Positions 1-64,000 of a stretch of 64,000 nucleotides of DNA are shown piece by piece (within the stretch, counting starts at the first letter, position 1; each line of letters begins with the position of its first letter). A program made the translations under genes and the position numbers. The notes below the pieces were generated by a model. That model did no database searches. It saw nothing but the letters and a program-made list of their open reading frames with translations, and was not told the origin of the DNA. Location of the stretch: positions 1 to 64,000 of the IMG/VR virus record IMGVR_UViG_3300017917_003637. One strand, written 5' to 3'. This DNA is from a virus.

Positions 1-468
1 AATTCCGATAACACCATTAGCGTTGAAGTTGGTAGCGACTATTCAAGAAGTCCAAGAAAATCCCAACTATTTGTAAACGAACAAGGGTTAAGCGCCCAAG
101 TCGAGCAGTTTTGGAAATCAATCAAAACCAAGAAGTTATTGGCAATGCGAGTTAACTTTGAGGAAATCGATTGGTACGATGATGAGGTTGATGTTTACGA
201 AACACCAATCATTAAAATTGAACGTGGGTTAAAGCGTGCTAAGGTAACGCACCGCAATCATGGTAGCGTTCCAAAGGATTGGGGTATCACCGCTTATTTC
301 AAGTTTGCCGATACAACAACCAACACGCCAATCCTTGAGGTTGTTGAGAGTTTGTTGGGATATAATTTGTCAACCGATATAAAGGTTGAATTTTGTAAGA
401 AACTTAAACCATTTTTACGCAAGGAAAAATCAGCGTTAAGTTGTTACAATAGCGGTGAAGAAGATTAA
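1..468 (+). CDS. Hypothetical protein, 5' end outside window
   Basis: The reading frame is open from base 1 to the TAA at 466-468, so this is the C-terminal 155 residues of a gene that begins upstream. A TTG at 139 is not needed as a start. I do not recognise the family. The visible part is mixed alpha/beta, with an acidic stretch (FEEIDWYDDEVDVYE) followed by a basic one (ERGLKRAKVTHRNH). A hairpin terminator follows at 505-535, closing the transcript before the next promoter. Confidence 0.75.
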   Translation, partial: NSDNTISVEVGSDYSRSPRKSQLFVNEQGLSAQVEQFWKSIKTKKLLAMRVNFEEIDWYDDEVDVYETPIIKIERGLKRAKVTHRNHGSVPKDWGITAYFKFADTTTNTPILEVVESLLGYNLSTDIKVEFCKKLKPFLRKEKSALSCYNSGEED

Positions 469-504
469 ATAATTTAGTTTCTCTCTATTTTTATATTTGG
501 AAAG

Positions 505-535
505 TCCGTACTCGTAATGGGTACGGATTTTTTTT
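505..535 (+). terminator. Rho-independent terminator
   Basis: TCCGTAC (505-511) pairs with GTACGGA (521-527) and is followed by eight T. It ends the transcript of the partial first gene. Confidence 0.8.
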
Positions 536-558
536 AACAAAATTTTAACATTTTATAA

Positions 559-589
559 TTTGGTGGGTTAAAAAATTGTTATAACTTTG
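559..589 (+). promoter_or_regulatory. Bacteroidota sigma-A-type promoter
   Basis: TTTGG at 559 and TAACTTTG at 582-589, 23 bp start to start. The leader with ACCAATTAA leads to the ATG at 620. Confidence 0.85.
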
Positions 590-619
590 CACCATAATAA
601 CCAATTAATTTATTTTATT

Positions 620-1375
620 ATGACAATCGAAATTAAAAATTTAGCAAAAGTAATCGAAGAAAAAAAACAAACACTCGATTATCAAAAGTACAAAACCCTT
701 GAAGGGGTATCAAGAAAAGTAAACGATGCTCACGTTAGGGAAATTATGGAAAGTATGGCAATGTATGGGGCGGAAGCAACTACAATTATCATTCTTGAAA
801 CCACAGCGTTTGGTGGTCGTAAAATCCGATTTAACGCTGACGGAAATCACAGAAGTGTATCGGGAAGTTCGTTAGGTTTACCATTGGATTTAAAAGTGGT
901 TAAACTAACGGAAGACACGCAAGAAAACGTTAAGCATTTTATTTCGTGCTTAAATAACAAGGTTAAGCGTTGGACAAACCCAATGTATTTGGAAATCTAC
1001 GTTGCTGGGGAAATTCGAGAGTATGTGAAGTTCAAACAGCTAATGGAAGAAACCAAACTAACCATTACTGACTTGTTGTTTATCTACACAGGTAGCGGTA
1101 GCACAAAGGATTTTCAGTTGGGTACTCTTACGTTCAAGAACGAAAAAGAGAGCGACAAGAAACTTGAACAAGTTAAACGTATGTTGGGTTATTTGCCAAA
1201 GCACTCGTTCACTCGTCGAGGTGTTTGGGGAATAATGAAAAAGACTGACAACTATAAGAAGTTGGCTACTGAAATTATCAAGTTTGCCAAGGACAAACAA
1301 AACGAATTTTCGGCTGACGAAAAAACGTTCAAAGGTCAGTTGTTGGATATATACAACAACACTTTTTCTGAATAA
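620..1375 (+). CDS. ParB/sulfiredoxin-like domain protein
   Basis: 251 aa. The ATG at 620 is chosen over an in-frame upstream ATG at 587 because the promoter -7 box is at 582-589 and the conserved leader ACCAATTAA precedes 620. Residues about 35-100 resemble a ParB/Srx-type N-terminal domain: a segment with VNDAHVREIMESM, then GGRKIRFNADGNHRSVSG, where ADGNHR is the usual (D/G)G.HR element of that fold. The remainder is helical and basic. ParB-like phage proteins bind DNA or act as nucleases/NTPases; which applies here cannot be told. It is a single-gene transcript with a promoter at 559 and terminator at 1391. Confidence 0.7.
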   Translation: MTIEIKNLAKVIEEKKQTLDYQKYKTLEGVSRKVNDAHVREIMESMAMYGAEATTIIILETTAFGGRKIRFNADGNHRSVSGSSLGLPLDLKVVKLTEDTQENVKHFISCLNNKVKRWTNPMYLEIYVAGEIREYVKFKQLMEETKLTITDLLFIYTGSGSTKDFQLGTLTFKNEKESDKKLEQVKRMLGYLPKHSFTRRGVWGIMKKTDNYKKLATEIIKFAKDKQNEFSADEKTFKGQLLDIYNNTFSE

Positions 1376-1389
1376 ATTTAATTGGTTAA
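1374..1389. repeat. Inverted copy of the early leader element
   Basis: AAATTTAATTGGTTAA overlaps the stop codon of the preceding gene. It is the reverse complement of the leader TTAACCAATTAAATTT found after the early promoters. An identical 16-mer lies at 6776-6791 and a 12-base core at 4840-4851. Confidence 0.6.
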
Positions 1390-1390
1390 A

Positions 1391-1423
1391 AATCCGTATC
1401 TGTAATGGGTGCGGATTTTTTTT
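1391..1423 (+). terminator. Rho-independent terminator
   Basis: AATCCGTATC (1391-1400) pairs with GGGTGCGGATT (stem ends at 1417, two G-U pairs), followed by a T tract. Confidence 0.8.
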
Positions 1424-1441
1424 AAAAAAGTTTGTAAAAAG

Positions 1442-1472
1442 TTTGGTGGTTTAAAAAATTGTTATATCTTTG
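1442..1472 (+). promoter_or_regulatory. Bacteroidota sigma-A-type promoter
   Basis: TTTGG at 1442 and TATCTTTG at 1465-1472. It drives the genes at 1502 and, probably, 1713. Confidence 0.85.
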
Positions 1473-1501
1473 CAGTACCAAATCATTAAAACCTACAAGT
1501 T

Positions 1502-1690
1502 ATGACAACAACAGAATTTGAAATCCGTACACTTGAAGATTCAATCAAAAGAATTTTCTACAAAAAAGAACTTACCCAAGATGATGTTACACTTGCCAAT
1601 AAATTTATTGCCAAATGGAAACTACTAACAAATTGGGTTGAACGAACTGAATTTCCAATCGTGTTTCCCGAATGCTATATGTTAAGATAA
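1502..1690 (+). CDS. Small hypothetical early protein (62 aa)
   Basis: Short helical protein beginning MTTTEFEIRTLEDSIKRIF, with mixed charge and no recognisable motif. It follows its promoter by about 30 bases. The gene at 1713 begins 22 bases after the stop with no promoter of its own, so the two are likely co-transcribed. Confidence 0.65.
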   Translation: MTTTEFEIRTLEDSIKRIFYKKELTQDDVTLANKFIAKWKLLTNWVERTEFPIVFPECYMLR

Positions 1691-1712
1691 CCAACTAAAT
1701 TATATACCAATT

Positions 1713-2285
1713 ATGAAAAACTTTTTTTTAAAATTATCGTTATTCCTTTGTGGAATTTGTGTTGCACAACCAATGCCACCACAACTATCATTCGTGGAAT
1801 ATACCACAATGAAATATAATGCAAAAGACAAAATTGAACTACCCGCTAAATTTATTCGGGCAGACTTCAACTATGGATTTGAAAACACGCTCGACTTTCA
1901 CGTTGTAAAGGGCAAGAACAAAAACCTTATTGGGGTTGGATTTTCGACCTATATCGGGAATGATGTTAAGGGTAAATCAATCGGTGCTGACTTCGGTTAC
2001 AACTATCTTAATTCTTATGAGGTAAGGGATAAAGCGTATTATATATTGTTGGGTAAACAAATTAAACGACTATCGGTTAGTGCCAAGTTGGGGATATATA
2101 CCGTTGCCGATTATAATAACTATATTCTTTCGGGAAATCCGAATATCTACTATGCCAAAGTCAATACCGATGTTGAGTTTCAGTATGGCGGTCATTTGAG
2201 TTGGTCAGCCAATCGGACAACGGGTATTGCGTTGGGTTGGGATAAATTTAACGGGGTTACCATTGGTGTAACAACGTTATTTTAG
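1713..2285 (+). CDS. Secreted beta-barrel-like outer-membrane protein
   Basis: 190 aa. The N-terminus is a clear signal peptide: Lys-2, hydrophobic core FFLKLSLFLCGICV, then AQP as a likely cleavage site. The mature part has alternating hydrophobic/polar strands rich in Tyr, Gly and Asn (for example GVGFSTYIGND, GADFGYNYL, YGGHLSWSANRTTGIALGW) and ends in Phe, the usual terminal residue of BamA-inserted outer-membrane barrels. This pattern is common in flavobacterial small barrels. For a phage, an early envelope protein suggests receptor masking, superinfection exclusion or altered permeability; this role is inference. It shares the transcript from the promoter at 1442, and its terminator overlaps the next promoter. 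Confidence 0.72.
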   Translation: MKNFFLKLSLFLCGICVAQPMPPQLSFVEYTTMKYNAKDKIELPAKFIRADFNYGFENTLDFHVVKGKNKNLIGVGFSTYIGNDVKGKSIGADFGYNYLNSYEVRDKAYYILLGKQIKRLSVSAKLGIYTVADYNNYILSGNPNIYYAKVNTDVEFQYGGHLSWSANRTTGIALGWDKFNGVTIGVTTLF

Positions 2286-2312
2286 GGGAGCTTTTCTTTG
2301 TAGGAAAAAAAG

Positions 2313-2344
2313 TTGGGTTAACATTTGGTTAACCCAATTTTATT
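2313..2344 (+). terminator. Rho-independent terminator overlapping a promoter
   Basis: TTGGGTTAAC (2313-2322) and GTTAACCCAA (2328-2337) form a perfect 10-bp stem with loop ATTTG, followed by TTTTATT. The loop contains the -33 box of the next promoter. Confidence 0.85.
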
Positions 2345-2355
2345 CTATACCTTTG
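2324..2355 (+). promoter_or_regulatory. Bacteroidota sigma-A-type promoter
   Basis: TTTGG at 2324 (inside the terminator loop) and TACCTTTG at 2348-2355. It drives 2381 through the leader TTAAACCAATTAAATTATAT. Confidence 0.85.
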
Positions 2356-2380
2356 CAATGTTAAACCAATTAAATTATAT

Positions 2381-2779
2381 ATGGAAGCAATAGAAATTAT
2401 AAAGGACTTAGTTATAAAAGAGAGCGGTGTTGATATAACGCAGAAAACAAGATGCCGAAATGTTATCGAGGTAAGGAGTTTGTTTTATAACGTTGCTAAG
2501 ACACTTAAGCCAATGGAAAGCTATTCCGCTATTGGTAGAAGTGTTGGAGTTAATCACGCTACTGTATTGCATTCGTTGGGTATGTATGAAGTTTATAGCA
2601 CATATAACAAAGCATTAAATAATTTAAAGCAATCTATTATAAATCGATATAGAATAGAGCATAAGTACTATGCGGTTCATTCTATTGATGATGAAATAGA
2701 ATTGTTGGAAAAACGAATTGCTGAATTGAGGGAGTTAAAAAATATTTTAGAAAATGAGAAAAAAAATTTGGTAGTTTAA
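2381..2779 (+). CDS. DnaA domain-IV-like DNA-binding protein
   Basis: 132 aa. Residues about 20-70 match the C-terminal DNA-binding domain of DnaA. KTRCRNVIEVRSLFYNVAK corresponds to the basic helix (T.KR...VEARQIAMYL), and SAIGRSVGVNHATVLHS corresponds to the signature (IG..FG.RDHTTV.HA). The AAA+ domain is absent. Residues about 100-130 form a Glu/Lys-rich coiled coil (DDEIELLEKRIAELRELKN). It could bind DnaA boxes and compete with host DnaA, or act on a phage origin. It could also be a simple transcription factor using the same helix-turn-helix. Monocistronic, with its own promoter. Confidence 0.75.
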   Translation: MEAIEIIKDLVIKESGVDITQKTRCRNVIEVRSLFYNVAKTLKPMESYSAIGRSVGVNHATVLHSLGMYEVYSTYNKALNNLKQSIINRYRIEHKYYAVHSIDDEIELLEKRIAELRELKNILENEKKNLVV

Positions 2780-2797
2780 AAAATTGTTATATCTTTG
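2767..2797 (+). promoter_or_regulatory. Bacteroidota sigma-A-type promoter
   Basis: TTTGG at 2767 lies inside the end of the preceding gene; TATCTTTG at 2790-2797. It drives 2828 and probably the RNA region after it. Confidence 0.85.
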
Positions 2798-2827
2798 CAT
2801 CGTTAAACCAATTAAAGCATTAGAGTT

Positions 2828-3028
2828 ATGGCAGAATACATTGTATTATCCCCTGATGGCATATCCATTGACCGAGAGGAAACATATCCAACACATGAAA
2901 TTGCCTTGGAAAAAACAAAAGAATGGGCAAAGCAATTTGAAAGACAAGGTTACTATTCAAGTAACAATGGTAGAATACCACTCAATGAATTAATTGACCA
3001 TTGTAGAATTGTAAGAATAACCGCATAA
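2828..3028 (+). CDS. Small hypothetical early protein (66 aa)
   Basis: Begins MAEYIVLSPDGISIDREETY; a short alpha/beta protein without recognisable motif. The ATG at 2828 follows the leader AAACCAATTAAAGCATTAGA by a normal distance, which favours it over an overlapping frame starting at 2784 inside the promoter. Its mRNA probably continues into the structured region ending at the terminator at 3254. Confidence 0.65.
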   Translation: MAEYIVLSPDGISIDREETYPTHEIALEKTKEWAKQFERQGYYSSNNGRIPLNELIDHCRIVRITA

Positions 3029-3061
3029 ATTTATTCGGTTACAAAATATTATATCCAGTTT

Positions 3062-3284
3062 TTTTAGTTCCCTTACGAACCTAAGAAATCCTTGCTTGTC
3101 GGCAATGTAGGCCTTACCTTATGCGAAGACAATAGTCTTTGTTAACTAGTGGTTTTAGTGAGGGCAACCTGAGGGTTGATAATAGATATTAGCTAGCAAT
3201 AAGGTAAAAGACTGACTCAGATAATTCTGAAACTTAATGTACATTATGGTGTTGGGGTGGCTTAAACCACCCCATTACTTTTTT
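3062..3284 (+). ncRNA. Candidate structured RNA of unknown class
   Basis: The 338 bases between genes 2828 and 3367 have no convincing ORF but are rich in potential helices. TTACCTTAT (3114-3122) pairs perfectly with ATAAGGTAA (3199-3207), enclosing smaller hairpins AAGAC/GTCTT (3126-3139) and AGG-GCAA-CCT (3161-3170). Outside it lie GTTC/GAAC (3067-3080), TTGC/GCAA (3092-3105) and TCAGA/TCTGA (3217-3230). A strong terminator ends it at 3254-3284. No dedicated promoter is clear; it may be processed from, or be the 3' UTR of, the 2828 transcript. I see no group I intron, tmRNA or RNase P signatures. Confidence 0.45.
3254..3284 (+). terminator. Rho-independent terminator
   Basis: GGGGTGG (3254-3260) and CCACCCC (3267-3273), loop CTTAAA, followed by ATTACTTTTTT. 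Confidence 0.85.
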
Positions 3285-3307
3285 AACAAAATTTTAACAC
3301 TTTTTTA

Positions 3308-3338
3308 TTTGGTGGGTTAAAAAATTGTTATACATTTG
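3308..3338 (+). promoter_or_regulatory. Bacteroidota sigma-A-type promoter
   Basis: TTTGG at 3308 and TACATTTG at 3331-3338; drives 3367. Confidence 0.85.
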
Positions 3339-3366
3339 CATCGTTAATCAATTAAATCATTATACA

Positions 3367-3945
3367 ATGGAACAAAACATTTTAAATGCCTTACAAAATC
3401 TTGAGGGTGAAATTAAAGCAACAAACTTAACATCGGGGTTATCTTTTGAGTTCGGTGGAGAAGTTAAAATTGAGCGTGGTGCTTTCAGCATGGAAATTAA
3501 CTTTTACGCAAAACTTTACGAAACCAAACACAAAGGGATAATTTCACTTGATGATTGGGACGTTAATGATACTTATTGCCACAACCTAAACGGATTGCCA
3601 ATCGACAACATTTCAGCTTTCAAACAAAAGTTGAATGAATGGGGATTGGGAAGTGTGAGTAACAAATTAGACTTTTCAACTCAAGAGCAAAGACAAGCTA
3701 TTTGTATGGCAATACAACAAAGCGATGATGTTAAACGAGTGTTTGGCAAAAAAGTCAAAGTATGGGACTTGCTTTCAGTTGACGAACAAAAGTTGTTGGA
3801 CTTGCAATACATTGTTGAAAACTTCAAAAATTGTGGCGACCACTTGAAAAAAGAAGTTGCCAAGCATTATAAGATTGGCGAACAACCTCAAGAAAATCCA
3901 ACGCTTGACCAATTCCAAGAAAAATTGGCAGAGTTAAGCAAATAA
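3367..3945 (+). CDS. Hypothetical early protein (192 aa)
   Basis: The ATG at 3367 is chosen because an in-frame upstream ATG at 3325 lies inside the promoter spacer. The N-terminal half looks beta-rich (FEFGGEVKIERGAFSMEINFYAKLYE). The C-terminal half is helical and charged, ending in a Gln/Glu-rich tail. I do not recognise the family. Monocistronic, with a terminator at 3968. Confidence 0.65.
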   Translation: MEQNILNALQNLEGEIKATNLTSGLSFEFGGEVKIERGAFSMEINFYAKLYETKHKGIISLDDWDVNDTYCHNLNGLPIDNISAFKQKLNEWGLGSVSNKLDFSTQEQRQAICMAIQQSDDVKRVFGKKVKVWDLLSVDEQKLLDLQYIVENFKNCGDHLKKEVAKHYKIGEQPQENPTLDQFQEKLAELSK

Positions 3946-3967
3946 TTCTACTCTCTCTATATACCCA

Positions 3968-4004
3968 AAAAATCGGCACAATCATTTGGTTGTGTCGATT
4001 TTTA
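3968..4004 (+). terminator. Rho-independent terminator overlapping a promoter
   Basis: CGGCACAA (3974-3981) pairs with TTGTGTCG (3990-3997), extended by AAAAAT/ATTTTT. The 8-base loop TCATTTGG contains the next promoter's -33 box. Confidence 0.8.
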
Positions 4005-4016
4005 TTCTTATCTTTG
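3985..4016 (+). promoter_or_regulatory. Bacteroidota sigma-A-type promoter
   Basis: TTTGG at 3985 (terminator loop) and TATCTTTG at 4009-4016; drives 4047. Confidence 0.8.
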
Positions 4017-4046
4017 CATCGTTAAACCAATTAAATTGAATGACCT

Positions 4047-4259
4047 ATGGCAGAACAAACAAACCCACAAGATGAAAAAGTTGAAATTCCAACTGACTTG
4101 TTTTTGGATATGACCTTAACATTTCAAAGACTTGCAAATAAATTTAATTGCAACGATGGGCAATTAGATGAAGTTGATTTGGATTGGGCGTATTTCCACA
4201 AATTAGCACGAAGAAGCAAATTTGTTGCCGAAAAAATGGGTGCGAATTTTGAAAGTTAA
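4047..4259 (+). CDS. Small hypothetical early protein (70 aa)
   Basis: Acidic helical protein (MAEQTNPQDEKVEIPTDLFL...). No motif recognised. Its last codons overlap the -33 box of the following promoter, showing how tightly this region is packed. Confidence 0.65.
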   Translation: MAEQTNPQDEKVEIPTDLFLDMTLTFQRLANKFNCNDGQLDEVDLDWAYFHKLARRSKFVAEKMGANFES

Positions 4260-4278
4260 AAAATTATCCTTATCTTTG
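4248..4278 (+). promoter_or_regulatory. Bacteroidota sigma-A-type promoter
   Basis: TTTG at 4248 inside the preceding gene and TATCTTTG at 4271-4278; drives 4305 and 4539. Confidence 0.75.
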
Positions 4279-4304
4279 CACCACCAATTTAAAATGACAG
4301 AATT

Positions 4305-4526
4305 ATGGCAAGATTTATTCTCGATGTTGCAAACCTTATGCCACATCAAATTAAACAACTACAAGATGAAATTTTCGATAAAACACTTGTAAGGAATTGT
4401 ATTGCAACAATGCACTGCATTGATGAAACCAATAACAATCAATTTCACCAAGATTTTGACGAGGGCGATACCAACGAACTTTCAGCAGAACAAATTGAGA
4501 ACTTTAAAAAAGTGTGTAACCAATAA
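4305..4526 (+). CDS. Small hypothetical early protein (73 aa)
   Basis: MARFILDVANLMPHQIKQL..., acidic C-terminal half, no known motif. First gene of a two-gene unit with 4539, which starts 12 bases after its stop. Confidence 0.62.
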   Translation: MARFILDVANLMPHQIKQLQDEIFDKTLVRNCIATMHCIDETNNNQFHQDFDEGDTNELSAEQIENFKKVCNQ

Positions 4527-4538
4527 ATTAAATGACGT

Positions 4539-4841
4539 ATGGAGTTGATACTTGAAGCGATTGAATTAAATCATCCCTCAGCAAATCAAGATAGCACGTA
4601 TGACGTGTTTTTAAAAGATAAAACAGCAGTAAACAAACCCAAGTTTATTGCAGTAGAAAATAATGGTAGCCAACGCTTAATATTTGAGTTGTCGGGCGAC
4701 CCCAAACTTATCGCAAAGAACTTTAGAAAACCCATTTTAAAGTATCGGTTAGCAACCGTTACGGACGAAGATAAAGTTAGTCTTGCAGATATTTTTATGT
4801 ATGGTAAATTTAATTTGTTGGTTGACCATAACCTCGATTAA
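4539..4841 (+). CDS. Hypothetical early protein (100 aa)
   Basis: Alpha/beta protein of unknown family (MELILEAIELNHPSANQDST...). It is the second gene of the unit from the promoter at 4248. Its stop is followed at once by an inverted copy of the leader element (4840-4851) and then a terminator. Confidence 0.65.
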   Translation: MELILEAIELNHPSANQDSTYDVFLKDKTAVNKPKFIAVENNGSQRLIFELSGDPKLIAKNFRKPILKYRLATVTDEDKVSLADIFMYGKFNLLVDHNLD

Positions 4842-4851
4842 TTTAATTGGT
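4840..4851. repeat. Inverted copy of the early leader element
   Basis: AATTTAATTGGT, the reverse complement of the leader ACCAATTAAATT, sits directly after the stop codon. See also 1374-1389 and 6776-6791. Confidence 0.55.
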
Positions 4852-4856
4852 GTGAT

Positions 4857-4888
4857 TATCCCCGCTGAAAAGCGGGGATTTCTTTTTT
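4857..4888 (+). terminator. Rho-independent terminator
   Basis: ATCCCCGC pairs with GCGGGGAT around loop TGAAAA, followed by TTCTTTTTT. Confidence 0.85.
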
Positions 4889-4907
4889 AAAAAAAGTTGT
4901 TAAATAA

Positions 4908-4939
4908 TTTGGTAGTGTAAAATAATTGTTATACATTTG
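4908..4939 (+). promoter_or_regulatory. Bacteroidota sigma-A-type promoter
   Basis: TTTGG at 4908 and TACATTTG at 4932-4939; drives 4991. An ACACTTTTGTGT element lies just downstream. Confidence 0.85.
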
Positions 4940-4943
4940 CAGC

Positions 4944-4958
4944 GTACACTTTTGTGTC
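4944..4958. promoter_or_regulatory. GTACACTTTTGTGTC element, copy 1 (operator candidate)
   Basis: An imperfect dyad (ACAC-TTTT-GTGT) in the leader immediately downstream of the promoter. Identical 15-mer at 10190-10204, one-base variant at 8582-8596. Position and symmetry suggest a repressor site or small RNA hairpin. Confidence 0.45.
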
Positions 4959-4990
4959 ATACGCGTGTAACCAATTAAATTAAATCAGTT

Positions 4991-5314
4991 ATGGACTATA
5001 CTAACGAAAATCTTATTGCATTAGACGATAAATATGGTTTTGAATTTGGTAAGAAGTACAAGGTTGTTTCTGACAATGGCCGTGAATTAGAGTTTGAGAA
5101 CGGACAACGTTTCTTCAAAGATACTATTCATTTGCATTTTGGCAAGGGGTATCCAGAACTATTTGCGAGAGTAAATTATATTGTTGGTCTTAAAGAAATT
5201 GAAAATCATAAAATGTGTATTGAGAATATAAGATTGGATAATAGAATTACCGACAATAAAAAGAAGTTTACCGAAAACGAAAAGTATATTAACCGACTAA
5301 AAAAACTTTTATAA
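4991..5314 (+). CDS. Hypothetical early protein (107 aa)
   Basis: The first half looks like a small beta domain (YGFEFGKKYKVVSDNGRELEF) and the second half is helical with Lys/Asn-rich coiled-coil character. No known family. The leader carries the GTACAC..GTGTC element, so it may be regulated differently from its neighbours. Confidence 0.65.
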   Translation: MDYTNENLIALDDKYGFEFGKKYKVVSDNGRELEFENGQRFFKDTIHLHFGKGYPELFARVNYIVGLKEIENHKMCIENIRLDNRITDNKKKFTENEKYINRLKKLL

Positions 5315-5319
5315 AAAAG

Positions 5320-5350
5320 TTTGGTAGTTTAAAAAATTGTTATACCTTTG
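5320..5350 (+). promoter_or_regulatory. Bacteroidota sigma-A-type promoter
   Basis: TTTGG at 5320 and TACCTTTG at 5343-5350; drives 5377 and 5659. Confidence 0.85.
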
Positions 5351-5376
5351 CACCAACCAATTAAATTAATACAATT

Positions 5377-5646
5377 ATGGCAAGACAATTTACAGAACGA
5401 ATAGAATACAAAAACACTCGCTTTGAAAACAAAGCGGGAGTTGAGTTTGACCAAGAGAATTGGAACGAACTTTGGAACAAGGGCATTATGAACAGCAACG
5501 ATGTTGATAAGGCTGACGATTGGGAAACCACATTCCCGCCAAACAAATGGGGTACAAAGTATTCAAAGTATATGTATTCCCCAAGCCTTGACCGATTGAG
5601 AGCGTGTACCTTTGGGGAGTTTTATGGTGGTGGTATTGTTGATTAA
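5377..5646 (+). CDS. Hypothetical early protein (89 aa)
   Basis: Trp- and aromatic-rich small protein (NWNELWNKG, DDWETTFPPNKWGTKYSKYM). No recognised domain. It is followed after 12 bases by the small membrane protein gene at 5659. Confidence 0.62.
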   Translation: MARQFTERIEYKNTRFENKAGVEFDQENWNELWNKGIMNSNDVDKADDWETTFPPNKWGTKYSKYMYSPSLDRLRACTFGEFYGGGIVD

Positions 5647-5658
5647 ATCCGATATATT

Positions 5659-5802
5659 ATGAAACTAATTATATTTGCTTTGTTTGGCGCATTGTTTATC
5701 TTTGCGGTGGTTGTTCTTGTCATTATGAATATGGCGTTGAACGTGGATATTTGTGCAAGAGAACACGAAGAAATTTTTTATGACAATGATTTGGATATTT
5801 AA
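5659..5802 (+). CDS. Small membrane protein (47 aa)
   Basis: A 47-residue frame with ATG at 5659 and TAA at 5800-5802. One long hydrophobic helix (residues about 3-26: LIIFALFGALFIFAVVVLVI) is followed by an acidic tail ending EEIFYDNDLDI. It is short, but it lies between two genes in the same direction, has a normal start, and its last codons form the -33 region of the next promoter. Inner-membrane location is likely; function unknown. Confidence 0.5.
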   Translation: MKLIIFALFGALFIFAVVVLVIMNMALNVDICAREHEEIFYDNDLDI

Positions 5803-5820
5803 AAAATTGTTATATCTTTG
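5790..5820 (+). promoter_or_regulatory. Bacteroidota sigma-A-type promoter
   Basis: TTTGG at 5790 and TATCTTTG at 5813-5820, overlapping the 3' end of the gene at 5659; drives 5850. Confidence 0.85.
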
Positions 5821-5849
5821 CACCGTTAAACCAATTAAATTATATCGTT

Positions 5850-6257
5850 ATGGTAACTAAAGAACAGAAAAAAGAATTTGCGCTATCACAATTAGCACCT
5901 TATTTGGCAGACCCAAGCACTTGTGGGTATGATGCAGAAAAGAAAAATTGTGAATACATTACACCCGATGGTCGTATGTGTGTTGCAGGTAAGAATATGT
6001 TAGACCCTACGCAAGAAAACATTTGGGGAAACATTGAAGATATATTGTCAGCAAATAACGAGGAACAAGAGGGGATTTTTAAACCCGAAGTTGTAGGAAT
6101 TTTAAGCAATGAGGATTGGACAGATATGCAAAGTGTTCACGATTGTATTGCGTTAAACCCAACCAATATTGATGAACTTAAAGAACGAATTGACCGATTA
6201 GGTTTATTCAGTTATGAGGAACTTGTTGAACGTGCAGAAAGTCTAAAAAAAGTTTAA
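5850..6257 (+). CDS. Hypothetical early protein (135 aa)
   Basis: Contains a Cys-rich stretch early on (STCGYDAEKKNCEYITPDGR, then MCVAGKNML at residues about 50) and acidic helices after it. The pattern Y-x-x-PDGRxCxxGK resembles small phage proteins of unknown function. Monocistronic; no terminator is seen before the next promoter, which lies in the 64-base gap. Confidence 0.62.
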   Translation: MVTKEQKKEFALSQLAPYLADPSTCGYDAEKKNCEYITPDGRMCVAGKNMLDPTQENIWGNIEDILSANNEEQEGIFKPEVVGILSNEDWTDMQSVHDCIALNPTNIDELKERIDRLGLFSYEELVERAESLKKV

Positions 6258-6263
6258 AATAAA

Positions 6264-6295
6264 TTTGGTGGTGTAAATTATTTGTTATACATTTG
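6264..6295 (+). promoter_or_regulatory. Bacteroidota sigma-A-type promoter
   Basis: TTTGG at 6264 and TACATTTG at 6288-6295; drives 6322 and probably the tRNA at 6661. Confidence 0.85.
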
Positions 6296-6321
6296 CACCA
6301 CCAATTAAAAACACTAGCATT

Positions 6322-6576
6322 ATGAAAAAAATTAAATGGCACAAATTATTTATTGTTGCATTATTTATTTGGGTTGCCAACTCAATAGCAACAATGAAGC
6401 TAAACCGAGTTACAACTATTGGACTTGCAATCCTATTGGCAACCTTGTTTGTGAGTTGCGGTTCAAGTTGTAGAAGTACAAAACGCTATTGGAGAAAACA
6501 CCGTTGCGTGGAAAACCATAGAGTTATCAAAGACAAAATCCCAACGTACAAGTACAATGGGATTGCAATGAAATAA
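6322..6576 (+). CDS. Membrane protein or lipoprotein with lipobox LFVSC
   Basis: From the ATG at 6322 the 84-aa product has two hydrophobic stretches. From an internal ATG at 6394 the 60-aa product is a textbook Bacteroidota lipoprotein: MKLNR, hydrophobic core, lipobox LFVSC and then a mature Cys-rich basic domain (GSSCRSTKRYWRKHRCV). The first start has the standard leader spacing from the promoter; the second fits lipoprotein export. Both may be used. Envelope modification during infection is a reasonable guess, but no function is known. Confidence 0.6.
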   Translation: MKKIKWHKLFIVALFIWVANSIATMKLNRVTTIGLAILLATLFVSCGSSCRSTKRYWRKHRCVENHRVIKDKIPTYKYNGIAMK

Positions 6577-6624
6577 CACAACTATTTCATTAAAGTAAAA
6601 ACAACGTTTCCCCAGTTTTTTGTG

Positions 6625-6638
6625 GCGGTGCACCGCCG
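6625..6638 (+). terminator. GC-rich hairpin (weak terminator or processing site)
   Basis: The perfect palindrome GGCGGTGCACCGCC stands out in AT-rich DNA. It is followed by GAGGTTTTAT, so termination would be weak. It lies 22 bases before the tRNA and might mark the boundary for tRNA processing. Confidence 0.4.
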
Positions 6639-6660
6639 AGGTTTTATAAGGAAGCAATTA

Positions 6661-6744
6661 GGGAGTGCGCCAGAGTTGGAGAGCTGGGGCAGACTGTAAA
6701 TCTGTTGCCTTTGGGCTGAGTAGGTTCGAATCCTACCACTCTCA
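6661..6744 (+). tRNA. tRNA-Tyr (anticodon GTA)
   Basis: Acceptor stem GGGAGTG/CACTCTC (one G-T pair), D stem CCAG/CTGG, and an anticodon stem-loop with loop CTGTAAA (anticodon GTA). It has a long class II variable arm, typical of bacterial tRNA-Tyr, and T arm GTAGG-TTCGAAT-CCTAC. The discriminator is A and CCA is not encoded. It lies in the early region, probably on the transcript from 6264, followed by a terminator at 6811. Confidence 0.93.
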
Positions 6745-6775
6745 CAAATTATGTTTATTGTTCCTGCTTTACGAT

Positions 6776-6791
6776 AAATTTAATTGGTTAA
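6776..6791. repeat. Inverted copy of the early leader element
   Basis: AAATTTAATTGGTTAA, identical over 16 bases to 1374-1389 and reverse-complementary to the early leaders; located between the tRNA and its terminator. Confidence 0.6.
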
Positions 6792-6810
6792 ACTAAATTT
6801 TGACAAATTT

Positions 6811-6840
6811 TCCCCGTAGCAATACGGGGATTTTTTTTTT
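6811..6840 (+). terminator. Rho-independent terminator
   Basis: TCCCCGTA/TACGGGGA with a GCAA tetraloop, followed by ten T. Confidence 0.92.
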
Positions 6841-6849
6841 GCAAAGATA

Positions 6850-6881
6850 TTTGGTAGTGTAAAATAATTGTTATATATTTG
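6850..6881 (+). promoter_or_regulatory. Bacteroidota sigma-A-type promoter
   Basis: TTTGG at 6850 and TATATTTG at 6874-6881; drives 6912. Confidence 0.85.
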
Positions 6882-6911
6882 CATCAGTTAAACCAATTAA
6901 TTTATTCAGTT

Positions 6912-7175
6912 ATGACACACGAACAATTATTCAACGCATCAGAGCAACAACTTGCAGACTTTTGCCAAGCCAACATCAACAACAAAATGCAGTTGACCCT
7001 CAAAGGGCAAGGCAACTTTCAACACATTTCAGCAGTAGGCTTGAATATCTGTTGTGTGAGTGTTAGAATTATGGGCAAAGATAAGTATTACTACTTTGGT
7101 TGCATCAGAGCGCACATATATAATGAACTATTATATAAGTTCGACCACCGACACAAACGCAGTAGAGCGCAATAA
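6912..7175 (+). CDS. Hypothetical early protein (87 aa)
   Basis: The ATG at 6912 is chosen by distance from the promoter; the frame also has an ATG at 6879 inside the -7 box. The sequence MTHEQLFNASEQQLADFCQA suggests a helical N-terminus, then beta strands with Cys residues. Function unknown. An overlapping 75-codon frame from 7060 is judged a shadow. Confidence 0.6.
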   Translation: MTHEQLFNASEQQLADFCQANINNKMQLTLKGQGNFQHISAVGLNICCVSVRIMGKDKYYYFGCIRAHIYNELLYKFDHRHKRSRAQ

Positions 7176-7182
7176 ATTAAAT

Positions 7183-7210
7183 AACCCACTTGTAAAAAAG
7201 TGGGTTTTTT
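7183..7210 (+). terminator. Rho-independent terminator
   Basis: AACCCACTT/AAGTGGGTT with an A-rich loop and a T tract; the next promoter starts two bases later. Confidence 0.85.
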
Positions 7211-7211
7211 A

Positions 7212-7242
7212 TTTGGTAGTTAAAATAATTGTTATATCTTTG
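7212..7242 (+). promoter_or_regulatory. Bacteroidota sigma-A-type promoter
   Basis: TTTGG at 7212 and TATCTTTG at 7235-7242; drives 7274 and 7742. Confidence 0.85.
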
Positions 7243-7273
7243 CATCAGTTAAACCAATTAAAGAATTTGAGTT

Positions 7274-7705
7274 ATGTTAAACGCTAAAATTAACCTTGAC
7301 GAAGTAGTACACCTTATTCCAATTACAGAAGACTTATTCACAAAGTATCGAATAGTGAATGAATTGGCAGGGATGTCTTTAGAAGTTAACCCTTTGTTAA
7401 ACCCAAAAAAAGAAGAATTAAAAAATATACCAATTATCAATTGGGATAAAGAAGATTTTAAGGATAAAACCCATACAGAAATTGAATTGGTTTTAGCTGA
7501 AAAAGAAAAAGAATTTGAAAATTTACTTCAAATCGAAATCGTTAAGGCATTAAACCTAGATTTAAAAGAGGGTTTTAATATCTTTTTTGGCGATTCTTAC
7601 ATTTGCAAAGATAGTGATAACTTTGTTATTCATTATGATGCCGAACTTTGTGAGTTTGACCGAGATGAATATTATGAAGATGTGATTAATGATATATTAG
7701 AGTAA
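7274..7705 (+). CDS. Hypothetical early acidic protein (143 aa)
   Basis: Strongly acidic, helical protein (for example DKTHTEIELVLAEKEKEFEN; ends DEYYEDVINDILE). An acidic DNA-mimic role is conceivable but unsupported. Followed 36 bases later by 7742 without a clear promoter. Confidence 0.62.
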   Translation: MLNAKINLDEVVHLIPITEDLFTKYRIVNELAGMSLEVNPLLNPKKEELKNIPIINWDKEDFKDKTHTEIELVLAEKEKEFENLLQIEIVKALNLDLKEGFNIFFGDSYICKDSDNFVIHYDAELCEFDRDEYYEDVINDILE

Positions 7706-7741
7706 ATTATAATTGCACCAACCCAATAAATTAAATCAGTT

Positions 7742-8041
7742 ATGAGTGAATTATCCAAACAAACAGAAATAGACGAAGCCGTATTGGTATGGCGAGTGAA
7801 TACCGCACAATTACTCAAAGAAGTAATGAGCAACAATGAAACCGCAATGCTTTCAAAACCTCTTGTTATATTTGGTAGAATACTGGCAGAAGTGGGAGAG
7901 AGAGCCGCTGAATTAAATGACCCTAAATTAAACGCCCTTATGTGTCGTTTGGCGATATATGAAGTTGCTGACCCATATAGCAAAGAATATGACGAAAAAC
8001 TTACCAACGATACCATTAGAGCCGCTTATAAAAAAAACTGA
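7742..8041 (+). CDS. Hypothetical early protein (99 aa)
   Basis: Mostly helical (MSELSKQTEIDEAVLVWRVN...). The leader contains CCCAATAAATTAAATCAGTT, a variant of the usual leader, but no TAnnTTTG box, so it is probably the second gene of the unit from 7212. Confidence 0.6.
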   Translation: MSELSKQTEIDEAVLVWRVNTAQLLKEVMSNNETAMLSKPLVIFGRILAEVGERAAELNDPKLNALMCRLAIYEVADPYSKEYDEKLTNDTIRAAYKKN

Positions 8042-8047
8042 AAATAA

Positions 8048-8078
8048 TTTGGTAGATTAAATAATTGTTATACCTTTG
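8048..8078 (+). promoter_or_regulatory. Bacteroidota sigma-A-type promoter
   Basis: TTTGG at 8048 and TACCTTTG at 8071-8078; drives 8109. Confidence 0.85.
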
Positions 8079-8108
8079 CACCAATTAACCAATTAAAGTA
8101 AACGACTT

Positions 8109-8558
8109 ATGTATTTAACACCTGAACTTAAAGCGTATTACCAAAAAGACTTTATGGAAAACGTATTGCCTTGCACCGATGAAGAATGGGCGTTGCACCC
8201 AAGTCTTGTTGATTTGTGTAAACAAATTAATAAAAACCCACACGTTCAAACCATATTTTCACGAAAAGCAAAAAAAGGTGAAGAATGGAGTTATTTGTTT
8301 TTTTCAGCCGATGAAGTTGGAGAGAAATTGCTTGAAAAATTAGCCGATAAATTAAATGATAAAAACCTACTTGAAGCGTATTATGTTAATGAGCCGAGAG
8401 AGTTCATTAGCGGTTCAAATGGTTCTATTGAAATGGGTTGCTTAACCAATGTAAACTATTTCAATGTTAATGTATATTGTTTTGAATTTATTTCCTATGA
8501 TAGATTAAAACAAAAAGAATTTTGGAGAGAAATTAAAAAGTTTGCAAATCAAATATAA
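8109..8558 (+). CDS. Hypothetical early protein (149 aa)
   Basis: Mixed helices and strands, including YVNEPREFISGSNGSIEMG and a beta-rich NVNYFNVNVYCFEF. I do not recognise it. Its 3' end overlaps the next, weaker promoter. Confidence 0.62.
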   Translation: MYLTPELKAYYQKDFMENVLPCTDEEWALHPSLVDLCKQINKNPHVQTIFSRKAKKGEEWSYLFFSADEVGEKLLEKLADKLNDKNLLEAYYVNEPREFISGSNGSIEMGCLTNVNYFNVNVYCFEFISYDRLKQKEFWREIKKFANQI

Positions 8559-8571
8559 TTGTTATACCTTG
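8541..8571 (+). promoter_or_regulatory. Degenerate sigma-A-type promoter
   Basis: TTTGC at 8541 and TATACCTTG ending at 8571. The -7 box lacks one T, so it is probably weaker; it would drive 8637. Confidence 0.5.
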
Positions 8572-8581
8572 TGGTGTCAGT

Positions 8582-8596
8582 GTACACATTTGTGTC
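8582..8596. promoter_or_regulatory. GTACACATTTGTGTC element, copy 2
   Basis: One-base variant of the 15-mer at 4944 and 10190, again placed just downstream of a promoter. Confidence 0.45.
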
Positions 8597-8636
8597 TAAC
8601 CCCTACACGTATATAACGTAATAAATTATATCAATT

Positions 8637-8897
8637 ATGATAAGAGCAAATATCTGTAAATGCAACAAGTGTGATAACACGCTTATTGATAACAACCCTC
8701 AAATCAACGCACCAATGTTTTCCTTAATCGGAAACGAATTACAAATGGCATGGAGCGAAATTGAACAAGCGTGGGTTTGCCCTAAATGCAAAACCGATGA
8801 GTTTCTGACCGATGTTGATGAAAGACCCAACGACAACGTGAACGTGCAAGGACTAATCGGACAACGAGCCTATCAATACGCACACGCTCACGCGTAG
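8637..8897 (+). CDS. Small zinc-ribbon protein
   Basis: 86 aa with two Cys pairs: CKCNKC near residues 7-12 and CPKC near residues 48-51. Together they form a plausible four-Cys zinc ribbon. The C-terminus ends in a His/Ala-rich tail. Zinc ribbons in small phage proteins usually bind nucleic acid or host polymerase; the target is unknown. Confidence 0.62.
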   Translation: MIRANICKCNKCDNTLIDNNPQINAPMFSLIGNELQMAWSEIEQAWVCPKCKTDEFLTDVDERPNDNVNVQGLIGQRAYQYAHAHA

Positions 8898-8917
8898 TAA
8901 ATAAATTAAACAACACA

Positions 8918-9090
8918 CGCGCATAGACGTATGCGCGATATGAGTATGCGCATACACACAAGCACACACGCTTACGTATGCGCATATCTTAATATTGACA
9001 ATATATACGTTTCTTTGAAATACTGAAATAAATCCGATAAAAGTTATTAACAATTTTATAAGGGCATTGTTAATAATTATATTGCACAAT
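8918..9090. other. Gene-free region with inverted repeats and alternating purine-pyrimidine blocks
   Basis: The gap 8898-9173 holds several nested symmetries in otherwise AT-rich DNA. There is a GCGCATA-N-TATGCGC inverted repeat (around 8929-8946), the palindrome GTATGCGCATAC (8944-8955) and a further TATGCGCATA (8977-8986). CACACA-type alternating purine-pyrimidine sequence lies among them. About 50 bases on, TTATTAACAAT and ATTGTTAATAA form a perfect 11-bp inverted repeat next to very AT-rich DNA. This could be a replication origin or a binding region for a regulator of the 9174 gene. Confidence 0.45.
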
Positions 9091-9103
9091 TTTTAATAAT
9101 ATA

Positions 9104-9134
9104 TTTGGTTATTAAATATATCATCGTATATTTG
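9104..9134 (+). promoter_or_regulatory. Bacteroidota sigma-A-type promoter
   Basis: TTTGG at 9104 and TATATTTG at 9127-9134; drives 9174. Confidence 0.85.
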
Positions 9135-9173
9135 CATCGCAATAATGCAGTAAACCAATTAAATTTTTTAAAA

Positions 9174-10058
9174 ATGAAAGCAGTAAATTTATTCGATTTT
9201 GATTATGTTACAGAAACAATCAAAAACAAAGACAACACAGACAGCCGTTTCGGTATTGTTTATGGGCAAAAAGGTATGGTAATGCATACCAAAAAAGATA
9301 GCTACACTATCGTAGATACTATCGACTTATCAATGTTAGGACAAGCCTTTATTGACAAGGGGTATAGCGTTTCCACTTTCACCCACAGATTTGGCGAGGT
9401 TATTGGTCTTAACATCGCTTTGTCAAAAAACAAATTGACAAAAGTAGGGGATAAAACCTATAACGCAATTATTACCGTACCGAATAATGGTTGTGGTATG
9501 GGGTTTTTGTTAATCTTTGAAAATCGTTTAATTTGCGGTAATGGTGCAACCAAGAAAAACAAATTAGGCTCGTTCAATAGCCTTAAAATCCCGCACAAAA
9601 TTACCTACAAATTGTCGTTGGAATTGATGCAAAAAGCATTGGTGCAATTTGAAAGCATCATCGAGTTAATTGAGAAGCAAGACGAAGCCTTAAACGCTCA
9701 ACAAATCGATGAAATCGAAGCAATGCGTTTGCTTAACGTTTGGTTTTTTGAAAACGAATTTCCCGCAAGTCAAAAGAATGGCTTAACATTAGATGCGTTT
9801 CGCAAAGCACTTGCGGTTAACCCTGACGAAATCAAATGTATTGACCGATACAACGAATTGAAAGTGGCATTTAAACGTGAATTAGGTTTTAATGAGCAAT
9901 TAAACCTTAAACTTTCAAAGTACACGATTTTCGCTACTATCACAAACTATTTGAGTAGACGTGCGGAAAAAACGCAATCCAAAGCACCAACCGAAATCAT
10001 TATGCAACGCCAAGAAGCAAAAATCGACGGAGTGTTAAAATTGTTAGAAGCAATCTAA
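9174..10058 (+). CDS. DUF932-like phage/plasmid protein
   Basis: 294 aa. The ATG at 9174 is chosen because the frame's first ATG (9105) lies in the promoter. The domain order resembles DUF932 (TIGR03299-type) proteins. These have an N-terminal segment on a stored substrate-like fold, a central beta region with a conserved Asn/Cys-Gly stretch (here TVPNNGCGMGFLLIFENRL then CGNGATKKNKLG), then a long helical C-terminus. The family is common on phages and plasmids and its function is not established. It is the largest early gene, directly after the symmetric region at 8918-9090. Confidence 0.55.
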   Translation: MKAVNLFDFDYVTETIKNKDNTDSRFGIVYGQKGMVMHTKKDSYTIVDTIDLSMLGQAFIDKGYSVSTFTHRFGEVIGLNIALSKNKLTKVGDKTYNAIITVPNNGCGMGFLLIFENRLICGNGATKKNKLGSFNSLKIPHKITYKLSLELMQKALVQFESIIELIEKQDEALNAQQIDEIEAMRLLNVWFFENEFPASQKNGLTLDAFRKALAVNPDEIKCIDRYNELKVAFKRELGFNEQLNLKLSKYTIFATITNYLSRRAEKTQSKAPTEIIMQRQEAKIDGVLKLLEAI

Positions 10059-10081
10059 ACCAAAACCCAACACAACCAAGA

Positions 10082-10105
10082 AACGCCCCACAAGGGCGTT
10101 TTTTT
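10082..10105 (+). terminator. Rho-independent terminator
   Basis: AACGCCC/GGGCGTT, loop CACAA, followed by T tract. Confidence 0.88.
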
Positions 10106-10164
10106 ACGTTTATAGCTATCTTTATCCCAAAATGATATATAGATACCAAAATAAAATAAACGTG

Positions 10165-10188
10165 CCTTAAATCGCCTTAAATCGCCAA
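10165..10188. repeat. Tandem 10-bp repeat CCTTAAATCG
   Basis: Two and a half copies in the gap 10059-10296, just before copy 3 of the GTACAC element and a CCCGCGGG palindrome (10211-10218). Possible regulator binding site. Confidence 0.4.
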
Positions 10189-10189
10189 T

Positions 10190-10204
10190 GTACACTTTTG
10201 TGTC
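10190..10204. promoter_or_regulatory. GTACACTTTTGTGTC element, copy 3
   Basis: Identical to 4944-4958. Here it lies upstream rather than downstream of the promoter at 10232. Confidence 0.45.
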
Positions 10205-10231
10205 AGCGCCCCCGCGGGAGAGGTAAAAAAA

Positions 10232-10264
10232 TTTGGTAGTTTAAATAATTGTTATATATCTTTG
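10232..10264 (+). promoter_or_regulatory. Bacteroidota sigma-A-type promoter
   Basis: TTTGG at 10232 and TATCTTTG at 10257-10264 (spacing 25, slightly long); drives 10297. Confidence 0.75.
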
Positions 10265-10296
10265 CCGCAGAATTAACCAATTAAAAATATTATATT

Positions 10297-10635
10297 ATGG
10301 GCGAATGGAAAAAAAACTTATTGAAACGCTATTATTTGTTTAACGTAAACGGAGAATGTATTGGCGAATTTACCAAAAAAGAATTGCTAAATAAATTGAA
10401 TGTTAAAGAATGTACAATAAATTGTGCGATAAAACGAGTTTCCGTTATCTTAAGGAAATATTATATTTCCCATGATAAAAATTTTAAATTACCAAAACCA
10501 AAATCACATAGTCATAACCCATTTCTATCCAAAAAATATTGGGGAATAACAAATCAAGGTTTTAAACAAGCGAATTTAGATTTTTTATTTGAATACGAAA
10601 TCGGTGTTTTTAACCAACAATCTTTTTTGTATTAA
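10297..10635 (+). CDS. Hypothetical early basic protein (112 aa)
   Basis: The N-terminus LLKRYYLFNVNGECIGEFTKKELLNKL resembles a short strand-plus-helix unit seen in phage helix-turn-helix-like proteins. The segment NVKECTINCAIKRVS could be a recognition helix, and the rest is basic. DNA binding is a guess. Confidence 0.55.
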   Translation: MGEWKKNLLKRYYLFNVNGECIGEFTKKELLNKLNVKECTINCAIKRVSVILRKYYISHDKNFKLPKPKSHSHNPFLSKKYWGITNQGFKQANLDFLFEYEIGVFNQQSFLY

Positions 10636-10660
10636 TATAATAAATTTATCTTAAAAAAAA

Positions 10661-10693
10661 CTTTAACGTTTCTTTAACGTTTCTTTAACACTT
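10661..10693. repeat. Three tandem 11-bp iterons CTTTAACGTTT
   Basis: Copies at 10661-10671, 10672-10682 and a diverged third at 10683-10693 (CTTTAACACTT). The last sits where a -33 box would be, upstream of TATATTTG at 10713-10720, so they may be activator or repressor sites. Confidence 0.5.
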
Positions 10694-10720
10694 TTATCCA
10701 AAAAAATAGGTGTATATTTG
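10690..10720 (+). promoter_or_regulatory. Promoter with -7 box but poor -33 box
   Basis: TATATTTG at 10713-10720 without TTTG 23-24 bases upstream. The leader is different too (no ACCAATTAA). Activation through the iterons is plausible. Drives 10774. Confidence 0.55.
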
Positions 10721-10773
10721 CAGTGTTCAAATGAACGAAACGAAATTTAGTTTAACCAAAAATTCTTACAAAA

Positions 10774-11352
10774 ATGGACAAAAATCTTAAATTACTTGTA
10801 ACTGCAAAAACTATCAAAGGCACGTCATTTGTTGGGGTGCGTGATTATCAAAACACACAAGGCGAAGTTTCAAACTACACTATTAACGTTGGTTTTACTT
10901 ACGAAAACGTATTGACACACGATTTTACTAACCTTAAAAACAAACAAAAGGAAGTATTAACTATCCTTAAAAAATCTTACCCTATTGCCGTTATTAAACA
11001 AGCGTATAGCGAGGTTTACAATTCACTTGAAAAACGCCTATCCGATGAACAAACAAAAGCTGAATTAAGAGCCGAAAACGATGAAACTATTGCCCGTAGT
11101 GATGCCCAAATTAACGCCTATATCAATTTAGCCAAAGGTGTTAAATTGCACAAAGATACAATGCAGTTGCACGTTTTCGGTTTAGTAGTTAGAAAAACGA
11201 TTTTACAGCCAATCGAGTATAAGCAAACCAAAAGCCGAGAGCTAACAATCGTAAAGAATAAAATCAAAAAACTTTGCGAGTTTAAGCAAGACAAGTATAG
11301 AACGTTTATCTTTAACAAGTCCGAAATTAAAATGCAAGGTATCGCAATTTAA
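10774..11352 (+). CDS. Hypothetical early protein (192 aa)
   Basis: Starts MDKNLKLLVTAKTIKGTSFVGVRDYQ and continues with a beta-rich domain, then charged helices with Lys/Glu (residues 85-125) and a basic C-terminus. This resembles small phage proteins of the SLOG/WYL-neighbour type only vaguely; I do not assign a family. It is the last gene of the early region, closed by a terminator. Confidence 0.62.
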   Translation: MDKNLKLLVTAKTIKGTSFVGVRDYQNTQGEVSNYTINVGFTYENVLTHDFTNLKNKQKEVLTILKKSYPIAVIKQAYSEVYNSLEKRLSDEQTKAELRAENDETIARSDAQINAYINLAKGVKLHKDTMQLHVFGLVVRKTILQPIEYKQTKSRELTIVKNKIKKLCEFKQDKYRTFIFNKSEIKMQGIAI

Positions 11353-11356
11353 AAAC

Positions 11357-11382
11357 AAAAGCCCTAACAAGGGCTTTTTTTT
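11357..11382 (+). terminator. Rho-independent terminator
   Basis: AAAAGCCC/GGGCTTTT with loop TAACAA and T tract. It closes the early region. Confidence 0.88.
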
Positions 11383-11615
11383 ATGCCCAGAATTAAAGTG
11401 TTAAAATTATGTTAAAATTTATTATATTATTTGGATATATCAATTATTTGACTTGACCTCAAATAAGACGTTTTAAGCCACTTTGTTATAATATGGATAC
11501 AATATACCTATTTGAAAAGATAATGCCGCATACCCCTCCCTACACCCCTCCTCCCCTCCGTTACCGCCCTCCCCTCCGCCCCCGTATGCCGAGCCAAACC
11601 CCACCCATGATGATG
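11383..11615. other. Gene-free boundary with C-rich (pyrimidine) tract
   Basis: The stretch 11353-11853 has no credible gene. Bases about 11528-11607 are a strongly strand-biased C-rich tract with runs of CCCCTCC and CCGCCC, unlike anything else in this AT-rich window. Frames through it on both strands are low-complexity Pro/Arg or Gly/Glu and are not believable proteins. Confidence 0.6.
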
Positions 11616-11797
11616 TTCGCAAAATTTTTCTGGGAAATTTTTTTAGGTGAAAAAACAAAGTGGTTTTCGCAAAATTTTTCTGGGAAATTTTTTTAGCTGA
11701 AGTATTAGACCCCTTTTTCAAAAATTTTTTCTGGGAAATTTTTTTAGGTGAAATATTAAGACCCTCTTTTTCAAAAAATTTTTTTGGGAAATTTTTG
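11616..11797. repeat. Four tandem AT-rich repeats with 50-53 bp period
   Basis: Copies begin at about 11616, 11666, 11717 and 11770. Each has the core AAATTTTTCTGGGAAATTTT followed by TTTAG(G/C)TGAA in copies 1-3; copy 4 is shorter and diverged. The core contains self-complementary AAATTT blocks. No spacers, so it is not a CRISPR array. It lies between the early region and the first late gene and may be an origin, packaging or regulator site. Confidence 0.75.
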
Positions 11798-11827
11798 GTC
11801 AAAATTATTCGGTCTTATTATTTACGG

Positions 11828-11836
11828 GTATTTATA
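11828..11836 (+). promoter_or_regulatory. Late-type motif GTATTTATA
   Basis: Variant of ATATTTATA, 17 bases before the ATG at 11854; the first late motif in the window. Confidence 0.6.
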
Positions 11837-11853
11837 TTAAAAAAGTAATTAAA

Positions 11854-12825
11854 ATGATAAAATTGTTAGAACTTTACAATGGGTTGTTAGAATCCAAGGC
11901 AACCGAAGCTCAAGGCCTTAACATACTTAAGAAGGCTGGTGTAGAGAATGCTGATGGTGTTATGTCAGAATTTAAATCAGCTGATGCTAGCAACAATCAA
12001 AAGAATCTTCCAATCATGGCTTATTTGTATGCCAATGGGTATAAAGACATTCGCAACATAACTAGTGTTGTTAATGACTATAATCAGTTGGAAAAGATGG
12101 GGAAGGTTAAGACCATACAATTAACCAAACAAGGTATTGTGATGGGTGATACCATTTATAATGACTTTATAAAGTTTTCTGAGTTTATTGATGGCAAGAT
12201 GAATGAATTAAACAGGGCTAACCAAATAAAATCCAATGTTGCTGCTGATTTCAAGGCTGAGAAGAAGCCGATATGGAGTGGCAATGGCATTGACATATAT
12301 GATGGGTTGGGTGTTGGTAAGTGTATTTCATATACTCAAGGTGCGTTGACTGGTAAGGCTTATTCTTTTTGTATTGGTCAACCTGCTAACACGATGTATC
12401 AATCGTATAGGGATACCCAGACATCAACGTTTTATTTTATTGTGGATAGAAATCATTTTGCTGAGGACCCAGATGGTAGTGTTAATTTGGATGACCCTTT
12501 GCATATTGTTGTATTTGACAATACTCAGCATGGTGTTGAATTGACCGATGCTAATAATACAACTGGTATAATAGCTGAGCCGTTTGGTGATGACCCTAAC
12601 AAGTATGTTGAGTATTTGGAATCTAAGGGGGTTCCTGTTAATAAGTTGTTGGTGAATAAGCCTAAGACTGATGATGAGAGAAAAGAGGATGAGATGTTGG
12701 GTCAAAGGAATAGTAGTCTTGAATGGTTTATTAAATTGCCAATGGATTATAAGAGCAAGTATATTGGTAGGGGTCATGTGTTGACCAACGACCAATTTGA
12801 TTATTTAATGAGAGGTGATAAATAA
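11854..12825 (+). CDS. (W/H)C-motif family protein
   Basis: 323 aa. The N-terminus MIKLLELYNGLLESKATEAQ is helical. The central region has DIYDGLGVGKCISYTQG, then YSFCIGQP at residues about 170-177, then a beta segment TFYFIVDRNHF and DDPLHIVVFDNT. This order (first Cys in KC.xY, second Cys in a (W/F/H)C motif, then strands) matches the genes at 18069 and 26696 and, more loosely, those at 14245 and 20339. The function of the family is unknown; relation to PcfJ-like proteins is inference. Preceded by a late motif and followed after three bases by 12829. Confidence 0.65.
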   Translation: MIKLLELYNGLLESKATEAQGLNILKKAGVENADGVMSEFKSADASNNQKNLPIMAYLYANGYKDIRNITSVVNDYNQLEKMGKVKTIQLTKQGIVMGDTIYNDFIKFSEFIDGKMNELNRANQIKSNVAADFKAEKKPIWSGNGIDIYDGLGVGKCISYTQGALTGKAYSFCIGQPANTMYQSYRDTQTSTFYFIVDRNHFAEDPDGSVNLDDPLHIVVFDNTQHGVELTDANNTTGIIAEPFGDDPNKYVEYLESKGVPVNKLLVNKPKTDDERKEDEMLGQRNSSLEWFIKLPMDYKSKYIGRGHVLTNDQFDYLMRGDK

Positions 12826-12828
12826 AAG

Positions 12829-13443
12829 ATGAACAATAGGGATTTAATTAGACAATATGTTGACACTGGTTTACAGTTACCAAAATATCAAGTCATGCAA
12901 TTATCTGGCGCTGATAAAAAAACTTATATACGTAAACGACTTATTGCAACTAAGGATTCTATTGATATGTTTCGTTTAATGTCTTATGAAATTGATTTGA
13001 TGGATTCTGAAAATAAGGATAAGTATTATGAAAAATTATTTAAAGAAAACCTTAATTCAAACACTATAACGACTTTTAGAGTAATGGATAAATTTTTCTT
13101 TGAATTAAGTGATGAGATTAAATCAAAATTTTTGGATACAGTAATTGATAAAGGTATAATGTTACCTTCACATTATTTTAATGACTTACCGTTTACCGAT
13201 AAACTTAAATATTTAAAATGGAATGCTAGTCTTCCTTTAAGCAAACACACGATTTATGATGTTTTTAAATATTTAATTGAAGAGTTAAAAATATATTATA
13301 TTAAAAATTTAATAAAATATCATGGTGAAAATATATTAAACCACGATAGTATTCGATGGAAAATTGCAAACCACCAAGATACAATATATTTAGATTTTTT
13401 AAACATTATTAAAAAGTACAATTTAATTAAAGATGAACAATAG
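12829..13443 (+). CDS. Hypothetical protein sharing its N-terminus with the next gene
   Basis: 204 aa. The first 37 residues (MNNRDLIRQYVDTG...PKYQ..QLS.ADKKTYIRK) are nearly identical to those of the gene at 13433; the rest differs and is helical with many Tyr, Ile and Lys. The DNA of the two starts is almost identical, so this is a recent partial duplication. The end of this gene (DEQ stop) is created by the start of the next, with an 11-base overlap. Confidence 0.7.
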   Translation: MNNRDLIRQYVDTGLQLPKYQVMQLSGADKKTYIRKRLIATKDSIDMFRLMSYEIDLMDSENKDKYYEKLFKENLNSNTITTFRVMDKFFFELSDEIKSKFLDTVIDKGIMLPSHYFNDLPFTDKLKYLKWNASLPLSKHTIYDVFKYLIEELKIYYIKNLIKYHGENILNHDSIRWKIANHQDTIYLDFLNIIKKYNLIKDEQ

Positions 13444-14245
13444 GGATTTAATAAGACAATATGTTGACACTGGTGTGGGTATCCCTGAATATCAGTTTAA
13501 TCAGTTATCTGCTGCTGATAAGAAGACGTACTTGCGTAAGATAGAGATAGGGATTAAATATAATAGTAGTAAAGTTAAATATTACTATGCTGTTTTACCA
13601 GAAGAGTCTCAATTATATCTTGTTAATCAGGATAATTCAAAAATAGAATACATAAAAGAACCAACTGAGAAAGTTCAGTTAGTAGCAGTTAGAAAATCTG
13701 GTTACGCAATAAAATACATAAAAAATCCAAGTGAAGACGTTAAATTAGCAGCAGTTAGACATTGTGGTAATGCAATAAAGTACATACAAAATCCAAGTGA
13801 AGAAGTTCAGTTAGCAGCAGTTAAAGAATATGGTCTCACAATACAATACATAAAAAATCCAAGTGAAGAAGTTCAGTTAGCAGCATTTAGAGAAAATAGT
13901 CATGCAATAAAATACATACAAAATCCAACTGAGAAAGTTCAGTTAGTAGCAGTTAAAAAATATGGTCTCGCAATACAACACATAAAAGAACCAACTGAGA
14001 GAGTTATGTTAGCAGCAGTTAGAGAAAATAGTGATGCAATAAAATACATAAAAAATCCAAGTGAAGAACTTCAGTTGGAAGCGGTTAGACAAAATGGTTA
14101 CTCAATAAAATACATACAAAATCCAAGTGAAGAAGTTCAGTTAGCAGCTATTAATAACGACATTGATTCATTATTATTCATAAAAAACCCAAGCAAAGAA
14201 GTTAAGGTTTTATATAAAAAATTATATTATAAAAATTTAAGATAA
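13433..14245 (+). CDS. DUF4116-type repeat protein
   Basis: 270 aa. It has the 37-residue N-terminal module shared with 12829, then one degenerate and eight clear 22-residue repeats plus a partial ninth. The consensus is YI(K/Q)NPSEEVQLAAV(R/K)..G.AIK. These resemble DUF4116 repeats (helical, HEAT-like), common in amoebal and phage-related proteins and thought to mediate binding. The 66-bp DNA units are well conserved, suggesting recent expansion. The stop overlaps the next start (TAATG). Confidence 0.75.
   Translation: MNNRDLIRQYVDTGVGIPEYQFNQLSAADKKTYLRKIEIGIKYNSSKVKYYYAVLPEESQLYLVNQDNSKIEYIKEPTEKVQLVAVRKSGYAIKYIKNPSEDVKLAAVRHCGNAIKYIQNPSEEVQLAAVKEYGLTIQYIKNPSEEVQLAAFRENSHAIKYIQNPTEKVQLVAVKKYGLAIQHIKEPTERVMLAAVRENSDAIKYIKNPSEELQLEAVRQNGYSIKYIQNPSEEVQLAAINNDIDSLLFIKNPSKEVKVLYKKLYYKNLR
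13649..14200 (+). repeat. 66-bp coding repeats
   Basis: Eight units plus a partial copy encoding the 22-residue DUF4116-type repeats of the gene at 13433. Unit starts are spaced exactly 66 bases. Confidence 0.85.
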
Positions 14246-15879
14246 TGAATACAAGCATACGCAATATACTTAGAGAGGGTCTAATTCTAGAGGCCTCAAA
14301 GAAACAAATCCTTATAGACAAGTTAGGGTTTGACGAAAACTCAGCTAGCATACTTGATAGACTATGTGGTCCGTTGAGTGTTTGGATGGGCAACAAGATA
14401 CTTGATTATAATAGGTTAATGACAAGTAGACCTAATGATACTAGAACTCCAGAGGAAATAAAGACCAACATTATTGTAATGTCAAGATTATTTGTTAATA
14501 ATAATCGTCAAAACATTACATCTATTATGGACTGGGTTCGTGTTGGTCTTAATGGTAACTTAGGTCCTAACAAGGAATTAAGCTTTGGTAAATTATATGA
14601 AGCTTCTCAAAAGTGGCATGATGAATTGGAAGTTGGGTCAGGAGACGTCAACTATGTTGAGGAGAATCCTGTTATACTTGACTTTAGACAACCTGATGGC
14701 ACAGGATATTATTGGGCTGACTTAGAAACGAACAATTCCAAAGAGGAATGTGAGCGTATGGGTCATTGTGGTCGTAGTGGTGCTGGTATGATTTATTCGC
14801 TTAGACAAGTAATACAATTAAATGATAAGTATAAGCTTAACAAGTCTGTGTTGACTGCTGCTATTGGTACCAACGGTATTATATATCAGATGAAGGGTGG
14901 TAAGAATAGCAAGCCTGAGGCCAAGTATCATCAGTATATTTATCCATTGTTATTCTTAAAGAACGGTGATGATTATTTTATCAAAGGTTTTGGTAGTGAA
15001 TACGATAGTGCTAGTGACTTTAAGTTAACTGATTTTAGTGATGATGTTATTGGTGAGATATTTGCTAAGCGTCCTGAGTTGTTTAACAAAAGAGCTCTTA
15101 AGAAGAAATTATTTAAATTGGGTCTTATTGACAAGTTACCAGAGGAATACATATCGCTTGAGATTGCTCCTGATAGGGTTGATAGATATGTTGATGGTGA
15201 TTACACGGTCAGCAAGCGTACCATAAAGACTCCAGCTGGTGGTGAAAGAACCGTTGATGTTGGTTTATTTGAACTCATATTGGCTGGTGAAACATGGGAC
15301 TTGTGGGATAATTATGATGCGGATTGGAAAGCGGCTTTGCAGTATCATGCTGACAGTGATAGTGAGGCTAGAATTCGTGAGATATTGGTGGCCATGGCTG
15401 CTAAGAATGGTGTTGAGATTGATGAAGATTTATCGTTGGAAGATATGATAGAGGAATATGATGAGAATGAAGAGATTATCGAAGCTTTGAAAAGGGCTAC
15501 TGACGATGCTGAGTCTGATGCTTATGCTGATGATATATACAAGACATTAAAGAGCGCTCTTGAGGAATTGGGTGGTGTTGAGAGAATGGATGACACTGGT
15601 GTCGTATTGAGGGTTAATATGGGTCATTATTTGGATGAATTGGAGGATGATGTTTATGAAGAGATTTCTGACAGATGCGACGATGATTTGCCATGTATGT
15701 TTAATGAGATGATTGGTGAGTGGATTGATAAGCCTGATTTCAGATTTAATGACAGTTATTATTACCCAAATGTTAACGACGAATACTTCAATGAGTTATT
15801 GCAAGAAAGACTTGATGAGATTAGACTTGATGAGGGCAAAGTAATGATTAAGAATATGTTAAGAGAGAGATTTAGATAA
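14245..15879 (+). CDS. Tagged (W/H)C-motif family protein
   Basis: 544 aa. The N-terminus MNTSIRNILREG carries the recurrent tag with L-R-E at residues 9-11. The C-terminus MIKNMLRERFR carries a second tag-like segment. The centre has ETNNSKEECERMGHCGRSGA at residues about 158-178, followed by strands (VLTAAIGTNGIIYQMKGG), as in the other family members. Residues about 330-520 are very acidic. If packaged in the head as proposed, it would be injected with the DNA. Function unknown. It is convergent with 15913 across a bidirectional terminator. Confidence 0.7.
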   Translation: MNTSIRNILREGLILEASKKQILIDKLGFDENSASILDRLCGPLSVWMGNKILDYNRLMTSRPNDTRTPEEIKTNIIVMSRLFVNNNRQNITSIMDWVRVGLNGNLGPNKELSFGKLYEASQKWHDELEVGSGDVNYVEENPVILDFRQPDGTGYYWADLETNNSKEECERMGHCGRSGAGMIYSLRQVIQLNDKYKLNKSVLTAAIGTNGIIYQMKGGKNSKPEAKYHQYIYPLLFLKNGDDYFIKGFGSEYDSASDFKLTDFSDDVIGEIFAKRPELFNKRALKKKLFKLGLIDKLPEEYISLEIAPDRVDRYVDGDYTVSKRTIKTPAGGERTVDVGLFELILAGETWDLWDNYDADWKAALQYHADSDSEARIREILVAMAAKNGVEIDEDLSLEDMIEEYDENEEIIEALKRATDDAESDAYADDIYKTLKSALEELGGVERMDDTGVVLRVNMGHYLDELEDDVYEEISDRCDDDLPCMFNEMIGEWIDKPDFRFNDSYYYPNVNDEYFNELLQERLDEIRLDEGKVMIKNMLRERFR

Positions 15880-15915
15880 AAAAAAAGGGACCTTTGCGGT
15901 CCCTTTGTTATTTTA
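15880..15915. terminator. Bidirectional terminator
   Basis: AAAGGGACC (15884-15892) and GGTCCCTTT (15898-15906). There is a long A run on one side and TTTGTTATTTT on the other. It serves both converging genes and is stronger for the minus strand. Confidence 0.82.
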
Positions 15916-17427
15916 TAGTATAAATCTTTTTCTAAGTGATTCTTTAATGTCTTCTTTTTGTTGAATTTGTTTAAATTCTTTTTCGATTCCAAGTCTCTTA
16001 GCAATTTCTTCTGGTGTGATGTGTGAGCCGTGAGTTGGTGAACCCATGCTTTCATCCATTTCTTGATGTTTGTTAAGTCTTGTGTTAACGTAATCGATAA
16101 GGAAGTTAACCATTTTAGATACTGTATCAAATACTGTTACCATATTTTCTGGGTTTCCACCCCACATGATTGTGTAGTTAAGACTTGTTGTTTTAAGGTC
16201 AAAGCCAAACGCGTACATAAACATCCATGCTGATATTTCTGCTTGTTGTTCGACGGTTTGGTTTCCATCACCTTCTCTTCCGACGAAGAAATCAATCTTG
16301 CCCTTAGACTTAAGATAGGTTTGGTGTAGGAGTTCGTGAGATATTTCGTGAGCAAATGTTTTGGTTGTACCAACATCGTTTCCTTCGTTTGCAAGCAATG
16401 TGATTTTTCCATTCTTAGAAACACCTCTTGCACCACCTAAGTCATCAGAAAAATCAACATGTATTCCGTGTTCGTCGCAAAATTCTAGAAGTGACATATA
16501 AATTGGTCTAACTGAATCGTCAATCATTCCTTCTTCAAACCATTTAACTTTTTTGATATCATCTTGAGCTCCAGTTATGAAATCTTCTTTGCCTTCCATT
16601 TGAACGGTTTGTGATACGTCGTATGCTGGAACAAGTTCAAATGCTGATGCTAGCATTGGTGGTCTTAATTTTGTTTTAAGTCTTATTTTTTCGTTTGGTG
16701 ACAAAGCGTCAACTGATGATTTTTTCAAAGAAGCCAAAAAGTCTTTGGTTATTTGTTCTTTTTTGTCTTTTGAATAACTATATTGTTTTCCTTTGGGTCT
16801 CCAAACTAGAATTGGCTTCGCGTCTGGTTTGATAGTTCTGTTGTAGTCTTCTCTCCAGATTTCTTTGTTATTTACGATGGTTGCATCTGGCATTTGTATC
16901 CAAATAAGCAATGTATTGGTTGGTGTGTATTTATAACCTAACGCGCCTCTAAATCTAAGAAACTTTGACATTGTATCTTTGAATTGTTCATCGTCTTGAA
17001 TGTTTGTTATTTGTTTTTTGAACAATAACAATTTGGTTTCAATTTCATCCTTTTGAAGTTGTGTTACTTTGACTTCAGGGTCAGAGGTATCAACCTCTGC
17101 TGAGTTTAAGAAATCAAGGATTTTATCTATTTCAAATTCAATCTTAGCAGCAGCTTCATCAGAACTTTGAATGCTTTTGATGAACTCCATGGCTGGTTTT
17201 ATATATTTGTTGATTGTTTTTTGTGGGTCTTCTTTATCAAGCCACCAATAATAATACTTTTCTTTGAAATTGTATTTCATATTGAAAGAATCTTGAAGAC
17301 GTTGTCCTATGCTTTTGTCGATAAAGCCTTTTAGCTTTGCAATTGGGTATTCACCTAAATTAGATTTAACTAATCTAATTTCTACTTCTGATAACATATT
17401 TTTCATTATATTGGTCATTTTACTCAT
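15913..17427 (-). CDS. ArdC-like antirestriction protein with zincin peptidase domain
   Basis: 504 aa. Residues about 150-280 resemble the ArdC N-terminal ssDNA-binding domain: FLRFRGALGYKYTPTNTLLI, WIQMPDATIV, ILVWRPKGK and VPAYDVSQT. Residues about 315-420 are a metallopeptidase domain with the zinc motif HEISH at 360-364 and a probable third ligand Glu397 in VEQQAEISAW. ArdC proteins protect incoming DNA from restriction. The N-terminus has MKNMLSEV and the C-terminus IKESLRKRFIL, both resembling the packaging tag. The late motif on this strand overlaps the first ATG, so translation may begin at 17418 (MTN) or 17409 (MKNMLSE). It is divergent from 17463. Confidence 0.75.
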   Translation of the reverse strand: MSKMTNIMKNMLSEVEIRLVKSNLGEYPIAKLKGFIDKSIGQRLQDSFNMKYNFKEKYYYWWLDKEDPQKTINKYIKPAMEFIKSIQSSDEAAAKIEFEIDKILDFLNSAEVDTSDPEVKVTQLQKDEIETKLLLFKKQITNIQDDEQFKDTMSKFLRFRGALGYKYTPTNTLLIWIQMPDATIVNNKEIWREDYNRTIKPDAKPILVWRPKGKQYSYSKDKKEQITKDFLASLKKSSVDALSPNEKIRLKTKLRPPMLASAFELVPAYDVSQTVQMEGKEDFITGAQDDIKKVKWFEEGMIDDSVRPIYMSLLEFCDEHGIHVDFSDDLGGARGVSKNGKITLLANEGNDVGTTKTFAHEISHELLHQTYLKSKGKIDFFVGREGDGNQTVEQQAEISAWMFMYAFGFDLKTTSLNYTIMWGGNPENMVTVFDTVSKMVNFLIDYVNTRLNKHQEMDESMGSPTHGSHITPEEIAKRLGIEKEFKQIQQKEDIKESLRKRFIL

Positions 17428-17433
17428 AAATAT
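17425..17433 (-). promoter_or_regulatory. Late-type motif ATATTTATG
   Basis: Overlaps the first ATG of the minus-strand ArdC-like gene. A second motif for the divergent gene lies two bases away. Confidence 0.55.
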
Positions 17434-17434
17434 T

Positions 17435-17443
17435 ATATTTATG
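17435..17443 (+). promoter_or_regulatory. Late-type motif ATATTTATG
   Basis: Followed by GTTAAAAG and the ATG at 17463; forms a divergent pair with 17425-17433. Confidence 0.6.
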
Positions 17444-17462
17444 GTTAAAAGACTTTATAGTT

Positions 17463-18065
17463 ATGAAAAATATCATTAAACAATTGCTTAGAGAGCAATT
17501 TGTAACCGAGGAAACATACACCAATGACATAGAAAAATTCTTGGACCAAGACCCTAAAAAAATGACAACGGGTACTGCGTATTACATTTCATCTATGGAT
17601 AGTTCTATGAACAAATTTATAACTGATGACAACGGAAACAAGATTGAAAATCCTATGTATGGCAAAGTGTTTAAACATACTAGATTTATATTCAAATGGC
17701 ATGACACTTATGAAAGAGCCATGAAGCGTGTTAACCCTAGTTATATCGCTGGTGAAAGACGTGGAGAGTATAAACCAGTTGAGGGTTATGATATGCTTGA
17801 GAGTGGTAAGAGTGGTTTATATTTCCCGATTGTACCAACTGGAAGCGAATATAATTTAGTTTTGTGTGATGGTGGTTGCAAAGTTGTTGATAAGAGCGTT
17901 ATTAGACCTTATTTGAAGCCTTCTACGGGAAGTAATTGGTCAGATGAAGGTAAACAACAATACAGACAATTAATTCTTGACAGAGCAGTCAAAATAACTG
18001 GTGGTGGCAACGAATGGATTAACAATAACCTAAAAGCTCAATGGCTTGGGGTTGGAAATGTTTAA
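17463..18065 (+). CDS. Tagged hypothetical late protein (200 aa)
   Basis: The N-terminus MKNIIKQLLREQ is a model example of the recurrent tag, with E at residue 11. The rest is mixed alpha/beta (YYISSMDSSMNKFITDD, TRFIFKWHDTYERAMKRVNP, LVLCDGGCKVVDKSVIRPYL). No family is recognised. If gp21-type protease cuts after LRE, the mature protein starts QFVTEETYTN. It lies three bases upstream of 18069 and is probably co-transcribed. Confidence 0.68.
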   Translation: MKNIIKQLLREQFVTEETYTNDIEKFLDQDPKKMTTGTAYYISSMDSSMNKFITDDNGNKIENPMYGKVFKHTRFIFKWHDTYERAMKRVNPSYIAGERRGEYKPVEGYDMLESGKSGLYFPIVPTGSEYNLVLCDGGCKVVDKSVIRPYLKPSTGSNWSDEGKQQYRQLILDRAVKITGGGNEWINNNLKAQWLGVGNV

Positions 18066-18068
18066 AAT

Positions 18069-20249
18069 ATGAAAGACATAATAAAAAAATTACTTAAAGA
18101 AACCCTTGTGGTTGAATTTTATGGTAAGAGGATTATTGAACCCATAACCAAAAGATTCAACGATTCTTCTGATGACATGATAAACAAATTGGCTATTGCT
18201 TTTTTGTTTAAGTCATTTTTTGGTGACATTATGCAATATCAAACCAAAGAACAATTTGAGCAAATGTTCAACAAATGGTATGAAGGGGTGTTGGGTGAGA
18301 TGGTTAAGACCAAGGATTTTCCAGATAACAAACCGTTGGCCAAAAAATACTTAGATGCTTATATAAACAACATCGTTTCATTAGGCGATGCTGCAAGACC
18401 ATTTTCATTTAAAGACTTAGAGAAAACATTGGTTGATTTAATCAACAACAATCGTTGGATTCCAGATGAGGAAGTTAGTGTTGGTCCTTCAATATACAAG
18501 CCTAATCAAGATGACATAATGTATGAGGATGACGAAGTTTTAATTTTAAATACTGATACCAAGGCTAAGTGTGTGAGATACGGTATGGGTGAAACATGGT
18601 GTATTACAAAAGCTGACCAAAATTATTATAACACATATAGACTTAGCTATGGCGCAACACCTTATTTTGTTTTGCAAAAGAATGTTAATGGTGATGAGCA
18701 CAAATTGGTTATTTTGAATTATGGTGGTCGTGACGCTTATGCTATTGCTGATAGAAGCAACACTGGTGAAAGAAGCGGTAGTCAACATCATGCAATGTCT
18801 TGGTATGAGATAGAGCAGCAGTTACCTAATTTACAAGGTCTTGAAGAATATTTCCCATATAGAGAGATTACTGATGACGAACGTAAATATTCTGAATTGT
18901 TGGATAGGCTTAAAGATATGTTTATTTTTGATGACTTACAAGGACTTATTGATAAATCTGCTGAAAAATTGGTTATAAACGGTTCACCTATTACCTCTGG
19001 TGATTTTATTAGAGATTTAGCAGCAACTAGAATGACATTTAAGTTAGAGCAATTAAAGAGTCTAAGAAAAGAAACAATGGATAGTCTTATTGAGTCTGGA
19101 TATTTTGTGAATTCATATTACGATACTAAATTATATGAAGAAGTGTTATCACCGTCTCAAATAAATCGTATTATAAAACTGAAGATAGATAACAATAAGG
19201 TTCTAGATGACGTTTTTTATCAATTTATGAGTCCAGATGCTCTTAAAAAATACATGATATTAAGAATAAATGGACACAACAATGGGGCCAATGATAGTTG
19301 GAGTAGTGGTATTAATGAAAAACTCTTAGATTACGATGAAATTAAGGTTATTAAGGAAATATTACCAGATGCTAATATAAACGCAAACAGATATGATTTC
19401 TCTAATGAATATTTTTCATATTTAGGTTTATTAATTGACCCTAGCTTGATTAATAACCCAGAAGTTAAAGAAAACTTAAATAAATTATCAAAGTATCAAA
19501 TACAACATTTAATAAAGACCTACCCTGATTTAACTAAATACTTAGTTAGGTTAAAAGGTTTTAATGAAATAGAAGATTGGCAATTGGCTAATATATTAGA
19601 GGATAACCCAAAAATCTATAAACTAGTGTTAAATAGTTTATCAGAAGAAAGAAGGGCAGCGCTTTTAGAAAGGTTAGAATATACTAAACTATTACCTGTA
19701 TTGATTAGAGATAAATACATTTCGATAGACAATGAAGAAGACTTTAAAAGGGTTAGATATATACTTATTTATGATACTAAGGCTAAGGCGTTTGTTTATG
19801 TTCCAGATTTGTTAAGGTTTATCACTAGTAGTTATGACCTTGAAAAACTGTTAGTACAACAACCAATATTGTTTAAATACTTGGGTGATAAAATAAACTC
19901 GATTACTGATTATGATTTAAAAGACATTATTCAAAAAAACCCAAAATCTTTAAACTATATCCCTGACGAGCGTATTGATGCTATGGGTGAATACAGAATA
20001 TACAGTATGATATATAGTAAACCAATTCTTGCCCGTCAGTTATCTCATAAGATTGGTATGAATTATATTATAGATATAATTAAATCAGTTCCTAAGGTTA
20101 TTCAATACTTACCAGATTCTGTGTTTAAACAACTAGATAAATACGATATGGTAAGTATCTTATACAAAAAAGAGTTGTATCCTTATATGGAGCCAATAAT
20201 TGACAAATACATGCCAGATGATAAAGATTATATCTTAGATAGGTTATAA
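18069..20249 (+). CDS. Tagged (W/H)C-motif protein with helical repeats
   Basis: 726 aa. Tag MKDIIKKLLKET at the N-terminus. At residues about 160-215 lies the family motif: VLILNTDTKAKCVRYG, GETWCITKAD, then TPYFVLQKN and HKLVILNYGGRDAYAIADRS. From about residue 300 to the end the protein consists of short helical units with conserved Leu/Ile, Tyr and Pro (NNPEVKENLNKLSKYQIQHL; IKSVPKVIQYLPDSVFKQL), reminiscent of the DUF4116-type repeats. It looks like an effector-like architecture: packaging tag, small globular domain, binding repeats. The activity is unknown. Confidence 0.7.
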   Translation: MKDIIKKLLKETLVVEFYGKRIIEPITKRFNDSSDDMINKLAIAFLFKSFFGDIMQYQTKEQFEQMFNKWYEGVLGEMVKTKDFPDNKPLAKKYLDAYINNIVSLGDAARPFSFKDLEKTLVDLINNNRWIPDEEVSVGPSIYKPNQDDIMYEDDEVLILNTDTKAKCVRYGMGETWCITKADQNYYNTYRLSYGATPYFVLQKNVNGDEHKLVILNYGGRDAYAIADRSNTGERSGSQHHAMSWYEIEQQLPNLQGLEEYFPYREITDDERKYSELLDRLKDMFIFDDLQGLIDKSAEKLVINGSPITSGDFIRDLAATRMTFKLEQLKSLRKETMDSLIESGYFVNSYYDTKLYEEVLSPSQINRIIKLKIDNNKVLDDVFYQFMSPDALKKYMILRINGHNNGANDSWSSGINEKLLDYDEIKVIKEILPDANINANRYDFSNEYFSYLGLLIDPSLINNPEVKENLNKLSKYQIQHLIKTYPDLTKYLVRLKGFNEIEDWQLANILEDNPKIYKLVLNSLSEERRAALLERLEYTKLLPVLIRDKYISIDNEEDFKRVRYILIYDTKAKAFVYVPDLLRFITSSYDLEKLLVQQPILFKYLGDKINSITDYDLKDIIQKNPKSLNYIPDERIDAMGEYRIYSMIYSKPILARQLSHKIGMNYIIDIIKSVPKVIQYLPDSVFKQLDKYDMVSILYKKELYPYMEPIIDKYMPDDKDYILDRL

Positions 20250-20251
20250 AT

Positions 20252-20285
20252 AAATGCTCACGAAAAAGTGAGCATTTTTATTTGC
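20252..20285 (+). terminator. Rho-independent terminator
   Basis: AAATGCTCAC/GTGAGCATTT with loop GAAAAA, followed by TTATTT. Confidence 0.85.
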
Positions 20286-20312
20286 GTATAAACATATTAG
20301 TTAGTATATTTG
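20281..20312 (+). promoter_or_regulatory. Bacteroidota sigma-A-type promoter
   Basis: TTTG at 20281 and TATATTTG at 20305-20312; drives 20339, within an otherwise late region. Confidence 0.8.
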
Positions 20313-20338
20313 CAAATATAACTAAAAAAACATAAATA

Positions 20339-21571
20339 ATGGGAAGACAAATTAACAAAGAAAAAGTCCTTGAAGAAAAGGGTGAGGTTAAACAATACAC
20401 CTTATTTAATGAGCATAAATCTCAAAAATTAAATTGGTTGTTAGATGTGTATAAAAAGGACCCTTACAAAGCGCGAGTTTTATATTTTAACAACATTGGT
20501 TCTTTTTATATTGAGCGAAGTGTTTGTTTTGAAAGAACTGATGGTAGTTTTGAAATCTGCCGTTTTAAAAGAACTTTTGGGATGACAAAAACCAATCGAA
20601 TTTATTCTAGGGAAAAGAAGTTAACTTCTTTGATTTATAAGAATAAAAAGTTTTATTTTAAAAACGGTTCATCTATTAAGCATGCTATGTATCATGATAT
20701 CTTAAATCATTTTAGTTTTGCTAAACATTTTTTACTAGAAAAATTTCCATGGCTTAGAAACATAGCAGAGAATAAATATTGTCACAACGTTTCGTTATCG
20801 TCAATTTTGACTTATAAATTATTCAACGCTGATAAGGTTTTGAAACATTTATATAAAGCACCAACATCGGTTATCAAAACGTTGACTACTGAGTATGAAA
20901 AAAGGACTAGTAGCCATGGTTATATTTCAAAATTTGAGTGGAAAAGAATTAGTCCATATTTAATAAACATTGAAAATTTGAAAATAGAACATTTCACAAA
21001 TTATTTGTTTAGGGATACCATTGAAATGGCTATTAAATTAGATAAGAAGGTTAATTGTTCATGGTCTGAGAAAAGACTTAAACTTGAACACGATACGTGG
21101 GCCAAAGAGCTTAGAAAAATCATGCTTGAGTTCGAACCGTTAATTCAATTAAATCCTCATAAAATATTTGAAGATTTTGAACAATTTACTGGATACAAGA
21201 TGCTAAGAACCAACCATGAATTAATCGAGGAAGGTCATAAACAAGACCATTGTGTTGCTGGTTATGGTGGTTCAATTTCCTCTGGTCGTTCTGGGATTTA
21301 TCAAGTTAGTGGATACACACTTGAGGTTAGTTATAGAGAAGATTATGGTATCGGTACCAACTTAAATAACAAGAAAAGATTACACTATTCTCAACTTAGA
21401 GGTTTCCGTAATTGTTCGGCACCAATGGTATTGGATAACACTGTTAAAAGTTATATCCAAGCATTTAACGATAAGTATGATTTTGATGATTATGAAAAAT
21501 ACTTAAGAGAAAATAAGGTTGGTCTTAAAACTGTAGTTGAAGAGATTAACAGATATGAATTACCATTTTAA
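20339..21571 (+). CDS. PcfJ-like protein
   Basis: 410 aa. Residues about 285-370 match the PcfJ signature: HELIEEGHKQDHCVAGYGG, a Gly/Ser-rich turn, IYQVSGYTLEVSY, then LHYSQLRGFRNCSAP. PcfJ was first named on conjugative plasmids and is widespread on mobile elements; its biochemical role is not settled. The N-terminal 280 residues are basic and helical. It uses a host-type promoter and no packaging tag, unlike the related tagged genes at 14245 and 18069. Confidence 0.8.
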   Translation: MGRQINKEKVLEEKGEVKQYTLFNEHKSQKLNWLLDVYKKDPYKARVLYFNNIGSFYIERSVCFERTDGSFEICRFKRTFGMTKTNRIYSREKKLTSLIYKNKKFYFKNGSSIKHAMYHDILNHFSFAKHFLLEKFPWLRNIAENKYCHNVSLSSILTYKLFNADKVLKHLYKAPTSVIKTLTTEYEKRTSSHGYISKFEWKRISPYLINIENLKIEHFTNYLFRDTIEMAIKLDKKVNCSWSEKRLKLEHDTWAKELRKIMLEFEPLIQLNPHKIFEDFEQFTGYKMLRTNHELIEEGHKQDHCVAGYGGSISSGRSGIYQVSGYTLEVSYREDYGIGTNLNNKKRLHYSQLRGFRNCSAPMVLDNTVKSYIQAFNDKYDFDDYEKYLRENKVGLKTVVEEINRYELPF

Positions 21572-21576
21572 ATAAC

Positions 21577-21600
21577 AAAGGGGCCTAGGCCCCTTTTTTT
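21577..21600. terminator. Bidirectional terminator
   Basis: A perfect 20-base palindrome, AAAGGGGCC-TA-GGCCCCTTT, with T tract on the plus side and AT-rich flank on the other, between converging genes. Confidence 0.88.
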
Positions 21601-21611
21601 ATGTGTTGACA

Positions 21612-22562
21612 TTATTTTTTAATCTTTACACAATTAGGATATTTTTTCCCAAACATAGTTTTCATGCCTTTTTGTGTGTAACCAGTCCAACACCTTTCGT
21701 TGATTTCTTCTTTGTTTTCTTGTATTGACATTATTTGGTCGTATGACTTAGAATTGATATCGTTAAGTAGTTCCATAAATGGTGTTCTTCTAAGAACCTT
21801 AAATACTAGGTTTTCTAATGAGAACTCACCACCACTTTCAAGGCCGCTCTTACGATACTTTTTAATCTTATCCTTAAGTTCTTGTGATTTGTCAAGAGCC
21901 TTTTGATAATCACCGTCGGCATATATTTTTTTCACGTCTTTAAGTTTATCGATGAACGCTAGCGCTTTTTTCTTAATGACATTTCTATTTAACTTGAATT
22001 TTTCTTTTTCTGGTTTAAGAATCCATTTATTTCTTTTTACAGAGTACACAGCGTTGGCTGAGAGTGTTTCTTTAATGTCTTGCAGATACAATTCAACATC
22101 GTATCCTTTGATGGTTATGTCATGGTTTTTATTCCATAGATTTTTGTATGAGTCAAAGAGTTGTTTTATAAATTCTTCTTTGGTATCTATGGTGTCAAAA
22201 TCAACAATCACATGTAAGTCAATATCTGAGTATTTTGACCAATTGTAGTTGGCAAGGCTGCCAGTGAATATTACATCTTTGATTACAAGGTTTTCTGGGC
22301 TATTTAAGCCATCAAAAAATTCTTCAGCTATCTTCATTAGTTGTTCGCGAATATCGTTGTTTAAAACTTCTCTATCCCAGAATTCTGGGTTAAGTGAAGG
22401 TTTAAGTTGAAAACTATCCAGAACTTCTTTTGGGATTTTTAAATCCTTGGTAATTGTGGTATCCAATGAATTAGCTGCCTCATCCAATTCATCAAGTTTT
22501 TCTGATGCTGGTGTGAGGTTATAATTTTCTATGATGATATTTTTTTTGAAAAATAATTTCAT
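21612..22562 (-). CDS. Nucleotidyltransferase-fold protein
   Basis: 316 aa. Residues about 97-120 carry the NTase motif: FTGSLANYNWSKYSDIDLHV, with GS at 101-102 and metal-binding Asp113 and Asp115. A third Asp probably lies in GYDVELYLQD (about 155). The C-terminus has a paired-Cys motif, RCWTGYTQKGMKTMFGKKYP-NCV, seen at the ends of many T4-like phage proteins. The N-terminus MKLFFKKNIIIEN ends in I-I-E at residue 12 and could be a divergent packaging tag. The substrate (nucleotide transfer to RNA, protein or antibiotic-like molecule) is unknown. Confidence 0.75.
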   Translation of the reverse strand: MKLFFKKNIIIENYNLTPASEKLDELDEAANSLDTTITKDLKIPKEVLDSFQLKPSLNPEFWDREVLNNDIREQLMKIAEEFFDGLNSPENLVIKDVIFTGSLANYNWSKYSDIDLHVIVDFDTIDTKEEFIKQLFDSYKNLWNKNHDITIKGYDVELYLQDIKETLSANAVYSVKRNKWILKPEKEKFKLNRNVIKKKALAFIDKLKDVKKIYADGDYQKALDKSQELKDKIKKYRKSGLESGGEFSLENLVFKVLRRTPFMELLNDINSKSYDQIMSIQENKEEINERCWTGYTQKGMKTMFGKKYPNCVKIKK

Positions 22563-22578
22563 TTAAAGTGGATTTTAT

Positions 22579-22587
22579 CATAAATAT
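22579..22587 (-). promoter_or_regulatory. Late-type motif ATATTTATG
   Basis: Minus-strand copy 17 bases upstream of the nucleotidyltransferase gene start. Confidence 0.6.
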
Positions 22588-22613
22588 TTCGTATTATAGT
22601 AAAAACGTAAATT

Positions 22614-22955
22614 ATGGTAGAAAAATACATTATCGACGAAAAAAATTATTGTGGTGAGTGTCCAGAATGCAAGGCATCTTGGGACAAGGGTGAAGCCATT
22701 AGTCTTGTATCAGAAAAAACAGCAAGAGAAGCTTATGGTTGGACGCCAGAGAATAAAAAACACATTAGCAAATTAATCAAGATTGAACCCACAGAATCTC
22801 AAGCATGGAATGGGATGAACACACATTTCCAATGTCCTGAGTGTTTTATTGCTTGGGACGCAATAACTGGCGATAGAACAGAGAAATATAAAGTTATGAC
22901 GGTTGATACTGACGTGATGAAAAAGTTTATGGAGCGCTTGAAAAACGACCAATAA
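22614..22955 (+). CDS. Zinc-ribbon-like hypothetical protein (113 aa)
   Basis: Two CxxC-type pairs: CGECPEC near residues 13-19 and CPEC near residues 71-74, a plausible zinc site. Upstream TATTATAGTAAA resembles a weakened late motif. It converges on the HNH gene, with the two stop codons abutting at 22955/22956. Confidence 0.62.
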   Translation: MVEKYIIDEKNYCGECPECKASWDKGEAISLVSEKTAREAYGWTPENKKHISKLIKIEPTESQAWNGMNTHFQCPECFIAWDAITGDRTEKYKVMTVDTDVMKKFMERLKNDQ

Positions 22956-23600
22956 TCACTTCTTTGGCGGACGTTTAGATTTTGATTTCTTTGCACCCTT
23001 TAGCACATTATTTATCTTGGCTTTTGGGTGCAATTTTTTCTTTTTGGATTTATCGTCAGTGGTTTTCGTTTTCTTTTTCTTCTTCTTTTTGGGTATAGTG
23101 TTTTCAAAGATTCTTTCTTTGAACCCTGACAAGTCTATGTTGTAGGGTTCTTGTGATAGCATGGATATATCTAATTTCCATTGGTGTTTAGAAAGTACTT
23201 TGTGTTTATCAAATGATTCCACAATGTGATTTTGTATTTGTGTTTGGTTCCACTTGTTGACTTTGGCAAGCTGTCTGTAACATACATTTTCTTGACCTAT
23301 CGCGATTGACCTACCAATGTGTTTAACCATATGGCACTTTGGACATAACGAAATAAGACCAACTAGTTTTTGTGTAAGAGTTTCTTCATCGTAATGCCAA
23401 ATTTCGTGACATTCAACGTTGTGGTTAAAGCCTTGGTTTTTACCAGTATCACCACAAATTTCACATTTATGGTTAGCTTGTTCGTAAGATAGTTTTCTGA
23501 TTTTATCCCAATCAGCTGTTGATACGCATGTCCTTACGTTTGAGAAATGACATGTCTTAGGTACAAGTTCTATGGTTAATTTTGGGTTATTTGATTTCAT
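22956..23600 (-). CDS. HNH endonuclease-like protein
   Basis: 214 aa. Two CxxC pairs frame the HNH core: HKCEICG near residue 41, then HNVECHEIWHYDEETLTQKL, then LCPKCHMVKH. His-x-Cys-His-Glu and the later Cys-x-x-Cys-His fit the zinc-bound HNH fold found in free-standing phage nucleases. The C-terminal 45 residues are a poly-Lys-rich tail likely to bind nucleic acid. It follows the PD-(D/E)XK gene by three bases and forms a nuclease pair with it. It may act in DNA processing or as a homing-type element, but no intron is visible. Confidence 0.75.
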   Translation of the reverse strand: MKSNNPKLTIELVPKTCHFSNVRTCVSTADWDKIRKLSYEQANHKCEICGDTGKNQGFNHNVECHEIWHYDEETLTQKLVGLISLCPKCHMVKHIGRSIAIGQENVCYRQLAKVNKWNQTQIQNHIVESFDKHKVLSKHQWKLDISMLSQEPYNIDLSGFKERIFENTIPKKKKKKKTKTTDDKSKKKKLHPKAKINNVLKGAKKSKSKRPPKK

Positions 23601-23603
23601 ATT

Positions 23604-24122
23604 TTAATATGGCCAATCAAAATCAACATCAATAACTTTAAAATGATTTTTGTATTTATTTCTAGGGATTACGTAGCCTTTGGTTTCACTACCTTCATCA
23701 CCCACATTGTCATCTTTAAATTTGAATTGATTTTCAGATATTAGTTTTTTTAATTTCTTGGTTTCTATAATCCAAGCTTTTTTTAAATATACATAATAGT
23801 AAACATAATAATCGGATGTGCTAATGTTTATTCCAGACAATTTTCCTCTACATTCCGTTTCAATAAAAATGTTACCAGAATCACGACCTTTTATATTCAT
23901 AATACCAAAAGGCATTTGTAATTGTCTGTTAGGAAAACAATACTTATCTGATTTTACTTCAATCGTTTTTTCTTGCTCTTTAATCAAACATTTAAAATCG
24001 TGTTTATTATTATGGTTAAACGATATTGTTTTGTATTGGTATTTATCTTCAAATAAATCCGCAATCACTTTTTCAGCCAATTGGCCTTTAGGTAAGTCCT
24101 TTTTAAAATTTGAATCTGTCAT
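23604..24122 (-). CDS. PD-(D/E)XK nuclease-like protein
   Basis: 172 aa from the ATG at 24122 (an in-frame ATG at 24137 is also possible). KGQLAEKVIADLFEDK is the N-terminal helix with the supporting Glu. KHDFKC provides the Asp and TIEVKSDKY the E-x-K of a restriction-like catalytic core. GNIFIETECRGKLSGI is a conserved segment in phage nucleases of this group. It probably cleaves or resolves DNA. The end of the 24166 gene lies just upstream. Confidence 0.68.
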   Translation of the reverse strand: MTDSNFKKDLPKGQLAEKVIADLFEDKYQYKTISFNHNNKHDFKCLIKEQEKTIEVKSDKYCFPNRQLQMPFGIMNIKGRDSGNIFIETECRGKLSGINISTSDYYVYYYVYLKKAWIIETKKLKKLISENQFKFKDDNVGDEGSETKGYVIPRNKYKNHFKVIDVDFDWPY

Positions 24123-24165
24123 AATATTTTTAACCAATGATAGTAAAAAACAACCAATAAGTCAA

Positions 24166-24411
24166 TTAATATTTTAAATACTTGGTGACAAAATTTTTAG
24201 TTTCCTCAGTTTCAAAACCAAATACAGTCTCAATGGCTGTTATCATTTCTTTTTTAAGATATGGTTTATCATTTGGGTTTGAGACTAGATAAGTTCTACC
24301 ATTATCGAAAAGGATGGCACGTTTGAATTTGCCATTGAATTTGAGTCTTTGGATTGGGTAGTTTCGGTTTAAGTATTTTTGGATTAACTCGAAGTCTTTT
24401 TCTGTTACCAT
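24166..24411 (-). CDS. Small hypothetical late protein (81 aa)
   Basis: Helical ends with a central strand pair (KRAILFDNGRTYLVSNPND). No family recognised. A late motif on this strand lies at 24422-24430, 10 bases before the start. Confidence 0.6.
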   Translation of the reverse strand: MVTEKDFELIQKYLNRNYPIQRLKFNGKFKRAILFDNGRTYLVSNPNDKPYLKKEMITAIETVFGFETEETKNFVTKYLKY

Positions 24412-24421
24412 ATTTTTTTAT

Positions 24422-24430
24422 TATAAATAT
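24422..24430 (-). promoter_or_regulatory. Late-type motif ATATTTATA
   Basis: Minus-strand copy serving 24166; it physically overlaps the -33 region of the plus-strand promoter at 24429. Confidence 0.62.
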
Positions 24431-24460
24431 TGTTTGAATGGATAATAAGTAGTATATTTG
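24429..24460 (+). promoter_or_regulatory. Bacteroidota sigma-A-type promoter
   Basis: ATTG at 24429 and TATATTTG at 24453-24460; drives 24474. Confidence 0.75.
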
Positions 24461-24473
24461 CAAAAAATAAATT

Positions 24474-24794
24474 ATGTCTAAGATTGATAATTACATTCTT
24501 TTATCCATTGCAGAAAAGGCTTATCAAGTTTTTAAACAGACCAATTACATGACGTTTTCTGGGTTTTGTAAAAAACTAAGCTTATCAATAAGCAATAAAG
24601 ACACAACACCAAAAGAGAAATATATGTTGTGTGAAATAATGGATGAATTGAATTTATTATACGGTTTAAATGATAGTCAAGCTTGGAAATACATCAACGC
24701 TTTTTTTAGTTTTGATGTTGAAACGTTTGGTGAATATTTTAGATATATTAAGGCTATGGAATCAACATATCCGTTGTTGTTTATTTATAAATAG
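24474..24794 (+). CDS. Hypothetical protein (106 aa)
   Basis: Helical protein (NYILLSIAEKAYQVFKQTNYM...), aromatic-rich, no motif. Host-type promoter. Its last 14 bases overlap the 3' end of the converging gene 24781. Confidence 0.6.
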   Translation: MSKIDNYILLSIAEKAYQVFKQTNYMTFSGFCKKLSLSISNKDTTPKEKYMLCEIMDELNLLYGLNDSQAWKYINAFFSFDVETFGEYFRYIKAMESTYPLLFIYK

Positions 24795-25035
24795 GGGTAA
24801 CATTAATATTACCCTTTGTATATTCTGATTTCTTGTATTCTAAGAAATTGGTGATAACTTTGACAATAAATTCAGCGGTGTATGGTGGGCAGAATAAATG
24901 AAATACAATTTTACTAGCAACATCTATTGCGGTTTTTTGACTTCTTTTTTGTCCCACACAATACAAGTAAACAGCTGGATGTTCATCTGTTAGTTCATAG
25001 TTTAAAAATTTGTATAAAATTCTTTCGTCTGACAT
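24781..25035 (-). CDS. Hypothetical protein (84 aa)
   Basis: Contains LYCVGQKRSQKTAIDVASKI and a hydrophobic stretch near the middle; no family recognised. It overlaps 24474 tail to tail. No convincing promoter on this strand was found. Confidence 0.55.
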   Translation of the reverse strand: MSDERILYKFLNYELTDEHPAVYLYCVGQKRSQKTAIDVASKIVFHLFCPPYTAEFIVKVITNFLEYKKSEYTKGNINVTPIYK

Positions 25036-25057
25036 TTATTTTTGCGTATTTAAAATT

Positions 25058-25066
25058 ATATTTATA
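25058..25066 (+). promoter_or_regulatory. Late-type motif ATATTTATA
   Basis: Followed by ACTATAAC; upstream of the thioredoxin gene at 25095. Confidence 0.62.
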
Positions 25067-25094
25067 ACTATAACAATTTTTTAAAAATAAGTAA

Positions 25095-25412
25095 ATGGCT
25101 TTAGAATTAAACCAAAGTAACGTTGATGAAGCGTTAAAAGAAAAAAAAGTAACGGTGCTAGATTTTTGGGCGCCATGGTGCGGCCCTTGTAGAATGCTTG
25201 GCCCGATAATTGACGAATTGAGTACAGATAATGCTGGTAAGGATGTTACTATCGCAAAAATCAACGTCGAAGAAAACCAAGAATTAGCTATCAAGTATGG
25301 GGTAAGAGGTATCCCTACAGTTGTAATCTTCAAAGATGGAGAAGAACAAACAAGAAAAGTTGGTGTTGGTTCCAAATCAGAATTCCAAACAATCATTGAC
25401 GGATTGTTGTAA
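25095..25412 (+). CDS. trxA: Thioredoxin
   Basis: 105 aa, normal thioredoxin length. The active site WAPWCGPC is at residues 25-32 with catalytic Cys29 and Cys32. The buried Asp23, the cis-proline segment GIPT (about residue 74) and the C-terminal helix are all present. In the cytoplasm it would reduce disulfides and could supply ribonucleotide reductase or act as a polymerase cofactor. No reductase or T7-type polymerase is in the window. Served by a late motif and followed by a terminator. Confidence 0.97.
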   Translation: MALELNQSNVDEALKEKKVTVLDFWAPWCGPCRMLGPIIDELSTDNAGKDVTIAKINVEENQELAIKYGVRGIPTVVIFKDGEEQTRKVGVGSKSEFQTIIDGLL

Positions 25413-25435
25413 TTTTTTTTAGTTATGTTATTGTA

Positions 25436-25465
25436 AAAAGGGTTCGGTTTTCCGAACCTTTTTTG
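25436..25465 (+). terminator. Rho-independent terminator
   Basis: GGTTCGG-TTTT-CCGAACC followed by TTTTTTG. Confidence 0.9.
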
Positions 25466-25474
25466 TTTTACAAA

Positions 25475-25483
25475 ATATTTATA
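25475..25483 (+). promoter_or_regulatory. Late-type motif ATATTTATA
   Basis: Only four bases (GAT plus spacing) before the ATG at 25487, so the late mRNA may be nearly leaderless. Confidence 0.65.
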
Positions 25484-25486
25484 GAT

Positions 25487-25828
25487 ATGAAAAAGAAATT
25501 AATAATTACAGAATCTCAATTTAAAAACGTTAAGGCTATTTTAGCTGAGAATACCATGCATGCCAGAATGGTAAAAGAGATGAAAGATTTTTTAGATGCA
25601 AACTATACACCCACCGAAAACTACGTTCGCGAGGGTGGAGAGTATTTTGGGAAAACTATGTTTAAGGTTAACGCTGATGAAGAATTGATTTCAGCTAAAC
25701 AGTTGTATGAATACATGCAATACAAATTTGGTCTTGGTGAGGCGTTTACGCAGCAAGTCATCAAGGATTGGGTATCTGGAAAGATTGGTGAAGATTATAT
25801 GTTATCTAAACATGTACCAATGAGATAA
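25487..25828 (+). CDS. Hypothetical late protein (113 aa)
   Basis: The ATG at 25487 is chosen because the late motif lies immediately before it; an upstream ATG at 25463 would lie before the motif. The sequence MKKKLIITESQFKNVKAILA-EN has I-L-A-E at residues 18-21, possibly a longer packaging signal. YVREGGEYFGKTMFKVN and a C-terminal helix follow. No function known. The gene at 25834 follows after five bases. Confidence 0.62.
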   Translation: MKKKLIITESQFKNVKAILAENTMHARMVKEMKDFLDANYTPTENYVREGGEYFGKTMFKVNADEELISAKQLYEYMQYKFGLGEAFTQQVIKDWVSGKIGEDYMLSKHVPMR

Positions 25829-25833
25829 ATGTT

Positions 25834-26157
25834 ATGGACCTCAAGCCTAAAATACGACAAATCTTAAGAGAACACTACGGTGAATTCGAGACCTATTTAG
25901 AACATAAATACGAAGAAGTTTTAACCGAAAACCTAATTACTGGTTCTACCAAAGTAAAAGAAGCTTGGGCTACTTACAATCAAGTTGTTTTAGAATTAAA
26001 AAATAGTATAAAAAACACACTTAAACTAAAAGAGTTACAATACAAATTAACAGAAAATTCAAACCCAAAAGACATGTGTATTGAAGTCATATCTGACATA
26101 AAAGACGTGTCTCCTGAACTAAAAAGGCTATACGAAAAAATAAAAACTTTGTATTAA
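25834..26157 (+). CDS. Tagged hypothetical late protein (107 aa)
   Basis: The N-terminus MDLKPKIRQILREH carries the tag with I-L-R-E ending at residue 13. The C-terminal 45 residues (LKELQYKLTENSNPKDMCIE...) align with the end of 26303 (LKEVKYRMTDGENPNEIMLD...), so the two are paralogues. Helical throughout. Function unknown. Confidence 0.62.
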   Translation: MDLKPKIRQILREHYGEFETYLEHKYEEVLTENLITGSTKVKEAWATYNQVVLELKNSIKNTLKLKELQYKLTENSNPKDMCIEVISDIKDVSPELKRLYEKIKTLY

Positions 26158-26262
26158 TTTGGTATTCAAATATTTACATAACTACTTGATTTTCAATACG
26201 TTTATAGTAAAAAAAATTACCATAAAATCTTTCTATAGTTAGGTCTAATTGGTTACTTTAAG

Positions 26263-26271
26263 ATATTTATA
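26263..26271 (+). promoter_or_regulatory. Late-type motif ATATTTATA
   Basis: Followed by GTTAAATAAC; upstream of 26303. Confidence 0.62.
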
Positions 26272-26302
26272 GTTAAATAACATTTTTTAAAATTGTGGAT
26301 TG

Positions 26303-26641
26303 ATGGGAGTAAATAATTTTTTAGTCACTACTTGTCAAACTAATAAAACTAGGTTAGACAAATTATATTATGAACACGTTAGTTGTTTGTTGAAAGACTT
26401 AAATGAAGAGGAAGAAATAAAGTGGGAAACATATGGGTTAATAATTGATAGTTTACTCAAGCAAGGTCACAAAAATATTTTAAAAGAGGTTAAATATCGA
26501 ATGACAGATGGCGAAAACCCAAATGAAATTATGTTAGACATCATACATAGACATTCGGATACTGTTGATGGGATGATTTGGTTTTTAAAGAGAAGGATTG
26601 AAGAATATTTAGAAGACGATTTTTACAAAAAATTTTTCTAA
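26303..26641 (+). CDS. Hypothetical late protein, paralogue of 25834
   Basis: 112 aa from the ATG at 26303 (the frame can also be read from a TTG one codon earlier). It shares the N-P-(K/N)-x-(M/I) centred C-terminal region with 25834, but its N-terminus (MGVNNFLVTTCQTNKTRLDK) has no packaging tag. Helical; function unknown. Confidence 0.6.
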   Translation: MGVNNFLVTTCQTNKTRLDKLYYEHVSCLLKDLNEEEEIKWETYGLIIDSLLKQGHKNILKEVKYRMTDGENPNEIMLDIIHRHSDTVDGMIWFLKRRIEEYLEDDFYKKFF

Positions 26642-26646
26642 AAAAT

Positions 26647-26678
26647 GTTGCCTTATTCATTTTAAATTCGTATGTTTG
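26647..26678 (+). promoter_or_regulatory. Bacteroidota sigma-A-type promoter
   Basis: GTTG at 26647 and TATGTTTG at 26671-26678; drives 26696. Confidence 0.75.
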
Positions 26679-26695
26679 CACATTAATAGATTAAT

Positions 26696-28090
26696 ATGAA
26701 AACAGGCTTAACAGACAGGTTAGTATTTTTGGCTGAAACCTTTGACGTATTTGACTGTTCTTCTGAGGAAATTGTTAAAAAGATTTCTGATTTGGAGAAA
26801 GACAATTACGAGGTACAAACCATTCACTACGAGGAAAATATAATTGCATTGGTATCTTCAAAGGTTAACGACAAGGACCGTGTGATAAAAAAAGTTAGCG
26901 TTTGTATGGATGTCTTTGCTGAAATGATTGCAGCTGACCCTACAAACAATAAGATGTATGTTCAGTGGATGCTTAACATGTTTTCTAGATTTATGAAAGA
27001 TGTTAAATCTCAACCATATGGAATACGTTTGGTTGGTGAAGATTTGCCTCAAGCTGAAATGTATTTAACGTTATTTGAAGATAACAAGAGAAAGAAAAAA
27101 TTTAAAGACTTATGTCTTGGTAGTTATTCTTTGAAGGGTATTACAGACCCAACGGATATTAACCAATACAAGTCTTTGTCACAGTTGTTTGACGCTGTTG
27201 ACCCGTTCATTGAAAAAGACCCTAGTGCGATTGAAAGGATTATTATGAGGTATGTTGAGATGGGTAAGGCTATTATTCCTGTAAAGGATAGAAAGTTTAC
27301 CGTTTACATTCCGTTAACGACAGAAGCTTCTGTTGTATTTAGCAAGTATGCCAACTGGTGTACAGCTAGAGAAGGTAACGGTATGTTTAAGAACTATACT
27401 GAGAATTATAAAACACCAGATGGCAAACATTCTAAGTTGTATGTTATTATCAACAACAAATTTTTTGCTGGAGAATCTGATGAAATCTTTCAAGTACACT
27501 TTGAAACTAACCAGTTAAAGGATAGAAAGAACGGACAGAACGTTAGCATTTTTGAGAATGTTATTTCTGAAAGTGAAGGGGTTGCAAACTTTTTCAAGGA
27601 AGAGTTAACATTGTTGGCAAAAAAGAAAAAAACAGTAAAAGGGAATCCTTATTTGGACTATTTGTTAAGATTTGGATTTGCTGATACATTATTTGAGTTG
27701 TTGGAAGAAGACACTCCGATTATTAAATTTATGGATAGAGAAATACCGATGATACCAAACATTTCCAAATTTAAAAATTTGGACCAGATTATTATAACGG
27801 ACGCAAAACTAAAAGAATTGCATCCGTCGATTGGTGATTTGGATAAACTTTGTTTATTGGTATTGGCCAACAATAAATTAACATCTTTGCCAAGTGAGAT
27901 TGGCAAACTAAAAAATTTGGAATTTATGAACATCAAGGGTAATTGTATTCAACATATACCTTCGGAGATTTCAAAATTAGATAGACAAAATGGCGGGTCG
28001 TTATATCGCATAGTGGTTGACCGCGATTCCATAGGGGTAGAAAATTACAATAGACTAAAAGAGTTGTTACCAACAACTAATTTTAGCTAA
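26696..28090 (+). CDS. (W/H)C-motif protein with leucine-rich repeats
   Basis: 464 aa. Residues about 200-280 contain the family motif: VYIPLTTEASVVFSKYANWC, TAREGNG, then KLYVIINNKFF and IFQVHFETNQLKDRKN. This WCTA form is common in T4-like phage proteins of unknown function. Residues about 350-450 are leucine-rich repeats (LHPSIGDLDKLCLLVLANNK, LTSLPSEIGKLKNLEFMNI). The N-terminus MKTGLTDRLVFLAET has L-A-E at 12-14, but the gene uses a host-type promoter, so packaging is less certain here. Confidence 0.7.
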   Translation: MKTGLTDRLVFLAETFDVFDCSSEEIVKKISDLEKDNYEVQTIHYEENIIALVSSKVNDKDRVIKKVSVCMDVFAEMIAADPTNNKMYVQWMLNMFSRFMKDVKSQPYGIRLVGEDLPQAEMYLTLFEDNKRKKKFKDLCLGSYSLKGITDPTDINQYKSLSQLFDAVDPFIEKDPSAIERIIMRYVEMGKAIIPVKDRKFTVYIPLTTEASVVFSKYANWCTAREGNGMFKNYTENYKTPDGKHSKLYVIINNKFFAGESDEIFQVHFETNQLKDRKNGQNVSIFENVISESEGVANFFKEELTLLAKKKKTVKGNPYLDYLLRFGFADTLFELLEEDTPIIKFMDREIPMIPNISKFKNLDQIIITDAKLKELHPSIGDLDKLCLLVLANNKLTSLPSEIGKLKNLEFMNIKGNCIQHIPSEISKLDRQNGGSLYRIVVDRDSIGVENYNRLKELLPTTNFS

Positions 28091-28096
28091 AGTTAT

Positions 28097-28124
28097 AAGG
28101 GGCCCAATTACGGGCCCCTTTTTT
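28097..28124 (+). terminator. Rho-independent terminator
   Basis: AAGGGGCCC/GGGCCCCTT, loop AATTAC, T tract. Confidence 0.9.
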
Positions 28125-28150
28125 ATTATAAACACATAAAAACAAATGTT

Positions 28151-28684
28151 ATGAAATGGATTAGAAACAACAAGCCAATCGAAGAAGATTTAGTAGATTA
28201 CTTGGAAAAATTGTTCGACGAACAAATGGAAAAAAACAGAACACTTAAAGTATCAATCGGTACTGACTCACAAAAAATCAAAGGCACACTTTACAAGTTT
28301 GCTACAGTAATCCTTATTACTGCAACTGAAGATTTGGGTGGTGGTGTTATCTGGGGGCGTGGTGGTATGATTATATCATCAACTTACAACCATGATTTCA
28401 TGAAAAAAGACAGCGGTGATGGTAGAAAAAGAGACAAGGAACTTGTAAATGAAAGAATGGTGTTCGAGGTTGGTAAATCAATCGAGGTGGCTACTGAAAT
28501 TGCTGAATTGCTTGATGTATATGAAATTCCATTGGAGATTCACGCTGATATCAACCCAAACCCAAAATGGGAATCAAACAAAGCGTTGCAATCAGCTGTT
28601 GGTTACATTTTAGGTATGGGTTACGAATTCAAAATTAAACCTGAGGCTTGGGCTGCTTCAACTGCTGCTGACAAAAAATGTTAA
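28151..28684 (+). CDS. YkuK-type (DUF458) RNase H-like protein
   Basis: 177 aa. Matches the DUF458/YkuK family of RNase H-fold proteins over its full length: VSIGTDSQ at residues about 36-43 with the first acidic residue, a basic strand region, RKRDKELVNERMVFEVGKSI, LEIHADINPNPKWESNK with a second acidic pair, and EAWAASTAADK at the end. It is predicted to bind or cleave nucleic acid, but family activity is not well established. It is AT-poor relative to its neighbours. No clear promoter is seen. Confidence 0.85.
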   Translation: MKWIRNNKPIEEDLVDYLEKLFDEQMEKNRTLKVSIGTDSQKIKGTLYKFATVILITATEDLGGGVIWGRGGMIISSTYNHDFMKKDSGDGRKRDKELVNERMVFEVGKSIEVATEIAELLDVYEIPLEIHADINPNPKWESNKALQSAVGYILGMGYEFKIKPEAWAASTAADKKC

Positions 28685-28697
28685 AATTTTACTATCA

Positions 28698-28729
28698 CTT
28701 GTTTTTTTGGTGTAATGTTAGTATATTTA
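28698..28729 (+). promoter_or_regulatory. Sigma-A-type promoter (imperfect)
   Basis: CTTG at 28698 and TATATTTA at 28722-28729; drives 28744. Confidence 0.5.
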
Positions 28730-28743
28730 CAAAAAAATACACT

Positions 28744-28899
28744 ATGAAACGTTACGCTTTAAAAACAAAAACAGGTGAAGTGATTAACACAATCAATGCT
28801 GTCGATAAAGACCAAGCTGTTGATTTGTTTGCTGAGATTAAAAAATTATCCAAGGAAGATTTACTAGATATCTATTTAGTTGATATTTTTATACGATAA
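28744..28899 (+). CDS. Small hypothetical protein (51 aa)
   Basis: The ATG at 28744 follows the promoter; an upstream in-frame ATG at 28678 is before it. MKRYALKTKTGEVINTINAV continues into a helix; one beta hairpin plus helix is likely. The pattern (strand, TGE, strand, A.D...A...F) is typical of small phage proteins. Function unknown. Confidence 0.55.
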   Translation: MKRYALKTKTGEVINTINAVDKDQAVDLFAEIKKLSKEDLLDIYLVDIFIR

Positions 28900-28923
28900 T
28901 TTAGGTTTTTTTATTTTTTTGAT

Positions 28924-28932
28924 ATATTTATT
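28924..28932 (+). promoter_or_regulatory. Late-type motif ATATTTATT
   Basis: Upstream of 28967. Confidence 0.58.
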
Positions 28933-28966
28933 AGAAAATAAGATTTTATTTTAAAACTTAATAGAC

Positions 28967-29170
28967 ATGTCAAACGTTAAAAAAACCGTTAAAATCAAAG
29001 AATCTCACCTTGTTGATTTAATCGACAATATTGTTAATGAAGCTGTTGCTGTAAAAAAACAAGAGTGGATTAACGAGCAAGCTAAAAAACAAAGTGAGTC
29101 AAGCAAATTGATGGAGGCTAAAATCGCTAAATTAGAAAAAGCCGTAAGAAGACTTACCGAAGGTAAATAA
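28967..29170 (+). CDS. Small coiled-coil late protein (67 aa)
   Basis: MSNVKKTVKIKESHLVDLID-N begins a fully helical protein with Lys/Glu heptads to the end (KIAKLEKAVRRLTEGK). The ESxxxxLID-xIVNEAV segment resembles the signals at the starts of other late proteins. Possibly a minor virion or scaffold component. Confidence 0.6.
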   Translation: MSNVKKTVKIKESHLVDLIDNIVNEAVAVKKQEWINEQAKKQSESSKLMEAKIAKLEKAVRRLTEGK

Positions 29171-29193
29171 TTTAAGCCAAACAAACTAATACT

Positions 29194-29233
29194 AAGACTG
29201 GGATAGATTTTTTCTGTCCTAGTCTTTTATTTT
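29194..29233 (+). terminator. Rho-independent terminator
   Basis: AAGACT...AGTCTT with an extended imperfect stem, followed by TTATTTTTT. Confidence 0.78.
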
Positions 29234-29247
29234 TTATACCTTTTGTT

Positions 29248-29256
29248 ATATTTACT
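29248..29256 (+). promoter_or_regulatory. Late-type motif ATATTTACT
   Basis: One-base variant, 12 bases before the ATG at 29269. Confidence 0.5.
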
Positions 29257-29268
29257 ATAAAAAGTTTT

Positions 29269-29958
29269 ATGCAAAGGGTTATAGAGAAACTACACATTAG
29301 TGAAATCCCACTAATATCAACTGTTACTAGAGATGAATTTATTACTGCTAGTGAAATAGCATTTGATTGCAAATTCGATGGACATTCATTATTTTATCCA
29401 TGGGTGTTACCAAAATCAATACCTAGTAAATTTAAGATTGGTGTGATTGTTGGTTCCAGCGGTTCTGGTAAATCAACACTTTTAAAAGAATTTGGTGTTG
29501 AAGAAACACCAATATGGGATTCAAATAAATCAATCATTTCACATTTTGAAACACCTGAAGATGGTATTAACAAGTTAAGTTCAGTTGGGCTTAATTCAGT
29601 ACCTTCATGGTATAAACCATATCACGTTTTATCCAACGGTGAAAAGTTCAGAGCTGATTTGGCCAGAAAGATAAGGTCCAATGCTGTTATAGATGAATAC
29701 ACCAGTGTTGTGGATAGAAACGTAGCCAAAGCGGCCAGTGTGTCGTTATCAAGGTATGTAAAGAATAATGATATTCATAACATTGTATTATCAACATGTC
29801 ATAGAGATATATTGGATTGGCTTGAACCTGATTGGGTAATAGATACAGATAGTGGTGAGCTAATCGACGGTTTTTTTTTGTCCGACCAGAAATCAAACTT
29901 GACGTATATCGCACAAGCCATGATTGTTGGAGAATGTTTAGCCAGCATCACTATTTAG
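29269..29958 (+). CDS. ABC-type ATPase half of a split ABC-GNAT protein
   Basis: 229 aa as read. Walker A GSSGSGKST near residues 63-71, ABC signature LSNGEKFRADLARKI, Walker B NAVIDEYTSVVD and switch His in STCHRD are all present. The arrangement matches COG2401, ABC ATPases fused to an acetyltransferase domain. The frame leaves family-like sequence at a run of nine T (29871-29879). In the -1 frame the sequence continues VRPEIKLDVYRTSHDCWRMF and joins the GNAT frame with no stop. It is therefore either a programmed/slippage product or a one-base indel. The last about 28 residues of this frame are probably not native. Confidence 0.75.
   Translation: MQRVIEKLHISEIPLISTVTRDEFITASEIAFDCKFDGHSLFYPWVLPKSIPSKFKIGVIVGSSGSGKSTLLKEFGVEETPIWDSNKSIISHFETPEDGINKLSSVGLNSVPSWYKPYHVLSNGEKFRADLARKIRSNAVIDEYTSVVDRNVAKAASVSLSRYVKNNDIHNIVLSTCHRDILDWLEPDWVIDTDSGELIDGFFLSDQKSNLTYIAQAMIVGECLASITI
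29871..29879 (+). other. T9 homopolymer at the ABC-GNAT frame junction
   Basis: Read GGT TTT TTT TTG in the ATPase frame. Re-reading one T (or a tenth T) enters the GNAT frame exactly, giving a 363-residue fusion from 29269 to 30359. Confidence 0.75.
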
Positions 29959-30359
29959 ATGCTAAAGTGAATAAAGCTGCAAGATTTTATGTTGGGATAT
30001 GGGATGGGAACGTTGTTGCGTTTGGTGCTGCTATAACAATGCCAAATGGAGCTGTTAAAAACGCATGGAGGGGTCATAGGACCGTTGTGTTGCCAGATTT
30101 TCAAGGAATGGGTATAGGTGTTAGGTTTTCAGATATAATCGCGCAAATCCACTTAAATGAAGGTCACAGATATTTTTCAAGAACCGCACACCCGCGCATG
30201 GGGGAATATAGGGAGAAATCACAGTTGTGGAAACCAACCAGCAAAAATAAAAAATTAAGAACTGATGTTAAACATGAGAATGTTTATAACAATCATTTTG
30301 CGGATAATAAAAGGGTGTGTTATAGTCATGAATACATAGGCATAAAAAAAGAGGGATAA
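29934..30359 (+). CDS. GNAT acetyltransferase half of a split ABC-GNAT protein
   Basis: From the ATG at 29934 the product is 141 aa, but homologous sequence extends upstream in this frame to the T9 run. FSQHHYLDAKVNKAARFYVG is the conserved start of the acetyltransferase part in COG2401-like proteins. VVLPDFQGMGIGVRFSDIIA is the GNAT acetyl-CoA loop (Q/R-x-x-G-x-G/A). The C-terminal 45 residues are basic. It overlaps the ATPase frame by 25 bases. The substrate is unknown; some phage GNAT proteins modify nucleobases or host proteins. Confidence 0.72.
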   Translation: MFSQHHYLDAKVNKAARFYVGIWDGNVVAFGAAITMPNGAVKNAWRGHRTVVLPDFQGMGIGVRFSDIIAQIHLNEGHRYFSRTAHPRMGEYREKSQLWKPTSKNKKLRTDVKHENVYNNHFADNKRVCYSHEYIGIKKEG

Positions 30360-30375
30360 ACCCTCTTTTTTATTT
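30344..30375. terminator. Bidirectional terminator
   Basis: AAAGAGGG/CCCTCTTT with A run and T run on opposite sides, between converging genes. Confidence 0.88.
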
Positions 30376-31011
30376 TATTCTTTTAGCGATTATTTGTACA
30401 GTACAAATTACGTTATTTTTACCCTTGTCGAATTTAACATCAACCACATCAAATTCAAACTCTATTGAATCTAAATTAAGAGCTGAAGCTATTTGTACTT
30501 TGGCTTTATTTATAGCTAAGTCTTTTGCCATTTCTTTGGTTGGACCATCTGTTTTAGCAATTGATGTAAATGACCCGTCAGCGTTTTTGGTTACACCAAT
30601 TTTATGTAATTTTTCAATCTTATATGGGTTTTTATTCATAGCATGCATATTTGGGGATGCCAATGTTGAAGCAGCCATGCCCAATGTACCGAGTGTTCTA
30701 GCAAGACTACCCTCTTCAATTTCCTCTCTAAGAAGTCTTTGGATTAATTGTCTTTGAGATTCTTTTACGGTTTCAAATTCTTTTTCAGCATCTTTTTCCA
30801 TTTTAATGAGTCTGTCGTAGTAATCTGGAAATTCTGTAATATGGTCCATAGCGATTTCAGTGGCTCTTTCTTTGTCATCAGTATGTTCCAATTCAATCTT
30901 AACCCCTTTTTTTATTTGAGCTTCTATTTTATCAACAGACACTTTGAATTTATCTGCTATGTCTTTTACCGTCATTTTGTCGGCTTTTCCGCCTTTGATT
31001 GTGTTTTTCAT
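30370..31011 (-). CDS. DUF5661-like late protein
   Basis: 213 aa from the ATG at 31011, two bases after the previous stop; a longer frame to 31047 would overlap that gene. Residues about 12-75 match a domain frequent in T4-like phage proteins: TVKDIADKFKVSVDKIEAQI, KIELEHTDDKERATEIAMDH, FPDYYDRLIKMEK. Residues about 83-93 (RQLIQRLLREEI) repeat the tag sequence internally, so a packaging signal may be embedded between domains. The C-terminal domain is beta-rich with KAKVQIASALNL. Function unknown. Confidence 0.68.
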   Translation of the reverse strand: MKNTIKGGKADKMTVKDIADKFKVSVDKIEAQIKKGVKIELEHTDDKERATEIAMDHITEFPDYYDRLIKMEKDAEKEFETVKESQRQLIQRLLREEIEEGSLARTLGTLGMAASTLASPNMHAMNKNPYKIEKLHKIGVTKNADGSFTSIAKTDGPTKEMAKDLAINKAKVQIASALNLDSIEFEFDVVDVKFDKGKNNVICTVQIIAKRIK

Positions 31012-31013
31012 AA

Positions 31014-31421
31014 TTATATGTAATCTTCTGGGTGTAGTCTTCCCCATTTTCTCATTATTACCCCAGCCAATGCATTGGCTTCGTTTTCTATTGGACTACC
31101 GTCAGCACCATCTTTTTCTGGGTCTGTTAGTTTTCCAATTATATTTTGTTTGTGATGTACAAGCTCATGAGCAATTGAACGCATAACGTCAATCTTCGCT
31201 CTATCCTTTACATATACTTTAACTCTATGGTCACTGTTGTGATAATACGCTGTTGTTCTTAAGTCTGGTGTTTTTTCAAACGCCAATTCAACTTTTACAT
31301 CATCATCTATAGCTAACAATTTCTTAGCAAAGTTTACAAAATCAGACACATCCAAGACATCTTCTTTGTCTTTGGTCATGATTGCTTCTCTAAGTAATTG
31401 TTTTATAAATCCTTTTGACAT
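31014..31421 (-). CDS. Tagged zincin metallopeptidase
   Basis: 135 aa from the ATG at 31421. The longer frame to 31466 crosses the late motif and is rejected. Tag MSKGFIKQLLREA at the N-terminus, with E at residue 12. Zinc motif HELVHHKQ at residues 85-92 and a probable third ligand Glu in IENEANALAG (residues 112-114). The predicted fold is a minimal zincin like other small phage peptidases. If packaged and injected, it would act on host proteins early; alternatively it may function in assembly. Upstream of 30370 in one transcript. Confidence 0.75.
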   Translation of the reverse strand: MSKGFIKQLLREAIMTKDKEDVLDVSDFVNFAKKLLAIDDDVKVELAFEKTPDLRTTAYYHNSDHRVKVYVKDRAKIDVMRSIAHELVHHKQNIIGKLTDPEKDGADGSPIENEANALAGVIMRKWGRLHPEDYI

Positions 31422-31435
31422 TATTATAGTTTTAC

Positions 31436-31444
31436 TATAAATAT
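31436..31444 (-). promoter_or_regulatory. Late-type motif ATATTTATA
   Basis: Followed by GTAAAACTATAATA and the ATG at 31421 on the minus strand. Confidence 0.66.
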
Positions 31445-31454
31445 TGTTTAAAAT

Positions 31455-31480
31455 AAAAAAACCCACTTTCGTGGGCTTTT
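31455..31480 (-). terminator. Rho-independent terminator of the Clp gene
   Basis: On the minus strand CCCAC-GAAA-GTGGG followed by TTTTTTTATTTT. Confidence 0.85.
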
Positions 31481-31484
31481 TATG

Positions 31485-33989
31485 TTATGCTTTTTTCTTT
31501 GAAGTAGTTTTTTCTATTACTAGAGTTTCCTCATCCTTAGAATATACAATTTTAATCGTATCCCCTTCTTCAAAGGCTTCTGTTAGAATTTCGTCAGCCA
31601 CTAAGTCTTCAACGTAATGTTGGATGGCTCTGTTGAGTGGTCTGGCACCGTATTCTTCATCGTAACCTTGTGTTGCAATAAAATCCAAGGCTTCCTCTGT
31701 AATATCCAAATTAAATTTCAACTCAGCAAGTCTGCTTTCCAAGTGTTTGATTTCGATATCGATAATCTCTCTGATGTTTTCTTTTGAAAGAGAATTGAAC
31801 ACGATGGCTTCATCAATACGGTTAAGGAATTCTGGTTTGAATTTTTTCTTAAGAGCTTTGTCAATAATCGCTCTTGTTTTGGCTTGTTCGTTGAATGCGC
31901 TAACACCAGTTTCAAATCCCATGTTTTTACCAAATGAGTTTGCTTCTTTAACACCAATGTTAGAGGTCATAATGATAAGAGCGTTTTTAAAGTTAACCTT
32001 ACGGCCAAGACCATCGGTTAAATGACCCTCATCAAGCAATTGCAATAGCATATTGAATACATCATCATGAGCTTTTTCAATCTCATCAAACAAGATTACA
32101 CAGTGTGGTTTACGTCTAACTTTTTCAGTTAACTGACCACCTTGGTCGTAACCAACGTAACCTGGTGGTGGACCAACCAATCGAGATACAGAATGTTTTT
32201 CCATGTATTCAGACATGTCAACTCTAACAAGAGCTTCAGCGTCACCATATACATGTTCAGCTAGCAATTTAGCCAAGAGTGTTTTACCAACACCTGTTGG
32301 TCCTAAGAAGATAAATGAACCAACTGGTTTATTTTTATCCTTGATACCGATTCTGTTACGTTTAATTGCTTTAACAACCTTAACAACAGCATCTTCTTGT
32401 CCAATAACTTTTCCGCTCAACTCTTTGTCCATGTTCATAAGACGTTTGCTTTCTTGAGTTGAAATTTTGTTAAGAGGAATACCAGTCATCATTGAAACAA
32501 CTTCAGAGATTAACTCAACACCAACTTCAGTTACTTTATCATCTAAGTTTGTCTGCCAATCGTGGATGGCTTTTTCTAAGTTGTCAGTGATTTCTCTTTC
32601 TTTATCACGAAGTTTAGCAGCTTCTTCGTATTGTTGTTTTTTTACAACTTCAGTCTTTTTATCAAGGATTTCTTTGATTTGTTCTTCAAGTTCTTTTATA
32701 TTCTCTGGTTTTTCAACAGATACGTTTGTTGTGGCACCAGCTTCATCCAACACATCGATAGCCTTGTCTGGCATCGCTCGGTCCATAATGTATCTTGCGG
32801 ATAGCTTAACACATTCTTCAATGGCTTCTTCGGTGTATTTTACTCTGTGGTGTTTTTCGTATTTTTCTTTGATGTTCATCAAAATAACTTTGGTTTGCTC
32901 TAAAGTAGGTTCTTCAACAAGCACTTGTTGAAAACGTCTTGTAAGAGCACCGTCTTTTTCGATGTTTTCACGGTATTCGTCGAGTGTTGTTGCACCAATG
33001 ATTTGAATCTCACCTCTAGCCAAGGCTGGTTTAAAGATATTTGAAGCGTCCAGTGAACCGCTTGAATTACCAGCACCAACAATGGTGTGTAACTCGTCTA
33101 TGAACAATACGATATCTGGGTTGGATTTACACTCTTCAAGAATGGCTTTCATTCTTTCTTCAAATTGACCACGGTATTTAGTACCTGCAACAATTGACGC
33201 TAAGTCTAGCATGTAGATTTTTTTACCAGTAAGTGTTCTTGGTGCGTTGCCTTCAAAGATAAGTTGAGCAAGCCCTTCAACGATTGCTGTTTTACCAACA
33301 CCAGGTTCACCAATCAAAACTGGGTTGTTTTTCTTTCTTCTTGATAGAATTTGAGAAACTCTTTTGATTTCAACTTCTCTACCTACAACTGGGTCTATTT
33401 GACCTTTTTCAACAGCCTTGGAAATGTCTCGACAAAAATTGTCCAACACTGGTGTTTTTGTTTTGCTGTCTTTGTTCTTGGGTTTTCTGAATGAATCGTT
33501 TTCATCGTGGTCTTCATTGCTAAAAGCACTGTTTTTGTGTTCTAATTTGTCCATATTTGTAACGGTTTTAAAAAATTTGTTGTAGGTTATACCCATTTCA
33601 GCTAGTAAACTAACCAAGGGTGTTTTTGAATCTAGGATACTAAGCATGACGTGAGTAGTATCAATAATATTGTCTTTTAATTTTTCACAGTGTTTGTCTA
33701 AATTTTTGATAATCACTTTCATTTCATCTGAAAAAGGCAAATTATTTCTTCCGTGGTATCCAGTTCTTGGGGTTAAGTCACTTTTTCTTGTAAAGTCTGA
33801 AACCTTATCATATAAGTCAAATGTGTCTATACCCATTATACTTAAGGCTCTAGCACACTCATTTTCATTATCAATCATCATAGACAGCACAACGTGTTCA
33901 GGCTTAATTCTATTGTCATCATGGCCCTTGGCTTCTTTTGTTGCAATAGTCATAATGATTTTAACTTTTGGGTCTATTTTTCTGTCCAT
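31485..33989 (-). CDS. clpC: ClpC-type AAA+ unfoldase
   Basis: 834 aa. A two-helix-repeat Clp N domain (residues about 5-145) is followed by AAA1 with Walker A GEPGVGKTA at 227-235 and Walker B VLFIDELHT. A UVR-like coiled middle segment (KKQQYEEAAKLRDKEREI) is typical of ClpC. AAA2 has LGPTGVGKT, GPPGYVGYDQGGQLTE and sensor/Arg elements through YGARPLNRAI. The loop KNMGFETG lies at the position of the ClpP-binding (I/V/L)GF/L tripeptide, so it may dock host ClpP; no clpP is in the window. It unfolds cytoplasmic proteins with ATP. No promoter of either class is convincing upstream. Confidence 0.96.
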   Translation of the reverse strand: MDRKIDPKVKIIMTIATKEAKGHDDNRIKPEHVVLSMMIDNENECARALSIMGIDTFDLYDKVSDFTRKSDLTPRTGYHGRNNLPFSDEMKVIIKNLDKHCEKLKDNIIDTTHVMLSILDSKTPLVSLLAEMGITYNKFFKTVTNMDKLEHKNSAFSNEDHDENDSFRKPKNKDSKTKTPVLDNFCRDISKAVEKGQIDPVVGREVEIKRVSQILSRRKKNNPVLIGEPGVGKTAIVEGLAQLIFEGNAPRTLTGKKIYMLDLASIVAGTKYRGQFEERMKAILEECKSNPDIVLFIDELHTIVGAGNSSGSLDASNIFKPALARGEIQIIGATTLDEYRENIEKDGALTRRFQQVLVEEPTLEQTKVILMNIKEKYEKHHRVKYTEEAIEECVKLSARYIMDRAMPDKAIDVLDEAGATTNVSVEKPENIKELEEQIKEILDKKTEVVKKQQYEEAAKLRDKEREITDNLEKAIHDWQTNLDDKVTEVGVELISEVVSMMTGIPLNKISTQESKRLMNMDKELSGKVIGQEDAVVKVVKAIKRNRIGIKDKNKPVGSFIFLGPTGVGKTLLAKLLAEHVYGDAEALVRVDMSEYMEKHSVSRLVGPPPGYVGYDQGGQLTEKVRRKPHCVILFDEIEKAHDDVFNMLLQLLDEGHLTDGLGRKVNFKNALIIMTSNIGVKEANSFGKNMGFETGVSAFNEQAKTRAIIDKALKKKFKPEFLNRIDEAIVFNSLSKENIREIIDIEIKHLESRLAELKFNLDITEEALDFIATQGYDEEYGARPLNRAIQHYVEDLVADEILTEAFEEGDTIKIVYSKDEETLVIEKTTSKKKA

Positions 33990-34038
33990 ACTTGGTTTAT
34001 TTTTTGCAAATATACTAAATTATTTTTAAAAAGCAATA

Positions 34039-34070
34039 TTGATTTTTACAATAATTATTCGTATATTTGT
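34039..34070 (+). promoter_or_regulatory. Bacteroidota sigma-A-type promoter
   Basis: ATTG at 34039 and TATATTTG at 34063-34070; drives 34082 and probably the following small genes. Confidence 0.75.
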
Positions 34071-34081
34071 ATAAAAACAAT

Positions 34082-34300
34082 ATGATACCTACTGTACCTA
34101 AATTTGGAAAAGTTGAATTATTGGTAAACACTGGCACTGCTAGAACCAATTTAAGCTTTGATGACTGTGGTCTTATGATTACTGGTGATTATATTATCGT
34201 AATCTTAGACGAAAAGGATGAAATGAACCATACACTTACTAGTACTGGTAAGATTTTTCATTTAAGAGATGTTGACTCTTATAAAACACACGCAAAATAA
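34082..34300 (+). CDS. Small hypothetical protein (72 aa)
   Basis: The ATG at 34082 is chosen because an earlier ATG (34067) lies in the -7 box. A beta-rich protein (VELLVNTGTARTNLSFDDCG, YIIVILDEKDEM, FHLRDVDSY) that may be an SH3- or OB-like small barrel. First gene of a six-gene cluster ending before thyA. Confidence 0.6.
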   Translation: MIPTVPKFGKVELLVNTGTARTNLSFDDCGLMITGDYIIVILDEKDEMNHTLTSTGKIFHLRDVDSYKTHAK

Positions 34301-34322
34301 CAATTACCTAATAAAAACATTT

Positions 34323-34790
34323 ATGCTTTTAAAAAAACAAGAAAACAACAATGTAACTAAGGCTATCTACGCCTCTTCTAATGTCTGCGCATCAACGTAT
34401 GATAGAACAACTAGAGACTTAACCATTATCTTTAACAATGGTGGTCAATACAAGTACCCTAACGTTTCTGAAACTGACTACACTCGTTTTGAGCTTGCCG
34501 ATAGTCAAGGTGTGGTTTTAAACTCACATATCAAAAAATATGCGTTTGAAAAATTAGATAAAGTTGACCCTAGCGCTATTTTGGCTGAGGTTACTGAATT
34601 AAAAGACGCTGAGAAAAAAGCAAGAATTCAACAAGTAACTAAATCTATGGTTGCTGCTATTAACGCTGTTAGTGTTTATTATGAATCAACTGAAACTGTT
34701 GACCCAGCGTTGTATACTAAAATGAAGTCAGCGATGGAAGAATATGAAAAAATAACATCTTCAGCTGCCGCTACAGTAGTTAACGACTAA
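34323..34790 (+). CDS. KTSC-domain protein
   Basis: 155 aa from the ATG at 34323. Residues about 14-75 fit the KTSC domain: AIYASSNVCASTYDRTTRDL, TIIFNNGGQYKYPNVSETDY, then FELADSQGVVLNSHIKKY. The typical Y-D-x-x-x-x-x-L-x-I-x-F-x-x-G-x-x-Y pattern is present. The domain occurs fused to lysyl-tRNA synthetases and in phage proteins; its role is unclear. The C-terminal half is helical. Confidence 0.75.
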   Translation: MLLKKQENNNVTKAIYASSNVCASTYDRTTRDLTIIFNNGGQYKYPNVSETDYTRFELADSQGVVLNSHIKKYAFEKLDKVDPSAILAEVTELKDAEKKARIQQVTKSMVAAINAVSVYYESTETVDPALYTKMKSAMEEYEKITSSAAATVVND

Positions 34791-34792
34791 TT

Positions 34793-35227
34793 ATGGTTGA
34801 GGAATATGAAAATAAATGCACGGATTGGGTGTTCTTAAAAGAGCACCCATTAGTGCGTTTTACGGATTATCCATTATCAATGGTTCATATTACTGATGGC
34901 ATAAATGTTAGAAGTAGAACTGTTGATGTTAAAAGTTGTCAAATAGATTTGGTTGGTAGACTTAAAAAAGAAGAAAAAATTCGTAATAGAATGTTTGTTG
35001 TATATCCGTTTAATAAAGATAAAGAACAAATTTATAGTATAACATATAACCCTATGAATTTTTCAGAAGTTAAAACAATAAGATTTGCTGAGATTGAAAT
35101 AACCAAGGAAGAGTGGAATTTTATGATGAAACAAAAACTTAGAGAGCGAGAAGAAAATTACAAAAAATCACTAGAAAAAGAAAGAAGAGCAAACACAAAT
35201 TACAAATACCTTTTAATTAGAAGATAA
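34793..35227 (+). CDS. Hypothetical protein (144 aa)
   Basis: A beta-rich first half (WVFLKEHPLVRFTDYPLSM, VDVKSCQIDLVG) and a strongly charged C-terminal helix (KLREREENYKKSLEKERRAN). No family recognised. It starts two bases after the KTSC gene and its stop overlaps the next start. Confidence 0.6.
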   Translation: MVEEYENKCTDWVFLKEHPLVRFTDYPLSMVHITDGINVRSRTVDVKSCQIDLVGRLKKEEKIRNRMFVVYPFNKDKEQIYSITYNPMNFSEVKTIRFAEIEITKEEWNFMMKQKLREREENYKKSLEKERRANTNYKYLLIRR

Positions 35228-35505
35228 TGAAAAATAAAGATTACAAAAAACTTAGTTTATTAAACTATGAAGGTGATGTACTTAAAGCATATCATATCCC
35301 ACTAGCCAAAACTTTTCTTGTTGTTGATGACCATGGTCATATTGTTGAGTCATGTTCTAAAAAAGAGTTGATTGATTTCCTAGAGGGTAGGAAAGAAATA
35401 ACTACCAGCTATGGTAAAACATATAACTTTACCAAAGAACATGAAGGTGCAAAAAGAAGCCCAGAAGAAATTAACGAATTTTTAAAATTGCAAAAAGATG
35501 AGTAA
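35227..35505 (+). CDS. Hypothetical protein (92 aa)
   Basis: KLSLLNYEGDVLKAYHIPLA and VDDHGHIVESCSKKELIDFL suggest strands followed by a helix. No motif recognised. Overlaps both neighbours by a few bases, indicating translational coupling. Confidence 0.6.
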   Translation: MKNKDYKKLSLLNYEGDVLKAYHIPLAKTFLVVDDHGHIVESCSKKELIDFLEGRKEITTSYGKTYNFTKEHEGAKRSPEEINEFLKLQKDE

Positions 35506-35683
35506 TGTAACTATAAGTAAAGAAAAATTACAAAAATTGTTAGACAATTTTTATGAAGTTTGCAACTTATGTGATGAAATGGATATCTATGAGTTTGAAG
35601 AAGGTGATGAATCTATGCAAGAGATGAAAAAATGGGCTAAAGATACTTTTGGTAGAAAAATTGATAAGGACAATTATGAATAA
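35498..35683 (+). CDS. Small acidic protein (61 aa)
   Basis: Helical and acidic, with Cys-x-x-Cys-like NLCDEMDIYEFEEGDESMQE. Overlaps the previous gene by eight bases and the next by eight. Confidence 0.55.
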   Translation: MSNVTISKEKLQKLLDNFYEVCNLCDEMDIYEFEEGDESMQEMKKWAKDTFGRKIDKDNYE

Positions 35684-35834
35684 TTTAGATGGTTCAGAAT
35701 TTATAGATGATGATTTATGGGACCATTATAGTGGTTTACCTAGCCCAGCGTGGTATCAACACATAAAAGAACAAAATGAAAAAGATAATCATGATAATAG
35801 CATTCCTAGCGGAAATGCTGATAAACAAATTTAA
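35676..35834 (+). CDS. Small acidic protein (52 aa)
   Basis: The ATG at 35676 overlaps the previous stop, fitting translational coupling; an in-frame TTG/ATG further upstream is less likely. Sequence MNNLDGSEFIDDDLWDHYSG, hydrophilic tail. Function unknown. Located 18 bases before thyA. Confidence 0.5.
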   Translation: MNNLDGSEFIDDDLWDHYSGLPSPAWYQHIKEQNEKDNHDNSIPSGNADKQI

Positions 35835-35852
35835 ACGTAAAAGAAAAAGTAT

Positions 35853-37118
35853 ATGGGATTTGTAAACAACCTAGATAAACAATACACAGACCTACTCAGA
35901 GATATCCTAGAAAACGGTACACGTAAGGGTGACCGTACTGGGACTGGAACAATTTCACTATTTGGAAGACAAATCAGACACAAAATGTCAGAAGGATTTC
36001 CACTTCTAACTACAAAGAAAATGCCATTCAAAACAATCGTAACAGAACTTCTTTGGTTCTTACGAGGTGATACAAACATCAAATACCTTGTTGATAATAA
36101 TTGTCATATTTGGGATGGAGATGCTTATAAGAATTTTATCAACCACCCTGATTATAAAGCCGAGTCTGTCGCTGATTTAATGAGGTCACAAGCTGGTCAA
36201 TTGGCAAAATGCTCAACACAAGAAGAATTCATAAACAGAATCAAAACTGATGATAAATTTGCTAAGAAGTGGGGTGAATTAGGTCCAATTTATGGTAAGC
36301 AATGGAGAAAATGGAGTGTTTTACCTGATAAGTATGGTGCTTACAATCGTAACCCCATTGACCAAATCCAAAATCTAATCAACGACCTTAAAACAAATCC
36401 TGACTCAAGACGATTAATGGTCAACGCTTGGAATGTTGGTGAATTAGACCAAATGGTTCTTCCACCTTGTCATTATGGATTTCAAGTTTATACAAGAGAG
36501 TTGAGTTTGGATGAAAGAAATGATTTGCTTTACAAAAAAATAGGTGGTGAACATAAAAGAGAAAATTGTTTTAGTGATGAAGAGTTTGAAAGAGAGACAT
36601 TACAAGATTGTAAAGCTTTTAACATTCCAACCAGAGCAATCTCTTTAATGTGGAATCAACGTTCAGTAGATACTTTCTTAGGTTTACCATTCAACATTGC
36701 TTCTTATGGATTGTTATTGGAGATAATTGCAAAAGAAGTTAATATGGTACCCGATGAATTGATAGGTAACTTGGCTGATGTACATTTGTATTCAAACCAT
36801 GTGGACCAAGCCATGGAACAAATTGGTAGAGATTTAACCGATGAGGAAAGATACAACATTTGGTTCAACAACAATTATGAAACTGGTATGGAGAGATATT
36901 TTGACCCTAACAATTTACCAGATTTTGACAATGAGTATTATGAACCAACACCTAAACGAACAAGAGAACCTTTTCCATTACCTAAATTAACATTTAACCC
37001 TATATTCTTAGCCAACCTAGAACATAAAGGGTTTGATGAAGCTATAAATGGTGAAGTTAATTTTCAATTAGAAAACTATCAATCACATTCAATAATTAAA
37101 GCACCACTTTCAAACTAG
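35853..37118 (+). CDS. thyA: Thymidylate synthase with internal insertions
   Basis: 421 aa against about 264 for Escherichia coli ThyA. The core is intact: GDRTGTGTISLFGRQIR phosphate/folate region near residues 26-42, W-F-L-RGDTNIKYL, the substrate Arg pair DSRRLMV, the catalytic Cys206 in LPPCHYGFQVY, and NIASYGLLL. Extra segments lie at about 90-145 (also seen in long-form bacterial enzymes), at about 216-260 (ERNDLLYKKIGGEHKRENCF) and at the C-terminus. It converts dUMP to dTMP with methylene-tetrahydrofolate and would feed phage DNA synthesis. It is the last gene of the cluster from 34082. Confidence 0.96.
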   Translation: MGFVNNLDKQYTDLLRDILENGTRKGDRTGTGTISLFGRQIRHKMSEGFPLLTTKKMPFKTIVTELLWFLRGDTNIKYLVDNNCHIWDGDAYKNFINHPDYKAESVADLMRSQAGQLAKCSTQEEFINRIKTDDKFAKKWGELGPIYGKQWRKWSVLPDKYGAYNRNPIDQIQNLINDLKTNPDSRRLMVNAWNVGELDQMVLPPCHYGFQVYTRELSLDERNDLLYKKIGGEHKRENCFSDEEFERETLQDCKAFNIPTRAISLMWNQRSVDTFLGLPFNIASYGLLLEIIAKEVNMVPDELIGNLADVHLYSNHVDQAMEQIGRDLTDEERYNIWFNNNYETGMERYFDPNNLPDFDNEYYEPTPKRTREPFPLPKLTFNPIFLANLEHKGFDEAINGEVNFQLENYQSHSIIKAPLSN

Positions 37119-37122
37119 TATG

Positions 37123-37131
37123 ATATTTATT
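37123..37131 (+). promoter_or_regulatory. Late-type motif ATATTTATT
   Basis: Followed by TATAAAATATC and the ATG at 37146. Confidence 0.62.
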
Positions 37132-37145
37132 TATAAAATATCATT

Positions 37146-37646
37146 ATGTTTGAAGCAATTAAAAATCTTAAACCAGCACATAGATTTCAAGCCTTTTTGG
37201 TTGTTGTAATCTTATCAACATTATCATCAGTTACAACAGCTTACTTGTCAACAGATGATTGTAGTGGATTAGCTAACCAATACAATGTATTGATTAAAAA
37301 CTACACTGAGACATTGTCATTAAACAATCAGTTGGTTTCTGACAACAATCAGAAACAAAAAGATTTTATGTTGATAAAGAAAATGTTGGATAGTTTAAAC
37401 ATGGTTGAACCTGAAATTGTTAAAAAAACAACAATAAAAAATAAAACAGATAGGCCTATTGTTCATCACACTGTTAGAGATAATCATTTAGTTGATAGTG
37501 TTATGGTGGCAACATCGCCATTAGAAGTTGAAACTAGAAGTAGTAAAACTATAACGACTGAAACAACAGTAAGCAAAATAGGTGATAAACACAAATCAAT
37601 TTTAGGTAATGTTTATGACGTATTAAAAAAACACGAAAAACAATAA
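37146..37646 (+). CDS. Membrane-anchored late protein (166 aa)
   Basis: One transmembrane helix at residues about 16-34 (AFLVVVILSTLSSVTTAYL) follows a short basic N-terminus. An outside-facing segment with coiled-coil potential and a Thr/Ser-rich tail comes next. The topology resembles an inner-membrane spanin or tail/lysis accessory protein, but no spanin partner is seen. Late motif upstream, terminator downstream. Confidence 0.6.
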   Translation: MFEAIKNLKPAHRFQAFLVVVILSTLSSVTTAYLSTDDCSGLANQYNVLIKNYTETLSLNNQLVSDNNQKQKDFMLIKKMLDSLNMVEPEIVKKTTIKNKTDRPIVHHTVRDNHLVDSVMVATSPLEVETRSSKTITTETTVSKIGDKHKSILGNVYDVLKKHEKQ

Positions 37647-37674
37647 AAAACACCCAAAAGGGTGTTTTTTTATT
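37645..37674 (+). terminator. Rho-independent terminator
   Basis: AAAAACACCC-AAAA-GGGTGTTTTT followed by more T. Confidence 0.9.
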
Positions 37675-37681
37675 TTAAAGA

Positions 37682-37690
37682 ATATTTATA
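37682..37690 (+). promoter_or_regulatory. Late-type motif ATATTTATA
   Basis: Followed by GTTAAAAACTTAAT and the ATG at 37705. Confidence 0.68.
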
Positions 37691-37704
37691 GTTAAAAACT
37701 TAAT

Positions 37705-40125
37705 ATGCCAACTACAAATAATCTTAACCAATTTTTGGTACCAGCTCAAGACGCTTTTTTATATCAATTAGTCTATAACAAAGTATATGGTGGTAGAACA
37801 GGTTGTACTGTCAACATTAACGGCACGACAGTTCAAATGGGTGCAAATTCTTCAATCGATATATTAGTGGAAACTATAAGTGGTGGTACTGGATGTTTGG
37901 TATCTGGTGACAAACCAAATGTGTATGGTGATAGTCCTCAATACAAATATGTTCCACAAACTTTTGTTTCCGTATGGGATACCAGAAGAACAAGTACTGG
38001 TAGTAGCACCGCAACACAAGTTAGATTGCCTTTAATTTCAACAGGTACGTATAATTTTATTGTTGATTGGGGTGATGGGAGTACAGATAGAATAACTGTA
38101 TGGAATCAAGCTCAAACTACTCACACATATACTAGAGCTGGTGTTTATCAATTAACAATAACTGGAACATTGTATGGTTTTACATTTTACAATGGGAGCA
38201 CTGGTGTTGGAGATAGACTTAAATTGTTAACAATTTTTAAATGGGGGACTGGTTTTAGATTAGGAAACAATGCTGGTTATTTTTGGGGATGTGAAAATCT
38301 TCAATTAAGTGAAGTTGAAGATGTGTTAGATTTAACCAACACAACGCATTTTGGTAGTATTTTTAGAGATTGTTTTAATCTTACAACCGTAAACAGGATA
38401 AATGAGTGGAACACGTCAAACATTACCCTTATGGGTGGTGTTTTCTTAAACTGTGTTAGATTTAACCAAGATATTAGTAATTGGGATACATCTAATGTAA
38501 CTGACATGGTCCTTATGTTTTCTTGTGCTGGAAGCCTTAGAGGTGTGTTTAATCAAAATATTGGAAATTGGAATACAAGTAAGGTTACAAATATGCAGCA
38601 AATGTTTTCTAACCAACCTAACTTTAATCAAGATATATCAACAAAAGTTGTTACTAGAGCAAATGGTTCATCGTATGTTGCTTGGGATACATCTAATGTG
38701 ACTACCATGAATTTTATGTTTGGGTGTGGTGCTGGTATTAGAGGTATGTTTAATCAAAATATTGGAAACTGGAATACTAGTAAAGTTACAAATATGGCTT
38801 CTATGTTCCAAAACCAAGTTGAGTTTAATCAAGATTTATCAACAAAAGTTGTTACCGTTGGTAATTCAACATATATCGCATGGAGTACGACCAATGTAAC
38901 AAACATGACGTTTATATTTGGTGGTGGTGAAAGAAATGGTAAATTTAATGGAAATGTAACTAATTGGGATATTAGTAAAATTACTAGTATGCAAGCTTTA
39001 TTTGCGAATAAAATTGATTTCAATCAAGATATATCAACAAAAGTTGTTACCGTTAGTGGTTCATCTTATATTGCTTGGAACACAACGAACGTAACTATTT
39101 TAACCTCATTATTTTCGTGTTCAGTTAATTCTGGTAATTTTAACCAAAATATTGGAAATTGGGATACTAGTAGAGTTACATCTATGTCCTTTATGTTTAA
39201 TGGTCAACCTAAATTTAATCAAGATATATCAACAAAAGTTGTTACCGTTAGTGGTTCATCGTATATTGCTTGGAACACAGCTAGTGTGACTACTATGGAT
39301 TCAATGTTTAATTCTGTAGTTGTTGACGGTGAGTTTAATCAAAATATTGGAAATTGGAATACTGGTAGGGTAACAAGTATGAATCAATTGTTTACTGGAC
39401 AGCCTAATTTTAATCAAGATATATCAACAAAAGTTGTTACCGTTAGTGGTTCATCATATGTAGCTTGGAACACGTTGAGTGCTACTAGTATGAGTTTCAT
39501 GTTTTTTACTTATGGACCAACATTTAATAGATTGTCTGGTACTTTTAATCAAAATATTGGAAACTGGAACACTAGTAGAGTAACAACCATGGCCTCTATG
39601 TTTGTTAATCAAGCTAATTTTAATCAAAACATAGGAACAAAACAAGTTACAGTTAGTGCGTCGACTTATTCTGCTTGGACTGTTTCTGCTGTTACTAGTA
39701 TGTTTGATATGTTTTATATTCACAATCCTACCACAACTGGTGGGCTTGCTGGCTCATTCAATAACAGTGGTTCTACATCAATAAACAATTGGGACGTTAG
39801 AAGATTAAGTGCTGCTACAGATATGTTTAACTATCAAATAGGTTTTAATCAACCCATAGGGAATTGGAATATAAGTGGTGTTACTAATTTTAGTTCTACT
39901 GGTAGCACTATAGGAACTGAAGGTTTCATGTTTGGTAAAACTAGCAACGATTATTCTAGTGCAAATTATGACGCATTGTTGATTGGATGGGCAACAAGAA
40001 ATGTAAGACCAAACCAATTATTAAACATGGGTACAATAAAATATTCTAGTGCAGCCGTTTCAGCTAGAAGTGTATTAACATCGGCACCTAACAATTGGAC
40101 AATAATAGATGGAGGGTTAGTATAA
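37705..40125 (+). CDS. BspA/DUF285-like repeat protein, candidate surface or adhesin protein
   Basis: 806 aa. Residues 1-80 form a domain shared with the 80-aa protein at 40421 (VPAQ...YGG.(T/S)GCT..ING..V..GA.SS.D). Residues about 86-160 look PKD-like ([30 protein letters not shown]). From about 165 on come DUF285/BspA-type repeats built on FNQ(D/N)I..W(D/N)TS.VT.M..MF. These repeats form LRR-like solenoids in bacterial surface proteins. I infer a virion fibre or decoration protein that binds cell surfaces, with the first domain docking it to the particle. Confidence 0.75.
38440..39720 (+). repeat. Long near-identical coding repeats
   Basis: Units of about 190-200 bp recur in the BspA-like gene. 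Each includes AATCAAGATATATCAACAAA followed by AGTTGTTACCGTTAGTGGTT in the central copies, with diverged copies at the ends. Such repeats can recombine and change repeat number. Confidence 0.7.
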
Positions 40126-40352
40126 TGACATATTTTTTAGCACATAATTCAATAGACGTGTTTCACCATGGTGAACTTAATGAAGACCAAGTTATATCTA
40201 CTGGTCAGCCAAACTTGGAATATTTTGATAATTTAAAAGCGTTAGAGGAAAGGCTGGCCGAATTTGGTATTATTTGTAATGAAAACGAAACACCAATATT
40301 ACCTCAGATTAATAATTGTGAGGATGAAATGGAAGTACCAGACCCAAGTTAA
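40125..40352 (+). CDS. Small acidic protein, possible fibre chaperone (75 aa)
   Basis: The ATG at 40125 overlaps the previous stop (TAATG), so it is translationally coupled to the BspA-like protein. The sequence [20 protein letters not shown] resembles the small proteins that accompany phage fibres; a chaperone role is inferred from position only. Acidic, ends CEDEMEVPDPS. Confidence 0.6.
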   Translation: MTYFLAHNSIDVFHHGELNEDQVISTGQPNLEYFDNLKALEERLAEFGIICNENETPILPQINNCEDEMEVPDPS

Positions 40353-40397
40353 TATGCATTTTTTTAATGTATTTATAAAACAAATGAAAAAATAACT

Positions 40398-40406
40398 ATA
40401 TTTATA
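40398..40406 (+). promoter_or_regulatory. Late-type motif ATATTTATA
   Basis: Upstream of 40421; a weaker GTATTTATA lies about 30 bases earlier. Confidence 0.66.
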
Positions 40407-40420
40407 AGAAAAGAAAAATT

Positions 40421-40663
40421 ATGCCAAAAAATAATGATGTATATAGCGTAATTGTACCAGCTCAAACTCCAAATTTGACAGCACACACTTACTCTACCAT
40501 TTATGGTGGTTCTTCTGGTTGCACCGCTGTAATTAATGGTGTAACTGTTAGTGTTGGCGCGGCTTCTTCTTTTGATTTGACAATCAGAAGTATAAGTGGT
40601 GCTACAGGATGTTATTTACTAGGTGACAATAAAAACGTATATTTAGGTTCACCTAATTTATAG
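40421..40663 (+). CDS. Small domain protein related to the BspA-like N-terminus
   Basis: 80 aa. It aligns over its whole length with residues 1-80 of the gene at 37705: VPAQTPNLTAHTYSTIYGGS, SGCTAVINGVTVSVGAASSF, GATGCYLLGDNKNVY. A free-standing copy beside a fused copy suggests a virion-binding decoration domain that competes with, or adds to, the long form. Two Cys residues are conserved in both. Confidence 0.68.
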   Translation: MPKNNDVYSVIVPAQTPNLTAHTYSTIYGGSSGCTAVINGVTVSVGAASSFDLTIRSISGATGCYLLGDNKNVYLGSPNL

Positions 40664-40696
40664 TAATCAATAAGATATTAAACAAAAAATAAAACT

Positions 40697-41914
40697 ATGG
40701 AAAGAAATTTTAGAATCAACCCAGTTGGTCTTAAAGGAAATGAAATCAACGAGCGTATGAAACAACTTATGGGTGTAACACCTATAAACGAAGGTTTATC
40801 TCGTTCAACAGTTGAATTAACCAAAATTGGTCCAGATGGTAAAGCATATGGTATTGTAAGAGAAAATCATGAATATTACATAAAAGTATCTGACAAGACC
40901 GAAAACCTTACTGTTGAGGACTTTAAATACATTGGTGGTCTTCAAAATAAAAAATCAGAAGCGTATCCATCATATGCTAAAGCTACTAAACACTTAAACT
41001 TAAAATTTAACTCTATTTGCGAATCATTTGATATTGTGAATACATTCAACGTATTTGTTGATGATAACTTGTTATCTGAAGGTGCTGCTAAAGAAGCTAC
41101 TAAACACATTACAGATGCTAAGGGTAAAGAGTTAGGTGGTAAAGTAAAAGAAGAAGGTGGTGATAACTTGGCTGAGAAAAAAGTCATGGATGAATTAGAA
41201 GAAGTTACTCTTACTGAAGATGAGTTAGCTATTGACGCTATGCTTAACGAAAGTGATGAAGAAGACTTGGATGAGTCAGCTCAAGGTGAAGTTGGTGCAT
41301 ATGCTCATGAAAAATCTAAGAAAAAAGACAAAGAAAAAGATGAAGATGAAAAAGACTTAGACGAAGCTGAATCTAAAAACAACCCATGGGCTATCTGTAC
41401 CGCTAGTGTTGGTCGTGAAGACAAAGAAAAATACGAAGCGTGTGTTAGAGACGTTAAAAAACAAAAAGGTGTTAAAGAAGAATTAAAAGGTGGTCAACAC
41501 AAAATCGATGCTAATAAAAATGGTAAGATTGATGGTGAGGATTTTAAACTTCTTAAAAAAGGTAAAACCAATGAAAACATTGATGACCAGATGTCTACTG
41601 ACGAATTAATGGATAAACTAGATAATATGTCAGCTAAAGAATTGTTACAATTGTTAGGTGATGCTGGTAGAGACTTGAAAAATGTAATTGCTAGAAAATT
41701 ATCTACAGGTATGGATAAAGCTAGAGATTTTTTTGATAAGCAATATCCAGATGTTAACGAAGAAATGACTGACAAACAAAAGAAATTTGCTGCTTTGGCC
41801 GAACCTAAAGATAAAATCACATATGCTGATAAAATTGCTGGTGCTACCAAAGATGAAGCTATGACACTTGAAGAAATTCAAGAGGCGATTGCTGATTTAA
41901 AAAAAAAACTTTAA
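40697..41914 (+). CDS. Late virion protein with EF-hand-like motif; first part of a split gene
   Basis: 405 aa as read. Residues about 1-45 (RINPVGLKGNEINERMKQLM, then GVTPINEGLSR with a possible I-N-E|G protease site) are followed by an alpha/beta domain. Then come long acidic linkers, a paired-Cys module (NPWAICTASVGREDKEKYEA, CVRDVKKQKG) and a calcium-binding-like loop DANKNGKIDGEDF. The frame ends within a run of ten A (41899-41908). A -1 shift gives ADLKKKTLSEAKKYKLKLDK and joins the next frame, so 40697-43392 probably encodes one 898-residue protein. Confidence 0.72.
   Translation: MERNFRINPVGLKGNEINERMKQLMGVTPINEGLSRSTVELTKIGPDGKAYGIVRENHEYYIKVSDKTENLTVEDFKYIGGLQNKKSEAYPSYAKATKHLNLKFNSICESFDIVNTFNVFVDDNLLSEGAAKEATKHITDAKGKELGGKVKEEGGDNLAEKKVMDELEEVTLTEDELAIDAMLNESDEEDLDESAQGEVGAYAHEKSKKKDKEKDEDEKDLDEAESKNNPWAICTASVGREDKEKYEACVRDVKKQKGVKEELKGGQHKIDANKNGKIDGEDFKLLKKGKTNENIDDQMSTDELMDKLDNMSAKELLQLLGDAGRDLKNVIARKLSTGMDKARDFFDKQYPDVNEEMTDKQKKFAALAEPKDKITYADKIAGATKDEAMTLEEIQEAIADLKKKL
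41896..41908 (+). other. TTT-A10 slippery run joining two frames
   Basis: GAT TTA AAA AAA AAA CTT TAA in the first frame. T-TTA-AAA (41896-41902) is a canonical -1 slippery heptamer and the zero-frame stop comes six bases after the run. The -1 frame is open from 41896 to 43392. Confidence 0.75.
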
Positions 41915-41934
41915 GCGAAGCTAAAAAATATAAA

Positions 41935-43392
41935 TTGAAGTTGGATAAACCAGCGTCAGAGGCTCCTATTGCCCCTGCCCCTGCTCCAGCTGAACCTACA
42001 ACCGAACCAGCTGATGAAGCTGGTTTTGGTGATTTTGGGGGTGAGGAAATGCCAGCAGAACAACCAACTGGGGATGAAGCACCAGCAAACGATATGCCTG
42101 ATTTTGAAAAAGAACCATTTGACGCTGGAGTTGATGCTGATGAGGAAACTGACCCTAAAAAATTTATTGAGCAATTAAGTGGTAAATTAGGTCAGTCATT
42201 AAGACAGTATACCAAAGACCAAGGTCAACCAGATTTTGAATTGGAAAAATTCGCAATTAATTCAGTTATTTCAGCAACAAACACTGCTGATATGGATGAA
42301 GAAGATAGAAATGATATTATCAAAAAAATAGAAAAATCTGGTGAAGATGAAACACAAGACTTTGGAGATGATAATCAAGCTGGCGCCGACGCTGGAGATG
42401 ATTCTTTCGGTGGACCCGATAACGGGGCTGGTAATGCTGATGAGTTTGATTTTTCATCTGATGAAGAACCAGTTCAAGAAGGTAAATTTATGCTTGACAA
42501 AACAAAAAAACTAAGCATCTTTGCACCTGAGGGCAGTGAAGAAGCAAAATTTAAACACATAAATGAAATGAAAGAAGGTTCAAACAATTACATGTTCTGG
42601 CAAAATTTAAAAACTATTGTACATGCCGCATCTGAATTATTAAAAATGGATTGTGACCAAGTTGATACATTGTTATCAGATGGTCATGGTTGGGCTCTTG
42701 ACCACATGGCTACATCCGCTGATGACGTTGAAGAAGTGTATCACTTTGTTGAAGGTCGTTTAAACGATACCCATGAGGATTCTGGTGAAGAAATGGATTA
42801 TTCAAAATGGGCTCAACCAATGAAATTAAACCAACCAGTTACTGTGTCTAAAGACTTAGCTTATCACTTAACTAACGAAATCGCGTTGGGCGAATCTATT
42901 TTCAGATATGGTTCTGAAAAATTCCAAAACCTTGTTAAAGAAGTAAGACAATTAAAAGCTAAGGGTCTTATTGATTTGAATGAAAATGACCAATTTATCG
43001 TTGAAGATTATGACAACGGTTTTGTTGTGATTGGTGAAAACAAAGTTAAATTAAATACAATCTTTGAAGAATTTGATGCTGAGACAATCAACGAAGCTGA
43101 GTATCAAGGTAAAAAAGTACAGTTAGGTAAGCCTAAACGTGGTGGTTCTAAAAAATTCTACGTTTATGTGAGAAATCCTAAGACTGGTAAAGTTAAAAAA
43201 GTATCATTTGGAGCTCAAGGTGGTGGTGGTAACTTAGCGGTTAAATTAAAAGACCCTAAGGCTAGAAAAGCATTTGCTGACAGACACAACTGTAAGGCTA
43301 AAAACGATAAAACAAAAGCTGGGTATTGGGCATGTAGATTGCCTAGATATGCTAAATTATTAGGTTTATCAGGTGGTGGTACTTGGTGGTAA
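41935..43392 (+). CDS. Late virion protein with DUF5872-like C-terminus; second part of a split gene
   Basis: The only start near the front is a TTG at 41935, and the frame is open back to 41896, which supports translation by frameshift from 40697. A Pro/Ala/Glu linker (APIAPAPAPAEPTTEPADEA) is followed by acidic segments and a helical domain. The C-terminus has YQGKKVQLGKPKRGGSKKFY, VYVRNPKTGKVKKVSFG, then RHNCKAK and GYWACRLPRYAKLLGL, which together match the DUF5872-type ending common in T4-like virion proteins. Probably a head or neck component. Confidence 0.72.
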   Translation: MKLDKPASEAPIAPAPAPAEPTTEPADEAGFGDFGGEEMPAEQPTGDEAPANDMPDFEKEPFDAGVDADEETDPKKFIEQLSGKLGQSLRQYTKDQGQPDFELEKFAINSVISATNTADMDEEDRNDIIKKIEKSGEDETQDFGDDNQAGADAGDDSFGGPDNGAGNADEFDFSSDEEPVQEGKFMLDKTKKLSIFAPEGSEEAKFKHINEMKEGSNNYMFWQNLKTIVHAASELLKMDCDQVDTLLSDGHGWALDHMATSADDVEEVYHFVEGRLNDTHEDSGEEMDYSKWAQPMKLNQPVTVSKDLAYHLTNEIALGESIFRYGSEKFQNLVKEVRQLKAKGLIDLNENDQFIVEDYDNGFVVIGENKVKLNTIFEEFDAETINEAEYQGKKVQLGKPKRGGSKKFYVYVRNPKTGKVKKVSFGAQGGGGNLAVKLKDPKARKAFADRHNCKAKNDKTKAGYWACRLPRYAKLLGLSGGGTWW

Positions 43393-43404
43393 AATTTATA
43401 AACC

Positions 43405-43857
43405 ATGGGAAGAATAGAAAAAAATAAAAAGTTATTAATTGAGCGTAAAAACCGTCAAGTTCTAGGCAAACCAGAAATGGATTGTCCAGAACCAACTCAA
43501 AATTTAGAATTAAATACTGAAAACAGAGACGCCGCTATCAAAGAAGACCATATTCAATATGGTCCTTTGAATGTTGACGAACCAGCTGATTTCTGGGAAA
43601 AGATTGCTGACCATTGGAATACCAGTGTTGAAGCGGCTCAGAAGTCTAAATGTGGTAATTGCGTGGCATTTGATATTTCACCTAGAATGGACGATTGTAT
43701 GCCAGGTCCTATTTCTGACGATGATGGTAGATTAGGATATTGTTGGATGCACCATTTTAAATGTCACTCAGCAAGAACATGTAGAACATGGGCTAAGGGT
43801 GGTCCGATAGAAGAAGACTCAGTGTCATATAAATGGCAAGAAAAAAACAAAAAGTAA
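43405..43857 (+). CDS. Cys-rich conserved phage protein (150 aa)
   Basis: YGPLNVDEPADFWEKIADHW-NT is followed by eight or so Cys residues: KCGNCVAFDIS, DDCMPG, GYCWMHHFKCHSARTCRTWA. The spacing fits a zinc or iron-sulfur site; HiPIP-like folds have been suggested for similar T4-like phage proteins. It lies among virion genes, two bases before 43859. Function unproven. Confidence 0.7.
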   Translation: MGRIEKNKKLLIERKNRQVLGKPEMDCPEPTQNLELNTENRDAAIKEDHIQYGPLNVDEPADFWEKIADHWNTSVEAAQKSKCGNCVAFDISPRMDDCMPGPISDDDGRLGYCWMHHFKCHSARTCRTWAKGGPIEEDSVSYKWQEKNKK

Positions 43858-43858
43858 T

Positions 43859-44941
43859 ATGAAACCATATAGCGAAATAGAAAAAGGGAACATAGTAAGA
43901 CGCACATTTTCAGACAACGTACCTGAGAGTGAGTTGGTGTGGCATAGAGACCATGAGGATAGGGTTGTTTTACCATTAAACGAGAATGATTGGATGGTTC
44001 AATTTGATAATGAATTACCACGAAAACTTGTTGTTGGTGAAGAATACTTTATACCTAAAAATACTTTTCATAGAGTTATAAAGGGGTCTGGTGAATTGCA
44101 AGTTGAAATCATAAAAACTGATTTTAACGAAGTTATTGAAGAAGGTGATAAGAAAGCTAAAAGAGACGCTTGTTATCACAAGGTAAGAGCTAGATATGAT
44201 GTATGGCCATCTGCTTATGCTTCTGGTGCTCTTGTTAAGTGTCGTAAGGTTGGTGCTTCTAACTGGGGTAACAAATCAAACGAGACTGAAGACATAGGTA
44301 AAAGCGGTAAAAAACAGTTTAAAAAAGACTTACAAAAAGACCCAGATTACTTAAAATATAAAGACAGCGATAATGAGTTTGGTGTACCAAATGTAACAAC
44401 AGATGACCCATTTATCAAAAAAGGAAGATACACTAGAGTTGGTAAAGAAGACTTAGATGAATTAACAGTTTATGAAGCTAAAAAAACTGATTTCTCAAAA
44501 GAAAAATCGCAAGGTCTTCATGGATGGTTTTCTAGAAAAGGTGGTGAAGGTTCTAGCGGTTGGGTTGATTGCAACACATGTAGAAAAGACCCAGATACTG
44601 GTAGAAAGAAATGTAAACCATGTGGAAGACAAGAGGGTGAGAAAAGAAAATACCCAGCATGTCGTCCAACACCGTCTGCATGCGGTACAAGAGGCAAGGG
44701 TAAAAAATGGGGTAAAAAAAGTACCTCAGAGGGCTTGAATATCTCAGAAAATTTTAGTATATTTGATAAAGACTATTTAAAAATGAGATTACAAGAAACA
44801 TTTAACCACGAAGAACCGTTGGTATTACCAGCTGAACCTAAAACTAAACCTAAGGAATCTCCAATGGTTCAACCATCAAGACGCAATAAGCCTTTCTTAC
44901 CTGAAAGAGAAACGCAACCAGACCCAAAAGCTGAAAACTAA
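43859..44941 (+). CDS. Cupin-like late protein with DUF6321-like C-terminus
   Basis: 360 aa. Residues about 20-85 form a small cupin: SELVWHRDHEDRVVLPL, then YFIPKNTFHRVIKGSG, with His residues at metal-site positions. Next comes a paired-Cys module (KRDACYHKVRARYDVWPSAY, ASGALVKCRKVG). A basic Cys-rich domain follows (GLHGWFSRKGGEGSSGWVDC, NTCRKDP..., KCKPCGRQEG, ACRPTPSACGT) like DUF6321. All three modules recur in T4-like virion proteins. Its stop overlaps the next start. Confidence 0.72.
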   Translation: MKPYSEIEKGNIVRRTFSDNVPESELVWHRDHEDRVVLPLNENDWMVQFDNELPRKLVVGEEYFIPKNTFHRVIKGSGELQVEIIKTDFNEVIEEGDKKAKRDACYHKVRARYDVWPSAYASGALVKCRKVGASNWGNKSNETEDIGKSGKKQFKKDLQKDPDYLKYKDSDNEFGVPNVTTDDPFIKKGRYTRVGKEDLDELTVYEAKKTDFSKEKSQGLHGWFSRKGGEGSSGWVDCNTCRKDPDTGRKKCKPCGRQEGEKRKYPACRPTPSACGTRGKGKKWGKKSTSEGLNISENFSIFDKDYLKMRLQETFNHEEPLVLPAEPKTKPKESPMVQPSRRNKPFLPERETQPDPKAEN

Positions 44942-45354
44942 TGGATAAATTGTATTTGATATATGTGAATTATGTTGGAAAGGATTATAAGGGTGATTAC
45001 CTTTATGAGTTTATTTTTTCTGATACAACAGAAGATATAGACGGCGATGAATGGGATACGTATCCAGCGTCTGGTAGACCTCAACCACCACATGAATCAT
45101 TTATAAAAAAAGTTGGTAGACTTGAGTCTGAGTTAATGTTAGATGTGATTCAAAATAGTGATACATTTGCTGTTTGGGATGCAATAGACGGGGTAATCGC
45201 TTTGGCTTGGGAAAACATTGACGATTATGAAACATACCCTGAAAAAAGAATTTGTTTTAAATTTGGTGAACCTATTTCTAGTGTTGAAGATAAGTTATAC
45301 GAAAAAGACCTAATATTGAATTATAATATAAGCAAACATGAGCACAAAAAATAA
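44941..45354 (+). CDS. Conserved phage protein (137 aa)
   Basis: Opens with strands and a conserved segment GDEWDTYPASGRPQPPHESF, then DTFAVWDAIDGVIALAWENI. The pattern WD..PASG.P.PP is conserved in T4-like phages at this position. Function unknown. Overlaps the next gene by 17 bases. Confidence 0.68.
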   Translation: MDKLYLIYVNYVGKDYKGDYLYEFIFSDTTEDIDGDEWDTYPASGRPQPPHESFIKKVGRLESELMLDVIQNSDTFAVWDAIDGVIALAWENIDDYETYPEKRICFKFGEPISSVEDKLYEKDLILNYNISKHEHKK

Positions 45355-46309
45355 AATTAACGAAGAAGAAAAATTTAAAATCCATGTTGATAAAAAAACG
45401 TTGGGTGATGCTAACAAAACAAAAGAGTTAGCTATGCTTAAAAAGAAAAATCCAAACATAGAATTTGATTTAGAACCACCTACTTCACAAAGTAGTGTTA
45501 TTAGTTCTAGTTCTATGATGGAACAACCAGAAGCTATCATTCAACCACAAGACAAAGCCACTATTAAATATCTTTCAAATGTTAAACACCCTGAGACTGG
45601 TGAAATAGCACAACCATTTAACATTTCAGATAAAAAATATCAGATGGTAAGAGGAATGACACCTGATAAAAATGTTGTGTTGGGTGTTTATTGTTTTGAT
45701 GAATTAAACGAAGATGGTAGCAATAAAATCTACCATGTTGATGAATTTGAAAATAAAGTAGCAAAACCAATGCTTGAAAGAGAAAAGTTAACAACTGAAA
45801 GTGAAAACAAATCTTCACAACCTGAGAGTCTTAATCTTGGTGAATACAAACACTTCATTGTAAATGAAAAAAGTGGTAAGTTTAAGAAATTTAAAACTAT
45901 CCCAGAATTAGCCGCTACTACTATGCTTGAAGATGAGAGATATATGGGGTTACAAGAATTTAAAAAATTCTTTGAAACTAGAGTATTTGGTGCGCCTAAG
46001 AAAAAAGAATTGACTGAAGTTGGTATGACTGGTCAAGAAGGTGAAGAAGAAATGACAATTAAAGCTCAGAAACTTATGGGCCTTATTCAAAAAAGAATCC
46101 CATCAAATATTATCGATACCATTAAAACAAACAAAATTGCTCAAAGAGAAGTAATTGCTGCATTTGCCGAGTTAATCGGTGTACCTAGAAATGGTCTTAC
46201 TGGTCTTGTTCAAGGTATTAAAGATTTAGCTAAGACTGGTACTCAACCTCAACAACAAGTTGCTGAAAGTAGAGTGGTAAAAACAATAAAGAAAAAAGAC
46301 ATAAAATAA
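45338..46309 (+). CDS. Late structural protein (323 aa)
   Basis: Hydrophilic, helical, acidic/basic mixed protein (NEEEKFKIHVDKKTLGDANK; KKNPNIEFDLEPPTSQSSVI). The C-terminal helix region has MGLIQKRIPSNIIDTIKTNK. No fold recognised. Its position between conserved phage genes and the terminase suggests a virion or assembly role. Confidence 0.62.
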   Translation: MSTKNKINEEEKFKIHVDKKTLGDANKTKELAMLKKKNPNIEFDLEPPTSQSSVISSSSMMEQPEAIIQPQDKATIKYLSNVKHPETGEIAQPFNISDKKYQMVRGMTPDKNVVLGVYCFDELNEDGSNKIYHVDEFENKVAKPMLEREKLTTESENKSSQPESLNLGEYKHFIVNEKSGKFKKFKTIPELAATTMLEDERYMGLQEFKKFFETRVFGAPKKKELTEVGMTGQEGEEEMTIKAQKLMGLIQKRIPSNIIDTIKTNKIAQREVIAAFAELIGVPRNGLTGLVQGIKDLAKTGTQPQQQVAESRVVKTIKKKDIK

Positions 46310-46312
46310 TTT

Positions 46313-47581
46313 ATGAGTAATTATAGAAAAATAGCTGAACAAGCATTATTAAAATCACTTAACAGAAACAAACCCACATTAAATGAGGGTGTTGTTTATG
46401 GTGATAATATATCTGAAAGAATGCATCCTCAGTTAGAAAAAGAATTAGCTGAAAGAAAACACTCGTTGGGGAAACACCCAGCAATACCTGAGGGTGATGA
46501 AAATAACTTTGAACAAAAGATAATGGGTAAACGCTTTAGTGAAGTTGTTAACCGTTATAAACGCGCATTTGATGTTGACGAAATTAATAATGAGCAATTA
46601 TTGAGTCAAATGATGCCTATGGTACATGAAACCATGGCCTTAGAAACAAAACACAAAAAAGCCTTGGAAGAATTGGCTGAAAGAATGATTAGAGAAGAAT
46701 ATGACATGGCTGAAGATGTTGTTGAAATTAAAGCAAAATTATCACCAACCGTTGTATTAGAGGGCACCAAAAAACACCCAACACCTAAAGCCAACGATTA
46801 TCAATTTGAAAGCCATGAAGATATGGTAAACGCTAAAGAAGAGGTTTACAAAAGACGTTTTTTAAACGCAATGATTCAAGGTGCTGCAAAGAAAACAAAC
46901 CACATGTTCCACATGGTAGACGAAGAGTTAACCAATATGGACCCTCGTTTGTTGAATAGGTATTCTAAAGTTATGTCAGCGGCTGATTATATGTACTACG
47001 TAATCCCTAAAATGGATAATGGTACCAGTGGCGGTGTGGTTAAAGTTACATTCCCAACACCTGAAAACCCTAAGGCTGTTATTGAAGCTGAAGCCATGGT
47101 ATTTCCAGTTCTTATTCATGAATTGGTAAAAGGGGTAATGGAATTATTGTCAGCTCACGGTTTGCCTAAAGATAAAAAATTAGGTGATTATGTTGTTGAT
47201 AAAGCGGATTTCTTAGCCGCAGAACCATGGGATATGAGAATAGGTCCAGCTTTGTGGGATAGGTTTACTGATTGTATTGATGGTGATGATTTCCATTTAA
47301 AACATCATTTGTATATGGAGTTAGCTTCAATGCCAGTAAAAGAATTCAACGATAACATGAGAGAAATTTTAGCTGGTACCAACAAGGGTAAAAAAATTGT
47401 AAAAGAAATACTAGATAACGTTAAAAATGAACTACAAGAAGAAGAATTTGAAAGTGCCATTAATGAGTTAAACACAACTGAAGAAAAAAATTATTTTACG
47501 TTAGATGAAATAATGTTTGGTAATGATTTTGAGATTGATGAAGATGACGATGACACTTATGATATTGACGATTTACTATAA
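46313..47581 (+). CDS. Late structural protein (422 aa)
   Basis: The N-terminus YRKIAEQALLKSLNRN-KPTL is followed by a large alpha/beta domain (residues about 180-350) with conserved-looking VFPVLIHELVKGVMELLSAH and EPWDMRIGPALWDRFTDCID. The C-terminus is very acidic (FEIDEDDDDTYDIDDLL). Proteins of this type sit beside terminase in T4-like phages of marine and Bacteroidota hosts. Terminator downstream. Confidence 0.65.
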   Translation: MSNYRKIAEQALLKSLNRNKPTLNEGVVYGDNISERMHPQLEKELAERKHSLGKHPAIPEGDENNFEQKIMGKRFSEVVNRYKRAFDVDEINNEQLLSQMMPMVHETMALETKHKKALEELAERMIREEYDMAEDVVEIKAKLSPTVVLEGTKKHPTPKANDYQFESHEDMVNAKEEVYKRRFLNAMIQGAAKKTNHMFHMVDEELTNMDPRLLNRYSKVMSAADYMYYVIPKMDNGTSGGVVKVTFPTPENPKAVIEAEAMVFPVLIHELVKGVMELLSAHGLPKDKKLGDYVVDKADFLAAEPWDMRIGPALWDRFTDCIDGDDFHLKHHLYMELASMPVKEFNDNMREILAGTNKGKKIVKEILDNVKNELQEEEFESAINELNTTEEKNYFTLDEIMFGNDFEIDEDDDDTYDIDDLL

Positions 47582-47582
47582 G

Positions 47583-47614
47583 ATAAGGGGCTAACAAGCC
47601 CCTTATTTATTTTA
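47583..47614 (+). terminator. Rho-independent terminator
   Basis: ATAAGGGGCT-AACA-AGCCCCTTAT followed by TTATTTT. Confidence 0.88.
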
Positions 47615-47640
47615 AAACCTTTATTTTACTGGATTTCAGC

Positions 47641-47649
47641 ATATTTATT
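47641..47649 (+). promoter_or_regulatory. Late-type motif ATATTTATT
   Basis: Upstream of the terminase gene at 47667. Confidence 0.64.
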
Positions 47650-47666
47650 ATAAAAAAGAAATAGAT

Positions 47667-49433
47667 ATGCTAACAGCACAAGAAATATTTAAAGAATATT
47701 CTAAGTGTCTCATGAATCCAATTTATGCGATTGAGACATACTTGGAAACGTTCGATAAGACGCAAGAAGGGTTTGTTCCCTTTAAACTATTTCCTAGACA
47801 AAAGGAGATTATAAACGCATACGAAAAGAACAGATTTAACTTGGTGACAAAACCAAGACAAGCTGGGGTTTCTACCACAACAGCAGCATATATGGCGATA
47901 AAAGTTGGATGGGCCGACGAGGATAACCCAGAAGCGGTTCTTATCATCGCCAACAAACAAGAATTGGCCTTCGAGTTCTTGGCCAAGATTAAAGACTTTT
48001 TATCTCAGTTACCTAGATGGGTTTGGGGTCATGAATATTATGGTAACCCTAAAAACGAGGGTAAATCAATTTTCCTTACCGATTCTAAAAAAGAAATTAA
48101 GTTACCTAACGGTAGTCGTGTTAAAGCAGTTGCAACATCTAAGGATGCTTTGCGTGGTTTTACACCAACCTTCCTTATCATGGATGAGGCTGCGTATATT
48201 GACAACGGAGCTGAGGTATTTGGTGCCGCTCTTACCGCATTAGGTACTGGGGGTAGAGCTACACTTATTTCTACACCTAACGGTATGGACCCATTATACT
48301 ACAAAACATATGACCAAGCAAGAACCAAAAAGAACAATTTCAACATTATTGAAATGAAATGGTATGAAGACTTGCGTTACAACAAAGACTTGAGATGGGT
48401 TAAGGGTGATGATATTGAAAAAGAAATATATTTTACTTTTGAATCCTATCAAAGAAGAATTGCAGATGGTTGGAAACCCACATCAAGCTGGTACGAAGAG
48501 ATGTGTATGGGTATGAACAACGATGCCCGTATGATTGCCCAAGAGCTTGATGTATCGTTTATTGGTTCTGGGGGTAATGTGATTAGTGAAGAATTTATCG
48601 AATACCACGAGAAAAACAATGTGTTGGAACCTAAGATAACCATGGGTCTTGAAAATGAGATATGGATATGGGAAGAACCACAGGAAGGACACCAATACAT
48701 TATGGGTGTTGACGTTTCTAGAGGTGATGGTGAGGATAGTTCTACGATTGTAATAATTGATTTTACGACCATGGAACAAGTAATGGAGTATCAAGGTAAG
48801 ATTCAACCAGACTTATTGGCTCAAATCGTTGAGGAATACGGTGAATTGTATGAGGCCTATACTGTTGTCGATGTTACTGGTGGTATGGGTGTGTCAACAG
48901 TTCTTAAATTACTTGAATTTAATTATAAGAGATTGCACTACGATGACGCAACTGGTAAAATTTTATCGGCTAGACAAAGAGAATTAAATAGCCATTTGAA
49001 GAAGGATAAAATCCCAGGATTTCACGCAACAAATGTTCGTGTACCGATGATTTCAAATTTGGAATATAAAATTAGAACCAATGCTATCAAGATACGTTCT
49101 AGTCGCTTGACTTCAGAAATGAAAACATTTATTTATAAGAATGGTAGACCTGACCACATGGAAGGTTATCATGATGACTTACTTATGTCATTGGCAATGT
49201 GTCTTTGGGTTATGGAACACTCATTTAAAAAACTTGAAAGACTAGAGAAACAAAATAAAGCGATATTAAATAGTTGGCTTAGTGGTGCGAATGTTTCGTC
49301 AACACCAACGATTAGAGATAAAGACCCAAATACTGGGAATATTACACAGAAAATAAACCCCACACATACTGCATATAAAAATGTTCAAGACCCTAGAGGT
49401 CAGTATTCGTGGTTATTTGCTAAACCAAGATAA
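47667..49433 (+). CDS. terL: Terminase large subunit (T4 gp17-like)
   Basis: 588 aa. ATPase part: Q-motif-like region PRQKEII, Walker A variant KPRQAGVST at residues 62-70, Walker B FLIMDEAAY at about 169-177, and a coupling motif near LISTPNG. Nuclease part: an RNase H-like core with IMGVDVSRGDGEDSS (about 343), TVVDVTGG (about 400) and YHDDLLMSLA (about 500) as the acidic triad. It packages DNA into proheads at the portal and cuts concatemers. No small terminase was recognised upstream. The next gene starts one base after its stop codon. Confidence 0.96.
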   Translation: MLTAQEIFKEYSKCLMNPIYAIETYLETFDKTQEGFVPFKLFPRQKEIINAYEKNRFNLVTKPRQAGVSTTTAAYMAIKVGWADEDNPEAVLIIANKQELAFEFLAKIKDFLSQLPRWVWGHEYYGNPKNEGKSIFLTDSKKEIKLPNGSRVKAVATSKDALRGFTPTFLIMDEAAYIDNGAEVFGAALTALGTGGRATLISTPNGMDPLYYKTYDQARTKKNNFNIIEMKWYEDLRYNKDLRWVKGDDIEKEIYFTFESYQRRIADGWKPTSSWYEEMCMGMNNDARMIAQELDVSFIGSGGNVISEEFIEYHEKNNVLEPKITMGLENEIWIWEEPQEGHQYIMGVDVSRGDGEDSSTIVIIDFTTMEQVMEYQGKIQPDLLAQIVEEYGELYEAYTVVDVTGGMGVSTVLKLLEFNYKRLHYDDATGKILSARQRELNSHLKKDKIPGFHATNVRVPMISNLEYKIRTNAIKIRSSRLTSEMKTFIYKNGRPDHMEGYHDDLLMSLAMCLWVMEHSFKKLERLEKQNKAILNSWLSGANVSSTPTIRDKDPNTGNITQKINPTHTAYKNVQDPRGQYSWLFAKPR

Positions 49434-49434
49434 A

Positions 49435-49701
49435 ATGGCAATAGATAGAAGAACTGTAGGTAACACAGCACCTAAAAAAAATGTGTTTGTTAGAAAAACA
49501 GGTGGTTTTGATGTATATAAATGGTCACCACAACCAAATAATTTTCAAAGGAAAGTACAAGTACCAAAACCAGTATATTTTTGCACAGCAAAAGCTGGTA
49601 CACAAGGTGAAGATAGCGTAACAACTTACGTTTATAATGTAATTATAGTTGACGGGGCTATTAATAAGATAGCTTATGTTGCTTGTAATTATGTTGTCTA
49701 A
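49435..49701 (+). CDS. Small protein between terminase and portal (88 aa)
   Basis: The ATG at 49435 follows the terminase stop directly; a longer frame starting inside the terminase is rejected. Basic N-terminus (MAIDRRTVGNTAPKKNVFVR), beta-rich C-terminus (VTTYVYNVIIVDGAINKIAY). Possible minor head/neck component. Confidence 0.6.
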   Translation: MAIDRRTVGNTAPKKNVFVRKTGGFDVYKWSPQPNNFQRKVQVPKPVYFCTAKAGTQGEDSVTTYVYNVIIVDGAINKIAYVACNYVV

Positions 49702-49746
49702 GTATTTAATTTCCAAGAAAAAACACTATATTAAAGATAAAAAATT

Positions 49747-51807
49747 ATGGCAAAAGAAAATTTAACAATATTTCAAAGGTTAAACAGAGTTGTTAACCCT
49801 AATTACAATCCACCACAAAAACAAACCACACAACGTTTTAATTTGGGTGGTGGTGAGTTGCTTAAGACTACAAGCAAAGCTGAATATGAATCGGCTAAAT
49901 TACAAGCACAACAAAATAAATACTTACAAAGCACATGGAAACGAGTTGAAAACGGTTTGTTTCAACAATCAATAAATTATGAAACAACTCGTGTTGGTTC
50001 TTATTCTGATTTTGAAGCCATGGAGTTTTACCCGACAATTGCTGCTGCGTTGGATGTGATGATGGAGGAATCTACCACGGTAAACGATAGAGGTAGAGTG
50101 CTTAATATTTATTCAGATAGCAAGCGTGTTAAGGGTATTCTTGAGGATTTATTTTTTAACAGACTAGATTTACACACTACGTTACCAATGTGGGTTAGAA
50201 ACACATGTAAATATGGTGATAATTTTGTCTACTTAAATATCAATGATAGACAAGGTATTGTATCCGCAAAACAAATGCCTAACTATGAAATGGAGCGTAG
50301 AGAAGCTGGGTTATATGATTTGGTTAGTGGTAGAGAATATTCTGATAACCAAGATGAAAATAAAGACAGAGTAAAATTCTATTGGAGAGGTCGTGATATT
50401 GAATTTAACTCATGGCAAATCGCCCATTTCCGTTTGTTAGGCGATGATAGACGTTTACCATACGGTACCTCGGTGTTAGAAAAAGCAAGACGTATTTGGA
50501 AACAACTTATCTTATCTGAAGACTCTATGCTTGTATATCGTGTAACTAGAGCACCAGAAAGACGTGTATATAAAATATATGTTGGTAACATTGATGATGC
50601 TGACGTTGAACAATACGTGAACGCGATTGCTGATAGATTTAAGCGTATGCCAATTATTGACCCTCAAACTGGACAAATTGACTTGAGATATAACCAATTA
50701 TCAAACGACCAAGATTTCTTTATCCCAGTTAGAGATGAGAGCGCTCCGAATCCAATTGATACGTTACCAGGTGCTGCCAATTTGGACCAAATTGCAGATA
50801 TTCAATACTTACAAGGTAACTTATTTACTGCTTTGCGTGTTCCTAAACCATTCTTAGGTTTTGAAGAAGCAACTGGTGAAGGGAAAAATCTTGCTTTGCA
50901 AGATATACGTTTTTCTAGAACCATAAACCGTATTCAACAATCTATGCTTCAAGAGTTAAACAAGATAGCAATTATTCATTTGTTTATTCTTGGATTTGAA
51001 GAAGATTTAGATAATTTTACGCTTACACTTAATAATCCATCAACACAAGCGGAAATGCTTAAAGTTGAACACATGCAAACCAAAGTTACTCTTGTTAAAG
51101 ATTCTGTTACTGATATCGGAAATGGTTTTGGTGTTATGTCTTGGACCAGAGCTCACAGAGAAATATTGGGTTGGTCTGACGATGAAATCAAACAAGACTT
51201 ACTTGAACAACGTATGGAGAAAGCCGCTGCTGCTGAATTACAAAATACAGCCGCAGTTATTAAACATACTGGTATGTTTGATGCCGTTGATAAAATATAC
51301 GGTGATTACCAAGCCGCTCTTAAAGGCGCTGAAGGTGGTGAAGCCGCTGGCGGAGAAGCTGGTGGCGGAGGCGGAGGCTTCGGCGGTGGTGGTCTAGGTG
51401 GTGAAGATTTAGACTTTGGAGCTGAGGGTGGTGCTGAAGGTGGTGAAGAAGCTGCTGGTGGTGAAGAAGCTGCTGGTTTTGGAGGTGAAGCTGGTGCCGC
51501 TCCTGAGGCTGGTGCCGCTCCTGAGGCTGGTGCAACACCTGAAGCTGGTGGTGAAACACCAGAAGGTTTAGCTGAATCACTTAAAAAAACTGAAAAAGTC
51601 TTAACAGAAAGAAAAGAATACTTGGCTAAAAAGTTAAATGAAAGGAACCAAAAATATCAAAAAAGATTTGTTGATGTATTGGTGGAATCTGTTAAGGAAA
51701 AAAACGGAAATGAAGATGTTAGTGTTAAAATATATGACAAGAACGTTAAAATTAACGAAGACGTTAACAATATGATAAATGACATAAATAAAATGTTGGA
51801 TGAATAA
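49747..51807 (+). CDS. Portal protein (T4 gp20-like)
   Basis: 686 aa. The pattern fits the T4-type portal: a basic N-terminus, QSINYETTRVGSYSDFEAME, FYPTIAAALDVMMEEST, MWVRNTCKYGDNFVYL, FYWRGRDIEFNSWQIAHFRL, LRVPKPFLGFEEATGEGK and a long C-terminal helical region. Unusual is a Gly/Ala/Glu-rich low-complexity segment at about 525-610, followed by a coiled coil (KTEKVLTERKEYLAKKLNER). It forms the dodecameric DNA gate at one vertex. The promoter is a weak late-type sequence (GTATTTAAT at 49702 region). Confidence 0.93.
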   Translation: MAKENLTIFQRLNRVVNPNYNPPQKQTTQRFNLGGGELLKTTSKAEYESAKLQAQQNKYLQSTWKRVENGLFQQSINYETTRVGSYSDFEAMEFYPTIAAALDVMMEESTTVNDRGRVLNIYSDSKRVKGILEDLFFNRLDLHTTLPMWVRNTCKYGDNFVYLNINDRQGIVSAKQMPNYEMERREAGLYDLVSGREYSDNQDENKDRVKFYWRGRDIEFNSWQIAHFRLLGDDRRLPYGTSVLEKARRIWKQLILSEDSMLVYRVTRAPERRVYKIYVGNIDDADVEQYVNAIADRFKRMPIIDPQTGQIDLRYNQLSNDQDFFIPVRDESAPNPIDTLPGAANLDQIADIQYLQGNLFTALRVPKPFLGFEEATGEGKNLALQDIRFSRTINRIQQSMLQELNKIAIIHLFILGFEEDLDNFTLTLNNPSTQAEMLKVEHMQTKVTLVKDSVTDIGNGFGVMSWTRAHREILGWSDDEIKQDLLEQRMEKAAAAELQNTAAVIKHTGMFDAVDKIYGDYQAALKGAEGGEAAGGEAGGGGGGFGGGGLGGEDLDFGAEGGAEGGEEAAGGEEAAGFGGEAGAAPEAGAAPEAGATPEAGGETPEGLAESLKKTEKVLTERKEYLAKKLNERNQKYQKRFVDVLVESVKEKNGNEDVSVKIYDKNVKINEDVNNMINDINKMLDE

Positions 51808-51827
51808 GTATTTTGCTTTAAAACTTC

Positions 51828-51836
51828 ATATTTATT
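51828..51836 (+). promoter_or_regulatory. Late-type motif ATATTTATT
   Basis: Upstream of 51851. Confidence 0.64.
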
Positions 51837-51850
51837 AATAAAAATTAGTT

Positions 51851-52636
51851 ATGCAAAATTTTGGAAAAATAAAAAACGCTTTTAGTGAAATTTTGGCCGA
51901 GGGAATAGCTTCAAACGATGTAGCAAAAAAGAACTTGTTCAAAAAATATGTTAAGACACTTAAAGAAAGCGAAATATTAAAAACACAATTTTTGGTTTAC
52001 GAAAATATTGAAAACGTGGTAGAAAATGACCAGTTTTCAGCTAACTTGATTGTTAATGAAAATTTATCATTATTAAACAAGTTCAAGAAAAAAGACATCT
52101 TAAAAGAAAACCAAAAATTAATTGAACTGTCTGATGAAGTTAAAGCTAAATTAGATGAGTCATATGAAGAAAGAATATCAAATTTACATGAGTCATTAAG
52201 TAGTTTATTGTTTTTAGATAAATCAGCTAAGACTGTAAATGAAATCGCTAAGAATACAAAGAATGTTTTGGATTACATCACAACTAATAAAGTTAAAACA
52301 GTTGATGAGTCTTACGACGTCCCTAATAGTATGCTTAGCTCAATTCTTGTTGAGAAATACAACGAAAGATATTCTGATTTAACAGAATCAGAAAAAGAAG
52401 TAATCAAAATTTTAATTGAATCAACGGATGAACAAAAAATTGAGTTGTATTCAAAAATTTCAAACGAATGTATCGATTTAATTGATTCTAAACTAAATGA
52501 ATCTGATTTGGAGACAAAAGACAGATTATTAAGAGTTAAGGATAAATTGTTGAGAACAAGAGTTAAAATTGATGAGGATTTTTCTAAAAACATATCAAAA
52601 TTAGTTGATTTAAAAAAAACCTTAGATAACGAATAA
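51851..52636 (+). CDS. Candidate prohead core/structural protein (261 aa)
   Basis: MQNFGKIKNAFSEILAEG contains L-A-E at residues 15-17, a possible gp21 site. The rest is helical and charged with many Asn, Glu, Lys and Leu, without Cys-rich or beta modules. Position between portal and prohead protease is where T4 has the core proteins gp67 and gp68, so a core role is plausible. No sequence similarity can be claimed. Confidence 0.6.
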   Translation: MQNFGKIKNAFSEILAEGIASNDVAKKNLFKKYVKTLKESEILKTQFLVYENIENVVENDQFSANLIVNENLSLLNKFKKKDILKENQKLIELSDEVKAKLDESYEERISNLHESLSSLLFLDKSAKTVNEIAKNTKNVLDYITTNKVKTVDESYDVPNSMLSSILVEKYNERYSDLTESEKEVIKILIESTDEQKIELYSKISNECIDLIDSKLNESDLETKDRLLRVKDKLLRTRVKIDEDFSKNISKLVDLKKTLDNE

Positions 52637-52651
52637 AAAAACCAATAGTTT

Positions 52652-52873
52652 ATGGACAAGTTTCAAAATATAGCGCCTAGCGAAAATATCTTAAAATTAA
52701 GAAAACTAACAGAGCAAATTTGTTCTGTTGAACCAAAGGATGAGTGTCTGATGAATGAATTAAAATTGATTATTGATAAAGGGACTGAAGCTATATTATC
52801 GTCTAAAACTGAAAGAACAAAATTGAAATATTACGAAAATATGTTTTTAGAAATAAAAAAACTTATAGATTAA
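52652..52873 (+). CDS. Small helical late protein (73 aa)
   Basis: Helical protein with two Cys (QICSVEPKDECLMNELKLII). In the same transcript as 51851 (15-base gap) and 52886 (12-base gap). Function unknown. Confidence 0.58.
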   Translation: MDKFQNIAPSENILKLRKLTEQICSVEPKDECLMNELKLIIDKGTEAILSSKTERTKLKYYENMFLEIKKLID

Positions 52874-52885
52874 AATTTATAAACA

Positions 52886-53221
52886 ATGGCAGAAAATAAA
52901 GACACTTGGGCTGATTACAGTAAATTAGTATTGAAAGAGTTGGAACGTTTAAACGAGAATCATGAAAAAATGCGTTCAGATTTTGATTCTAGACTTAATG
53001 AAATGAATCTTAAATTAAATGATGTTAAGGGTATAGAAAAAAGTGTAAATCAAAATAGTGAGTGGATTCAAAAGGTAAATGATATTTGGTCACCAGTACA
53101 AATGAAAGAAGCTAAAGACGAACTTTATAGACAAAAAAATCGTTGGGTAGCGGTTATCGCTATCATGAGTTTCATTCAAGTAATAATGGGTGTTATATTA
53201 TCACTTTGGGGTAAAATTTAA
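52886..53221 (+). CDS. Coiled-coil protein with C-terminal membrane helix (111 aa)
   Basis: Residues about 10-65 are coiled coil (VLKELERLNENHEKMRSDFD...); residues about 88-108 are a transmembrane helix (WVAVIAIMSFIQVIMGVILS). The layout resembles XhlA/holin-accessory or membrane-anchored assembly proteins. No lysozyme lies nearby, so holin function is only a possibility; anchoring the prohead initiation complex is another. Confidence 0.62.
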   Translation: MAENKDTWADYSKLVLKELERLNENHEKMRSDFDSRLNEMNLKLNDVKGIEKSVNQNSEWIQKVNDIWSPVQMKEAKDELYRQKNRWVAVIAIMSFIQVIMGVILSLWGKI

Positions 53222-53253
53222 TTTGACTTTTACCAGGTAATTTCTTATATTTG
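53222..53253 (+). promoter_or_regulatory. Bacteroidota sigma-A-type promoter
   Basis: TTTG at 53222 and TATATTTG at 53246-53253, within the late head block; drives 53270. Confidence 0.8.
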
Positions 53254-53269
53254 TATAAAATACAAACAT

Positions 53270-53713
53270 ATGAAATCAGGAAAACAAATTAAGATGGAAA
53301 ATTACAAAAATTACAATATAACCTACGGTTGTGTTGACAACAAGAACCCTAAATCTGTCTTTATAAACATCACAGCATGGGTAGAACCATTATCAGAAGA
53401 AGAAGAGGATTATAATAAAATTATAAAATCTCTTAACAAAAAAATTAGACAATCAGTTTATAACTTTTTGTCAACCAATAACACAACTTCTTTTGTTAAA
53501 GATAAAACAATAGTTGATTTGGACCTTAGGGAATCTGGAATCAAATTTGGAAAAAGAAGTTTTATGAGTTGTGAGGTTACTCTATTTCAAAATGAGGATA
53601 ATAGTATCAACTCAGACATTGTTAAAAAAGGATTAAATTTAATATCAAATCTTGTAATAGATGAGATATTTGAAAACGATGAAGATTTTAAATATCATAA
53701 AAGAAAACAGTAA
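53270..53713 (+). CDS. Hypothetical protein (147 aa)
   Basis: The start at 53270 follows the host-type promoter; an internal ATG at 53294 is an alternative. It has a beta-rich core (YNITYGCVDNKNPKSVFINI, KTIVDLDLRESGIKFGKRSF) and charged helices. Its separate host-type promoter and terminator inside the head operon suggest different timing from its neighbours. Confidence 0.62.
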   Translation: MKSGKQIKMENYKNYNITYGCVDNKNPKSVFINITAWVEPLSEEEEDYNKIIKSLNKKIRQSVYNFLSTNNTTSFVKDKTIVDLDLRESGIKFGKRSFMSCEVTLFQNEDNSINSDIVKKGLNLISNLVIDEIFENDEDFKYHKRKQ

Positions 53714-53718
53714 AAATT

Positions 53719-53748
53719 AAACCCAGCCCTTAAAAGCTGGGTTTTTTT
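53719..53748 (+). terminator. Rho-independent terminator
   Basis: AAACCCAGC/GCTGGGTTT, loop CCTTAAAA, T tract. Confidence 0.88.
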
Positions 53749-53759
53749 ATTTGATGAAC

Positions 53760-53768
53760 ATATTTATA
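53760..53768 (+). promoter_or_regulatory. Late-type motif ATATTTATA
   Basis: Followed by TCTATAAGAG; upstream of the prohead protease gene. Confidence 0.66.
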
Positions 53769-53787
53769 TCTATAAGAGTTTAATATT

Positions 53788-54513
53788 ATGGATATAAATT
53801 ATAAAGACTTTAGAATACTTAAGAGAGGTGAATCTGGTTGGGGTGGCCTTATTGAGCACGATGCTGGGTATATTAGCCCAGATGAACCTAGAAACCAACC
53901 ATTCATCAACGAAATCAAAAAACTAGACGGTGGCAGCAAATTAGCCATAGTCGAGCCGTTAATCGTATATGTAGTACTTCAAAAATACGGAATCCTTAAT
54001 CGTAACGGTAGGGTATATCCAGAATCAGTATTAAAAAAACAAGTTAATCTTTATCAAGAAGCAATTCGTGAGCGTAGAGCGGTTGGTGAATTAGACCACC
54101 CAGAATCTTCAATTATTGCTGGTGATAGAATTTCACATAATATTATTGAAACTTGGTGGGAAGGACAAACCCTTATGGGTAAGATGGAAATCCTTATGAC
54201 TCCAGGTTTTATAAACTATGGTATTGTATCAACTAAGGGTGATGAGGTTGCAAACTTATTGAGAAACAGAATCAAGATTGGAGTTTCTTCTAGAGGTGTT
54301 GGTTCGCTTAAAGAAGGTAAAAACGGAGAACAAATAGTACAAGATGATTTTGAAATTATTTGTTGGGATGTGGTTACAGCACCTTCAACTCCAGATGCTT
54401 GGATTGGCCGTAGCGCTGAAGAAATGAAGCCATATGTTGAAAACACTGAAGTTAAAAAACCAATTATCAAAGAAACACTTAAGGATAACTTAGATAAATT
54501 TTTAGCTGATTAA
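53788..54513 (+). CDS. Prohead core protease (T4 gp21-like)
   Basis: 241 aa. GILNRNGRVYP (about 68-78), GELDHPE with catalytic His104, and IKIGVSSRGVGSL with catalytic Ser167 or Ser168 are the diagnostic motifs of T4 gp21-type herpes-like proteases. DFEIICWDVVTAPSTPDAWI closes the domain. The enzyme is active inside the prohead and cuts scaffold, capsid and internal proteins after (L/I)-x-E. This specificity fits LLTE|A in the capsid protein and L-R-E in the recurrent N-terminal tags. Confidence 0.94.
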   Translation: MDINYKDFRILKRGESGWGGLIEHDAGYISPDEPRNQPFINEIKKLDGGSKLAIVEPLIVYVVLQKYGILNRNGRVYPESVLKKQVNLYQEAIRERRAVGELDHPESSIIAGDRISHNIIETWWEGQTLMGKMEILMTPGFINYGIVSTKGDEVANLLRNRIKIGVSSRGVGSLKEGKNGEQIVQDDFEIICWDVVTAPSTPDAWIGRSAEEMKPYVENTEVKKPIIKETLKDNLDKFLAD

Positions 54514-54565
54514 CACAAAATAATTAATTTTTTTAGCTAAAAAGTGATTTTTGCTAAAAACACAC

Positions 54566-54574
54566 ATATTTATT
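54566..54574 (+). promoter_or_regulatory. Late-type motif ATATTTATT
   Basis: Upstream of the scaffold gene; a second ACTATTTATC lies at about 54594. Confidence 0.62.
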
Positions 54575-54633
54575 AACAAATGAGTTAACACTCACTATTT
54601 ATCTAATAAAAAAATTATCTTAATTAAAAAGAA

Positions 54634-55890
54634 ATGGCAGATAAAAAATCAATACTTGAAGAAGCCCTTTTGGATATCAATCATATTCAAAATGCTCTTA
54701 ATGCTAATACCAAAGAAATACTTCGTTCGGTAGCGAAAGAAGAAATTAACGGTGTTGTGAAAGAGTCTCTAGAAGAAGAGATTTACGAAGAAGAAGAAGT
54801 AGAGGAAACTATGGATGAAGCTACTGAAGAAGTAGAAGAAACTATGGATGAATCTATGGAAGAAATTGAAGAAGGTTATATGGAAGAAGAAGGTGACCTT
54901 GAAGAAGGCGACCTTGAAGAAGAAAGCATGGATGAAGACATGGATGAACTTGATATGACTGACGCATCAGATGATGAAGTTATTGCTATCTACAAAAAAA
55001 TGAGTGGTGATGATGAAATCGAAATTGTAGGCGATGAATTACGCTTAAACATTTCAGAACCAGGTGAATACGTTGTTAAACTTAACGGCGCTGACGAAAT
55101 GGGTGACGAAGACATGGAAGATGAATTAGAATTGGAACCAGCTGACGATATTATGGGTGGTGACGATGAAGAAGACATGGACATGGATATTGAAGATACC
55201 GATGAAGAAGGTGACGAAGAAGATTTTGACTACGAAATCGAAATGGATGACGAGGAAGACATGGGCGACGAAGAAGACGACATGGAAGATGAAGAATCTA
55301 TGGATGACGAAGAAATGGGTGACGAAGAAGAGGAAGAAGAAATTGAAGAATCTTTGGGATACACAAGAGGTTATGCTGGTAGACAAGGCGCTAGAAAAAA
55401 TGGTGCTGCTCACTTACCAAAACCTAAATCTGAAAGTGTAAATGAAACAATCGCTGCAAAAAAATTAGTTTCTGAAACAGCTAAAAAATATAATGCTTTA
55501 TTAACTGAAGCAACTAAACTTAAAGCTGAGAATAATGAATTCAGAGCAGCTCTTAAAGAGTTTAGAACAAAATTGGTAGAAACTGTAGTTTTCAATAGCA
55601 ATTTAACTTACGTAACTAAATTGTTTATGGAACACTCAACAACCAAAGGTGAAAAAGATTCAATCCTTAAAAGATTTGATGATGTAACTAGCCTTAAAGA
55701 ATCAAAAAAACTTTATAAAACTATTGCTAACGAATTGGAGTCTAGAAAACCAATTTCAGAATCAGTAGAAAATAAAATCATTAAAGAAGCTACTAGTGGT
55801 GTATCAAAACAAATTGTAGAAAGCACCGCTTATGTAGACCCTTCAACAAAGAGAATCATGGATTTGATTAACAGAGTTGAAAGAAGATAA
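54634..55890 (+). CDS. Prohead scaffold protein (T4 gp22-like)
   Basis: 418 aa. A short helical start (MADKKSILEEALLDINHIQN) is followed by an extreme Glu/Asp/Met-rich region (residues about 45-245) and a C-terminal helical domain (ETAKKYNALLTEATKLKAEN, EFRAALKEFRTKLVETVVFN, TYVTKLFMEH), the pattern of T4-type scaffold C-termini. It sits between the prohead protease and the capsid gene, as gp22 does in T4. It should be degraded by the protease; L-x-E sites occur throughout (for example LLTEA). Confidence 0.9.
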   Translation: MADKKSILEEALLDINHIQNALNANTKEILRSVAKEEINGVVKESLEEEIYEEEEVEETMDEATEEVEETMDESMEEIEEGYMEEEGDLEEGDLEEESMDEDMDELDMTDASDDEVIAIYKKMSGDDEIEIVGDELRLNISEPGEYVVKLNGADEMGDEDMEDELELEPADDIMGGDDEEDMDMDIEDTDEEGDEEDFDYEIEMDDEEDMGDEEDDMEDEESMDDEEMGDEEEEEEIEESLGYTRGYAGRQGARKNGAAHLPKPKSESVNETIAAKKLVSETAKKYNALLTEATKLKAENNEFRAALKEFRTKLVETVVFNSNLTYVTKLFMEHSTTKGEKDSILKRFDDVTSLKESKKLYKTIANELESRKPISESVENKIIKEATSGVSKQIVESTAYVDPSTKRIMDLINRVERR

Positions 55891-55925
55891 TAATAACAAC
55901 CCAAAAAATAAAAACTTAAAAAACT

Positions 55926-57785
55926 ATGTCACATTTATTGACTTCAGGACAAGTTGGTAACATCGGATTAAACCACATGAAGGCTATCCGTTTGGAAACC
56001 CAACAAAAATGGGACTCTTTAGGATTCTTAGATGGTCTTAAAGGTCACGTTAAAGAAAATATTGCTCAGTTATATGAAAACCAAGCTTCAAACTTGTTAA
56101 CTGAGGCAACTAACGCTACATCATCTGGTTCTTTCGAGACTGTAGTATTCCCAATCGTAAGAAGAGTTTTCTCAAAATTATTAGCTAACGACGTAGTATC
56201 TGTACAAGCTATGAACATGCCAATTGGTAAATTGTTCTACTTTGTGCCTCTTACTTCAGAGCGTGTAAACGCTGCTGGTCAAGGTGGTGACCCATATGCT
56301 ACAACTGCATCTAGTGATGTTTGGTCTACTAACCCAGTATACTCTGCTCACACTTCAATGGGTAACGAAGGTATTCCATCATGTGTTAAAGCTGCTGGTA
56401 GTACTTGTACTGTAACTCCATTTGCTGCTAAAAACTTGTACGATATATTCTACAACGATGGTTTATTCGATAACTCAAAAGGTACTCTTACAATTAAGAC
56501 TGCTAGCCCACTAGGTGTTTACACTTTAGGTACTGACGGTGCTTTCAGTATTGTAACTGGTACTGGTACTACTTTACCTACAGCTGCTGACGGTTCTGTT
56601 AGAAGCGTAATTGTTGCTCTTTCTGGTTTCTCAGGTGGTGCAGGTTCTAACGGTAGAGAAGTGTTGACAGGTCCTGATGGAAACAACATGGATACTGAAT
56701 CATTCTTAGCGTCTCTTCACGTAATCGCTGGTTCTACATTGTTAGACGCAGATGGTAACGCTGTTGTTGCTATCAACAAAGAAGTTCCATTCCGTCTTGT
56801 TACTCAAAGATACGGTGTTGGTATCGTTTCTGGTCCTAACGTTGTAACTGATGGTAACGGTGTATGTTGGTTAGAGTTAGATTTGACTCACCCAGTTGGT
56901 ACTTCTGCTACTGCTGGTGCATCTTACCCAGGTACTGCAACTTATGATGGTTATGTAGGTGTTTCTGCAACAACATTCCCTTCATTCTCAGGTTTCAGTG
57001 CTGCATGGGCTGAATACGCAACATTAGAGTTCGAAACAGAAATGGGTGAAGTATCATTCAGACTTGATGAAGTTGTTGTTTCTGTAGAAGAAAGAAAATT
57101 AAGAGCTACTTGGTCTCCAGAGTTAGCACAAGACGTTAGTGCATTCCACAACATCGATGCTGAAGCTGAGTTGACAGCTATGTTGTCAGAACAAGTTGCT
57201 GCTGAGATTGACCGTGAAATCCTTAGAGATTTACGTAAAGCTGCTGCATGGCAATTGCGTTGGGACTACAACGGATGGAGAAAAACTTCAACTGCTGCTC
57301 AACCATATACTCAAAAAGAGTGGAACCAAACTTTAATTACTAAAGTTAACCAAATTTCTGCTCAAATCCATAAATCTACACTTAGAGGTGGTGCTAACTT
57401 CATCGTTGTATCTTCAGAGATTTCTGCAATCTTCGACGACTTAGAATACTTCCACGTGTCAGACGCTAACCCTGAGCAAGACCAATACAACATGGGTATT
57501 GAGAGAATCGGTTCATTAGGTGGTAGATATCAAGTATATCGTGACCCATATGCACCAGCATACTCAATCATCATCGGTCACAAAGGTAAATCATTATTGG
57601 ACACTGGTTACATCTACGCTCCGTATGTACCATTACAGTTGACTCCAACAATGTATAACCCATTCAACTTTGCTCCAGTGAAAGGTATCATGACTCGTTA
57701 CGCTAAAAAAGTGGTTAACAACAGATTCTATGGTCACTTGAGAGTTGATGGTGTACAAACCTTCAACATCAATGAATTAAGATAA
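55926..57785 (+). CDS. Major capsid protein (T4 gp23-like)
   Basis: 619 aa. The N-terminal region ends with YENQASNLLTE|ATNATSSGS: E60 before A61 is exactly the T4 gp23 maturation site type (LTE|A). PIVRRVFSKLLANDVVSVQA follows, then a long insertion domain (residues about 95-360) and the HK97-fold core (ELAQDVSAFHNIDAEAELTA, INREIL-like EIDREILRDLRKAA). The ending RVDGVQTFNINELR is also T4-like. Codon use is richer in strongly translated codons than in its neighbours. Strong terminator after the gene. Confidence 0.95.
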   Translation: MSHLLTSGQVGNIGLNHMKAIRLETQQKWDSLGFLDGLKGHVKENIAQLYENQASNLLTEATNATSSGSFETVVFPIVRRVFSKLLANDVVSVQAMNMPIGKLFYFVPLTSERVNAAGQGGDPYATTASSDVWSTNPVYSAHTSMGNEGIPSCVKAAGSTCTVTPFAAKNLYDIFYNDGLFDNSKGTLTIKTASPLGVYTLGTDGAFSIVTGTGTTLPTAADGSVRSVIVALSGFSGGAGSNGREVLTGPDGNNMDTESFLASLHVIAGSTLLDADGNAVVAINKEVPFRLVTQRYGVGIVSGPNVVTDGNGVCWLELDLTHPVGTSATAGASYPGTATYDGYVGVSATTFPSFSGFSAAWAEYATLEFETEMGEVSFRLDEVVVSVEERKLRATWSPELAQDVSAFHNIDAEAELTAMLSEQVAAEIDREILRDLRKAAAWQLRWDYNGWRKTSTAAQPYTQKEWNQTLITKVNQISAQIHKSTLRGGANFIVVSSEISAIFDDLEYFHVSDANPEQDQYNMGIERIGSLGGRYQVYRDPYAPAYSIIIGHKGKSLLDTGYIYAPYVPLQLTPTMYNPFNFAPVKGIMTRYAKKVVNNRFYGHLRVDGVQTFNINELR

Positions 57786-57804
57786 TCTAATCTTATATAA
57801 ACTT

Positions 57805-57835
57805 AAAAAAGGCTACCAAACGGTGGCCTTTTTTA
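57805..57835 (+). terminator. Rho-independent terminator
   Basis: AAAAAGGCTACC-AAAC-GGTGGCCTTTTT (one G-T pair), T tract. Confidence 0.88.
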
Positions 57836-57844
57836 TTTTATGAA

Positions 57845-57853
57845 ATATTTATA
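57845..57853 (+). promoter_or_regulatory. Late-type motif ATATTTATA
   Basis: Separated from the ATG at 57857 by only three bases (GAT), as at 25475-25483. Confidence 0.68.
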
Positions 57854-57856
57854 GAT

Positions 57857-58636
57857 ATGAAAGAATTTATAAAAAAACTACTTAGAGAAGGGTTAGAAGA
57901 ATTAACACCTGAGGAATTGGAACAAATAAATGTGATAGTTAATAGGGAAATGATTCAAGCCAAAGAACGAATAGAAGAATTAAAACACGAGTTAGATACA
58001 ACTCATAAGGTGTTGGATTCAATATTAACAGCCATGGCTAGTGGTAAACTTGAAGGTGTTCCTACTGATTATGTTTTAAATATGAAAAAAGAAAAAGAGA
58101 ATAGAATTCATCAATTAGAAACATACATAAACAATTGGGAAAAAACCGATAGACAAGAAATCTTTAATAGAGTTTCCACTCAGTACTTAGCTAACAAAAA
58201 ATACGAACAAGAAAGACGTAAGGCTAGAGAGTCTAGAACATTTGGTAAAGAAGACATCATAAATTTATTTGTAGACGCTTTAGAGGGTGGTTCTAACTAT
58301 TGGTATGAAATACGTCATTTACCTAAAGAAGTTCGATATAAAGCAAACGAAATGGGTGAATCGGTATCTGAAGCCATAGGTGAATATATTCTTCAAGGTG
58401 GTTATGTTCAATTTTATGATGCTGAGGAAGAATATGACGACGATGATTATCAAGAAAAATATTCTGATAAAGGATTATTGGGTACAGTTGATATGAACTC
58501 AATACTGGAAGCAATAACAATAATAAAAAAAGATTACCCAGAAGTTTGGGAAAATATACTTGATGAGCAATATGATGCTAACGATGCTGATATATTTTTA
58601 CAGTTGTGTGTAATGGGTGAAGTGGTATTTGGATAA
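57857..58636 (+). CDS. Tagged coiled-coil protein with ALEGG-YW domain (259 aa)
   Basis: Tag MKEFIKKLLREG at the N-terminus (E at residue 11). Residues about 20-130 are coiled coil. Residues about 140-259 match a widespread phage domain of unknown function: VDALEGGSNYWYEIRHLP, EAIGEYILQGGYVQFYDAEE, KGLLGTVDMNSILEAITIIK, and NDADIFLQLCVMGEVVFG at the end. That domain is usually stand-alone in phages; here it is fused behind a packaging tag and coil. Confidence 0.72.
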   Translation: MKEFIKKLLREGLEELTPEELEQINVIVNREMIQAKERIEELKHELDTTHKVLDSILTAMASGKLEGVPTDYVLNMKKEKENRIHQLETYINNWEKTDRQEIFNRVSTQYLANKKYEQERRKARESRTFGKEDIINLFVDALEGGSNYWYEIRHLPKEVRYKANEMGESVSEAIGEYILQGGYVQFYDAEEEYDDDDYQEKYSDKGLLGTVDMNSILEAITIIKKDYPEVWENILDEQYDANDADIFLQLCVMGEVVFG

Positions 58637-58639
58637 ATA

Positions 58640-58668
58640 ATAAAAGGGCCTAAGTTAGGCCCTTTTAA
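58640..58668. terminator. Bidirectional terminator
   Basis: AAAAGGGCC...GGCCCTTTT with small AT loop, between converging genes. Confidence 0.85.
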
Positions 58669-58695
58669 TTTATATACGTTAACATGTTTAATTAT

Positions 58696-59655
58696 TTATG
58701 CTTTTGTGCCGCAGTGACCGCAAAATTTGTGGTCTTTATGTAGTTTGGCACCACAGTTAGTACAATATACTTTAACTTTGATATCTTCGGCTGTGTTTAT
58801 TTTTTGAGATACTGGAAGCAATTTAGCTTCTACAGTATGAAACGCAAACCATTCAAAGTCTTTGTTTACTGTTTTGAATTTTTGGTCAGAATGTGAACCT
58901 TCTTCAACTCTACCAGTTTCTATGGATTTAGACCTCTTAGCTTTTAGGTTTTTAGTTGGTTCTGGGATTGAAAGACTATCAAAAGTAACTTCACCAGATA
59001 CGTTGCTAATAGTTGCCGATGCATTATAAAACGCGCTGGTAGAAATATCATTAGAAAAACTACTTCCTAATAAACCAGTTGTTGAATAAGTATCACCAAT
59101 TGATGCTGTGCTAGTTGTAAATGTATCACACAATGGTGTGTTAGGTGCTGTACTTGAATTGTTAACATAACCACCAGAAATTGGGCTATCGTAACGGATA
59201 ATACCTTGGTCACGATTTGGACCACCCCAAACATCTCTACCTCTAGTTAAACTACCAAATGTTAAAATTGGGTTTCTTGGTCTTGGTTTTGATTCTCGAT
59301 AGAATTGAACCTTGAAGTCACCGTTGTTAGCTATTGCTTCGCGAACTTCTTGAGTATTAGAAACTTCATAGGTGTCAAACATAAATTTTTTGGCAACATC
59401 TAAGTATCTGTCTAGAAACACACGTTGACCTGGGTTCAATACAAGACCGCCTTGTGAAATTTCGTTTCCGTTTAGTGTGATTTTAGCGAGAATAGTGTCC
59501 GTAGTTGGATTGAAAAGCTCAATCTGGAACTCTTGCCCTTTTTGTAAGTAATAAGTCGGCATATCGCCTTTTTTGTTGTAAACTTTAAGTCTACTCTTGT
59601 TCACAGCAATGTTTGCTGTTGGCGCCTTTGGCGCCACATAGTTTAATTGTTTCAT
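58696..59655 (-). CDS. Virion structural protein with C-terminal zinc ribbon
   Basis: 319 aa. Residues about 1-110 form a conserved domain (VYNKKGDMPTYYLQKGQEFQ, LFNPTTDTILAKITLNGNEI, LVLNPGQRVFLDRYLD) resembling decoration or head-outer domains in related phages. A Ser/Thr/Asn-rich linker follows. The C-terminus is a zinc ribbon, CTNCGAKLHKDHKFCGHCG. The minus-strand late motif is about 110 bases upstream of the start, leaving an unusually long leader. Confidence 0.68.
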   Translation of the reverse strand: MKQLNYVAPKAPTANIAVNKSRLKVYNKKGDMPTYYLQKGQEFQIELFNPTTDTILAKITLNGNEISQGGLVLNPGQRVFLDRYLDVAKKFMFDTYEVSNTQEVREAIANNGDFKVQFYRESKPRPRNPILTFGSLTRGRDVWGGPNRDQGIIRYDSPISGGYVNNSSTAPNTPLCDTFTTSTASIGDTYSTTGLLGSSFSNDISTSAFYNASATISNVSGEVTFDSLSIPEPTKNLKAKRSKSIETGRVEEGSHSDQKFKTVNKDFEWFAFHTVEAKLLPVSQKINTAEDIKVKVYCTNCGAKLHKDHKFCGHCGTKA

Positions 59656-59762
59656 TTTAATTAACTTTTTAATTCTTGTTATTAATGTACCAATTTCTTT
59701 GTTGCCTAGACAACTCTAAAGCCTTATAAGACTCGAAACCAATACGGAGTTAACGTATATAA
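59656..59762 (-). promoter_or_regulatory. Long leader of the zinc-ribbon virion gene
   Basis: Between the late motif (59763-59771) and the ATG at 59655 lie about 107 bases, far more than for other late genes. It can form GTTG-TCTAGG-CAAC and other small hairpins. No tRNA or known riboswitch was recognised. It may set translation level of a high-copy virion protein. Confidence 0.4.
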
Positions 59763-59771
59763 TATAAATAT
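59763..59771 (-). promoter_or_regulatory. Late-type motif ATATTTATA
   Basis: Minus-strand copy upstream of the 58696 gene. Confidence 0.6.
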
Positions 59772-59801
59772 AGTAAAACTAATTTTATTTGTCAAGTGTT
59801 T

Positions 59802-60140
59802 TTATTGAAAATCTGAACCCAATTCACACAACGTTGATTGAATCTGATGCCAATAGGTGTCAGCTTGGTCTGGCATTGAATCTCCAGACATTTTTGATTT
59901 TTTAATTTGACCACTTATTTGATTCTGTTGGTGTCTTAAATTTTCTAACGGGGTGTGGATAACTTTCATTACTTTGTGTACTGTTTGTTCATCCATTCCT
60001 TTTAAAGCACCATTGACATACATCATAGCTTCTTCATAACTATCAATAGTCATTTTATTACACAATGTTTCCATTGTTTGATTCATTTCTTGACCATCAA
60101 TAAGTTGTTCTCTAAGCAATTTTTTTATAAAACTTTTCAT
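59802..60140 (-). CDS. Tagged hypothetical late protein (112 aa)
   Basis: Tag MKSFIKKLLREQ (E at residue 11), then a helical protein (MNQTMETLCNKMTIDSYEEA; NLRHQQNQISGQIKKSKM). Its start overlaps the stop of 60140 (TAATG), so it is translationally coupled to a tail-type gene. Function unknown. Confidence 0.65.
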   Translation of the reverse strand: MKSFIKKLLREQLIDGQEMNQTMETLCNKMTIDSYEEAMMYVNGALKGMDEQTVHKVMKVIHTPLENLRHQQNQISGQIKKSKMSGDSMPDQADTYWHQIQSTLCELGSDFQ

Positions 60141-61543
60141 TATTGTCCTTGTCTTAATTCTACTTGGTTTACGATATTAAATTGACAAACATTTTTAAGT
60201 GTTGTTACCTCTAAATTAGATGTTGCCAATACATCCAAGTAATAAGTGTTAGGTATAAGGCTAGCGGTATCCAATAAAAAGTAATAATAGTTGTTGGCCA
60301 TTTCAATTGGTTGGAAATCTATTACAGTTAATTCAGCGTTACCTTCTTTTACGTATAATCTATACTGTAAATCATCAATGTATTGTGTTTGTTCAACGGT
60401 GTAAGGTATTCTAGCTGAAACTATTACTCTTCTAGTGTCTCCACGTTTAATATTTTCTTGATTTCTAATACCAGATATATTTACAGCTACTTTTTTAGGT
60501 AACATATCATTGGTACCGATATTGTAATATTCCATAGAATCCTTTACAACAAAATCCAATGATATGTCTGGTCTAGTAACACCGTTAATAAGAATGTCTG
60601 TCCATACATCGTTGTACATTGTTTCTATATTGTTATCTGTAGGAACAATAATATCGATACTGTAAACACCCTTGGTTACATGAGTGACATCTGAAGAGGT
60701 ATAAGCGCTAAAGAAATCACCATTGTAATCATATACATTTACTGATGGTATTTGGTCCAAATTAGCTGGATTTCCAGCAAGATTTACGTAAAGGTATAGT
60801 TTGTTATTCTTATCTAAGAAAAAGTTGTTCCTATCGTCTTTAATGTGGTTTTCGTACACGGTTTCAACATATGGTTCGTAGAATGTTTGAGTATTGTTTG
60901 TAAAGAACCCAACATATTGTAATGCAGTTGTGTTAATCAACTCGTAACCTCTGGCAAAAGCGATACCAAGACCATAGTTTGTATCTCCAGTAAGGACACC
61001 GTTAACATAATCGGTAATATCCATTTCAATGTTTTCGTTACCTTTGTCAAAATGTTGTGTTGTTACAGTAATACTTGATGGTGAACCAGAATAAACACCA
61101 GTCCCACCTGACCAATTAAAACCAGTTCTTGGATTAACCCAGTTTGATGGTTGAGTTGAATACAGATAATCACCGCTGGCAAGTATTGGAACTTCATAAT
61201 CATAACCAACACCATTATCCCAATCTTGATTTACTTTGAAAAGAATTAAATCAAACGATGAAGCTCTGTCTTTGGCTTCCATTGTGCCATTTAAAAGCCC
61301 AGTATCAAACGATGCTGTATTGGTTAGTCTAAGGGTATGTTTTAATTTTGAAAGGTCTGTAAATGTACCGCCAGTGTACATTTCTTTTAATTTAGTTTCA
61401 TCAAAATGGAAAATAAATCTACTGTATTTTTCAATACCGTCAAAACCACCATAAAATAACTCAGCAACTGGATTTAATCCAGTGTTAACGATTGAGTTAC
61501 TAACTATAGTGTTATTTTTATCGAAATATGTACGTATTACCAT
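60140..61543 (-). CDS. Virion protein with DNRLRE-like N-terminus (467 aa)
   Basis: The beta-rich N-terminal 200 residues (SRFIFHFDETKLKEMYTGG, LKHTLRLTNTASFD, FKVNQDWDNGVGYDYEVP, MDITDYVNGVLTGDTNYGLG) resemble DNRLRE-type carbohydrate-binding jelly rolls. The remainder is Ig-like beta segments. A tail-, neck- or fibre-associated role is likely from content and position. Late motif at 61558-61566. Confidence 0.62.
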   Translation of the reverse strand: MVIRTYFDKNNTIVSNSIVNTGLNPVAELFYGGFDGIEKYSRFIFHFDETKLKEMYTGGTFTDLSKLKHTLRLTNTASFDTGLLNGTMEAKDRASSFDLILFKVNQDWDNGVGYDYEVPILASGDYLYSTQPSNWVNPRTGFNWSGGTGVYSGSPSSITVTTQHFDKGNENIEMDITDYVNGVLTGDTNYGLGIAFARGYELINTTALQYVGFFTNNTQTFYEPYVETVYENHIKDDRNNFFLDKNNKLYLYVNLAGNPANLDQIPSVNVYDYNGDFFSAYTSSDVTHVTKGVYSIDIIVPTDNNIETMYNDVWTDILINGVTRPDISLDFVVKDSMEYYNIGTNDMLPKKVAVNISGIRNQENIKRGDTRRVIVSARIPYTVEQTQYIDDLQYRLYVKEGNAELTVIDFQPIEMANNYYYFLLDTASLIPNTYYLDVLATSNLEVTTLKNVCQFNIVNQVELRQGQ

Positions 61544-61557
61544 GGTTTTGTTTTATT

Positions 61558-61566
61558 TATAAATAT
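61558..61566 (-). promoter_or_regulatory. Late-type motif ATATTTATA
   Basis: Minus-strand copy followed by AATAAAACAAAACC and the ATG at 61543. Confidence 0.66.
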
Positions 61567-61583
61567 CACAAAACTTAATAAAA

Positions 61584-62576
61584 TTAGTTAATACGAACGT
61601 TTTTAGATAACATAGTTTGTTCTAATTGAGCAGCTTGTTTAGCGAAGGTCGAAACTGAAGTCTTAGGTGACAAGTCTGTTGCCACATTTCCATTACCGTT
61701 ATGCACATGTGATAAGAACGCTTCTTTAAGTAAAATAAGATAACGCAACAAAATATCACCAAACGGTACTTGATGAGCGTTTTTTAAAATATTTTCAATT
61801 TCATCATCAGAAATAGTTACATCAGCTTTTGGTACATTGAATACTGGCGACCCACCATATGTGATAAGGTTAATCTTGTTTGAAACAATGTTTGTAACAC
61901 TACCATACTTTGGTTTAGTTTGTGTTGTAGATTCTATTGGCAGTCTTACGTTGTTTCTAATTTGAATTATACCTTGAGTTTGGTTATTGAATTTTATGGC
62001 ATATGGGTTTTCATTAATGTCGTTGTTGGCTTTTTCGATAAATTTTCCAGCTCTTAGTATAATTTCATTTTTTTTCTGAGTGATATCAGTATTAAAACGA
62101 CCTTGAATCGATACGTCTTCTTTATTTGGGAACACACCTTTTAAATCTGGTATGTTAGCTACGTTAACTGGTGCTTGAAACGGTCCATAAGTAAACCCAG
62201 CCAAGGCTGTAGTCTTAGCATCATCATAGTCTAATTTTATAGGTGAAGAAATAAGAGGTCCAATGTAAAGTCTGTCAGCATTTTCTTTTTCTCTACTGAA
62301 TACAAACACAAAAACACCTTCACCAACTTTAGGTGTTATTTGAAGATGTTTTGGTAAGATAGGAATACACCATGGCAAAGCATCAACCCCTTTAGTAGTT
62401 AGCGTTTCATCATCACCACCAGTAGTGTTTGACCCTTTAACCCAAACTTTTATTCTACCGAGACCTAACGGGTCTTCAATAGATTTAACTTCACCGTACT
62501 TTAAATAATTAAACTCGGCTTTATCATCATACATTGTGGTTATACCACGGTTTAATTTATTTGACCCTGTTATCAT
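61584..62576 (-). CDS. Baseplate hub/spike OB-fold protein (T4 gp5-like N-domain)
   Basis: 330 aa. Residues about 25-120 match the gp5-type OB fold: GEVKSIEDPLGLGRIKVWVK, ALPWCIPILP, QITPKVGEGVFVFVFSRE and RLYIGPLIS. T4 gp5 has a lysozyme domain after this; here a beta-rich domain and a helical C-terminus follow, with no lysozyme motif. It would sit at the tail tip as hub or spike base. Its start overlaps the stop of 62573 (ATGA). Confidence 0.82.
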   Translation of the reverse strand: MITGSNKLNRGITTMYDDKAEFNYLKYGEVKSIEDPLGLGRIKVWVKGSNTTGGDDETLTTKGVDALPWCIPILPKHLQITPKVGEGVFVFVFSREKENADRLYIGPLISSPIKLDYDDAKTTALAGFTYGPFQAPVNVANIPDLKGVFPNKEDVSIQGRFNTDITQKKNEIILRAGKFIEKANNDINENPYAIKFNNQTQGIIQIRNNVRLPIESTTQTKPKYGSVTNIVSNKINLITYGGSPVFNVPKADVTISDDEIENILKNAHQVPFGDILLRYLILLKEAFLSHVHNGNGNVATDLSPKTSVSTFAKQAAQLEQTMLSKNVRIN

Positions 62577-62755
62577 TTTTCCCCTTTAAGTCTTTTTAAT
62601 ATAATACTGTTGGCTACAGCAAATCTTTTTTCTATTTCAACCATTTTATCATAATCTTGAAGCATTTTAAGTTTAATTGCTTCATAGTCGGCTTCCATTT
62701 GTTTTATTTCAAATAGAATTTCGTTGTTTGATTTTTCTTCTAATTCTTCGTTCAT
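62573..62755 (-). CDS. Small coiled-coil protein (60 aa)
   Basis: Entirely helical and acidic at the N-terminus (MNEELEEKSNNEILFEIKQM). Coupled by a 4-base overlap to the baseplate gene and three bases after 62759. Probably a small tail or assembly protein. Confidence 0.6.
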   Translation of the reverse strand: MNEELEEKSNNEILFEIKQMEADYEAIKLKMLQDYDKMVEIEKRFAVANSIILKRLKGEK

Positions 62756-62758
62756 ATT

Positions 62759-63214
62759 TTATCTAATTATACCGTCACCGATGGCAAATGATGTTGTCAC
62801 ACCCATTGATACTACTGGAAACCCTAAGTTACCTGTTCCTACAGTAAGTACTGGTACACCTGGTGGAATTGAAACATTTACCACTGACTCTGTTAGTATT
62901 GCATTTACGATTTCTTCAATCTGGATTAACAACATGGCTTCAGATGTATTTGGACCATCACCAAATAAATTACCAACTGGAAGACCAGCTTCAGATTGTC
63001 TAGACATAATTCTAGCCGCAATTTCCTTGGCCGAAACACCAGGTCTTAATTTAGCACCAACAGTTATAAGTGGTGGTGGTAATGGTTCGACTGGTGGGTT
63101 TGGAGTTTTAAAAGCAGATAAAATTACGTTTAACACACCGCTAATAGATGAAAGATTAAAATTAGAGTCTTTGCTAGTATTGCTATCTGTAAATGTTTGT
63201 TTAATATCACTCAT
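62759..63214 (-). CDS. Probable baseplate/tail protein (151 aa)
   Basis: Pro- and Gly-rich segments (NPPVEPLPPPLITVGAKLRP) and a C-terminal Gly/Val-rich part ending SMGVTTSFAIGDGIIR. The position among minus-strand tail genes suggests a baseplate role. Its start overlaps the stop of 63214. Confidence 0.62.
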   Translation of the reverse strand: MSDIKQTFTDSNTSKDSNFNLSSISGVLNVILSAFKTPNPPVEPLPPPLITVGAKLRPGVSAKEIAARIMSRQSEAGLPVGNLFGDGPNTSEAMLLIQIEEIVNAILTESVVNVSIPPGVPVLTVGTGNLGFPVVSMGVTTSFAIGDGIIR

Positions 63215-64000
63215 TATAAAAACCCTTTAATCATTCTTAAGACATCTTGAGGAATACCTATAAGGCTCAACAATTGTTGTTTTTTATTTTCAAGTCTGTC
63301 AGTTATTTTAACTAGCGCGGCTTCGCCAGCTAGTTTTGTTATTTCTTTCATAGCCATTGACATCAAAAATGTAACGACTAACGTAGTTACTTCTTTAAAT
63401 AGACCAACAAATAACGCTTTATTTTGTTTTATAAAATCAACTGGTCCATTGTAATTAGCGTTTAAACCATATAGTATCTTATAATTCAATAAAAATATAA
63501 CAACCACTTTAGGTGATAATATTGCATTAGAAACAGCCTTGATTAGCGATTTGACTAACTCTGTTAAAAAACCAGCTTTTATTGTTTGCTTGTCTTGAAC
63601 GTTTGGGGTTTGGTCCGCTAGGTTATCCCCCATATTGTTTAAGCTTTCTTCTAAGGCATTTGCTTGGTCTGTAATGGTTTGTGACGTGTTTAGAGTCGCT
63701 GTTAAGTTTTCTAAATATTGAATTGGCATATTGGCATCAACAGTCGTTGATGTTCTAATTTTTATAATACCTTTTTTCCTATCATCAACTTGTGTTTGTA
63801 TTTTTGCAATTTCTTCATTTGAAAATTCAAAATAGAAATTATCTAATTCGTTGTTAACAGCAGCATTTGTTAATTTATCTATAATCGCATTAACTTCAGC
63901 TTCTTTTTGTAATTGTTTTCTAGTTTTATTAAGTGAAAACGATATCGAACCAAAAATAGTATCGATAATTCTGTTAACAATATCTTTAGCGTTTAATATC
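63214..64000 (-). CDS. Probable tail/baseplate protein, 5' end beyond window
   Basis: The frame is open to the window edge on the minus strand with no stop: 90 codons precede the internal ATG at 63729, so at least 261 residues are visible. The upstream part reads as normal protein (for example LTNAAVNNELDNFYFEFSNE, EEIAKIQTQVDDRKKGIIKI). Two hydrophobic stretches lie at PKVVVIFLLNYKILYG and VTTLVVTFLMSMAM. A membrane-interacting or tail-tube-associated role is possible. Confidence 0.72.
   Translation of the reverse strand, partial: ILNAKDIVNRIIDTIFGSISFSLNKTRKQLQKEAEVNAIIDKLTNAAVNNELDNFYFEFSNEEIAKIQTQVDDRKKGIIKIRTSTTVDANMPIQYLENLTATLNTSQTITDQANALEESLNNMGDNLADQTPNVQDKQTIKAGFLTELVKSLIKAVSNAILSPKVVVIFLLNYKILYGLNANYNGPVDFIKQNKALFVGLFKEVTTLVVTFLMSMAMKEITKLAGEAALVKITDRLENKKQQLLSLIGIPQDVLRMIKGFL

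Follow-up and report, generated by a model that had tools for sequence, protein, structure and literature searches.

Proteins that join an ArdC-N domain to a zincin metalloprotease have already been predicted, as a general class, to be delivered with DNA (Iyer et al. 2017; PMC5512222), with the delivery of pSa ArdC and TraC1 together with DNA as a precedent (PMC5512222). ArdC of plasmid R388 overcomes HsdRMS without its protease activity, and relatives of the Spartan and PprI kind are reported for it (PMC7213743). Capsid-targeting peptides are classical in phage T4, where propeptides of 7 to 65 residues are cleaved at L/I-x-E, where the head-delivered ADP-ribosyltransferase Alt undergoes processing at its N- and C-termini, and where IPI is an injected antirestriction protein (PMC9026906). 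A literature search returned no report of ArdC in a virion. As far as our searches show, what is new at the present locus is that a plasmid-type ArdC carries, at each of its ends, a predicted removable address peptide for the capsid of the kind known from T4.

The window analysed here is 64 kb of an 86,762-base IMG/VR virus record. The open reading frame that had been singled out, with no strand given, was confirmed to be real and lies on the minus strand, where it fills positions 15913-17427 and encodes 504 amino acids when counted from the first ATG at 17427. The true start is probably Met8 at 17406, resulting in a gene at 15913..17406 (minus) and a protein of 497 amino acids. This start was proposed because the first ATG is overlapped by the motif ATATTTAT (17426..17433, minus), whose end lies 19 nt upstream of Met8, and because the aligned starts of the homologues show the same spacing. 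For each of the seven homologues measured (the ArdC-like gene of the window and six others), the distance from the motif to the start was 13-20 nt, and the motif was likewise present before the ArdC-like gene of contig L004. It occurred within 60 nt upstream of 9 of 39 genes at 28-65 kb, where 0.6 were expected, and of none of the 18 genes at 1-11 kb. Upstream of the latter, TTGTTATA dominated (8 of 18 genes compared to 0.04 expected), and the labels late and early for the two motifs were assigned from the kinds of genes downstream. Judged from this distribution, late expression of the ArdC-like gene is very likely, and the late motif that the sequence-only reading had placed before the gene held up as late-type. 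The window thus has two motif classes, TTGTTATA...TTTGCA at the left end (1-11000) and ATATTTAT before the structural genes (28000-65000). We take the left-end motif to be Bacteroidota-like, and the host of the phage is therefore likely to belong to the Bacteroidota.

The protein is almost certainly of the ArdC two-domain type. No family in Pfam or NCBIfam reached its cut-off when the single sequence was scanned, so the sequence-only reading, which had named an ArdC-type region combined with a zincin, caught something that a routine scan misses. PDB sequence searches, both single and profile, gave nothing relevant. In PHROGs, a metallo-protease family and an anti-restriction family were matched, and residues 148-445 aligned with two phage proteins marked as ArdC-N by Pfam (E 2.8e-12 and 2.6e-10), with zincin signals too. 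To exclude a match due to the zincin alone, the ArdC-N part was cut from a 12-sequence alignment and its profile was compared by hhalign with the ArdC-N of polyvalent proteins, which gave 97.0-97.7% (E 1e-10 to 2.5e-12), and the controls, consisting of other parts of the same polyvalent proteins, a reversed copy and shuffles, all stayed below 1%. Two AlphaFold models of moderate quality (pLDDT 72-74, pTM about 0.42) were searched with Foldseek, and with both models R388 ArdC (6i89) was the best match in the PDB and the sole one below 1e-3 (E 1.2e-4, probability 1.00). The global TM of this match was low, 0.35-0.37 of the target, and the relative placement of the domains is therefore tentative. 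The next matches to the second model, all weak, included Spartan and a PprI, and a BFVD fold search gave no match below 1e-3.

Two domains were recognised. The ArdC-N domain, of the ssDNA-binding type, covers residues 116-272 of 497 (16591..17061, minus) and is supported by hhalign and by Foldseek with 6i89. The zincin metalloprotease domain covers residues 293-447 of 497 (16066..16530, minus) and is supported by the PHROG matches, by Foldseek with 6i89 and then weakly with Spartan and PprI. The first ~100 residues matched no family in Pfam or PHROGs. HEISH, as had been read from the translation, is present at residues 360-364 of the 504-aa frame (16336..16350, minus) and provides H360, E361 and H364, and E393 of the ExxA motif (16249..16251, minus) is the probable third zinc ligand according to the homologue alignment and to the same motif in R388 ArdC.

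Among viral contigs, seven relatives were found with the window protein as query and five more with a relative as query, three of the latter being nearly identical to each other. An alignment query (A1) added nothing beyond the single-protein scan, L007 as query found itself alone, and contigs from bacterial and archaeal genomes, when scanned, yielded no relative. In the phage collection, only distant polyvalent-type proteins matched. The four residues H360, E361, H364 and E393 (HEISH and EQQA) were conserved in 11 of 12 homologues. The remaining homologue, L007:7923-9491 from record G006, carries H360K, E361N, H364G and E393G while retaining ArdC-N and the C-terminal tag; with K, N, G and G at the zinc-site positions its protease should be dead, which would make it a natural protease-dead control. 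The zincin was the most conserved part of the members with an intact zinc site, at 62-87% identity to the window protein compared to 43-65% for ArdC-N, and in these members the dN of the zincin was lower than that of ArdC-N. Against the dead copy (G002-G006) the order was reversed, with a dN of 0.558 for the zincin and 0.466 for ArdC-N; omega values were rough because dS was high in most pairs. We infer from this pattern that proteolysis would matter in most of these phages, in contrast to antirestriction by R388 ArdC. Since the protease is most constrained where the zinc site is kept, the purpose of the protein may be to cut some host protein that sits on DNA. In two contigs, a 61-62 aa ORF directly before the ArdC-like gene (L083:4718-4906 and L084:4721-4906) resembled its C-terminal module (MDVAKFLGVEKEY).

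Tags had been suggested at both ends of the protein, and both peptides are there, MKNMLSEV at residues 8-15 and IKESLRKRFIL at the C-terminus, although the N-terminal one is weak when taken alone. The N-terminal tag MKNMLSE (17386..17406, minus), with a putative prohead-protease site LSE/V (a slash marks the putative cut), appears to be a short version of the N-terminal tag helix of this phage. Close to their start, the homologues have LSE/V, LNE/V, LxE or IxE in seven of eight lineages, against a background of 4.8% for [LI]xE this near the start, and the N-terminal [LI]xE was absent from the G002 and G007 homologues. With a position-specific scoring matrix (PSSM) of the tag, the N-terminal peptide was equalled by 7% of internal 20-mers, which by itself fell short of significance, and the C-terminal peptide was the stronger match, equalled by only 0.1%. 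In the C-terminal tag (15916..15948, minus), a putative site IKE/ precedes a basic helical peptide, SLRKRFIL, and [IL]xE with this peptide or an equivalent was found in 11 of 11 complete homologues, L004 being outside the count as its gene ends at the contig edge. Of the 70 families present in four or more lineages, that of the ArdC-like protein was the only one with such a C-terminal site in every member. The case for the tags of the ArdC-like protein is made by comparison across relatives.

Unrelated proteins of this phage have in common an N-terminal helix that ends in LxE, in which it resembles the capsid-targeting peptides of T4. The strict N-terminal pattern (of the type MKNIIKQLLRE) was counted in eight records and was present in 6 of the 97 proteins of this record, with 0.10 expected by shuffling, and in 5/40, 7/316, 3/84, 2/56 and 5/109 proteins of relatives; G004 had one such protein, and G005, with almost no canonical tags, had none. 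The final three residues of the pattern are L/I-x-E, as cut by T4 gp21 (PMC9026906). A late-type motif preceded 20 of 48 tagged genes compared to 102 of 727 other genes (P 7e-6). Early-type promoters were found, however, on three tagged RNA-repair-type genes (in G002 and G004), and a tag may therefore not always be a sign of packaging. These genes, L027:3660-4847 and L027:13762-14700 (G002) and G004 49061-49990 (minus), encode enzymes with an N-terminal capsid-type tag, of the types CCA-adding/polyA polymerase head and kinase plus tRNA-ligase-type phosphodiesterase, and if packaged they would carry tRNA repair in with the DNA.

The PSSM scan also revealed a few further C-terminal tags, and C-terminal tags with a site were found at 7 of 1225 C-termini compared to 4 of 5668 internal windows (P 9e-4), a count that includes homologues and is thus not independent. 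With tags seen at both ends, the helix lies on the outside and the cutting site on the inside, whichever end is used. As a tentative proposal, somewhat short of even odds, there may be one helical address tag that is placed at either end of the cargo, with [LI]xE always on the cargo side. Injected effectors (the ArdC-like protease, the ADP-ribosyltransferase, other zincins and perhaps RNA-repair enzymes) could then be listed from sequence alone. In the distant records G008 and G009, the tags were not common to other proteins and no gp21 or gp23 was found.

The T4-type head genes lie on the plus strand of the window. The prohead protease of the T4 gp21 type (53788..54513; Peptidase_S77, PF03420, Pfam E 3.6e-26), present in six of the records, is the enzyme expected to cut the tags. 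The major capsid protein Gp23 (55926..57785; PF07068, Pfam E 2.3e-71) has its own LTE/A site at residue 60, and LTE/A or LTE/S was found at this position in all six records showing the protein. Judged by gp21, the closest isolated phages were a Microcystis phage and cyanophages at 34-44% identity, too far for a comparison of cargo.

Tagged genes surround the ArdC-like gene. The 544-aa neighbour at 14245..15879 (plus) is tagged at both ends, with MNTSIRNILRE/GL at the N-terminus and LDE/GKVMIKNMLRERFR at the C-terminus. The divergent 200-aa neighbour at 17463..18065 (plus) has a late-type motif and the tag MKNIIKQLLRE/Q, and it is followed by a 726-aa protein at 18069..20249 (plus) with MKDIIKKLLKE/T. 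Further away are a 107-aa protein at 25834..26157 (plus) with MDLKPKIRQILRE/H, a protein adjoining the capsid gene at 57857..58636 (plus) with MKEFIKKLLRE/G, and a protein at 59802..60140 (minus) with MKSFIKKLLRE/Q. A 150-aa protein at 31014..31466 (minus), which gave no Pfam match, combines (M)SKGFIKQLLRE/A with a second HExxH motif (HELVHH). The ArdC-like gene was flanked by tagged genes in G000, G001, G002 and G007, and in G004 it overlaps a tagged 388-aa gene that itself overlaps the gene for a tagged ADP-ribosyltransferase of the polyvalent type (L038:10767-11366, minus; PF18760, E 5.2e-11). This company is an association and not proof of packaging.

Other features were noted in the same region. 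Four 51-nt direct repeats (11614-11817) separate the left-end genes from the cluster of tagged genes, and similar sequence, appearing as odd ORFs, seems to be present close to this cluster in G001, G002 and G007. Positions 20339-21571 matched Pfam PcfJ (E 1.2e-6), and a WC/C...Y..Y region that resembles its PcfJ-type region is common to the four proteins encoded at 11854-12825, 14245-15879, 18069-20249 and 26696-28090. The adjacent genes at 12829-13443 and 13433-14245 share the identical opening peptide MNNRDLIRQYVDTG, possibly another shared N-terminal tag, and then diverge, the second having DUF4116 repeats. Rfam gave no match at 10-26 kb.

The identity as an ArdC, the conserved motifs at the ends of the protein, the late-type motif before its gene, and the presence of a prohead protease and of tagged neighbours suggest a mechanism in which an uncultured giant phage of the T4 superfamily would make an ArdC-type protein late and load it into the prohead, using a short helical peptide at one end or at each end. 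Cleavage at [LI]xE by the prohead protease of the gp21 type would follow and shorten the protein at its ends, and in this mature form it would leave the head together with the genome and sit on the DNA in the new host. There, it would protect the DNA by masking it, by cleaving a host factor bound to DNA (a restriction enzyme, for instance), or by both. The packaging, trimming, ejection and antirestriction or other counter-defence effect are what we infer, and we give the reading as a whole a probability of about 55%. Because both ends match the head-packaging and protease-cleavage signals of the phage, the protein is probably injected with the phage DNA, and packaging and delivery are on the sequence evidence likely. 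Antirestriction in the strict sense is plausible, at slightly less than even odds, and the target could be another DNA-bound host protein. The reading of late synthesis, packaging and delivery is opposed by the preference of ArdC for ssDNA, since phage DNA enters double-stranded. The N-terminal tag, weak alone and absent in G002 and G007, and the near absence of canonical tags in G005 also count against it. Finally, R388 ArdC is reported to act when expressed in the recipient and not when donor-borne (PMC7213743).

The protein could be packaged and delivered and yet cut a host protein other than a restriction enzyme, such as a DNA-bound defence sensor, a repressor or a nucleoid protein, its protease being switched on by DNA in the manner of Spartan and PprI. 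This is unlikely in our view, but the strong conservation of the zincin where the zinc site is intact, its relaxation in the copy that has lost the site, and the weak structural matches to Spartan and PprI behind ArdC all fit with it. Cleavage of host proteins was also proposed for ArdC-like zincins of jumbo phages (PMC7824862). In L007, in contrast, the protein has been retained, C-terminal tag included, after the loss of every zinc ligand, so proteolysis is not required for all of its function.

That the end peptides are not packaging signals, and that the protein is free in the infected cell with tags that bind another phage partner or are chance helices, appears quite improbable. The weakness of the N-terminal tag alone and the tags on genes with early-type promoters would agree with it, but the same helix occurs in unrelated proteins far above chance, it ends in LxE as cut by this protease class (PMC9026906), and the C-terminal [IL]xE is retained in all complete homologues. 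Furthermore, there is little sense in making an entry factor only late unless the next cell is to receive it. Likewise improbable is a protein that enters the prohead and does its work inside it or shortly ahead of packaging, for example in head maturation or in the removal of proteins crosslinked to the DNA being packaged, with delivery being incidental. A gp21-type protease is already encoded, the operon partner in G004 is an ADP-ribosyltransferase, an effector type and no maturation factor, and the nearest functional relatives have their effect on DNA that is entering the cell (PMC5512222, PMC7213743). In favour of it are the late-type motif together with prohead-type tags, the Spartan-like features of the fold, and the maturation role proposed for other zincins of jumbo phages (PMC7824862). 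If delivery of the tagged ArdC-like protein is true, injected counter-defence proteins could be listed directly in uncultured giant phages, and it would become testable why ArdC has a metalloprotease at all, given that R388 can do without it and that it is strongly conserved in the present group.

Compared to known systems, the phage protein has the same order of ArdC-N followed by a HExxH...ExxA zincin as R388 (PDB 6i89) and pSa ArdC. Identity to these is about 10%, and the phage protein differs by an extra N-terminal domain of ~100 residues, by a tag at each end and by expression from a late-type promoter of the phage. From sequence conservation, the protease looks essential in most phage members, whereas it is dispensable in R388 (PMC7213743). 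The pairing of ArdC-N with an MPTase domain is shared with polyvalent proteins (PMC5512222), and homology extends over about 250-300 residues to RadC-ArdC-N-MPTase and Toprim-ArdC-N-MPTase proteins, but the phage protein has no additional named catalytic domain. Iyer et al. tied ArdC-N mostly to conjugative elements (PMC5512222), whereas here it occurs with a T4-type head and prohead-protease-type tags. The ArdC-like zincins of group 3 jumbo phages belong to the same superfamily and also come from large phages, but the accessible part of that study does not describe tags, late expression or packaging for them (PMC7824862). Of the two parallels drawn in the sequence-only reading, P1 DarA/B is the looser and concerns delivery only. 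P1 DarA and Hdf are proteins of the phage head that have been connected with protecting phage DNA from restriction (PMC12810830), but they sit on the inner capsid surface, and their likeness to the phage ArdC would be a functional analogy only. The parallel to T4 is close, as T4 has short removable end peptides and Alt is processed at both ends; the cargo proteins themselves are not expected to be homologous. T4 IPI-III and Alt also share a short N-terminal peptide that ends in L/I-x-E and a gp21-type protease with the present system, in which packaging is putative, and two features set the present phage group apart, namely the IKxLLRE helix and the placing of a tag at the C-terminus.
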